Source: an uncultured Verrucomicrobia subdivision 3 bacterium (lineage in GTDB: Bacteria > Verrucomicrobiota > Verrucomicrobiia > Limisphaerales > UBA11358). Taken from it: a stretch of DNA of 34,861 nucleotides. Below, piece after piece: positions 1 through 34,861 of the stretch. Position numbers and translations under genes: made by a program. A model generated the notes under the pieces. The model saw only the letters and a program-made list of their open reading frames with translations, was not told where the DNA came from and ran no database searches. The stretch spans positions 1-34,861 of the forward strand of contig CAJAQO010000300.1 in assembly GCA_903944085.1 (NCBI GenBank), written 5' to 3'. Positions within the stretch are counted from its first letter, which is position 1, and each line of letters opens with the position of its first letter.

Positions 1-1587
1 CAGCCCGTTCGTGAACACATAGTTCCCCGCATTCGTCGCGCTCGCCGCCGCCACCAGCTTGGAATAAACCAGCTGCACGTTCGTCACCCCAATATTAAAC
101 ACCCGCACCACCACCGGCGCGTTCGTGTCGGGGTTCACCGTCAATATCGCCGGCGCACTCGTGACAGAACCGGAGGCGTTGGAAACGATGCAACTGAAAA
201 TCTCGCCGCTCAAACTGATACTTAGATTGGTCACCGCGATCACAGGTGAGTTCGCACCGGGCAGATTGGTGCTGTTTAAAAGCCATCGGTAGCTGACGCT
301 TGATTGATTGGTCACCAGCAAGGAAAAGGTGACGCTGCCGTTTTCAATCCCCGCCGTGTTGGTTGGCTGCCAATAAATTCCCGGTGTGTTCGTCAAACCG
401 GTGAAGGGAATCAACAGCGTGCCGGCCGCGCTGGGCGTCGTCATCGGCAACTCGATGGTGCCGTTGGGCAATTGCCATTGCACCGTCAAATCGTCGCCGC
501 CGCCGCCTTGCTGATAGAGCACTTCCATATAATAACGCTGGCCGCCTTGTAAATAGATCGGCGCGGATTGCTGGCTCGACTCGTCATTGAAAACTTCCCA
601 GGGGGTCCAGGAAGTCACCGAGGCGATCTGAACTTCATTTGCCGGATTTTCATTGGTGCTCAACAAAAAGAGCGACGTATCGTCGCTGGCAATCCAAAAG
701 GTGTAATAACCGTTCATCGGCGGAACCACGAACGCCCGCAGCCGCTGGCCATAGTTATTCCAACCGCTGTTAACTTCCGTGTCGAAGTTGGTGTAAATGT
801 GCGTATAAGCCGACGACGGATTATTGGGCCAGCCGGGATTGTAGGCGGTATTGGTCAAGACAATGAGCGTGTTGCCGAGGCTCGAGTTGAGATTCGTCCA
901 GCATTGGCGATAAACACCAAAGGCCTGCGAGGTGAGATTGACATTGGTGAACGTGGCGGTATTGAGCGCGGAATTATTATGGGCCGTGACCGCCAAACCG
1001 GCCATCACGGAGCCGTTCATGTAAATTTGCTGCGTGCCGATCAGCACCCAGTTGCTCCCGTCAGCGCTGTAATATCCGCTGTAATTATCGCCTGACCGGA
1101 CCAACTGCAGCCAGATCGGGGCCGATAGGCCGCCAAGGGCACTTTGCGAGGTTGCCGCGCCGGTGGTGCTGCGCCATTGAAAGCTGAGTCCCTGCGTGGC
1201 GGAAACCACCAAACTCACATTGACCGCGCCAGCGGTGGTGTCGTTGCGAAACATGACGCCGGCCTTGGACCAGCCCGAACCGGGATCGCTGTTTTGCAAG
1301 CTTGTGACTTGGGCGGTGATGCTGCCATCACTGCCATCGCTGGTGCTGACAAAATTAAACTGGTCAGCGGCATTCCAAATGTCCGCACCACCGCCCGTCA
1401 CTGTCCAGTTGCCGTTGGTGTATGACGCGGAGCCGGCCAGCGTCGGCGAACCGATGTCGGCGTCACTCCAGCCCAAAGGCAGACTAGCCCAGGCTGGATT
1501 GTTCCCAACCAGGAAGAGTGAAACTGGCAACACGAATTTCCACAATGGTCGGAAGCAATGGAAACACCGCGTGGAGAAAATTTTCAT
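1..1587 (-). CDS. Secreted PA14/Ig-like domain protein, C-terminus cut by window edge
   Basis: The reading frame stays open from an ATG at 1587 to base 1 (529 codons) with no stop, so the gene continues beyond the window. The N-terminus is a basic, hydrophobic signal peptide ending near NPAWA. About residues 35-220 form a beta-rich laminin-G/DUF1349-like region (for example QLVRSGDNYSGYYSADG). About 224-380 is a PA14-like domain (NYGQRLRAFVVPPMNGYYTF, then ASDDTSLFL and GGQRYYMEVLYQQGGGDD). About 400-485 is an immunoglobulin-like domain (SYRWLLNSTNLPGA, SGEIFSCIVSNASGSVTSAP). The last visible residues start an SbsA/Big_5-type Ig-like repeat. PA14 domains commonly bind carbohydrate, so a surface or secreted glycan-related role is likely, but no catalytic domain is visible in this part. 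The ATG was chosen because the signal peptide follows it directly. The domain calls are from memory of the families, without a profile search. Confidence 0.8.
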   Translation of the reverse strand, partial: MKIFSTRCFHCFRPLWKFVLPVSLFLVGNNPAWASLPLGWSDADIGSPTLAGSASYTNGNWTVTGGGADIWNAADQFNFVSTSDGSDGSITAQVTSLQNSDPGSGWSKAGVMFRNDTTAGAVNVSLVVSATQGLSFQWRSTTGAATSQSALGGLSAPIWLQLVRSGDNYSGYYSADGSNWVLIGTQQIYMNGSVMAGLAVTAHNNSALNTATFTNVNLTSQAFGVYRQCWTNLNSSLGNTLIVLTNTAYNPGWPNNPSSAYTHIYTNFDTEVNSGWNNYGQRLRAFVVPPMNGYYTFWIASDDTSLFLLSTNENPANEVQIASVTSWTPWEVFNDESSQQSAPIYLQGGQRYYMEVLYQQGGGGDDLTVQWQLPNGTIELPMTTPSAAGTLLIPFTGLTNTPGIYWQPTNTAGIENGSVTFSLLVTNQSSVSYRWLLNSTNLPGANSPVIAVTNLSISLSGEIFSCIVSNASGSVTSAPAILTVNPDTNAPVVVRVFNIGVTNVQLVYSKLVAAASATNAGNYVFTNGL

Positions 1588-1606
1588 AAACAAACTATTT
1601 TACTGG

Positions 1607-1624
1607 TCATGGCTCAAGCCATGA
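1607..1624. promoter_or_regulatory. Perfect 8-2-8 palindrome upstream of the PA14 gene
   Basis: TCATGGCT and AGCCATGA are perfect reverse complements separated by CA. The element lies about 20 bases upstream of the PA14 protein start on the minus strand. The two-base centre makes an RNA hairpin unlikely, and no T-run follows on either strand. A protein-binding operator is the more natural reading, but no regulator in the window can be linked to it. Confidence 0.3.
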
Positions 1625-1921
1625 TATCGGCAGGAGGTGTTGAAATTTATTTGATCATTTTTGCTTTGTCCAGCCGTTTTCAGCGAGTGGAAGCAAACCG
1701 ACCGGTTGCTGGATAGGTGGCACAAAAAGCCAATATGATACTTGGTTCGGTGCTAAATACTAAGGAGATGGCGAGTAAAAACCAGGCCAGCGGATTTCAA
1801 ATCAAGACCCTGCTCCGCATTAATTTGGCCCCGCCGACGCCATTTCAACAACTCCCCGAACGGTTCCCAGACATGCGAAAGCCGGCGGCGGCCGATAATG
1901 CCATCTTCTGGCGGCGAAAAA
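1625..1921. other. Intergenic stretch with no convincing gene
   Basis: This roughly 300-base gap separates the stop of the TPR/FG-GAP gene from the PA14 gene, both on the minus strand. It holds short open frames on both strands (1717-1938 plus, GTG start; 1753-1956 minus, TTG start). Neither has a recognisable domain, a good ribosome site or an ATG start. I see no terminator hairpin with a T-run. It should contain the promoter of the PA14 gene. Confidence 0.5.
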
Positions 1922-4900
1922 TCAGGGTTGATTTTTGACCAATACCATTGGCGCAACCCAGCGGGTGTTGTATTTCCCGATCCAAGCGTCGTTGATGGAG
2001 ACCGGCCGCTTCAAATGATCGTAAGCTTGATCATCCAGGCCGCGAAATGGCAGCGGTTCAACGCGCCAACCTTGGCCAACGTGGAAATCCGCGTCCTTGT
2101 CCCAGCCCACCGCGTGCAGGAAAAAATCGCGGACAAATCCGGCCGGTTTTGGCGGCAATTTGTCAGCGGGGAATGACAACGCCAGCTCGTCTCCGCCATT
2201 CAACAAAACCAAGGCATCATCGCTCTTTTGCACCAGCTCGTTCACTTCGCCGTATCGCGTGCACCAGCCCGATGGCGTGCGCCGCCACGGCGGGTCGGCG
2301 TGAACTTTGGCGTAGTCCGGCGTGAGCGGCAAATCCGCCGGCAGATTTTGAAACTCACTAAAACCGCGCCAGTGCAAGTCCGCGTGGCCAGCCGTGAGTT
2401 GACTTTGGTTGTTTTGCTCCGGGGAAACTTTTTCGCAGAGCAAAGCGGAGTCCCAATAAATTTCAAATGCGGTGGTGATTCGGAGTTGCCGCGCGCCGGC
2501 TGGCAGTTTGTTTTCCAGATCAACCAAAATGGTTTTGGTTTTACCGCAGGGAGCGCCGACATCCACATCCACTTTTTCCCACGAGCCATCCGGCAACTTT
2601 GCTTCCAAGGTGGGGAACGGGAATGGAAGATTCGCGTCGAGCGAGGCCGCGATGTTCGCCATGCCGCCGCCAAAACGCAGCCAGCCGTTGAGCACCAAAA
2701 CCAACGGGCGGTTGGCCGGCAATTCGCCAAAATCCAGCGTGACCGAAAACGGCTCGGCCAGTCCGCGCAGTTGAGGTTCGCGCAATCGCACCGGCGAAAC
2801 CATTTGCTGATCAGTCTCGGCCAGCGCAGCGGTCACATCCAGTCCGTCGCTGCGCGTGGCTTGCTTGAGAGTGGCCAAAGGCTGCAGCGTCCAGAGTTCA
2901 TGCGGCGGAAATGGTTTGCCGGGATGCAATTTGCTGGTCGGGCAAACCAAGGTTCCAGCGGGATGATCCACCACCACCAGTGAAGCTTCATCGAGATAAA
3001 GCACCTCCCGCAGCTCCTCGGTGAGTCTGATTTCATAAGCGTTTTCTTTCGGCGGAAATTGCCGTTCGTTTCCGAGCGCGAGAAATTCCTCCGGATCAGC
3101 TTCAATGTAATGGGTTTTGCTAACGGGCAAACCCAAAGGCGATGCGCCCAGAATATCCGTCACAAATTTGAATTCCTTTCCATCCCAAGCGTAAAGATAG
3201 GGACACGATCCAGTCGGCAATTTTAATTCGTCAATGGCCAGCACGTTGGTTTGCAGCGCGACGTCCACCAAGGTGCTGGCCAGATCAAACCAGCGGATTT
3301 TGAGCGCATCCAGCTTGTCATGCTTGCCGGTGCCGATTTCCAGCGGAAGCTGTTGCAGCGTGCGGATGGTCCGCCAGTTGCCCGACGTCAATTCGATCCG
3401 CACGCCGAGCGCACTGGCATTCGAGCGATTGCCCACCAGCCGCAATTTCAATTGCTTGTTCGCGTTTCCGCCATCGTTGCGCAGGAACTGCAAGCCGTTG
3501 GGCGTGCTCAAAATGAAATCGGTGGCGCCGTCGTTGTCAAAATCCGCCGCCACCAAATCGTCCACCGCGCCGATTTTATCCAGACCGAGAGCGGTGGTGA
3601 CGTCGGCAAAACCGGCTTTGCCGAGGTTGCGCCAGACGCGCACGCCGTCGCCGTAGGCAATCACATCGAGCCAGCCATCGTTGTCATAATCGGCCAGCAA
3701 AATTCTTTTGGGCTTGAATCCGTTCAGAGGAATGGTTGCCTGCTCGTCGAGTCCGCCAAAAATTATTTTCAATTCGTGCTCGCCGGCCACGACCAAGTCA
3801 GCGCGCAAATCATTGTTCAAATCCCCAACGGCAATGGCGCTTCCCGCCGGCCAATTCGCGGGTGAATTGGTGGTCACAAAGGAACCGGCGCGTTGCTTGG
3901 GAAAAAACGCGGGCGGCTGGCCGTTGCGACCGACGAAGACGCCCGGCACATCCGCGTTGTTCCAATCTTCCACCGCGACTTGTTCGGCACCGGCCAGCAT
4001 TGCGGGCAAACCGGAATTGGCGGTGGCCTCTTTGAAAAAGAAGCTGCCTAAATTTTGATAGACGCGCAGCCCGCTGCCATCCGGCAGAACCGTCAGTAAA
4101 TCGAGCTTGCCGGTGAAATCCAGATCGGCCAGCAGGCCGTCACGCGCTTTCAGATTTTTCAGCCCGGAAAAAGAAGTGACTTCGCGACACCGGCCATTGG
4201 CCGCAAATTTGAACGCGTGTGAAGCCTGCTCGCCCAGCACAATCACATCCTCGAAACGGTCATTGTCCAGATCGCCCACCAGGCAGCGTTGATAGTTCGC
4301 GTCGGGTTTTCCGGGAAGCATTTCACCCATCGGCTCGAAATGTCCATTTTGATTGTCGAGGAGGCGGAAGCCCGCTTCGCCTTCTCTGACAAAAAGACTG
4401 TTGCGTCCGTCGTGGTTGTAATCCAAAACCGCCATCGGTCCGTGAAAATTTGCGGACTGACTGAGCGCCGTGGCGGTCGCAGCCACAAAGCGCACCCGAA
4501 TGCCGTGCGGATCCGGCTGCTCCAGCTTGAACGCGATGCGCGGCTGGGTGTATTTGCAGCGCTCGAAAGTCGCCGGCCCGCTCGGCCCGCCGGGATTTTT
4601 GGCGAGCACCTGCTGGTGGAGTTGCATTTCGCGCGCGGCGTCGTCCGCGCGGCCGGCGCGTTGATAAAGCTGGCTGAGCTGGTAGTGGACGGAGGGATTT
4701 TCGGGATCGAATTTCGCAACCATTTCGAATTCGCGAATGGCATCCGCAGGCCGGTCCAAGCGCGCTTCGGCCAGGCCCAGTTGAAAATCCAACGCGTTGA
4801 TGGCCGGATCAATCTTCTTGGATTGCTGAAACGATTGGACCGCAGCTTCGAGTTGGTTTAATCGCAGGTAGGCGCAACCCATGAGGTAATAAGCCGCGCC

Positions 4901-5194
4901 GCTATTTTGATCAAGCCCGAGCGCCTGCTGGCACTGTTCGATCACGTTGCTTGAGTTGTCGGCGAGCAGGCAGGCATTGGCCAGATTCAACCGCGCGTCC
5001 AGATTTTCCGGCTCCAATTTCACCACCTGCAAGTAGGTAGCTATGGCGTTGGTGGCGTCGCCTTTCTCCAGAAAACCGTTGCCGCGCGTCATTAATCGGG
5101 TGGAATCGCCGCCGTTTGCCTGGGGCCGCAACAGGAAGACGGCCAAACCCACGAGGGCAAGTCCGAGGACGATCCAAATCAAACGTTTTGACAT
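1922..5194 (-). CDS. Large TPR + FG-GAP/VCBS (CRTAC1-type) exported protein
   Basis: 1090 residues from the ATG at 5194. An upstream start at 5302 would add 36 residues without a signal sequence, and the chosen start is followed at once by a membrane/signal segment (MSKRLIWIVLGLALVGLAVF). Residues about 25-195 are tetratricopeptide repeats (for example AAYYLMGCAYLRLNQLEAAV, SVHYQLSQLYQRAGRADDAA). About 240-575 holds FG-GAP/VCBS repeats, each with an Asp-rich loop (LDYNHDGR, VGDLDNDRFEDV, LADYDNDGWLDV, AADFDNDGATDF), followed by an ASPIC/UnbV-like stretch. The last 430 or so residues (YLYAWDGKEFKFVTDILG onward) form a further beta-rich domain that I cannot name. The Asp loops suggest calcium-stabilised propeller blades, and the TPRs suggest protein contacts. 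It is divergent from the CRTAC1 gene at 5552 and is probably anchored in the inner membrane facing the periplasm. Its specific function is unknown. Confidence 0.85.
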   Translation of the reverse strand: MSKRLIWIVLGLALVGLAVFLLRPQANGGDSTRLMTRGNGFLEKGDATNAIATYLQVVKLEPENLDARLNLANACLLADNSSNVIEQCQQALGLDQNSGAAYYLMGCAYLRLNQLEAAVQSFQQSKKIDPAINALDFQLGLAEARLDRPADAIREFEMVAKFDPENPSVHYQLSQLYQRAGRADDAAREMQLHQQVLAKNPGGPSGPATFERCKYTQPRIAFKLEQPDPHGIRVRFVAATATALSQSANFHGPMAVLDYNHDGRNSLFVREGEAGFRLLDNQNGHFEPMGEMLPGKPDANYQRCLVGDLDNDRFEDVIVLGEQASHAFKFAANGRCREVTSFSGLKNLKARDGLLADLDFTGKLDLLTVLPDGSGLRVYQNLGSFFFKEATANSGLPAMLAGAEQVAVEDWNNADVPGVFVGRNGQPPAFFPKQRAGSFVTTNSPANWPAGSAIAVGDLNNDLRADLVVAGEHELKIIFGGLDEQATIPLNGFKPKRILLADYDNDGWLDVIAYGDGVRVWRNLGKAGFADVTTALGLDKIGAVDDLVAADFDNDGATDFILSTPNGLQFLRNDGGNANKQLKLRLVGNRSNASALGVRIELTSGNWRTIRTLQQLPLEIGTGKHDKLDALKIRWFDLASTLVDVALQTNVLAIDELKLPTGSCPYLYAWDGKEFKFVTDILGASPLGLPVSKTHYIEADPEEFLALGNERQFPPKENAYEIRLTEELREVLYLDEASLVVVDHPAGTLVCPTSKLHPGKPFPPHELWTLQPLATLKQATRSDGLDVTAALAETDQQMVSPVRLREPQLRGLAEPFSVTLDFGELPANRPLVLVLNGWLRFGGGMANIAASLDANLPFPFPTLEAKLPDGSWEKVDVDVGAPCGKTKTILVDLENKLPAGARQLRITTAFEIYWDSALLCEKVSPEQNNQSQLTAGHADLHWRGFSEFQNLPADLPLTPDYAKVHADPPWRRTPSGWCTRYGEVNELVQKSDDALVLLNGGDELALSFPADKLPPKPAGFVRDFFLHAVGWDKDADFHVGQGWRVEPLPFRGLDDQAYDHLKRPVSINDAWIGKYNTRWVAPMVLVKNQP

Positions 5195-5551
5195 AATGCG
5201 GATAGGGTTTTGCTCCCACGTGCGACCGTGGTGAGTGACTAGCTTATACTTAAGCGTGAAACGGCCCGGAGGGAAAGCGCAAACCACCGACTCACCACCC
5301 ATTGTTAAGGGTCAACCTTTTTTTGCCATGGTAAAAAAATGCTGTGTTTGCAGCGTCTTTCCGCTCATCCCCAATACCGCGCCGTCCATCCCCGGAGAGT
5401 TTTGATGAAATAGCTATTCTATATCTTAACCAACAAAAGACAATGCAGCGCTAATGACAAAGAATTGTCCGTTTTTGTTGAAGCCAGCCCATCGGAAAAT
5501 TTTATTGGCGAAGCCCGGTAAGACAGCCTGTCCGGCACAACTCACATTTTT
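5195..5551. other. Divergent intergenic region (promoters expected)
   Basis: This 357-base gap lies between two divergently transcribed CRTAC1-type genes and must carry the promoters for both, including that of the nine-gene plus-strand operon. It is locally AT-rich around 5400-5450. I found no -35/-10 pair with good spacing that I would defend, and no clear operator palindrome. There is no Shine-Dalgarno site before either start codon. Confidence 0.5.
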
Positions 5552-7276
5552 ATGAACAACTCCAAAGGTAATGCCGGTCGGTTCGTTGCGGTCATCGTGG
5601 TTTGTTTGGTTCTGGCGCTGGCCGCCATTGCGATCAAAAAGCATATCACCAGTCCCGCTGCCGTAGCCCGACCACCGGTGCCTGCGCTCGCCGTAACACC
5701 GCCGATTGCCGCCGGCCACGATGATTTGTTTGAAGATGTCACTGCCAAGGCGGGCATCCATTTTGTCCATCAATTCTGTGATTCAAAAATCGCGAACATC
5801 CTTGAATCGAACGGCGCGGGCGGATGCTGGCTGGATTACGACGGCGACGGGCTGATGGATTTGTTCCTGGTGAATTCCGGCCCGCTCGACGGCGTCACGC
5901 ATCACACTCCCGGCACCGCCCGCCAGCCGAACCGACTTTATCGCAATCGCGGCGACGGCACGTTTGAGGACGTCACGGAAAAAGCCGGCTTGAGCGGCAT
6001 GGGCTATTGCACTTCCGCGGTCGCCGCCGATTATGACAACGATGGCCATACCGATCTTTATGTCGTTGGCGTGGGACGCTCTTATCTTTACCACAATCGC
6101 GGCGACGGCACGTTTGAAGACGTCACGGAAAAAGCCGGTGTCGCCAACCTCGGCGGCACGGGCCTCGGCGCGGTTTTTTTCGACGCAGACAACGACGGCA
6201 AGCTTGACCTCTTTGTTGCGAACTATCTTACCTTTGATCCGAACTACCAACTCTACTACAATCCCGACGCGTATCCCGGCCCGCTTTCCTACAAACCGCA
6301 ATTCAACAAACTCTATCATAACCGTGGCGATGGCACGTTCGAGGACGTCAGCAAATCTTCGGGCGTCGAAATTCCCGGACACCGCGCGATGTCCGTGGCC
6401 GTGTTCGACTACAATAACGACGGCGCGCCAGACCTTTATCTTTCCAACGACGGCACGCCGAATCTGCTGCTGGTTAATGACGGCAAAGGCCATTTCCAAG
6501 ACGTCGCGCCCCAAGCTGGTGTGGCTTTCAACGCGATGGGCGAGGCTGCCGGTTCCATGGCCGCCACCATCGGCGATTGCAATGGCGACGGGCAAGCGGA
6601 CATTCTCGTCACGCGCCTTGGCTACGGCTCGCTTTACATGGGCACGACCAACGGACTGTTTGATGATCGCATGATGGCGTCCGGACTGGGTTCGCTGACC
6701 GCGCAATTCGTCGGCTGGGGCGGGTGCTTTCTCGATTTCGACAACAGCGGCAAGCTCGACATTTTCATCGCCAACGGCGACCCGCATTATCTGGTCGGCT
6801 GGGAAAGTTTGCTGTTGGAAAATCGCGGCGACGGCACGTTCGCGGACGCGGCGAAGAAAGGCGGCGCGTATTTCACCACCAAGATTCGCGCCCGTGGCAG
6901 CGCGGTGGCCGACTTCGACAACGATGGCCGCATGGACATCGTCGTGACCACGATGGGCGACCGGCCGTTCCTGCTGCACAACCGCGACAAATCCGGCAAC
7001 CACTGGCTCACGCTCGACCTCGTCGGAACCAAAAGCAACCGTGATGGCTTCGGCGCAAAAGTGAAAGTGACTGCCGGCGGCAAAACGTATTTTGCCGAAG
7101 CACGTTGCGCGTTTGGTTTCCTCATGCAAAGCGACCGGCGCCTGCACTTCGGCTTGGGCAAGGCGACGACCGCAGACCGCATCGAAATCCAATGGCCGAG
7201 CAAACAGGTTCAGGAATTGAGCAACGTCAAAGCGGATCAAATCCTCAAAGTCACCGAACCCGGCGAGCGAAAGTAA
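5552..7276 (+). CDS. CRTAC1-family protein (FG-GAP repeats + ASPIC/UnbV)
   Basis: 574 residues. The N-terminus has one hydrophobic segment (about residues 10-27, VAVIVVCLVLALAAIAIKK) that acts as a signal anchor. Seven Asp-rich calcium-loop motifs follow: DYDGDGLMDLF, DYDNDGHTDLY, DADNDGKLDLF, DYNNDGAPDLY, DCNGDGQADIL, DFDNSGKLDIF and DFDNDGRMDIV. The pattern fits an FG-GAP/VCBS beta-propeller. The last 90 or so residues (NHWLTLDLVGTKSNRDGFGA to the end) are the ASPIC/UnbV domain. It is the first gene of a plus-strand run, and the next gene starts two bases after its stop. The family is secreted or surface exposed and has no established enzymatic activity. Its repeated pairing with cytochrome genes here suggests a partner role in an envelope complex, which is inference. 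Confidence 0.88.
   Translation: MNNSKGNAGRFVAVIVVCLVLALAAIAIKKHITSPAAVARPPVPALAVTPPIAAGHDDLFEDVTAKAGIHFVHQFCDSKIANILESNGAGGCWLDYDGDGLMDLFLVNSGPLDGVTHHTPGTARQPNRLYRNRGDGTFEDVTEKAGLSGMGYCTSAVAADYDNDGHTDLYVVGVGRSYLYHNRGDGTFEDVTEKAGVANLGGTGLGAVFFDADNDGKLDLFVANYLTFDPNYQLYYNPDAYPGPLSYKPQFNKLYHNRGDGTFEDVSKSSGVEIPGHRAMSVAVFDYNNDGAPDLYLSNDGTPNLLLVNDGKGHFQDVAPQAGVAFNAMGEAAGSMAATIGDCNGDGQADILVTRLGYGSLYMGTTNGLFDDRMMASGLGSLTAQFVGWGGCFLDFDNSGKLDIFIANGDPHYLVGWESLLLENRGDGTFADAAKKGGAYFTTKIRARGSAVADFDNDGRMDIVVTTMGDRPFLLHNRDKSGNHWLTLDLVGTKSNRDGFGAKVKVTAGGKTYFAEARCAFGFLMQSDRRLHFGLGKATTADRIEIQWPSKQVQELSNVKADQILKVTEPGERK
5945..6138 (+). repeat. Near-identical 44-base segment repeated at 150-base period
   Basis: Bases 5945-5988 and 6095-6138 match at every position except one (gag versus gaa in the Phe-Glu-Asp part). 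They lie exactly 150 bases (50 codons) apart inside the CRTAC1 gene. They encode the NRGDGTFEDVTEKAG blade linker. More diverged copies occur near 6318 and 6822. This suggests recent duplication or conversion of one propeller repeat. Confidence 0.75.
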
Positions 7277-7278
7277 AC

Positions 7279-8715
7279 GTGAAATCGGCCAGCCATTTTC
7301 AAATTTTCTTTTTGGTCGCCAGCCTGACTTTGCTGGCCGGAGCCGGTTGCCATAAACCTGTTCCGCGCGGATCGCTGATTCTGGCCCAATCGCCGGTGAA
7401 CGCCGCCGCCAACTCAGCCTCAGATGTCCTGGATTTAAAATATCCGCCCGGTAGCCGTGTCGTGTTGATGGAAACGCCGTTTGACCCGAACCGTGTTCGC
7501 GTGCTTTCAGAAAGTTTGGCTTCTGCTGGGGAGCCGATTGTTTCCTACGACGGCCAGCGCATTTTCTTCGCCGGCAAAACCAGCGCCGCGAGTGAATGGC
7601 AAATTTATCAGGAGGATTTGACGGATGCGCGTCTCACGAAATTGACTTCCGTGCCCGGTGGTGCGATGAACCCGGCTTTGCTTCCCGATGGGAGTTTGGT
7701 CTTTGCCTCGCCAGTGCCAAAACTTGGCGGCACAAATTTCAACCAGTCCCAGCCCGCGCTTTATGTTCAATCGCCCGGCGGCCAGCCACGCCAGTTGACT
7801 TTCAGCTCCCGCAGCATCACCGATCCAACCATGCTTTCGGACGGACGAATCCTGTTCGTTTCGACTTCGCCATCAAACTCGAATTCCGGCCCGGCACTGT
7901 TCACGATCAACAACGACGGCACGGAAGTCACCGCCTTCGCAAAACCGGAAGATGCCAACTCCAGCATTCAACAACCGCGGCTGCTCGCCGATGACCGTGT
8001 GGTTTTTCTAGTTTCAAAGTCCGGCGCAAACACAGCGGAAGTTGTCTGCCTGGCCCGGCCGTTCCAAAGCCGCGCACCGTTGTTCCCCGGTGTGACGGCG
8101 CAAATCGGTTCAGTGCAGCCGGCCGGCGATGGCGATTTGCTGGTTTGCGCCGGAAATACGGCCGGCAACAAGCCTTCACAGGCGCTGTTCCGTGTTAGTT
8201 CGAACACAACAAATTTGGGCACGCCGCTGCTGGTTGATCCGGCCTGGAATATTTCCGAAGCCGTCGAAGTGGCTCCCCATCTTCAGCCGATGGGCCGGCT
8301 TTCGACGATGGACGTCACGAAAACAACTGGAAAAATTCTTTGTCTCGACGCGAATTTTTCCAGCGACCGCACGAGTGGAACAATGCCTCCGGCCAGCCGT
8401 GTCCGCGTGCTCGTGGAGACGTCACCTGGAAAGGTTCATGCGCTCGGCGAAGTGCCGGTTCAGGCGGACGGCTCGTTCCTGGCAGAAGTGCCAGCCGATG
8501 TGCCGCTCGGTTTCGAGTCGCTCGATGAAAGTGGTCATGTCTTGCACCAGGAAGCCCCGATGCTTTGGTTGCGGCCGGCTGAAAACCGCTCCTGCATCGG
8601 CTGCCACGAACCGAGGAACCGCGCGCCGCACAATCATCGTCCGCTGGCTGTGAGCGAGCCCGTGATACAACTCACGTTGAAAGAAGCCGGTTCGGCATCG
8701 AGGAAATCCAACTGA
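7279..8715 (+). CDS. HzsA-like (hydrazine synthase alpha-type) beta-propeller protein with one c-type haem motif
   Basis: 478 residues from a GTG start two bases after the previous stop. Longer in-frame starts lie inside the upstream gene and lack a signal peptide, whereas this one gives FFLVASLTLLAGAGC, a signal sequence with an imperfect lipobox. Residues about 60-330 carry PD40/TolB-like propeller repeats (for example GQRIFFAGKTSAASEWQIYQ, LLPDGSLVFASP, LSDGRILFVS). The C-terminal part (RVRVLVETSPG, then VQADGSFLAEVPADVP and APMLWLRPAENR) resembles the middle domain of the hydrazine synthase alpha subunit. It ends in one CXXCH haem site (CIGCH, residues 439-443). Such domains occur widely outside anammox bacteria, so this is not evidence for hydrazine synthesis. 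A periplasmic redox role with the next gene, which it overlaps by one base, is likely. Confidence 0.78.
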   Translation: MKSASHFQIFFLVASLTLLAGAGCHKPVPRGSLILAQSPVNAAANSASDVLDLKYPPGSRVVLMETPFDPNRVRVLSESLASAGEPIVSYDGQRIFFAGKTSAASEWQIYQEDLTDARLTKLTSVPGGAMNPALLPDGSLVFASPVPKLGGTNFNQSQPALYVQSPGGQPRQLTFSSRSITDPTMLSDGRILFVSTSPSNSNSGPALFTINNDGTEVTAFAKPEDANSSIQQPRLLADDRVVFLVSKSGANTAEVVCLARPFQSRAPLFPGVTAQIGSVQPAGDGDLLVCAGNTAGNKPSQALFRVSSNTTNLGTPLLVDPAWNISEAVEVAPHLQPMGRLSTMDVTKTTGKILCLDANFSSDRTSGTMPPASRVRVLVETSPGKVHALGEVPVQADGSFLAEVPADVPLGFESLDESGHVLHQEAPMLWLRPAENRSCIGCHEPRNRAPHNHRPLAVSEPVIQLTLKEAGSASRKSN

Positions 8716-10664
8716 TGAAAAAACGAGCATTCATCCTCCTGTTGATTTTAGTATGTTTTGCCAGCGTGGCGCTGTGGCTGAGGCAGAATTACTGGATTGA
8801 CCATATGCGCCAAATGTCCGGCCAAAAGTCACTCGCGAACGTCAGTTGTTTCAACTGCCATCTTGTCTCCACCGCCAAGCTGCGCTGGGCGCAACCCCGG
8901 CCGCATCATGACGCGCCGGCGGGAATGGCGATTTCGCCGGATGGGAAGAAAATTTACATCGCCCTCGACGACCGTGATGAAGTGGCCGAGGCGGATACGA
9001 CATCACGACAGGTCTTGCGCCGAGTCAAAGTAGCGGGCAGGCCGTTTGGATTGGCGATTGATGCCGCTGGGAAAAATCTTTTTGTGACTTGCCGAAACAC
9101 CGACCGGCTGGCGGTGCTGGACACGCAAACACTTCAGGAAACGGGATCAATCGCTGTCGGCATGGCACCGGTGGCCGTGGCGTTTTGCCGCACCGCCGCT
9201 GGTGATCGCCTCGTGGTAGCCAACTCCATGTCGGACGATATTTCAGTGCTTTCTGTTTCCCCATTGCAGGAATTGGGCCGGCCATCGGCGGGCCGCGAGC
9301 CGTTTGCCGTGGCGATCACGCCGGACGGAACTCGTGCGTTCGTCGCCAACCGCATGGTCCGGCTCGTTTCGGTCAAAACCATTCCCACGTCGGAAGTCAC
9401 CGAGATTGATCCCATGACCGCGCGCACGGTGCGCCGTGAAGCGCTGGAATCGGCGCACCAATCCGAAGGCATCTGCGCCGTGCCGTCACGTTCGTGGATG
9501 CTGACGCCGCTGGTCAAGGTGCGCAATCTCGTCCCCATCACGCAAGTGGCGAACGGCTGGGTGATGTCGAGCGGCTTGGCGATCACCGATGTGAAATCCG
9601 GCAACGTCATTCAAATGCCGCTCGATGAGGCGAATAATTATTTTGCCGATCCGTCGGGCGTCGTGGTGGATTCGTCCGGCCATCGCGCCTTTGTCGCGTC
9701 CGGCGGCGGCGACGTGGTGACCGTGGTGGATTTGGATCGCATGGCTGCGTGGCTGGATAAAGCTGACCCGACGACAAAGCAGGAAGCGATTTATGACATG
9801 TCGCTTTCGCCCGCATACGTCACCGCCCGCATTCCCACGCAACGCAATCCACATCAACTTACCCTTAGCCCGGACGGCGGCACGTTGTTTGTCGCGGAGC
9901 GATTGGCGGACAGTGTCCTCGTGGTTGACGCAAACAATCTAACTGAAAAGGGCCGGATTATCCTGGGCGATGGCGGGTTAAATGATCCGATCCGGCGCGG
10001 CGAGAGAGTTTTCACGAAAGCAGCTTACACTTTTCAGCACCAATTTTCCTGCCGCTCTTGTCATCCCGACGGCCACGTGGACGGGCTGAGTTATGATTTC
10101 GACACGAGCGGCATCGGCGACAACCTGCTCGACAATCGCAGCCTGCTCGGCGTGGCCGGCACCGAGCCGTTCAAGTGGAATGGAAAAAATGCGAGCCTCG
10201 AAATTCAGTGCGGCCCACGCTTTGCCAAAGTGCTGATGCGCACTGATCCCATACCGCAAAAAGAACTGTTGGACCTGACGACGTTCATCAAATCGCAGCC
10301 GCCGCAGCGCGTCACGCGGAATGAGGACGGCACGTTGACGCCATCGCAGGAACGCGGCAAGGCGATTTTCTTTGCCACCAAGACCAAGAATGGCACAGAA
10401 ATTCCGCACGAAAAACGCTGTGCGAGCTGCCATCGTCCGCCGCTTTATTCGGTGCGATTGTCGTTTGACGTCGGCACCGGAGGCACATTTGATACGCCAC
10501 ATCTGCTCGGTGTCGCTAACACCGCACCGTATCTGCATGATGGCCGCGCGTTGTCGCTGGAAGAAATCTGGACGCTTTACAGCACCAACGACTCACATGG
10601 CGTGACCAGTTACATGAACAAAATCCAGCTCAACGACCTGGTTGAATTTCTGAAAACCCTCTGA
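8715..10664 (+). CDS. YVTN beta-propeller / MauG-like c-type cytochrome, three CXXCH motifs
   Basis: 649 residues. The start overlaps the previous stop by one base (TGATG) and has a GAGGAAA ribosome site. An N-terminal membrane segment (about residues 4-22) anchors it with the bulk in the periplasm. The first haem motif is CFNCH at residues 45-49. About residues 65-430 form a YVTN-type beta-propeller (GMAISPDGKKIYIALDDRDE, PFAVAITPDGTRAFVANRM, HQLTLSPDGGTLFVAERLA). The C-terminal part carries CRSCH (446-450) and CASCH (569-573). It also carries the TPHLLGVANTAPYLHDGRA segment typical of dihaem cytochrome c peroxidase/MauG proteins. That family reduces peroxide or oxidises protein residues and other donors at a high-valent haem. 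The propeller fusion suggests a dedicated substrate or partner surface. Its substrate is unknown. Confidence 0.85.
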   Translation: MKKRAFILLLILVCFASVALWLRQNYWIDHMRQMSGQKSLANVSCFNCHLVSTAKLRWAQPRPHHDAPAGMAISPDGKKIYIALDDRDEVAEADTTSRQVLRRVKVAGRPFGLAIDAAGKNLFVTCRNTDRLAVLDTQTLQETGSIAVGMAPVAVAFCRTAAGDRLVVANSMSDDISVLSVSPLQELGRPSAGREPFAVAITPDGTRAFVANRMVRLVSVKTIPTSEVTEIDPMTARTVRREALESAHQSEGICAVPSRSWMLTPLVKVRNLVPITQVANGWVMSSGLAITDVKSGNVIQMPLDEANNYFADPSGVVVDSSGHRAFVASGGGDVVTVVDLDRMAAWLDKADPTTKQEAIYDMSLSPAYVTARIPTQRNPHQLTLSPDGGTLFVAERLADSVLVVDANNLTEKGRIILGDGGLNDPIRRGERVFTKAAYTFQHQFSCRSCHPDGHVDGLSYDFDTSGIGDNLLDNRSLLGVAGTEPFKWNGKNASLEIQCGPRFAKVLMRTDPIPQKELLDLTTFIKSQPPQRVTRNEDGTLTPSQERGKAIFFATKTKNGTEIPHEKRCASCHRPPLYSVRLSFDVGTGGTFDTPHLLGVANTAPYLHDGRALSLEEIWTLYSTNDSHGVTSYMNKIQLNDLVEFLKTL

Positions 10665-10667
10665 ATC

Positions 10668-10674
10668 GAAAGGA
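10668..10674 (+). promoter_or_regulatory. Ribosome binding site of the Reg_prop gene
   Basis: GAAAGGA lies nine bases before the ATG at 10684. The whole initiation region (about 26 bases) is nearly identical to that of the RidA-family gene at 11854, which makes both start choices firm. Confidence 0.7.
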
Positions 10675-10683
10675 ACACATATT

Positions 10684-11826
10684 ATGAAAACCATGTTGAA
10701 TTCTCTGACGCTCGCGACGGGAATAGCGCTGCTGTTTTCCCTTTCTGGCACACCCGATGTTCGCGCTGCGGAAACGGCGACGAATGATTTGCCTCTGCCG
10801 TTTCCGTTGATCGAACGATTTGAAAATTTCCATGTGCAGGACGGAATGCCCACGCACAAGGTTCACTGCGTGTTGCGGGCGAGCGACGACAAACTCTGGG
10901 TGGGCACTTACGACGGCGCGTTGGTGCGCGAGGATGGGAAGTTCCGCCGCATCGGCGTCGAGGACGGCCTGAGCCACAAAATGGTTTTGTGCATGGTGGA
11001 GGACAAACGCACCGGCGACATGTGGATCGGCACCATGCGCGGGCTGAATCGTTACAGCGCCGGCCGTGTCACCACCTATCTGCAAACCGATAGCGGCCTG
11101 CCGAATAATGTGATCTATGGCCTGGGCATCGTGGACGACACGCTCTGGGTGGCTACCGCCGCGGGTCTGGGAGTGTTGAATCTGAAAACCGGCGAATGGA
11201 CCATTTACGATCACACCAACACCACCATGCACGAGCCGTGGGTGTATTCGGTGGCGGGCGCGAACGGCCGCGTTTTCGTGGGCGTCTGGGGCAGCGGCAT
11301 TCTCGAATACGATCTGACCCGCAAGATTTTTACGGAATACCGCGATCCCGACCGCGACTTTCATTTCGAACTCGTGCATGACGCCGGCCCAATCAACGAC
11401 GTCACCTCTTGGGTGGCGTGGGATGAAGGCATTCTCTGGCAATCAACTTATTTTGGCATGTCGCGCTATGACGGCTCGCGCTGGCGCACTTGGGAGGAGA
11501 AAAAATCGCCGCTCGTTTCCAACTTCATCAACTTCATCTGGGCCCATGGCCGCGTGGCTTGGGTGGGCACGGATCGCGGCGTTTCCGTGACCGACGGCGA
11601 CACGTGGGTCACTTATCGCGCCAATGAAAATGGCGAAGGCCTCGCTGAAATCACGCGTCCGGGCCAGCCGGTCGAGACGCGGACGATGGCAACGAAACTG
11701 CCGAATGATTTCGTGCTCGGCATTTGGGCAGACGACCAGGAAGCCTGGTTCGCCACCTCCGACGGGCTGGGGCACGCAAATTTTGCCGCCTCGCCGAAAT
11801 CCGCCAAAGTTGCGACTGCCAAATAA
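10684..11826 (+). CDS. Exported two-component-regulator-type propeller (Reg_prop) protein without a signalling domain
   Basis: 380 residues with a signal peptide cleaved near VRA-AET (residue about 29). The rest is a series of Reg_prop blades: KLWVGTYDGALVRED, DMWIGTMRGLNRYSAG, TLWVATAAGLGVLNLKTGEW, RVAWVGTDRGVSVTDG and EAWFATSDGLGHANFA. In hybrid histidine kinases of Bacteroidetes such propellers form the periplasmic sensor. Here the protein stops after the propeller, with no membrane helix or kinase, so it is a stand-alone periplasmic propeller. It sits 19 bases after the cytochrome gene and before a RidA gene, clearly in the same transcription unit. It may be a binding or scaffold partner of the propeller cytochromes upstream, or a lytic-enzyme-like propeller. 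No catalytic motif can be assigned. Confidence 0.78.
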   Translation: MKTMLNSLTLATGIALLFSLSGTPDVRAAETATNDLPLPFPLIERFENFHVQDGMPTHKVHCVLRASDDKLWVGTYDGALVREDGKFRRIGVEDGLSHKMVLCMVEDKRTGDMWIGTMRGLNRYSAGRVTTYLQTDSGLPNNVIYGLGIVDDTLWVATAAGLGVLNLKTGEWTIYDHTNTTMHEPWVYSVAGANGRVFVGVWGSGILEYDLTRKIFTEYRDPDRDFHFELVHDAGPINDVTSWVAWDEGILWQSTYFGMSRYDGSRWRTWEEKKSPLVSNFINFIWAHGRVAWVGTDRGVSVTDGDTWVTYRANENGEGLAEITRPGQPVETRTMATKLPNDFVLGIWADDQEAWFATSDGLGHANFAASPKSAKVATAK

Positions 11827-11837
11827 CCGTCATCCAA

Positions 11838-11844
11838 GAAAGGA
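11838..11844 (+). promoter_or_regulatory. Ribosome binding site of the RidA-family gene
   Basis: GAAAGGA lies nine bases before the ATG at 11854. Compared with the site at 10668, the shared segment through AAAACCA differs at only three positions. Confidence 0.7.
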
Positions 11845-11853
11845 CCTGATATT

Positions 11854-12435
11854 ATGAAAACCAACTTCATTATTCCCGGCAGTCAACTGGATCGCGTCAT
11901 CAACTATTCCGACGCGGAAAAAATCCAACGCCGCGCGCTCGGCCTGCCCGCGTGCGAACCCGCGCCCGCCAGCCTCATCAAACAACTGCCAAAGCACCGG
12001 AAAGTGGTCAGCAAAAAAGCCATCACCGAGCCGAAGGTCTTGAACGAAGCGAAGGAATACGGCGCGGCCTTCGTGCGCGGCCTGCGCGTGGATCTGACTG
12101 GCGGCGTAACGCAACTGCTTTTCAGCGGCACCGCCAGCATCGGGCCTGACGGTGAAACACTTTACCCTGGCGATTTTCGCGCCCAGCTCTGGCGCACTTT
12201 TTACAACCTCACCGGGCTACTCGCGAGCGAAGGCGCCACCTGGCACGACATGGTTCGCACCACCTGCTACATCCGTGACATCGAGCGCGACTACGGCGAA
12301 TTCAATTCCATCCGCAACGAATTTTTCCACGCGCTGGGGCTGGACCCGTTCCCCGCCAGCACCGGCATCCAAGCCCGGCTCTGCCGGAGCGATCTGCTCG
12401 TCGAAATCGAAGCCATTGCCATGCTCATAAAATAG
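11854..12435 (+). CDS. RidA (YjgF/YER057c/UK114) family protein with N-terminal extension
   Basis: 193 residues, longer than the usual 125-130 of RidA. About the first 65 residues are an extra, poorly recognisable N-terminal segment. The rest fits the family: LLFSGTASIGPDGETL, then NLTGLLASEGATWHDMVRTT, and near the end STGIQARLCRSDLLVEIEAI. RidA proteins are small trimeric enzymes that hydrolyse reactive imines/enamines. The conserved Arg (in QAR) and Glu (in EIEA) of active RidA appear to be present. There is no signal peptide, so it is probably cytoplasmic and an outlier among exported neighbours. It starts 27 bases after the propeller gene, and the next gene's Shine-Dalgarno site overlaps its stop codon. 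A role in clearing a reactive nitrogenous product of this operon is possible but is inference. Confidence 0.85.
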   Translation: MKTNFIIPGSQLDRVINYSDAEKIQRRALGLPACEPAPASLIKQLPKHRKVVSKKAITEPKVLNEAKEYGAAFVRGLRVDLTGGVTQLLFSGTASIGPDGETLYPGDFRAQLWRTFYNLTGLLASEGATWHDMVRTTCYIRDIERDYGEFNSIRNEFFHALGLDPFPASTGIQARLCRSDLLVEIEAIAMLIK

Positions 12436-12439
12436 GAGG
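12434..12439 (+). promoter_or_regulatory. Strong Shine-Dalgarno overlapping the RidA stop codon
   Basis: AGGAGG starts inside the TAG stop of the RidA-family gene and lies five bases before the ATG at 12445. It is the strongest ribosome site in the operon and implies translational coupling and high expression of the binding protein that follows. Confidence 0.75.
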
Positions 12440-12444
12440 TCAGC

Positions 12445-13812
12445 ATGAAAAAAATATTTCTGATTTTGACCGGAATGCTAGCGCTTGTGCCCGCCGGCTG
12501 GTGCGGCTATGAGGAAAAAGAGGAGACCAGCATCAACACGAACTTCATTGCCGAACCGATTTCGCCGCAGTGCGCGCCGGCGGCGCAAGCACCGGCGGGC
12601 GACTATCCGTATTACGGAAACGCGCCGGATGAACTGCTACCCTACCGCAACATCAAGCCATTCTACCAATACTGGCTGACGCGCCTGCCGTTTCGCGGAC
12701 CGGGCAAGGATTATCCCGATCCAATCGGCCTGAAAACACTTCGGATCGGCCTGCTCAGTCCGCCGCCTTACGGCCCGGAATCGGTTCGAGGCGAGATGAG
12801 CAAGAAAGGCGTGATGCTGGCGATCGAAGAGGCCAACGCCGCGCGCCAGCCCAGCGAGCTGCCGTTCGAGGTCATCGAAAAAGTTGACTCGCCGCAATGG
12901 GGCAGCGCCGCGAACATCGCCGTGGAGTTTGCCGACACCAACGCGCTCGCTTTCATCGGCACGATTGACGGCGACGCCACGCACGTTGCGCTCCGCGCCA
13001 CACTTAAAACCGAGATTTACATGGTGAACTGTTCCGATCCCGATCCCTCCCTGACCGAAACGCAAATCCCTTGGTTGATTCGCAATTTCCCGGACAACCG
13101 CCAGCAAGGTTATCTGCTCGCCCGGCTGATCGTGGAGGAACGCGGCCTGACCAAAATAGTTGTGTTTCGCGCCAACAGCCGTCCCGGCCGCGTGGGCGTT
13201 CGGCCCTTCGTGGATGCCGTGCGCCGGCTCGGTCATCCGGTGTTGCAGGAAATTAATTTCAAGGACGGCGACCGCACGTTCGACACGCAGGTGGCCGTCA
13301 TCAAACAGGCGAATCCGGAAGCCGTGGTCTTCTGGGGCAATCCCGCCGAAACCGGTCCCGCCGCGGCGCAACTGCGGGCGGCGGGCGTGAAGGCCGCGTT
13401 CTATGGCTTTGACCGGCTGGTGGACCCGGATTTCATCAAACTCGCCGGCCCGGCGGTGGCGGAAGGCGCGACTGCCGCCTACCCTTTCGACTTGGAAAAA
13501 ACCGACCCGGCGTGGACGAATTTTGTCGCGCGTTTCGAAAAACGTTACGGCATGAAGCCAGACATTTATGCCGGTTATGCCTACGACGGCACGCAGATGC
13601 TCGTCACCGCCATCAAGAAAGCCGGGCCGAACCGCTACCGGATTCGCGATCTGATGGCCGCCATTGACGAATACACCGGGGTGTGCGGTTACATGCGCTT
13701 CGACGGCCGCTGGGACAACATCGCGCCGATTGTTTACGCCCAATTCTTGCAAGGCCGCTGGCATTTCACGCCCGCGCCGAAATTGAAGCCGGTCAAGACC
13801 GCCGCGAAGTAA
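12445..13812 (+). CDS. Periplasmic binding protein, branched-chain amino acid/amide type (Peripla_BP_6)
   Basis: 455 residues. A signal peptide (IFLILTGMLALVPAGWCG) is followed by an unusual region of about 90 residues rich in Pro and Tyr. A type I periplasmic binding fold starts at about residue 97 (TLRIGLLSPPPYGPESVRGE, GVMLAIEEANA). Further family features are ALAFIGTIDGDATHVAL, a second-lobe segment RLIVEERGLTKIVVFRA, and the C-terminal YAYDGTQMLVTAIKKAG. Such proteins deliver amino acids, amides or aromatic acids to LivFGHM-type transporters, or sense them. No permease or ATPase gene is present nearby, and a second binding protein follows directly, which favours sensing or an enzyme-accessory role. 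The substrate cannot be read from the sequence. Confidence 0.85.
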   Translation: MKKIFLILTGMLALVPAGWCGYEEKEETSINTNFIAEPISPQCAPAAQAPAGDYPYYGNAPDELLPYRNIKPFYQYWLTRLPFRGPGKDYPDPIGLKTLRIGLLSPPPYGPESVRGEMSKKGVMLAIEEANAARQPSELPFEVIEKVDSPQWGSAANIAVEFADTNALAFIGTIDGDATHVALRATLKTEIYMVNCSDPDPSLTETQIPWLIRNFPDNRQQGYLLARLIVEERGLTKIVVFRANSRPGRVGVRPFVDAVRRLGHPVLQEINFKDGDRTFDTQVAVIKQANPEAVVFWGNPAETGPAAAQLRAAGVKAAFYGFDRLVDPDFIKLAGPAVAEGATAAYPFDLEKTDPAWTNFVARFEKRYGMKPDIYAGYAYDGTQMLVTAIKKAGPNRYRIRDLMAAIDEYTGVCGYMRFDGRWDNIAPIVYAQFLQGRWHFTPAPKLKPVKTAAK

Positions 13813-13815
13813 AAC

Positions 13816-14922
13816 ATGTCTTTCAATGCGCGCCCAGCCGTGATCGCCTTCACCGTGATGACGATTGTGGCATGCTTGCACGCGGGCGAAACGAGCCAGG
13901 AAAATACCAATCTCGTCATCGGCCTGCTTGTGCCGCCGGAGGAACCTTCGGCCGCCAGTCTGCGCGACGGGGCAACGCTCGGGGTCGAACAAGCCAATCA
14001 ATCCACCGGAACACATGTCAGCCTGGTCATTCGCGGTCGCGCCGGCCAATGGGGCGCGGACGGCGTGGAAGCCGCGCGGATGGTCACCGACGACGGCGCA
14101 CTGGGCTTGATTGCACCACCGGACGGCGCGGCGACGCATCTGGTATTGCAGGTCTCCGGCCGCACGGCGGTGCCAGTAATTTCCCTGTGCGCCGACTCTT
14201 CTGTCAGCCAAACCGGCGTGCCTTGGATGGTGCGTATCGTTCCGCGCACGGTTGATGAGGCGAAGATTCTTTTCGCCGGAATTCATGCCAGCCATTGGAT
14301 CGCCGTGATTCCAGACGGTCGCGCCGGACGCGAGGTGGCCCGTGATCTCAAGGAAGCCGCGACCAACAATGGTTGCGTCATTGAGAAAATGATTGAAGTG
14401 AATTTGTCATTCACAAATACAGCGCGGCTCTGCAAACAAATTCTCGCTAACCAGCCCGATGCCGTTTTGCTCTGGTTGGATGCGGCCAACGCCGGCAAGC
14501 TGGCGAAAGCACTGCGAGCAGCGGGTTTCACCGGCACATTTGCCGGACCCAGCCGGCTGCAGGCGGCGGAGTTTGCGGGAGCGGCGGGCGACGCCATGGA
14601 GGGATTGCAGGTGCCTGGTCCGATCTTCGAGAAAGATGTCATGACTGTCTTTCAAAATTTTACCAGCACGTTTCGCACGCGCTTCGGCCATGAACCGGAC
14701 CCGACGGCGGCGGCGGCTTGCGACGCCGCCGCGTTGTTGATTCACGTCCTGAGACAAACCGGTGACCGTCCGGCGCATGAAGCTTTTCCACTCCGTTTTT
14801 CGCTGGGCGGCGCGACCGGAATTTTGGCCTTTGATTCGCAAGGAAACCGGAAGTTAAAACTTCAGTTGCTTGAAGCCCACGGCGGTCAGTTTGTTCCCAA
14901 CGCGCCGAAAGCGAACCCATAG
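13816..14922 (+). CDS. Second periplasmic binding protein (LivK-like, Peripla_BP_6)
   Basis: 368 residues, starting three bases after the stop of the first binding protein. The N-terminus (AVIAFTVMTIVACLHAG) is a signal sequence in which IVAC could serve as a lipobox. The fold follows: NLVIGLLVPPEEPSAASLRD, ATLGVEQANQ, GALGLIAPPDGAATHLVL, PVISLCADSSVSQTGVPWMV and QPDAVLLWLDAANAGKLAKA. It is related to the upstream protein in fold but clearly diverged and shorter, so the pair is an old duplication or two different ligand specificities. No transporter membrane or ATPase subunit is encoded in the window. The stop codon overlaps the ribosome-site region of the next gene. Confidence 0.83.
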   Translation: MSFNARPAVIAFTVMTIVACLHAGETSQENTNLVIGLLVPPEEPSAASLRDGATLGVEQANQSTGTHVSLVIRGRAGQWGADGVEAARMVTDDGALGLIAPPDGAATHLVLQVSGRTAVPVISLCADSSVSQTGVPWMVRIVPRTVDEAKILFAGIHASHWIAVIPDGRAGREVARDLKEAATNNGCVIEKMIEVNLSFTNTARLCKQILANQPDAVLLWLDAANAGKLAKALRAAGFTGTFAGPSRLQAAEFAGAAGDAMEGLQVPGPIFEKDVMTVFQNFTSTFRTRFGHEPDPTAAAACDAAALLIHVLRQTGDRPAHEAFPLRFSLGGATGILAFDSQGNRKLKLQLLEAHGGQFVPNAPKANP

Positions 14923-14925
14923 GAA
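14922..14925 (+). promoter_or_regulatory. Ribosome site that decides the start at 14935
   Basis: GGAA lies nine bases before the ATG at 14935. The alternative ATG at 14926 directly abuts this sequence and has no ribosome site of its own, so the downstream ATG is preferred. Confidence 0.5.
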
Positions 14926-14934
14926 ATGAGAAAC

Positions 14935-15495
14935 ATGAACCATATCAAGATGCCCGAAGTCTTTGTTAAATTCACGCTGGGCGGAATGCTGGTCCTGGCC
15001 GCGACCAGTTGCCAACAAGAACCCCCGGTGACAAGCCTGCCGCAAGCACCCGCAGTGACGTTCAAACCGCAGGAGCTGGCCGACGCCCTCCATGCCGTGA
15101 TTGCCGCCGATCAAAAAACCTATGCGCTGCCTGGAGACGAAACTCTCTTGGCACATCACGCTCAAAAATTGCGTGCGGCCGCCGAATTCGTTCAGCAGGA
15201 AGGTGCCGAATTCCATTACGTGCTGCGGTCGCTCTGGCCGATCAATTCAAAAGATGCGCCCGAAACCGACACGGAAAAAACCGGGCTGCAATACGTCCTT
15301 GAGCATCCCGGCACCAACTACTATGGCGGGGAATCGCTCGGCGGCCGGCGTTATTTCACCGCCGTTTATGGCGAGAAAGCCACCGTCAATGCCTGCACCG
15401 ACTGTCACAACCGGAACCCGGACAGTCCGAAGAAAGATTTCAAAATGGGCGACGTGATGGGCGGCCTGGTGGTGCGCGTGCCGCTGGAATTTTGA
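14935..15495 (+). CDS. Tll0287-like (DUF3365) haem lipoprotein
   Basis: 186 residues from the ATG preferred on ribosome-site grounds; a start at 14926 would add three. The N-terminus ends in a lipobox (LVLAATSC), so it is probably a lipoprotein. The central part (FVQQEGAEFHYVLRSLWPIN, then GESLGGRRYFTAVYGEKATV) and a single haem motif CTDCH (residues 154-158) match the Tll0287-like/DUF3365 fold. The segment GDVMGGLVVRVPL closes the domain. The founding member is a haem protein with a PAS-like fold thought to sense redox state or ligands. Placed after two binding proteins and before a membrane protein, it could be the redox input or a shuttle of the operon. That role is inference. Confidence 0.8.
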   Translation: MNHIKMPEVFVKFTLGGMLVLAATSCQQEPPVTSLPQAPAVTFKPQELADALHAVIAADQKTYALPGDETLLAHHAQKLRAAAEFVQQEGAEFHYVLRSLWPINSKDAPETDTEKTGLQYVLEHPGTNYYGGESLGGRRYFTAVYGEKATVNACTDCHNRNPDSPKKDFKMGDVMGGLVVRVPLEF

Positions 15496-15513
15496 TGAAG
15501 CAAAAAATATTTT

Positions 15514-15542
15514 TGCCGACCGAAGAAAAAATTTCGGCGGCA
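15514..15542 (+). promoter_or_regulatory. Imperfect hairpin between the haem lipoprotein and membrane protein genes
   Basis: TGCCGACCGAA pairs with TTCGGCGGCA around an A-rich loop, with one bulged A. No T-run follows, so it is not a standard terminator. In the longest gap of the operon (73 bases) it could stabilise or process the transcript, or partly attenuate the last gene. Confidence 0.3.
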
Positions 15543-15568
15543 GAACCGAACCTCAACCTGGTTAACCA

Positions 15569-16033
15569 ATGAATCCTCTTACCGCCGCGCATTTTCACCT
15601 CGCCCTGTGCCACGTGCCAATCATGGCCATATTATTTGGGATGGGCTGGCTGGCATTCGGCGTTTGGCGCCGAAGCCTGGACATCCAGAAGGCCGCGTTG
15701 AGCATGTTCGTTTTAGCCGGAGTTCTGGCCGTGCCGTTATATTTGACGGGCGGAACGGCGGCGGGCGTGGTCAAAGGCTTGCCGGGATTTTCCGACCACA
15801 TTCTGGAGCAGCATCAGGCGGCCGCAGGCGTGACGTTGGCAGGTTGCATCGTGATTGGAATTGCGGCGCTGGCGGGATTGCTTGTCTTCCGGGGCCGGAT
15901 TATCGCCAACTGGTTTGGCATATTGTTGCTGGCGGCCGCGCTGGTAGTAGGCGGCCTCGTGACATGGACCGCCAATCTCGGCGGGCAAATCCGCCATTCG
16001 GAAATCCGCGCTTACGATGCTCAGACCGATTAG
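15569..16033 (+). CDS. Four-helix membrane protein, DUF2231-like
   Basis: 154 residues with four predicted membrane helices at about 12-30, 42-60, 85-107 and 112-135. Histidines sit near the first and third helices (HFHLALCHVP, SDHILEQHQ), a pattern seen in DUF2231-type small membrane proteins that may bind haem or metal. It ends the plus-strand operon, and its stop is 12 bases from the stop of the convergent CRTAC1 gene. The start ATG has no clear Shine-Dalgarno site. With the haem proteins upstream, a membrane redox component that links to quinones is possible. The family has no firm function and the assignment rests on topology and a few motifs. Confidence 0.7.
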   Translation: MNPLTAAHFHLALCHVPIMAILFGMGWLAFGVWRRSLDIQKAALSMFVLAGVLAVPLYLTGGTAAGVVKGLPGFSDHILEQHQAAAGVTLAGCIVIGIAALAGLLVFRGRIIANWFGILLLAAALVVGGLVTWTANLGGQIRHSEIRAYDAQTD

Positions 16034-16045
16034 TTGACGGCAAAG

Positions 16046-17902
16046 CTACGGAGTTTCCGTCACGGTCATTGGCTGGTCTATTTGGACTTTTTCCAACTTC
16101 TGGAGTGTTCCGTTCGGCCAGTTGATTTCAACACTCTCCACCTTGACCGCATTGCCCAAGCCAATGGTGACGGGCAGTTCGGATTGCGAAAGATAGCTGC
16201 GCGTGGGCATTACTTGACGCGACAAAGTCTGGCCATTCACGCGGACCGTAATCCACGCGCCGATGGCGTCACGATTGCTTTTTGTGCCGACGAGTTTCAG
16301 GCGAATCCAGTGGTGATGTAAATTCTGGTCGTTGCGCAACAGGAGCGGCGGACGACCAACTTGCGTCAAGACGACATCAAGATCGCCGTCGCCATCAATG
16401 TCGGCAAACGCCGAACCGCGTCCGACAATCGGCTTGAACAAATCCGCACCGGCTTTCTCCGGCGGCACCGCCACGAAGCAGCCGCCGCTGCGCTCACCCG
16501 CGTTCCAAAACAATTGCGCAGGCTGCTCATATTTTTGGCTCTTTTGAATTTTGCTGATCTCCTCCTCCAAATGTCCGTTGGCCGTGAGCAAATCCAGCCG
16601 GCCATCCAGATCGTAATCAAAAAAGAACACGCCGAATTTGAGCAGTAACCGGCTCGCCGGACCGACGCCTTCGGTGATGGCTTCATCGCTGAAAATGGTC
16701 GGCGAATTTTGCGCGACGTAAAGCGCCGTCATTTCATTGGCAAAATTTCCGATGGCGATGCCGAGTTTGCCATCGTTGCGATAGCGCGCCGTGTCAATGC
16801 CCATCGCGCCGCGCGTGTTGCCGTAGTTATCGAACGCGATGCCGGACTGCGCGCCGATTTCCTTGAACGTGCCGTCATGCTGATTGATAAAAACCAGATT
16901 GGGCACGGTGTCGTTGGCTAAAATCAGATCAATCCAGCCGTCGCCATTCAGATCCACCGGCGCGACTCCGAGAGTTTTCGCGGCCGGAACACCGGTCGCT
17001 GGATTTTTCACCTGCAAGCCGCTCTTGGCCGAGACGTCACTGAAATGTCCGTTGCCATCGTTGTGGTAAAGATGCGAAAACGCACCGGCGAAATTCATCG
17101 GCTGACCGTAGGCGCGCGTGCGACCATCAATCTTGTAACCGACTTCCGCGTCAATTTCCTTCGACCATTGCACATAGCTGCCGACAAAAAGATCAAGCTT
17201 GCCGTCGTTGTCATAATCAATGAACGCGGCGCAGGTGCTCCAATCATTGGTCGCACCGCCAACGCCGGATTCAAGCGTGACTTCGTGAAATTTTCCGTGC
17301 CCGTCGTTGTGAAAAAGATGATTGCCACCGACAGCCGTGATGAATACATCGTCGAAACCGTCGTTGTCATAATCGCCAATCGCCACGCCCATGCCGTAGA
17401 AACTCACATCCAGCCCGGAACCCGCGGTCACATCGGTGAAATGACCATGCCCGTCGTTGTGATACAGCCCCATCGTGGGCATTGGCTTTCCAGCCGGCAC
17501 GTGACCCGGCCAGTAAGTCGAATTGACGAAAAGCAAATCCTGCGCGCCATCGTTGTCGTAGTCAAAAAACGCCACGCCGCCGCCCATCGTTTCCGGCAAC
17601 AGTTTTTCACCGTAAGCCCCGTTGACGTGCGTGAACGTGATGCCAGCCTCCTTGGTGATGTCCGTGAATTTCGCCTCGGGCACTTCCGCCTGCGGCAGCA
17701 CAGGCGAAACGGGCGCGTTGAGTTTTGTCATTTGCGGCGCGGCGGCGGCAGGTTTGCGCTTCAGGATAAAAACCGCGCCACCGAACAAAACAGCGATGAT
17801 TATCAGCGCGACCAGCGACCAGCGAAAGGCGTTGCCGATGAGTCGGTCGTCATAATGAACCAACTCTTCGTCGTCGTCGGGCAGAGGAGAATTTTTGGGC
17901 AT
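16046..17902 (-). CDS. CRTAC1-family protein (FG-GAP + ASPIC/UnbV), paralogue of the 24322 gene
   Basis: 618 residues. An N-terminal cytoplasmic tail with Asp/Glu (DDDEELVHYDD) leads to one membrane segment (about residues 29-47, SLVALIIIAVLFGGAVFIL), so it is an anchored rather than freely secreted protein. The body has Asp-rich loops (DYDNDGAQDLLF, DYDNDGFDDVF, DYDNDGKLDLF, DLNGDGWIDLI, DYDLDGRLDLL, DIDGDGDLDVV). A C-terminal ASPIC/UnbV domain (WIRLKLVGTKSNRDAIGAW onward) follows. By eye most positions after residue 75 are identical to the product of 24322-26064. It follows the multihaem cytochrome gene by three bases, so the two are co-translated and probably function together at the inner membrane/periplasm face. 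Confidence 0.88.
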   Translation of the reverse strand: MPKNSPLPDDDEELVHYDDRLIGNAFRWSLVALIIIAVLFGGAVFILKRKPAAAAPQMTKLNAPVSPVLPQAEVPEAKFTDITKEAGITFTHVNGAYGEKLLPETMGGGVAFFDYDNDGAQDLLFVNSTYWPGHVPAGKPMPTMGLYHNDGHGHFTDVTAGSGLDVSFYGMGVAIGDYDNDGFDDVFITAVGGNHLFHNDGHGKFHEVTLESGVGGATNDWSTCAAFIDYDNDGKLDLFVGSYVQWSKEIDAEVGYKIDGRTRAYGQPMNFAGAFSHLYHNDGNGHFSDVSAKSGLQVKNPATGVPAAKTLGVAPVDLNGDGWIDLILANDTVPNLVFINQHDGTFKEIGAQSGIAFDNYGNTRGAMGIDTARYRNDGKLGIAIGNFANEMTALYVAQNSPTIFSDEAITEGVGPASRLLLKFGVFFFDYDLDGRLDLLTANGHLEEEISKIQKSQKYEQPAQLFWNAGERSGGCFVAVPPEKAGADLFKPIVGRGSAFADIDGDGDLDVVLTQVGRPPLLLRNDQNLHHHWIRLKLVGTKSNRDAIGAWITVRVNGQTLSRQVMPTRSYLSQSELPVTIGLGNAVKVESVEINWPNGTLQKLEKVQIDQPMTVTETP

Positions 17903-17905
17903 AGG

Positions 17906-20791
17906 TTATGGCGCGGCAGAAATCGTTTGGTTAACAACATCCAATCCGGGTGCACTCGGCCGCTGCAAAGGATAAATCACCGTGGCTTGCGCAGCGTGGT
18001 CGGCGGCAGCATCAGCCCGGCGGGCCACGGTCACCGCATGATCCTGTGCATTATAATCGGGAAGATATTTCGCGTGCTCTTGCCGATGATAGCTGGCCTT
18101 GGCTTCATCGCCGAGTTGCGAATAAATTTGCGCGAGCGTGTAATGGGCCGTGAGATTTTCCGAATCCAAGGCCAGCGTTTTCTGAAATGCTTCCACGGCG
18201 AGATTCAGAAATTCCTTTTGCCGGGCTGGTTCGGCGCGTTCCATTTTCGCGCGCTCAAAATAAGCCTGACCAAGTTCGTTGATGACCTCGTAATCCTTGC
18301 TGAAATCAAAGCCGCGCTGGTCCAGTTCGGGATAGCGATCCTCCAGCACGCTGCGGAACTCGGAAATGGCCTGGTCAAGAAAACCATTTTGTTTGTTCAC
18401 CAAGCCGTTGAACCACGCCACCGTCCAGCGCGGCGCGGGCGGATTACATTTGGCCGCGCGCTTGAGCGCCTCGACCGCGTCGTCCAGCCGGCCTTCTTTG
18501 TAATAAACCCGCGCCAAATTCACCGGGCCATCGGCGCGACCGAGTTTTTCCACTTGCTCAAAGGCTTCGGTAGCTTGGATTAATTCACCTTTCTCCGCGC
18601 CCGTGTTTCCTTCCAACAACAGACCGATGCCATAATCGTTCCACCGCTGCCAGACAGCGATGCTCGAAGTTTGCGCGGCCATGGCGGCGAGTTGCGCCGT
18701 CGCCAAATTCACGGCTTCAATCGGGAAGGTAATTTTATCCGCAGCGATGGTGGTGATGGGCAAGTCATTCGTCACTGAGAACGGCGCGCCTTTGACGTAG
18801 TTCGTGCTGAACACGTAGTTCATGTAGATCGTGTCGAATTTGCGGTATTGCAGTTTGACTTCCACCGTCAGCGGCGCAATCTGATTTGTCGGCACGACAA
18901 TTTCATAATGCACCACCTGCCCCGCGCCGGGCGGAATCTGGTGATTGTAAAGTGGCGTGAAAATGTCCTGCGGATTACGGCGGTCAATGCGGTTGCCGTC
19001 ACGGTCGAGCATATAGACGTTGAGGAAATGCGCCCACGGATCCACTTCACGAAACGCGCCGAGCCCGCCGCTGTGTCCGATGCGCTGGTCGCCGCTTTTG
19101 GCCAGCGCCTCCAACCAGGCTTCGTTTGAGTCCACGGTGCCTTGCGTGAACGGATGACCCAGTTTCATTGTGCGAATGACCACCTCGATCAAATAACGCT
19201 GGCCGCGCTTGAGCGTGGGAATTTTCGGGCGCAGCGGTGCCGTCAGCGGATTATCTATCGCACCGCCTTCCTTGATTCCAAAAATATCCACCCGCAAATC
19301 GCCTTTCAAATAATCCGCCTCCAATTTGATGGTATTGGTGTCGCCCCGCAGATATGGAATCCCGGTGTTGGCGGCCGGGAACTGGTGGCTGTGAATGTAA
19401 CGCGCCGAGTCATTCGTCGGATTGAAATAGTTCGCACCAAAATCGGCGGATTCTTTCAGCGGCATGTGACACGCCGCGCAGTTTTGTTTGGCTTGATCAG
19501 GATAATAAAAACTCTTCGCGCCGTGGCCGGAAACGCCGCTCAACAAGTAAGTGTCGTAGTGATTTTGACCGCGCAGAAAATCTTTATAGTGATTCAGGTC
19601 ACCGGGAATGCTGACCTTGTGACAGGTGGAGCAATACTCCGCCGTGCGCATGAACGGCTTGAGGAAGGTCTGCTTGTGAAACTCCGGCTTGCCCTTCACC
19701 AGTTGCTGGTTGAGGTATTGCAGAAAACGATTAGTGCTGTAGGCAAACGGATAATGAATCGGCTCGTCAATCGTGTAATCGGCGTTGCCTTTGGTGCTGT
19801 TGATGTGCGTGATCGCATGGCACGCCGTGCAGGTGATGCCGGCTTGCGACGTCGGATCATGCACATCGTCGTAATTGGGGTTGTCAAACGCGCCGCTGAA
19901 GAACGGCACCGCATCATGGCAACCGGCACACCAGCGCGCAGCCTTGACGTTGCCGTCGCGTTTGAGTGAGACCTGCCGGGTTTCGCGCACGCTGAAGAGA
20001 TACGGCGGGTTGTTGAACGAACTAAAATGATGCGCGCTATGAAACCAATCTTTATACGCATCTTGATGACAGTTCAGGCAATAGCTGTCCATCATCAGCG
20101 TCTGCGCCGGAATGAAATTTCCCGACGCAGTTCGCGCGAGGGACGGTTCAAAATATTTTTTACCCTCCACCGAACCGACCTGGTTTTTTCGCGGATGCGC
20201 CGAATGCAGGAGCACCATGCCAATCGTCAGGACACCGACGACCGCGCCCCATTTCAAACCGACCCGCCACTTGATGCGCGGCCCGGCGAGCCGGTGCAGG
20301 AGGTAAAGCCAGATGCCCAGAATGGGTGTGATGATATGCGCCCAATAGGCGAGCGAACGCAGGCGCGGGTCTTTCAGGCCGATGTTCTTAAATTGAAAAA
20401 CATCAATGCGGGTCAGCAGCAAACCGGTGACCAGCACCAACAGGCTCGTGCCGAAAAGCAGGTAGCCGATTTTCACCGCGCGCCGGTTGGGCCGGTCGTG
20501 GGCGTTGACCATGTGAATGAAACCGAAGATCACAACCGGCAGCACGAGCAGGAAACCCAGCCCCAGATGTGTCCCGAACATCACCATGTAAAACCAGTTT
20601 TGATAGGTGACGTTGGGATCGTGCTTGAGCCACTCCAGCCAGGTGATCGCGCTGAGATACACGGAATTGGCGGCCAAAACGGCGACCAGACCGAAAATAA
20701 AATACAGCAGCACGCGCAAGCGCGGACCGATGGCACGGACGTATTTTTTTTTCAACGGTTCGCCGGCGGGGGGAATTCTAATGTCGCTCAT
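17906..20791 (-). CDS. Membrane-integrated multihaem cytochrome: b-type-like helices + five CXXCH + TPR
   Basis: 961 residues with three parts. Residues about 24-200 hold five membrane helices with histidines H75 and H93 in or near helix 2 and H152 and H166 in helix 4, which could bind two b-type haems. Residues about 230-450 carry five c-type haem motifs: CLNCH (238), CAGCH (288), CTACH (321), CSTCH (387) and CAACH (438). A beta-rich segment follows. From about residue 730 come TPR repeats (EQVEKLGRADGPVNLARVYY, ENLTAHYTLAQIYSQLGDEA). The layout fits a quinol-linked electron transfer protein passing electrons to periplasmic haems, with TPRs for docking. It lies between a porin gene (22 bases upstream) and a CRTAC1 gene (3 bases downstream). 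The haem c part resembles c554/NrfA-type multihaem proteins; no catalytic site is identifiable. The b-haem assignment is inference. Confidence 0.85.
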   Translation of the reverse strand: MSDIRIPPAGEPLKKKYVRAIGPRLRVLLYFIFGLVAVLAANSVYLSAITWLEWLKHDPNVTYQNWFYMVMFGTHLGLGFLLVLPVVIFGFIHMVNAHDRPNRRAVKIGYLLFGTSLLVLVTGLLLTRIDVFQFKNIGLKDPRLRSLAYWAHIITPILGIWLYLLHRLAGPRIKWRVGLKWGAVVGVLTIGMVLLHSAHPRKNQVGSVEGKKYFEPSLARTASGNFIPAQTLMMDSYCLNCHQDAYKDWFHSAHHFSSFNNPPYLFSVRETRQVSLKRDGNVKAARWCAGCHDAVPFFSGAFDNPNYDDVHDPTSQAGITCTACHAITHINSTKGNADYTIDEPIHYPFAYSTNRFLQYLNQQLVKGKPEFHKQTFLKPFMRTAEYCSTCHKVSIPGDLNHYKDFLRGQNHYDTYLLSGVSGHGAKSFYYPDQAKQNCAACHMPLKESADFGANYFNPTNDSARYIHSHQFPAANTGIPYLRGDTNTIKLEADYLKGDLRVDIFGIKEGGAIDNPLTAPLRPKIPTLKRGQRYLIEVVIRTMKLGHPFTQGTVDSNEAWLEALAKSGDQRIGHSGGLGAFREVDPWAHFLNVYMLDRDGNRIDRRNPQDIFTPLYNHQIPPGAGQVVHYEIVVPTNQIAPLTVEVKLQYRKFDTIYMNYVFSTNYVKGAPFSVTNDLPITTIAADKITFPIEAVNLATAQLAAMAAQTSSIAVWQRWNDYGIGLLLEGNTGAEKGELIQATEAFEQVEKLGRADGPVNLARVYYKEGRLDDAVEALKRAAKCNPPAPRWTVAWFNGLVNKQNGFLDQAISEFRSVLEDRYPELDQRGFDFSKDYEVINELGQAYFERAKMERAEPARQKEFLNLAVEAFQKTLALDSENLTAHYTLAQIYSQLGDEAKASYHRQEHAKYLPDYNAQDHAVTVARRADAAADHAAQATVIYPLQRPSAPGLDVVNQTISAAP

Positions 20792-20813
20792 GAACCGGAG
20801 GAATTGTCAGCGG

Positions 20814-22277
20814 CTAAAAATTAAAGGTCAACTGTGCGAAGAGATAATTTCCGTCGGTCGCGCCACCGGTTGTGGCGAGCGAATTTTTCAAATATTCGCC
20901 GGCGAATAAATGGCCGTAGCCCGACGATACCAGGGCGAACGAAGTAATCGTATAAGTGGCGACCAAATCCAGTTCCGACCCGACGTAATTTCCCGCGCCG
21001 GGTTGAATTCCAAAACCGCCGGTGGTGCGCGGCGTGCCATTGCCAGCGTAGAGATAATCGTGAGTATCAGCCAGCCAGAAGGCATAACCATCCAGCTTCA
21101 CCAGCAGCTTTTTTGTCGGCTTGACCGAAAATCCCACGTGAACGTCCTGCATATTTTGCAGCGAGAAAAAATCCATCGCGCCGTATAATCCGTGGTTGGA
21201 CGGAAACAGATTGTCGAAGGTGCCATGCGTGCCGTCGGCTGAATTGCCGTCGCCGGAAGCGTAGTTATATTCGAGGCCGAGTCGTGGCGACCATACCGCA
21301 TTCGTCCACGTATAGCCGCCGGCAACGTGGACCGCAAAGGCCCGCTGCGAAAGATTTGCCGAAGTCGTCGTCGCTTTGAACCGTCCGAATTGGCCGTCGG
21401 CTTCCACTTCGTAATCCCAGCCTTGCAACGCGCCGGGCAGCGATTTGAAGCGCAGGCCGATGGTGTAAATGTCGCGTGGCGACGCGAGGGGATAAAGTTT
21501 CTGGCCCGCTTCGTCCGCAGCGCGCCGATCCACATTATGCGCGAGCAAATAAATTTGCGATTCCTGAAACGGCAGCCACGTTTTGGTTGAAGCATATATT
21601 CCCGAAAGCCGGTCGTGATCATCGGATTCATCAAACTCCGTTTTGTCCGGGATCACCGGCTGGGAAACAAAACCATCCACCCAGAAATCCGGGTTTTCGT
21701 AACGCACTTTGACGGCGTCAAATGTCCGGCCAACGTTCAGCCAGTCGGCCATGCCGACCAGTCGCTGGTCGCCATAAACCAATTCTTGCCGCCCGGCCTT
21801 CACGGTCAGTGGAAATTGCTTCGCGTCGCCCAGTGCAACCCAGGCTTGCCGTAATTGGTAGTGGTCGTTGTCGGGGCTGGGATTCCGGTCGTCGTTGACG
21901 GCGCTCGAATCTTGAAACTCACCAAACACCGAGAACCACAGACAAGGAGTGTAACCCACATGAAAGCGTTCCCGAAAAAGCCCGAACGAATTATCCGCGT
22001 CACCCTTCTTGCTAAAATCCGCCTGGCCGGCATTCGCCACCGCGAAGTATTCCTTGTGTTCAAGCCGCGCCCGGAACTGGCCGCCAATATTCCAGGCATC
22101 AAACCCCGGAGACTGTTCCCGCAGCCAGTCGTTGATCAAACCGGCACTGGGCGCAGGAACGGCAGTTGAGGCGGAAGCCAACTGGTTGCTTTGCCCCGCT
22201 GCGTTTTGCGGAAAATTGAGAAGGAGCAGCAAAGTCGCCACCATCCCGATCAGGACTGAATTCTGTTTGGTTTCCAT
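20814..22277 (-). CDS. Outer-membrane beta-barrel porin, alginate-export type
   Basis: 487 residues from the ATG at 22277. A longer frame from 22376 exists, but its first 33 residues are polar and precede the signal peptide (MVATLLLLLNFPQNAAGQ), so it is rejected. The body has alternating barrel strands and motifs such as NIGGQFRARLEHKEYF, KAGRQELVYGDQRLVGMADW and VKVRYENPDFWVDGFVS, as in alginate-export/AlgE-like porins. The protein ends in Phe (AQLTFNF), typical of outer-membrane barrels recognised by Bam. It stands immediately before the multihaem cytochrome gene. Either it imports or exports a substrate, or it sheathes an electron conduit. Family membership is fairly secure and the cargo is not. 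Confidence 0.82.
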   Translation of the reverse strand: METKQNSVLIGMVATLLLLLNFPQNAAGQSNQLASASTAVPAPSAGLINDWLREQSPGFDAWNIGGQFRARLEHKEYFAVANAGQADFSKKGDADNSFGLFRERFHVGYTPCLWFSVFGEFQDSSAVNDDRNPSPDNDHYQLRQAWVALGDAKQFPLTVKAGRQELVYGDQRLVGMADWLNVGRTFDAVKVRYENPDFWVDGFVSQPVIPDKTEFDESDDHDRLSGIYASTKTWLPFQESQIYLLAHNVDRRAADEAGQKLYPLASPRDIYTIGLRFKSLPGALQGWDYEVEADGQFGRFKATTTSANLSQRAFAVHVAGGYTWTNAVWSPRLGLEYNYASGDGNSADGTHGTFDNLFPSNHGLYGAMDFFSLQNMQDVHVGFSVKPTKKLLVKLDGYAFWLADTHDYLYAGNGTPRTTGGFGIQPGAGNYVGSELDLVATYTITSFALVSSGYGHLFAGEYLKNSLATTGGATDGNYLFAQLTFNF

Positions 22278-22301
22278 GGGTTCAATAAATTGTGGGCGAA
22301 C

Positions 22302-22331
22302 ATTGACTGGCTGATTATTGACTGGCTGATT
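22302..22331. repeat. Perfect tandem duplication of a 15-base unit upstream of the porin gene
   Basis: ATTGACTGGCTGATT occurs twice with no spacer (22302-22316 and 22317-22331). It lies 25-54 bases upstream of the porin ATG and downstream of the response regulator gene, where a promoter or leader would sit. LytTR-domain regulators bind paired direct repeats, but usually with a period near 21-22 bases, so this could be a binding site or simple slippage. If the longer porin frame were translated it would read as NQPVN twice. Confidence 0.55.
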
Positions 22332-22429
22332 TTTGTCGGAGGCGTGACAATAAAAGTTTGTATCACTAGTCACCAATCTTTATGGGGCGTTCGGACGAAA
22401 TTCAGGGGCAAACGGTCCGGCCGGAAAAA

Positions 22430-23191
22430 TCAGTCCAAGCCACACTGCTTCAATTTGTCGCGGTAACGGCGGCTCGAGGTCAGTTTCGTGCCGTCCTGGA
22501 GCACCAATTCGTAGCCGCCGTAAAACAACCGGTGCAGTTCCTTGACGCGTTGGACGTTGACGATAATCGAGCGGCTGATGCGGACAAATTTTTCCGGGTC
22601 GAGCCGCGACTCCAGCGCGCCCAGAGTTTCCCGCAGCAAGTGCGATTTTGCGCCGACGTGCAGTTCGGCGTAATTATCCGCCGATCCGATCCAGTCAATT
22701 TCATCCAGCCGCACCCAAACGACGCTGCCGCCTGATTTCACCGCCAGCCGTTCGGGGGTTTTGGGCGACTTCAACTCGGCGATCAACGCCGCTTGGCGTT
22801 CCACGATGGCGCTGCCTTCGGACTGTTTCACCCGCTCGACCGCGCGGCGCAGAGCTTTTTGAAACCGTTCGCGGTCGAAGGGTTTTAATAAATAATCCAC
22901 GGCATGAACTTCAAAAGCGCGCAGGGCAAATTTATCGTGCGCGGTGACAAATACGATCACCGGCTTGGTGCCGGCGCCAACGGCTTCCGCCACTCCGAAA
23001 CCATCCAGCTCCGGCATTTGCACATCCAAAAAAACCAGGTCGGGTGACTGCTCCTGAATGGTCGTGACCGCCGTGCGACCATCCGAACATTCGCCGATGA
23101 TCTCAATCTCCGCCTCGGTTTGCAGCAACTGGCGCATCCGGTCGCGCGCCAGCAATTCATCATCCACGATCAGGGTGCGAATTTTTTTCAT
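22430..23191 (-). CDS. LytTR-family response regulator
   Basis: 253 residues. The receiver domain (residues 1-120) has the acidic pocket D10/D11, the phosphoacceptor D56 (VFLDVQMPELDG), T83 and K103 (DYLLKPFDRERF). After a short linker, residues about 148-250 form a LytTR DNA-binding domain (VWVRLDEIDWIGSADNYAEL, FVRISRSIIVNVQRVKELHR, LTSSRRYRDKLKQ). Its ATG overlaps the stop of the histidine kinase gene by four bases (ATGA), so the pair is translationally coupled. The porin gene lies 152 bases downstream on the same strand and is the obvious candidate target. All catalytic residues needed for phosphorylation are present. Confidence 0.93.
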   Translation of the reverse strand: MKKIRTLIVDDELLARDRMRQLLQTEAEIEIIGECSDGRTAVTTIQEQSPDLVFLDVQMPELDGFGVAEAVGAGTKPVIVFVTAHDKFALRAFEVHAVDYLLKPFDRERFQKALRRAVERVKQSEGSAIVERQAALIAELKSPKTPERLAVKSGGSVVWVRLDEIDWIGSADNYAELHVGAKSHLLRETLGALESRLDPEKFVRISRSIIVNVQRVKELHRLFYGGYELVLQDGTKLTSSRRYRDKLKQCGLD

Positions 23192-24270
23192 TGGGATTTC
23201 TCCGCAGTTTGAAAGGGAATCGTCACGCGCACGCGCAATCCGCCTTCGGGACGATTGCTCAACTCAAAGCGGTGCGCCGCGCCGTAGAGCGTCCGCAACC
23301 GCGCGCGGGTGTTGGACAGGCCGACGCCTTCGTCGAGCGCGTTCGCGTCGCTCACGCCCGCGCCGTTGTCGCTCACATCCAGCGTGAGTTCGCCGTTGGC
23401 GCGTTGCGCGCGCAACTCGATGATGCCGGGTTTGGCGTGCGGTTCGACGCCGTGACGAATGGCGTTTTCCAGCAACGGCTGCAAAATCAAGTTCGGCACG
23501 CGGGCATCCAACAGGTTCGGTGGAATTTGCGTTTGCACGGTCAGCCGGTTCCCAAAACGGATCTGTTCAATTTCCAAATAGCTTTGGAGAAATTTCAATT
23601 CGGCGCGCAGCGTCACTTCCTGCGCGTCGGAATTTTCCAGCGCGGCCCGCAGCAGATCGCTCAAGCGCACAATCATCCGGTCGGCGGCCTCGACATTTTG
23701 GTGCATCAGCGCGGAAATCGAGTGCAGGCTGTTGAACAGAAAATGCGGGTTCAACTGCATCTGGAGCGCCTGCAATTTTGCCTGTGCGAGACTTTTTTCC
23801 AGTTCCGCCGCGCGCAGTTCGCGTTCGCGGAATTTTCCGTAATAGTCGAAAGCAAAACTGACGGCGACGATCACCCAATAGATCAGCAGGTTGAAATGCC
23901 AGGTCTTCACCAGCAGCGGTTGGAAGGCTTCCGCAAAGCTCGCATCGCTTTGCCAGCGCCCGATGAACGCGCGCAGCACCATGTAGGCCAGCGAAAAAAT
24001 CAGACTGCAAGGCAGGTGCACCGCCAGACTCCGGGCGCGTTTGCCGGACTCGAACTGAAATCGCCCCGCCAGCCAAACGACCGGAATGGACAGGAGCGCG
24101 AACACATACCAGTCGCCCAGCGCAAAGCTTACCGCCTGTTTCCAAGTGACATCCAAGCCCGCCTTGGCGCTGGAAATGTAAAACTGAAACGCGAAGGACA
24201 GCCCGATCAGCGTCCAAAACGCAAAGCCCAGCGGCCATTTGATCCAGCGTCGTTGCAGGACTTTGTTCAT
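23188..24270 (-). CDS. LytS-type membrane sensor histidine kinase (HisKA_7TM-less, His_kinase/HATPase)
   Basis: 360 residues. Four hydrophobic segments (about 12-34, 48-68, 84-104 and 124-143) form a short membrane domain with little periplasmic loop. It therefore probably senses a membrane or intramembrane signal. A coiled linker (ELRAAELEKSLAQAKLQAL) leads to the His_kinase motif NPHFLFNSLH with the phosphorylated H176. The ATPase domain has the N box (LILQPLLENAIRHGV), the G1 box (DVSDNGAG) and the G2 region (GVGLSNTRARL). It is divergent from the CRTAC1 gene at 24322, with 51 bases between the two starts. Its partner is the overlapping LytTR regulator. Confidence 0.92.
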   Translation of the reverse strand: MNKVLQRRWIKWPLGFAFWTLIGLSFAFQFYISSAKAGLDVTWKQAVSFALGDWYVFALLSIPVVWLAGRFQFESGKRARSLAVHLPCSLIFSLAYMVLRAFIGRWQSDASFAEAFQPLLVKTWHFNLLIYWVIVAVSFAFDYYGKFRERELRAAELEKSLAQAKLQALQMQLNPHFLFNSLHSISALMHQNVEAADRMIVRLSDLLRAALENSDAQEVTLRAELKFLQSYLEIEQIRFGNRLTVQTQIPPNLLDARVPNLILQPLLENAIRHGVEPHAKPGIIELRAQRANGELTLDVSDNGAGVSDANALDEGVGLSNTRARLRTLYGAAHRFELSNRPEGGLRVRVTIPFQTAEKSQ

Positions 24271-24321
24271 TGTCAGGTTGCGGCGTGTGCGCGTTGCTGC
24301 TAAAACTTACCCGATTCCAAT

Positions 24322-26064
24322 ATGCCAAACAAACCTTCTCTCGCACCGGGTCAAAAAGGATCCGGCGGTGTGCGACTGGCCGCAATGCTCTGGCTCGCGA
24401 CTGCCGGCGCTCACGCGGCGGATGAAATTCCCACGGCGAAGTTCACCGACATCACGAAGGAAGCCGGCATCACCTTCGTGCAAAACAACGGCGCTTACGG
24501 CGACAAATTGCTGCCCGAATCCATGGGCGGCGGCGTGGCGTTTTTGGATTACGACAACGACGGCCATCAGGATTTGCTTTTCATCAATTCGACCTACTGG
24601 CCGGGACACATTCCTGACGGCAAATCGGCGACAACGATGGCGCTCTATCATAACGACGGCCACGGCCACTTCACCGACGTCACCAAAGATTCAGGTTTGG
24701 ACGTGAGTTTTTACGGCACCGGCGTGGCTGTTGGCGATTACGACAACGACGGCTTGCCCGATGTGTTTATCACCGCCGTCGGCGGTAACCGCCTGTTCCA
24801 CAATGAAGGCCACGGAAAGTTTCGCGACGTCACGCGGGAAGCCGGCATTGGGGCTTCGACGAATGATTGGAGCATGGGCGCGGCGTTTATTGATTACGAC
24901 AACGACGGCAAACTCGACTTGTTTGTCTGCAATTATGTGCAATGGTCGCCGGAGATTGACCGGGCCAAGAGTTATGAACTCCCAAACATCGGGCGTGCTT
25001 ACGGCCCGCCCCGCAATTTCGCCGGCACTTTTCCGCGCCTTTATCACAACGACGGCCACGGGCATTTCACCGATGTGTCGGCCAAGGCCGGCGTGCAGGT
25101 CAAAGATCCAGCCACCGGATTGCCAATGGCCAAATCGCTCGCGGTGGCGCCGGTGGATGTGGACAACGACGGCTGGATTGATCTGGTGGTTGCGAATGAC
25201 ACGGTGCCGAATTTTCTTTTTCATAACGAGCACGACGGCACGTTCAAGGAAATCGGCGCGCGTTCGGGCGTCGCCTACGACGCTTACGGCCTCGTCCGTG
25301 GGGCAATGGGCATTGACTCCGCGCGTTTCCGCAATGACGGCACGCTCGGCATCGCCATCGGCAACTACGCCAATGAAATGAACGCGCTCTACGTGGCCCA
25401 GCGCGATTCGCTGCTGTTTGCCGATGAAGCCACGCGGGAAGGCGTCGGCTTGGCCAGTCAAAAACTATTAAAATTCGGACTCTTTTTCTTCGATTACGAT
25501 CTTGATGGCCGGCTCGACGTGCTCACCGCCAACGGCCACCTCGAACCCGAAATCAATCGCGTCCAGTCCAACCAGCAATATCGTCAGCCGGCGCAACTCT
25601 TTTGGAACAGCGGCGGGAGCCGAGGCGCGAACTTCATGCCCGTGCCGCCGGAAAAATGTGGCACTGATCTTTTCAAGCCGATCGTCGGTCGCGGCGCGGC
25701 CTTTGCCGACATTGACGGCGATGGCGACCTCGACGTGGTGCTCACGCAAATTGCCGGCCCGCCGCTGCTGCTGCGCAATGATCAGAATTTGCATCACCAC
25801 TGGATTCGCCTGAAGCTCGTCGGCACGAAAAGCAATCGCGACGCCATCGGCGCGTGGATCAAGGTGCGCGTTGGCGGCCACACCTTGTCGCGGCAGGTGA
25901 TGCCCACACGCAGTTATCTCTCGCAATCAGAGTTGCCCGTCACGATTGGCTTGGGTGAAGCAACCCAGCCGGACGCGGTTGAAATCTTGTGGCCGGGTGG
26001 CTCGACCCAAAAAATCAATCCTCCGGCGATTGACCGTTTGACGGTAATCACCGAAGCGCCATGA
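24322..26064 (+). CDS. Secreted CRTAC1-family protein (FG-GAP + ASPIC/UnbV), paralogue of the 16046-17902 gene
   Basis: 580 residues. The N-terminus has a signal peptide ending near AHAADE (residue about 33). An ATG at codon 22 is a possible alternative start. Unlike its paralogue it has no cytoplasmic tail or membrane anchor, so it is probably released into the periplasm or beyond. Asp-rich loops (DYDNDGHQDLLF, DYDNDGLPDVF, DYDNDGKLDLF, DVDNDGWIDLV, DYDLDGRLDVL, DIDGDGDLDVV) and the ASPIC/UnbV end match the paralogue almost residue for residue. It is divergent from the kinase gene and 48 bases upstream of the asparagine-synthetase-like gene. It could therefore belong either to the cytochrome region functionally or to the enzyme cassette that follows. 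Confidence 0.88.
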   Translation: MPNKPSLAPGQKGSGGVRLAAMLWLATAGAHAADEIPTAKFTDITKEAGITFVQNNGAYGDKLLPESMGGGVAFLDYDNDGHQDLLFINSTYWPGHIPDGKSATTMALYHNDGHGHFTDVTKDSGLDVSFYGTGVAVGDYDNDGLPDVFITAVGGNRLFHNEGHGKFRDVTREAGIGASTNDWSMGAAFIDYDNDGKLDLFVCNYVQWSPEIDRAKSYELPNIGRAYGPPRNFAGTFPRLYHNDGHGHFTDVSAKAGVQVKDPATGLPMAKSLAVAPVDVDNDGWIDLVVANDTVPNFLFHNEHDGTFKEIGARSGVAYDAYGLVRGAMGIDSARFRNDGTLGIAIGNYANEMNALYVAQRDSLLFADEATREGVGLASQKLLKFGLFFFDYDLDGRLDVLTANGHLEPEINRVQSNQQYRQPAQLFWNSGGSRGANFMPVPPEKCGTDLFKPIVGRGAAFADIDGDGDLDVVLTQIAGPPLLLRNDQNLHHHWIRLKLVGTKSNRDAIGAWIKVRVGGHTLSRQVMPTRSYLSQSELPVTIGLGEATQPDAVEILWPGGSTQKINPPAIDRLTVITEAP

Positions 26065-26112
26065 CGTTTTTACGAGATTGAAATTCCCAATCAAACCGAC
26101 GAAAATCCGGCT

Positions 26113-27432
26113 ATGAATGACTACATCGAACGCGTGGTTGATCTCCTCGATCCTTCACTCAATCAAATCAACAATATGGCGCCCGAAGAAGCGCGCCAGC
26201 GAGTGCTGTCGGGCAAGGCCGAATCTGTGCGAGCGATTGACGGCTCATTCGCTCTGCTCGCGCGTGATGGCAAAACCGTGCGGTTGGCGCGTTCGATGGA
26301 TCGTCCGATGCGCTACTTTCTCGCCAAGCGTGCGGAAGGGCCAGCGCTGATCGTGGCTGACCGCATTGATGCCATTTTTAATCAGCTCAAGGCCGAGGGA
26401 CTTCACGGACAATTTCATCCGAGTTACACCCGCATGGTGCCCGCGCATTACATCGTGGAACTGCAACTCATCGGCTGCCCCGATCCTGATCCGACTTACA
26501 CCCGGTATTTCACGCCGCAGCGCAATTCCCTTTCCACCGATCTCGACGAAATCGGCCGCCGCTATATCGGCGCGCTGGCGGATGAAATTGCCAAGTGGCT
26601 GAAACGGATTTCTTCAAGTGAACCCATCGGCGTGGCATTTTCCGGCGGCGTTGACAGCGGCGCGGTTTTTCTCGTGACGTATCAGGTGATGCGCCAGTTG
26701 GGAATGAGTCCCGGCCGGCTCAAAGCATTCACGCTGAATCTGGGCGATGGCCCGGATATCCAGCAGGCGCGCAAATTTCTGGAGCAACTTGGCCTCGGGC
26801 TGTTTCTTGAACCGATCGAAGCCGAGCTGTCCACGCTCGATATCGCGGAAACGCTGCGCATCGTGGAAGATTACAAACCGCTGGATGTCGAATGCGCCTC
26901 GATGGGCCTAGCGTTGTGCCGTGGTATCCGGGCGCGGTATCCAGATTGGAAACATCTCGTGGATGGCGACGGCGGCGACGAAAATTTGAAGGACTATCCC
27001 ATCGAGGAAAATCCCGAACTGACCATCCGCAGCGTGGTGAACAACTTGATGCTCTATCAGGAAGGCTGGGGCGTGGGCCGCATCAAACACTCGCTCACTT
27101 ACAGCGGCGGCTTGAGCCGCAGCTATCTGCGCACCTATGGACCCGGCCGGCATTTCGGCTTTGCCGGATTCAGCCCATTCACGCGGCCCAATGTCATCGC
27201 TGTGGCGGAAGGCATTCCGTTCACGACGCTCACCGACATGTCCGTGGAAAAACTTTACGCGCTCAAAGGCGAGATCGTCGCGCGCGGCGTGAAAGCCATT
27301 ACCGGTCTCGACATGCCGGTGTTTGCCAAACGGCGTTTTCAACACGGTGCGGTTTCCGTCGAGCGGCTTCGCGAGCGCACCTCCGGGCAGGAAGCCGAAT
27401 ATCGGAAACAATTTCTGGCCCTCTACCACTAA
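26113..27432 (+). CDS. Asparagine-synthetase-like ATP-dependent amide ligase lacking glutaminase cysteine
   Basis: 439 residues, shorter than AsnB (about 550-600). The first 130 or so residues resemble a reduced Ntn-type domain (IDGSFALLARDGKTVRLARS). Residue 2 is Asn (MNDY), not the Cys needed for glutamine hydrolysis. The synthetase domain has the PP-loop SGGVDS (residues 177-182), the segment AFTLNLGDGPDIQQA, and the aspartate-rich VDGDGGDENLKDYP. This pattern occurs in beta-lactam synthetase and in amide-forming enzymes of peptide and natural-product pathways. These adenylate a carboxylate and use an amine other than glutamine-derived ammonia. It is nine bases upstream of the radical SAM gene. 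No peptide precursor or amine-supplying gene is visible, so the substrate is open. Confidence 0.83.
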   Translation: MNDYIERVVDLLDPSLNQINNMAPEEARQRVLSGKAESVRAIDGSFALLARDGKTVRLARSMDRPMRYFLAKRAEGPALIVADRIDAIFNQLKAEGLHGQFHPSYTRMVPAHYIVELQLIGCPDPDPTYTRYFTPQRNSLSTDLDEIGRRYIGALADEIAKWLKRISSSEPIGVAFSGGVDSGAVFLVTYQVMRQLGMSPGRLKAFTLNLGDGPDIQQARKFLEQLGLGLFLEPIEAELSTLDIAETLRIVEDYKPLDVECASMGLALCRGIRARYPDWKHLVDGDGGDENLKDYPIEENPELTIRSVVNNLMLYQEGWGVGRIKHSLTYSGGLSRSYLRTYGPGRHFGFAGFSPFTRPNVIAVAEGIPFTTLTDMSVEKLYALKGEIVARGVKAITGLDMPVFAKRRFQHGAVSVERLRERTSGQEAEYRKQFLALYH

Positions 27433-27441
27433 GCTCCGACT

Positions 27442-28401
27442 GTGGCGACAGTAGTTCCTGTCGAATGGAATCGCGAGCGGATCGTGGCGGAACGTCCGCC
27501 GCGCGCCATCACGTTGGATCCTTTCAAGCCATACGCGTTTTTTCTCGAGGACGAACTCGCCGCCTCGGGACGCGTCGTCAGTTCCGGCACAATCTTGCTC
27601 ACGAACAAGGAATGTCCTTGGCGTTGCTTGATGTGCGATTTGTGGAAAAACACGCTCACCGAAATCGTGCCGCCCGGCGCGATTCCGCGGCAGATTGAAT
27701 TCGCGCTCACGCAACTCGGCGGCTCGCCACAACAAATCAAACTCTACAACAGCGGCAGCTTCTTTGATCCCGCCGCCATTCCGCTGGGGGATTATCCAGA
27801 AATCGCGCGCAAGATTTCCTTCGCAAAACATGTCGCGGTAGAATCGCATCCGCGGCTCATCGGCGAAAAGGCGCTGCGCCTGCGCGATCTGCTTTCCGGT
27901 TCGCTGGAAGTGGCGCTGGGGTTGGAAACTGTTCATCCGCAAGTGCTGCCGCGCTTGAACAAAAAGTTCGACCTCGGCCATTTTTCCCGCGCGGCTAAAT
28001 TTCTACGCCAAGCGGGAATCGCGCTGCGCGCCTTCGTGCTGGTGAAGCCGCCCTTTCTGGATGACGCCGCAGGAATTGAGTGGGCGGTAAAATCAGCGGC
28101 ATTTGCGTTTTCGTGTGGTGCCACGGTGGTCTCACTGATTCCAACACGTGGCGGCAACGGCGCGCTGGAGCGACTCCGGGACATGGGAGATTTCGCACCG
28201 CCACGACTCGTAACACTGGAAAGCGCCTTGGAACAGTCTCTGAACCTGAAGGCTGGCAGAGTCTTCGCCGACACCTGGGACTTGGAAAAGTTTTCGACAT
28301 GCTCCGTCTGTTTGGAAAAACGGCGACAGCGCCTGCTCGCGATGAACCGGTCGCAAAAAATTCTTTCGCGAATTGATTGCAAATTCTGCGGCGGCACATG
28401 A
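27442..28401 (+). CDS. Radical SAM protein, COG1244/RaSEA-like
   Basis: 319 residues from a GTG start nine bases after the previous stop. The radical SAM cluster motif is C58-x3-C62-x2-C65 (CPWRCLMCDLW), preceded by GTILLTNKE. The sequence around it and KLYNSGSFFDP, VAVESHPRL and LEVALGLETVHPQVLPRLNK resemble COG1244 proteins, related to the archaeosine-pathway enzyme RaSEA. The C-terminus has two further cysteine pairs, C287/C290 (CSVC) and C313/C316 (CKFC), which could bind an auxiliary iron-sulfur cluster or zinc. The stop overlaps the next start (ATGA), so it is translationally coupled to the flavoprotein gene. The substrate is unknown, and a tRNA-modification role is not supported by the neighbours. 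Confidence 0.85.
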   Translation: MATVVPVEWNRERIVAERPPRAITLDPFKPYAFFLEDELAASGRVVSSGTILLTNKECPWRCLMCDLWKNTLTEIVPPGAIPRQIEFALTQLGGSPQQIKLYNSGSFFDPAAIPLGDYPEIARKISFAKHVAVESHPRLIGEKALRLRDLLSGSLEVALGLETVHPQVLPRLNKKFDLGHFSRAAKFLRQAGIALRAFVLVKPPFLDDAAGIEWAVKSAAFAFSCGATVVSLIPTRGGNGALERLRDMGDFAPPRLVTLESALEQSLNLKAGRVFADTWDLEKFSTCSVCLEKRRQRLLAMNRSQKILSRIDCKFCGGT

Positions 28402-29957
28402 GCAAACTGCATTTTCAAATCGCCATCGTTGGTTCAGGCTTCGCCGGTTCGCTCCTGGCGATGATTACGCGCCGCCTCGGACTTTCGACGGTATTGATCG
28501 AGCGCGGACGACATCCACGTTTCGTCATCGGCGAATCTTCAACGCCGCTGGCCAATCTGCTGCTGGAAGAAATCTCGGTCGAGCATGATCTGCCGTTGGT
28601 GCGCCCGCTGTGCAAATGGGGCACATGGCAGAAACAGCTTCCACAACTTGCCTGCGGACTGAAACGCGGGTTCACGTTTTATCATCACGAGTTTGGCAAG
28701 CCGTTCACCACCGCTGCCGGACATCAAAATCAACTTCTGGTAGGCGCGAGTCCGAATGCAGAAGTCGCCGACACCCATTGGTATCGCCCCGACTTCGATC
28801 ACTACTTGGTCAGGCAGATCCAGCAGCTTGGAATCACTTATCTCGACGAAACCAAGCTGATCAGCGCCCGCGAGCTAACCAACGGAATGAACCTTGCTGG
28901 CACGTGGCACGGCAAACCCGTCGAAATCACCGCCGAGTTTGTCATTGATGCCACCGGGCCGCGCGGCTTCCTGCATCGGGCACTCGGATTGCCGGAGAAA
29001 ACGTTTGCTGCGTTTCCATCCACCCAAGGATTATTCTCTCATTTTCAAAACGTGGGTGCGTTGCCGGAGAATTTTTCAGCGCCTGGCTCAACCCCGCCGT
29101 ATCCGCCAGAGCAGGCGGCGGTGCATCATGTTTTTCCGGGCGGCTGGATTTGGGTTTTGAAGTTCAACAACGGCATCACCAGCGCTGGAGTTGCCGCGAC
29201 CGATGCGGTTGCGAATGAGTTGCATTTCAACACCGGTGAACCGGCGTGGCGGAAGTTGCTGGAGCGACTTCCTTCGCTCACGGAGATTTTCAAATCAGCG
29301 AACGCGGTCATGCCCTTCATCCATTCACCGCGCCTGTCGTTCCAAAGTGGTGTTGTGGCGGGATCGCGCTGGGCATTGCTCCCGTCGGCGGCGGGATTTG
29401 TTGATCCCCTGCTCTCAACGGGATTTCCACTGACGCTCCTCGGCGTCCAGCGCCTGGGCAAAATCTTGAAACTCGGCTGCCACAATTCCAGTTTCCAGGA
29501 ACGGCTCAACGCCTATGCCGCGATGACCGCGCTCGAATTGGAAACCGCCGCCGATCTGATCGGCGCGCTTTACGCCAAGATGAATCGCTTCGAGTCATTC
29601 AAGGAACTGAGCCTGCTCTATTTCGCGTCGGCCAGTTACTCGGAAACCGCCCGGCGTTTGGGCAAGCCGGAACTGGCAAACGGTTTTCTGCTTTGCGCTC
29701 ACCCGGCATTTGCAAATCAGCTCCGACAAATTTGTGAAACGGCCCGCGAACTTGATTCGCCGGATGCTATTAGGAAACTCAGCCGGGCGATTCGCGCAGC
29801 CATTGAACCATTCGATGTCGCCGGACTGACCGATCAATCGCGTCACCCTTGGTATCCCGCGATGACTTCCGATCTGTTGCGCAACGCAAGCAAGGTCAAT
29901 GCGAGCCAGGACGAAATTCGGGCGATGTTCGCGCGTTGCGGCTTGAGATCGAATTGA
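28398..29957 (+). CDS. FAD-dependent oxidoreductase related to flavin-dependent (tryptophan) halogenases
   Basis: 519 residues from the ATG overlapping the radical SAM stop by four bases. A start at 28377 lies within the upstream gene and is disfavoured. The N-terminus has the FAD-binding VGSGFAG (residues 11-17) and GESSTPLANLLLEE, typical of the halogenase/geranylgeranyl-reductase group. A later region has VIDATGPRGFLHRALGL and, near the usual halogenase WxWxIP position, GGWIWVLKF. The two Trp residues are kept, but the Ile-Pro is replaced by Leu-Lys. Halogenation is therefore doubtful; hydroxylation, epoxidation or another flavin oxidation is as likely. The C-terminal 150 residues are helical. 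It completes a three-gene coupled cassette with the ligase-like and radical SAM genes. Confidence 0.82.
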   Translation: MSKLHFQIAIVGSGFAGSLLAMITRRLGLSTVLIERGRHPRFVIGESSTPLANLLLEEISVEHDLPLVRPLCKWGTWQKQLPQLACGLKRGFTFYHHEFGKPFTTAAGHQNQLLVGASPNAEVADTHWYRPDFDHYLVRQIQQLGITYLDETKLISARELTNGMNLAGTWHGKPVEITAEFVIDATGPRGFLHRALGLPEKTFAAFPSTQGLFSHFQNVGALPENFSAPGSTPPYPPEQAAVHHVFPGGWIWVLKFNNGITSAGVAATDAVANELHFNTGEPAWRKLLERLPSLTEIFKSANAVMPFIHSPRLSFQSGVVAGSRWALLPSAAGFVDPLLSTGFPLTLLGVQRLGKILKLGCHNSSFQERLNAYAAMTALELETAADLIGALYAKMNRFESFKELSLLYFASASYSETARRLGKPELANGFLLCAHPAFANQLRQICETARELDSPDAIRKLSRAIRAAIEPFDVAGLTDQSRHPWYPAMTSDLLRNASKVNASQDEIRAMFARCGLRSN

Positions 29958-30026
29958 ACCTGAGTTCCGAAGCTGGTGTCGTGCCGATGCCGGTTGCAAA
30001 CCGAGTTCAGGCGTGTAGTAGTCCGT

Positions 30027-30060
30027 AAAAAAATGAGGTGCCTCTCGCGAGGCACCTCAT
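30027..30060 (-). terminator. Strong rho-independent terminator of the repeat-protein gene
   Basis: A perfect 12-base-pair stem (30033-30044 with 30049-30060) closes a four-base loop. Read on the minus strand it is followed by seven T residues. It lies 58 bases beyond the stop of the gene ending at 30119. On the plus strand there is no T-run, so it would stop the convergent flavoprotein transcript less well. Confidence 0.93.
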
Positions 30061-30118
30061 CAACTAAAACCATTATTGTTTATTGTGGCGGCCAACCAAG
30101 TCCGTCACCAATTCTTCA

Positions 30119-33100
30119 TCATTGTGCCGGGAACACCAGCCGGAAGAATTCCGTAGGATCGTTGCTGTTCAGCGGGAGGCTGACCGCATTGGTGGTCGTC
30201 GATCCCGCCACCGCCACCCAGTTGGTGTAAAGACCGATTGTCAGCGGGTTGACCTGATGTTGCAACTGCCAGCCAATCTGGCTCGCCGGCCATGAGAAGT
30301 TGAGACTGCCGCCACTCACCACCGGATGCAGTGTCACCGGCGTGGACGTGACGCTCACGACCTTGACTTTGCCGTTACCGCCCGGGGCTAACTGGCTAAT
30401 ATCCCACGTCACGGTTTGATTGGGCGTCTGTGAAACCACGCTGCTGAAGGAACCAGTGAAGGATCCCGCACTGAACACCGTGAACGTATCATTCGGTTGC
30501 AATGTCCCGGACAGATTTTTCAAAACCAGCGTTCCGCCGAAGGTGATGCTAGTGGCACCCGTCACCAAGTCGCTCGTCATGGCCGTCTTGTTCACTTCGA
30601 TAACTGTCGTGCTCGTGCCGGCCAGATTCAACGTGCTGCCCAGCGTAAGCGTGCCGATGGAGGCGCCCGGCGAGAGCGTGGCTCCCGCAGAAACCACGAC
30701 CGGTCCGGCAATGGTGCCGTTGCCGCCCAGCGTGCCCGCGCTGACCGTGGTGGTGCCAGTGTAAGTATTAACGCCGTTCAGGTTCAACGTGCCGTTGCCA
30801 ACCTTGGTCAGACCGCCGCCACCGCCGTCCTGCAGAGCCTGGTTGATGGCGATGGTATTTCCAGCCGTGTCAATCGTCGCACCGCCGGACTGGACATATG
30901 CCGACGTCAGACCTTGCATGAAGGTCGCATCACTCTGGCTGGCCACCAGCTTGCCGCCGTTGAAGTTAAACGTGGAGCTACCGGCGTGGCCGACATTCAC
31001 TTCGCTAACGGTCAGCGTGCCGCCGGCAAGCAGGTTCATGGTGCCAGAACTACCGGCGTCCCTGGTAAATTGGAGATGGCTCAAGAACGCCGATCCCGGA
31101 CCCAGGTTCCAGATGCCAGTGCCAACACTTGCAGCACCGAGATACGTATCGCTCTGGACACTGGTGAGGGTGCCGCCGGTCTGAGTGATGGTTCCGGGGC
31201 CGCCGTCGCCGATGGACAGGTCGCCACCCCCGGTTAAGGTAAATAATCCGCCGGAAAGGTTAAAGTTGCCGGTGGCACCGTTCGCACCGATCGGAACCCA
31301 GCCACCGGTGACGTTCATCACGCCGTTGCCGCTTAGGTTATAAGTGCCATTGGCAGGGCCGTAGTTACCTGAACCTGTGCCGATATAGATCCAATCGCTT
31401 GCAACATTCGTGCCGCTGGACTGGTTGAATGTTCCCACGCCGGCACCATCATTGCCACCATTGCCAATCCACCACTGGTCGTCATTGTTTATATAGCCAC
31501 CGGTCTGGTTGACTGAGTTGGCACTGGAATTCTGATCACCGATGATTATGGTTCCGTTGCCACCAAGGTGATGGATCGTGCCGCCGCTGATGTTGAGCGT
31601 CGCCGTGCCACCAGCATTACCAGCACCCGGATCACGGCCAATTTGGAACCAACTGTGCGAGATCAACAAGCCACCGCTAATGTTCATGGTGCTGTTCCAG
31701 CCGCGTTCGGCAACGTGCAACTCACCAAATGCTTCCAGCGTGCCGCCAGACTGATTGAAGGTGGCGGTGCCCCCATTGCCATCACGGCCGATCGTGAACC
31801 AGCTACCCATACCTGCGTGACCGACGGTTGTCGAGCCACCATTCAAGTTATAGATGGCAGTTCCGTCAACACTTCCAACATCAAGGTCACTGTCGCAAGT
31901 GAGCGTGGTGCCGGCATACTGGTTGAGAGTGCCTGTGCCAGGGCCACCATTGTCGCCACCAATGTAGAACCGATAGTTATTGTTGGGGTTGGTCTTGTGG
32001 ATTACGGCGGTGTTGGTCAAGTTGAGGACACCAAACCCACCATAGCCCAAGCGGAAGTCGTTTTGCACGATAAGCTGCGACGTGCCGCTGATGTTGTTGG
32101 TGGAGATATCGCCACCATGTTCACTCAACCACCAGTGAGCATTGTCGGTGATCGTGCCCGCGCTCATGTTCAATGTTCCAACCGAATTATTTGCGGACGC
32201 GGTGATGAACGAGTTTTGGTCATTGAAGACCGTCCCGCCTGTCATGTTGAATGTTCCCGTGGCGCCGTCACGGCCAATGACCACCCAGTTGTGGACATTG
32301 AGCGCTCCGCCGCTTAAATTGTAAGTGGCGGTGGCGTTGGCATTATTCCCAACGTAAAGCTGCTGGTTTCCAGTAATGATGTTAACCGTGCTGTTCGTCT
32401 GGTTGAATACGGCATTGACCGGGTAGCCACCGGCATCACCAATTTCAAAGGCACTACTCTGACCTTCAAAATTCAATGTCGAATTGGTCAACGTCATCGT
32501 CGCGGTTCCGTTGGTCTGGCCAACAAAGAAGTTATTGCGAACCCACAGGGTCGTATTGGTCAAGGTCATTGACGTATTAACGCCACTATCAAAACCCATG
32601 TAAAGGTTGCGGATATAGTTGGTCTGACCAGCGGTGCCATCAAGGAGCACCGAACCGCCCCGGACCCGATAGGTGGAACCACCCACATTATATCCGGTAA
32701 GGTCGTTGGTGCCAGCAGCGACATAGGCAAGTTGGGACGGACCCTGCTTTTGGAATTCGCCGCCGTTGCCAGTGACCAGTCCAGTCAAGGTGACATTGTT
32801 CACGGAATTAAACCCGCCGGGATTGACGCCAGCGGCCGTGGTGTAGGGACGATTGATGGTCACAGCCGGTCCAGAGTAATTCAAGACGCCACCCCCGAAA
32901 ACCAAGTTCGTGGGACTTGCCCCGGCTTTGCCGAGTGGGCTGGCCACACCGAAGCTGGCCAGATTGGTGACATTCAAAATGCCGTTAGCAACCACCGTGG
33001 GGCCAGTGTAATCATTCGTAGTGAGAATGGTCACAACATTCGAGCCCATTTTGGTAAGGCCGTAAGCACCGCTGATCTTGCCCGGGCCACTGAGCGCATA

Positions 33101-34861
33101 GATCAAATTGGAGTTGTTAAAGGTGGTGCCAAGGGGATGGACGGCACCCGGCAGGATCACGTTCGTGGTGCCAACGGCATTGTCGTCAAACAAAACCTTG
33201 CTCGGGTCGGTATAAGCGACCGGAAGTCCCGTGCCGATATTGACCCAGTTGGTTTCTGTTCCCGTGTCCCAGTTGCCACTGACTTGACCGTCCCAGCGCG
33301 GCTGGTTCAATCCGCTGACCACTAGGTCAATGGAATGGTTCGCAATATTGTTGCTGATATACCCGGAGACACCCGTGGGCAAGGAACCCACCACGAAGGT
33401 GGGCGAGCCAACCATGGTCCCGGTGTATTTAAGCAGCGGCATCTGGCCCAGCGCGGCCGCGCCATCCGCGATATTTACCGTAATCGTGCCATTAGCGGTC
33501 AATCCGCCGGCGGTGCTGACCAAGAGCGGAGCAACCGTTGGGTTGCCGAAACTGCCCAAATCAAAGTTAAGACTGGTGGCGGGAGCGGCCAAGGTTAAGG
33601 TGGACACGCTGAACTGACTGTTCAAAGCCCCAAGCACTTGAGCGCCCACCCCGGCGCCATTGGCCACGGAGAAACCGCTGCTGGTGTTGGAAGAGGTGGT
33701 TGTCCCGATCAAAACGCCGTTATTGACGGCCGTTGCGCCGATGTAGGTGTTGGTGCCCGCAAGGGTCAGCGTGCCGGAACCAAATTTTTGCAGGCCGGAA
33801 CTGCCAGCGACGCCGTTATTGGGCAGGTTTGCCACCACCGTGATGCTATGCGCCTGGGAATCAATAATTGCGTCGGAATTCAGGTTTATCGTGGTGATAT
33901 CATGAAAGAAATTGGCGTTATCGGCCCCGGCTTGAAGGGTGCCACCGGCGAAGTTAAATACGCTGGCGCTGGGAGTCCCGTTGGTGCCGCTGTTCACTTC
34001 GGTAGCACTGATCACGCCGGCATTAAGATTCAAGGTGCCGCTGCCGTTGCCGCTCTCGCAGAATTGGAGCACTCCCAGATTGGCTGACCCGCCATTCATG
34101 GTCCAAGTGCCGTTGCCACCGCCCTGCCCCAAGTAGGTGAACGTGCTCAAGTTGGTGAACGTGGTTCCGGCAGACTGGTTCAAGTAGCCCGTCGCACCGC
34201 CGTCGCCGCCGATTGAGAAATTGCCGGAATTCGGCGTGGACGCAGTGATGGAGCCACTGGTCAGGTTCAAGGTTCCGCTGCCCCCGTTGCGTCCAATCGA
34301 AGTCCAGCTTTTGATGGTGATCGAGCCGCCGCCGCTTAAATCATAGACGCTCCCGGCACCGCCTCCCGCCTGGCCAATCCAGAACTGACCATTAACGGTG
34401 ACATTGCCGCCAGACTGCTCGAAGGTGCCGATGCCGTTGTTGCCATCATACAATCCATTCGCGATCAACGTGCCGTTGGTCAAATCCAATTCGGCAGCGT
34501 AATTATTGCCAATGTAGAAGTCAGCATCATCTTGGAAAAGAGTGCCGGCACCGGTCTGGATGACCCTGCCCGAATCAGTGGCGTTATCGGAGATGATAAA
34601 GGCACCGTTCTCGCTGGTTTTGTGGATTGTGCCGCCGGTGAAGTTGAGCAGACCCGCGCCGCCGCGGCCAATCTGCATCCAACTGTGCGCGGTTATCACG
34701 CCACCCATCATGTTGATAGTGCCGTGGTTTCCCGTTCCATCCGCCGTATGAAACTCATCGTAAGTGTCAAAAGTGCCACCGGTCATGTTGAGCGTGCCGG
34801 TTGCTCCCGGCCCATTGCGGCCAATGGTGAACCAGTCACCCGCATGCAAGGTAAAGCTGCC
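30119..34861 (-). CDS. Giant autotransporter-type beta-strand-repeat (PATRP) surface protein, N-terminus cut by window edge
   Basis: At least 1580 residues. The frame is open through base 34861, so the true start lies outside and no signal peptide is visible. Low-complexity Gly/Thr/Asn-rich repeats dominate, with recurring units such as GATGTFNMTGG and WFTIGRDGNGG. Three stretches match autotransporter-associated beta-strand repeats (LTLAGTNTYIGATAVNNGVL, TTNDYTGPTVVANGILNV, LNLNGVNTYTGTTTVSAGTL). The C-terminal 70 residues (LNFSWPASQIGWQLQHQVNP to FFRLVFPAQ) form a small module shared by other Verrucomicrobia exported proteins, in my memory. No autotransporter barrel is present, so secretion must use another route. 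A right-handed beta-helix or stacked adhesin/matrix role is likely. A rho-independent terminator follows. Confidence 0.85.
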   Translation of the reverse strand, partial: GSFTLHAGDWFTIGRNGPGATGTLNMTGGTFDTYDEFHTADGTGNHGTINMMGGVITAHSWMQIGRGGAGLLNFTGGTIHKTSENGAFIISDNATDSGRVIQTGAGTLFQDDADFYIGNNYAAELDLTNGTLIANGLYDGNNGIGTFEQSGGNVTVNGQFWIGQAGGGAGSVYDLSGGGSITIKSWTSIGRNGGSGTLNLTSGSITASTPNSGNFSIGGDGGATGYLNQSAGTTFTNLSTFTYLGQGGGNGTWTMNGGSANLGVLQFCESGNGSGTLNLNAGVISATEVNSGTNGTPSASVFNFAGGTLQAGADNANFFHDITTINLNSDAIIDSQAHSITVVANLPNNGVAGSSGLQKFGSGTLTLAGTNTYIGATAVNNGVLIGTTTSSNTSSGFSVANGAGVGAQVLGALNSQFSVSTLTLAAPATSLNFDLGSFGNPTVAPLLVSTAGGLTANGTITVNIADGAAALGQMPLLKYTGTMVGSPTFVVGSLPTGVSGYISNNIANHSIDLVVSGLNQPRWDGQVSGNWDTGTETNWVNIGTGLPVAYTDPSKVLFDDNAVGTTNVILPGAVHPLGTTFNNSNLIYALSGPGKISGAYGLTKMGSNVVTILTTNDYTGPTVVANGILNVTNLASFGVASPLGKAGASPTNLVFGGGVLNYSGPAVTINRPYTTAAGVNPGGFNSVNNVTLTGLVTGNGGEFQKQGPSQLAYVAAGTNDLTGYNVGGSTYRVRGGSVLLDGTAGQTNYIRNLYMGFDSGVNTSMTLTNTTLWVRNNFFVGQTNGTATMTLTNSTLNFEGQSSAFEIGDAGGYPVNAVFNQTNSTVNIITGNQQLYVGNNANATATYNLSGGALNVHNWVVIGRDGATGTFNMTGGTVFNDQNSFITASANNSVGTLNMSAGTITDNAHWWLSEHGGDISTNNISGTSQLIVQNDFRLGYGGFGVLNLTNTAVIHKTNPNNNYRFYIGGDNGGPGTGTLNQYAGTTLTCDSDLDVGSVDGTAIYNLNGGSTTVGHAGMGSWFTIGRDGNGGTATFNQSGGTLEAFGELHVAERGWNSTMNISGGLLISHSWFQIGRDPGAGNAGGTATLNISGGTIHHLGGNGTIIIGDQNSSANSVNQTGGYINNDDQWWIGNGGNDGAGVGTFNQSSGTNVASDWIYIGTGSGNYGPANGTYNLSGNGVMNVTGGWVPIGANGATGNFNLSGGLFTLTGGGDLSIGDGGPGTITQTGGTLTSVQSDTYLGAASVGTGIWNLGPGSAFLSHLQFTRDAGSSGTMNLLAGGTLTVSEVNVGHAGSSTFNFNGGKLVASQSDATFMQGLTSAYVQSGGATIDTAGNTIAINQALQDGGGGGLTKVGNGTLNLNGVNTYTGTTTVSAGTLGGNGTIAGPVVVSAGATLSPGASIGTLTLGSTLNLAGTSTTVIEVNKTAMTSDLVTGATSITFGGTLVLKNLSGTLQPNDTFTVFSAGSFTGSFSSVVSQTPNQTVTWDISQLAPGGNGKVKVVSVTSTPVTLHPVVSGGSLNFSWPASQIGWQLQHQVNPLTIGLYTNWVAVAGSTTTNAVSLPLNSNDPTEFFRLVFPAQ
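30940..32610 (-). repeat. Second array of beta-strand units in the giant protein
   Basis: About 550 residues of the same unit type (VVIGRDGATGTFNMTGGTV, WFQIGRDPGAGN, IYIGTGSGNY). It ends with a segment (FNFNGGKLVASQSDA) that parallels the end of the first array and again precedes a PATRP unit, so the block appears to be duplicated as a whole. The boundaries are approximate. Confidence 0.6.
33930..34861 (-). repeat. First array of Gly/Asn-rich beta-strand units in the giant protein
   Basis: About 300 residues made of units of roughly 25-45 residues built on GTLNMTGG..., W/F-x-x-IGR-x-G and ATGYLNQSAGT themes. The array ends with a segment around FNFAGGTLQAGADN and is followed by a PATRP unit. 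The boundary is approximate and the array continues off the window edge. Confidence 0.6.

Follow-up and report, generated by a model that had tools for sequence, protein, structure and literature searches.

Hydrazine synthase is the key enzyme of anammox, and the conserved partners of its homologues are a testable clue to the ancestral function. A 34,861-nucleotide stretch of DNA from an uncultured Verrucomicrobia subdivision 3 bacterium (the window) encodes a pair of such homologues within a nine-gene operon, raising the question of what the pair does there. A first-pass annotation, made from the sequence alone, knew of no described pathway with these genes and offered as one reading a periplasmic system that oxidises or senses a nitrogen-containing compound, with RidA handling a reactive imine.

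Organisation and conservation of the operon

ORF calls confirmed nine tightly packed plus-strand genes in one orientation at 5552-16033 (Table 1). The intergenic gaps from B to J were -4, -1, 19, 27, 9, 3, 3 and 73 bases. Of the range given in the first-pass annotation (-1 to 73), the maximum stands and the minimum becomes -4, as B and C overlap by 4 bases when GTG 7273 is taken as the start of C. Pfam and NCBIfam matches agreed with its count of four propeller proteins (B, C, D and E), as did CxxCH motifs with its three c-haem proteins (one motif in C, three in D and one in I). Promoter and terminator scans gave signals near the shuffle background.

Table 1. Genes of the operon and candidate regulators in the window
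Gene	Position	Strand	Description
B	5552..7276	+	CRTAC1 family: FG-GAP propeller and UnbV_ASPIC; N-terminal membrane helix or lipobox
C	7273..8715	+	Hydrazine synthase alpha-like lipoprotein; propeller and middle domain, CxxCH at residues 441-445
D	8715..10664	+	Membrane-anchored, beta-gamma fusion-like: extra N-terminal c-haem, 7-bladed propeller, MauG-type dihaem domain
E	10684..11826	+	Secreted Reg_prop propeller protein; PF07494 1.4e-8
F	11854..12435	+	Chorismatase-like, L-PSP/Rid fold; without RidA catalytic arginine
G	12445..13812	+	Periplasmic binding protein, Peripla_BP_6; PF13458 5.1e-39
H	13816..14922	+	Second periplasmic binding protein, Peripla_BP_6; PF13458 3.5e-28
I	14926..15495	+	Tll0287-like c-haem lipoprotein (accessory); PF11845 7.4e-15; CTDCH at 157
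J	15569..16033	+	Small membrane protein (accessory), candidate b-haem protein
N + O	22430..24270	-	LytTR response regulator and histidine kinase; candidate regulators

Conservation was examined at 62 distinct loci with a D homologue, drawn from Verrucomicrobiota and Acidobacteriota, with testable loci as denominators. C and B were found beside the D homologue at every testable locus (57/57 and 56/56, respectively) and E at 57 of 59. At least one binding protein was encoded nearby at 53 of 54 loci and two at 47 of 51. F was present at 25 of 51 loci, and the accessory genes I and J at 11/29 and 6/17. The order B-C-D-E-F-G-H, followed in the window by I and J, was the same from B to H in relatives. 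The recurrence of these partners indicates that the neighbourhood is not due to chance. The gene set is not peculiar to one genome, and the proposal of a single conserved envelope redox unit was upheld.

C and D are homologous to hydrazine synthase subunits

C had been annotated as HzsA-like, and it matched Pfam HZS_alpha (PF18582, 3.5e-16), PD40 and, in a sequence search of the PDB, the alpha subunit of hydrazine synthase (5c2v_A, 3.7e-12). The predicted model of C (pLDDT 87.7) had 5c2v_D as its top structural match (Z 33.8 over 425 residues). The first-pass annotation overlooked D as a second homologue. D matched the hydrazine synthase beta-gamma fusion family NF052342 (E 7.7e-51) as well as YVTN and dihaem families, and aligned by sequence to both 5c2v_B and 5c2v_C. 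The top match of its propeller model was 5c2v_B, the beta subunit (Z 43.6, 341 residues, rmsd 2.2). The CxxCH motifs of D start at positions 45, 446 and 569; its dihaem domain was modelled at low confidence and was therefore judged by sequence alignment to 5c2v_C. Two other assignments of D were rejected: a TIGR03866 PQQ-ABC system, to which the YVTN repeats alone match (77.6 bits versus a cut-off of 287), and L-NosZ (NF052460), a weak match confined to the propeller. C and D are thus firmly homologous to hydrazine synthase subunits and, since D is also a homologue, make up an alpha plus beta-gamma pair.

The core of the operon (CRTAC1, alpha, beta-gamma and two binding proteins) is already known as clade III of the hydrazine synthase homologues (Hagglund et al. 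2025, PMC12758564). The available part of that article gives the clade no function. The earlier claim that no pathway with this gene set had been described is thus only partly correct. In clade III, as here, CRTAC1 lies upstream of alpha and alpha upstream of a fused beta-gamma, two substrate-binding proteins follow downstream, alpha has haem alphaI without alphaII, and beta-gamma carries one extra haem motif. In contrast, RidA goes unmentioned in the main text of the article, and a chorismatase-like gene, Reg_prop, Tll0287, J and the DAHP synthase links reported below are absent from the available part of the published description. Our tree of D homologues, built without the published clade sequences, fell into groups whose gene order and haem number correspond to those of clades I-III. 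Collectively, the operon is one conserved unit in which a clade III-type pair, C with one haem and D with three, is joined by CRTAC1, Reg_prop and two binding proteins.

Hydrazine synthesis by the pair is unlikely

C and D share with anammox HzsABC (5c2v), which forms hydrazine from NO and ammonium, the alpha propeller and middle haem domain, the beta propeller and the gamma dihaem domain. Unlike in anammox HzsABC, alpha here precedes beta-gamma, and CRTAC1 and binding proteins are added. The active-site positions also differ. At the alpha-haem His+4 position, that of the Tyr591 ligand, Tyr was found in 0/26 sequences. The alphaII haem domain is missing, as C stops ~35 residues past its sole CxxCH. 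Of the two gamma residues close to haem gammaI, gamma-His144 is replaced in D by an invariant Trp488 and gamma-Asp168 by Phe503, with Phe or Thr in relatives. Cys499 aligns with gamma-Cys165 and is kept in most clade III members, and the invariant H628 aligns with gamma position 332. Given the loss of Tyr591, of the second alpha haem and of both gamma residues (His144 and Asp168), we rejected the assignment as an active hydrazine synthase and, on these alignments, consider hydrazine synthesis by C/D unlikely. The proposed oxidation of a nitrogen compound is weakened by the same losses. The available part of PMC12758564 likewise concludes against hydrazine synthesis for clades I-III.

F resembles chorismatases rather than RidA

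RidA deaminases need an arginine for imine hydrolysis (PMC4433059). F shares their Rid fold, but Ser occupies the Arg105 position in 14/14 F orthologues, and F scored 48.5 bits against TIGR00004 (RidA; cut-off 106.25). We therefore excluded F as a RidA imine deaminase, contrary to the first-pass annotation. F instead carries the SGTAS and CRSDLLVEIE motifs of the FkbO/Hyg5 chorismatases (TIGR04444; 5ag3, 4bps), enzymes that turn chorismate into pyruvate and either a hydroxybenzoate or DHCHC. Its Cys177 and Glu184, invariant in the same orthologues, lie in a segment that aligns to CRSDLLVEIE of Hyg5 at the positions of Glu334 and the Hyg5-type Cys; Glu334 is essential in Hyg5 and the Cys is a mark of the Hyg5 class (PMC7170507). 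Unlike the two-domain chorismatases, F has one Rid domain, falls short of their length and scored far under the TIGR04444 cut-off (26.7 bits versus 325), with three two-domain relatives at 48-68 bits. No signal peptide was seen in F. Judging from its motifs, F looks set to act on chorismate, from which aromatic compounds are made.

F or a two-domain form was present in 27 D-homologue clusters, and each of the three clades in the D tree had examples. F was missing near half of the clusters, suggesting that it is dispensable or that a gene at another place in the genome substitutes for it. Among distant (about 30%) HzsBC-like genes, 13 of 46 loci had an adjoining two-domain chorismatase-like gene, 9-177 bases apart. 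These distant relatives of F have the two-domain layout of FkbO/Hyg5, and the best PDB matches of one of them were Hyg5 and FkbO. Fourteen related clusters, each assigned to Acidobacteriota by label or sampling, contained an additional DAHP synthase gene, and 13 of them also had F or its two-domain form. Among the 32 clusters that lacked DAHP synthase, 14 had F or this form (Fisher p 0.0027, a value inflated by relatedness because the link was seen only in Acidobacteriota). Each of three genomes checked had multiple DAHP synthase genes.

Binding proteins, accessory proteins and neighbours

B matched PF13517 (5.9e-57) and PF07593 (5.7e-21). The PDB matches of G were LivJ/LivK-type binding proteins. 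H was nearest to 4ey3 (1.9e-7), which we take to hold an aromatic acid, and was also near the binding protein 3ukj. No ABC permease or ATPase genes were found beside G and H in the window, and BPD_transp_2 permeases occurred only on contigs C155 and C198. J has four histidines (10, 15, 82 and 143) that are invariant in the alignment, and a Pfam search with E up to 10 returned nothing credible for it. Counterparts of N and/or O adjoin the operon in loci L010, L081, L082 and L100. Outside this region, the genome also encodes an octahaem cytochrome with the HAO fold.

Discussion

We favour, at a probability of roughly 40%, an anchored multihaem oxidoreductase, C/D, that works with a chorismate-derived small molecule, its assignment as substrate being putative. 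C and D would form a periplasmic, membrane-anchored enzyme in which electrons move between the quinone pool and D, where they would be exchanged at the MauG-type dihaem site, either through J and I or through the extra N-terminal haem of D. As hydrazine synthase alpha does, C would provide another haem site. The small molecule, which may be a substrate, mediator or signal, would be made from chorismate in the cytoplasm by F, with a dedicated DAHP synthase also feeding its synthesis in many Acidobacteriota, and would be captured outside by G and H. It is most likely a hydroxybenzoate-type aromatic acid. No gene obviously exporting or modifying an aromatic acid was found within the operon block.

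The same features could be read in other ways. D might act like MauG or cytochrome c peroxidase (CCP), modifying or oxidising a partner protein or substrate with peroxide or oxygen, while C serves as a structural haem partner and F is an unrelated housekeeping protein. We regard this as possible but doubtful. The dihaem c-type domain of D matches the CCP_MauG Pfam family and has MauG and MbnH model matches, and the invariant Trp488 is as in CCP and MauG. Unlike in MauG and CCP, this domain is joined to a YVTN propeller, and D has an alpha-like haem protein as its partner; known CCP and MauG systems lack such a partner, which argues against this reading. The ligand at the position of H628 is Met in CCP and Tyr in MauG, whereas this His is invariant here, and the retention of Cys499 in most clade III members also speaks against a peroxidase-like enzyme.

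A sensor that signals ligand or redox state from the binding proteins, the Reg_prop and CRTAC1 propellers and the haem proteins via the LytTR two-component system appears quite unlikely. Reg_prop is usually a sensor domain and the LytTR and kinase genes lie close by in several loci, but kinase and regulator are outside the conserved core, and D homologues of many clade-I-like members have ten haem motifs, which suggests bulk electron transfer. Chemistry on NO, hydroxylamine or ammonia at the hydrazine-synthase-like sites is very unlikely. The fold, gene pairing and two-site architecture, as well as the octahaem cytochrome, are consistent with it, but the substitutions at His+4, gamma-His144 and gamma-Asp168 and the loss of the second alpha haem argue against it, as does the available part of PMC12758564 for clades I-III.

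The oxidoreductase working with a chorismate-derived molecule combines a hydrazine-synthase build that lacks the key residues with a frequent F, and may therefore represent a novel type of redox system with no part in nitrogen cycling. In the broader form of this reading, the hydrazine synthase scaffold would underlie an envelope redox enzyme of wide occurrence, working with an aromatic acid that is derived from chorismate, supplied by the operon-borne chorismatase-like F and a dedicated DAHP synthase, and bound by the system's own periplasmic binding proteins; this is on balance unlikely. We found no published description of the association of hydrazine synthase homologues with chorismatase-like and DAHP synthase genes: literature searches returned no paper joining hydrazine synthase with chorismatase, RidA or DAHP synthase, and none on CRTAC1, Acidobacteriota and cytochrome together. 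Granulicella sp. L46, whose record is not a MAG, also has the system and may thus be open to genetics. Anammox should not be inferred from hzs-like matches in genomes of Verrucomicrobiota and Acidobacteriota. If the chorismate-derived aromatic-acid reading is true, hydrazine synthase would be a derived representative of a larger family, in which small aromatic molecules of this kind took part in the ancestral chemistry.

C and D resemble subunits of hydrazine synthase

The first-pass annotation had described nine closely packed plus-strand genes, and this layout was confirmed, with intergenic gaps of -4 to 73 bases. The genes encode B (CRTAC1), C (hydrazine synthase alpha-like), D (beta-gamma fusion-like), E (Reg_prop), F (Rid-fold), G and H (binding proteins), I (Tll0287-like) and J (a small membrane protein). 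When compared with solved structures, D matched the beta (1.2e-31) and gamma (1e-13) subunits of anammox hydrazine synthase (PDB 5c2v) and C matched its alpha subunit (3.7e-12). The model of C (mean pLDDT 87.7) also had 5c2v alpha as its top match (Z 33.8, 425/480 residues), ahead of TolB propellers (Z 27). The top match of the D propeller was 5c2v beta (Z 43.6, 341 residues), and no other propeller scored above Z 37. Model confidence was low for the dihaem part of D, and statements on it are therefore based on sequence.

In hydrazine synthase, haem alphaI is ligated by Tyr591 and zinc is bound by His587 (PMC12607021). No Tyr was found at His+4 among 26 C orthologues and, in contrast to the anammox enzyme, C lacks the second alpha haem. 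Counting by hand on the alignment of D with 5c2v gamma, the gamma-His144 position is Trp in 24/24 D sequences and the gamma-Asp168 position is Phe or Thr. We therefore rejected the identification of the operon product as hydrazine synthase itself. Cys499, at the position of gamma-Cys165 (third haem link), is retained by most clade III members and missing from others. H628 is invariant and aligns with a residue hand-counted as gamma-332, which we take to be the distal ligand of haem gammaII.

Hydrazine-synthase homologues have been divided into clades I-IV (Hagglund et al. 2025, PMC12758564). The features listed there for clade III are CRTAC1 upstream of alpha, a beta-gamma fusion with one extra haem motif, two substrate-binding proteins downstream and absence of the second alpha haem; the window has every one of them. 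An hzsA-like gene together with fused hzsBC-like genes has also been observed in Phycisphaerae (Suarez et al. 2023, PMC10732223). The operon core is therefore already known, without an assigned function. The main text of PMC12758564 does not mention RidA and has no word starting with Verrucomicrobi, and our literature search found no paper linking hydrazine synthase to chorismatase, RidA or DAHP synthase. The earlier view that no described pathway has this set thus holds in that the family is functionally blank, but not for the core, which is published as a homologue family.

The operon is conserved as a unit

Scanning genome contigs once with D yielded 28 related loci, and a search of ~1,100 further genomes gave more. 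After removal of duplicates, 62 loci had a close D homologue. These loci belong to Verrucomicrobiota and Acidobacteriota and derive largely from metagenome-assembled genomes, some possibly mis-binned. Counting only contigs that extend far enough, and conditional on D as the bait, the partners were C (57/57), CRTAC1 (56/56), Reg_prop (57/59), at least one binding protein (53/54), two binding proteins (47/51), F (25/51), I (11/29) and J (6/17). A close copy was present in only 3 of the 36 genomes searched of the window's own genus, which points to loss or transfer of the block. The tree of D splits into groups, each with a distinct gene order and number of haem motifs: the window's group starts with CRTAC1 and has three motifs, a second starts with alpha and has two, and a third starts mostly with alpha and has up to six or ten.

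F is chorismatase-like and its context points to chorismate

F had been annotated as RidA, in one reading handling a reactive imine product, an identity that we rejected. Arg105 is essential in RidA and is Ser in ~10% of RidA proteins (PMC4433059); the position is Ser in 14/14 F orthologues. F shares an SGTAS-type motif with the Hyg5 and FkbO chorismatases and the exact string CRSDLLVEIE with Hyg5. Within this string, Hyg5 depends on Glu334, and the Cys is diagnostic of the Hyg5 class (PMC7170507). RidA has this Glu as well, which leaves the Cys and the SGTAS-type motif as the distinguishing features. Since F falls short of the cut-off for the chorismatase model as well as for the RidA model, we term it chorismatase-like and not a chorismatase.

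DAHP synthase catalyses the first step towards chorismate. Its gene occurs, at varied positions, in 14 related clusters from genomes all labelled or sampled as Acidobacteriota, and was one of several in each of three genomes checked. F or a two-domain form was present in 13/14 of these clusters compared to 14/32 without DAHP synthase (Fisher p 0.0027, inflated by relatedness). At 13/46 loci with far more distant (~30% identity) HzsBC-like genes, a chorismatase-like gene lies 9-177 bases from the HzsBC-like gene; it was two-domain wherever the frame was read, and the one protein tested had Hyg5 and FkbO as top solved relatives. Both contexts point the same way, to a chorismate link. Each of the three clades of the D tree contains F or a two-domain form, suggesting that the link is old.

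Neighbouring and related loci

Coordinates of the operon and of other features
Feature	Location	Strand
Operon, genes B to J	window 5552-16033	plus
CRTAC1, five-haem c554/TPR, Alginate_exp barrel, LytTR regulator, histidine kinase in a row	window 16046-24270	minus
CRTAC1, asparagine-synthase-like, radical SAM, tryptophan-halogenase-like genes in a row	window 24322-29957	plus
1576-residue protein with PATR repeats, likely autotransporter passenger	window 30119-34849	minus
Octahaem cytochrome, HAO fold, 410 residues, window's genome	G000:C17:41691-42239 (L083 5506-6735)	
HzsA-like, HzsBC-like and haem pathway genes	L071 4293-17824	
HzsBC-like and HzsA-like genes	L079 (G079:C1:585000-604900)	
C_GCAxxG_C_C protein gene	L078 5429-6310	

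Downstream of the operon, an outer-membrane-type barrel adjoins a multihaem cytochrome, and parts of this set adjoin the operon again in L010, L082 and L100. CRTAC1 and asparagine-synthase-like genes are likewise paired in L013. The octahaem cytochrome was closest to 4qo5 (5.9e-31), with hydrazine dehydrogenase far weaker (8e-13). Loci L071 and L073 combine long HzsA-like genes with one HzsBC-like and one two-domain chorismatase-like gene, next to siroheme-dependent haem pathway genes (AhbAB, AhbC and AhbD-like in L071; siroheme-decarboxylase-like in L073). In L079, which lies in a complete genome (3.2 Mb) of the same class, an HzsBC-like gene directly adjoins a long two-haem HzsA-like gene; the HzsBC-like gene is also present in several similar sampled genomes. 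Clade-I-like clusters (L078, L100, L101, L104) have a C_GCAxxG_C_C redox protein gene between two binding-protein genes.

Proposed working of the system

C, which has a lipobox, and D, which has an N-terminal anchor helix, may form a two-site, hydrazine-synthase-like complex in the periplasm or on the outer face of the inner membrane. Electrons would pass through the three haems of D and, where present, I and J; the four invariant histidines of J could be haem b ligands. F, apparently cytoplasmic, would convert chorismate to a derived acid, which would be bound outside by G and H and may serve as substrate, mediator or signal. G and H have no importer genes beside them. The nearest solved proteins to H are 4ey3 and 3ukj, of which 4ey3 presumably binds an aromatic acid.

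The operon is neither ordinary nor wholly unknown. It belongs to a family of hydrazine-synthase homologues that was described recently and is functionally blank; to this family the present analysis contributes a conserved set of components and a link to chorismate that can be tested.
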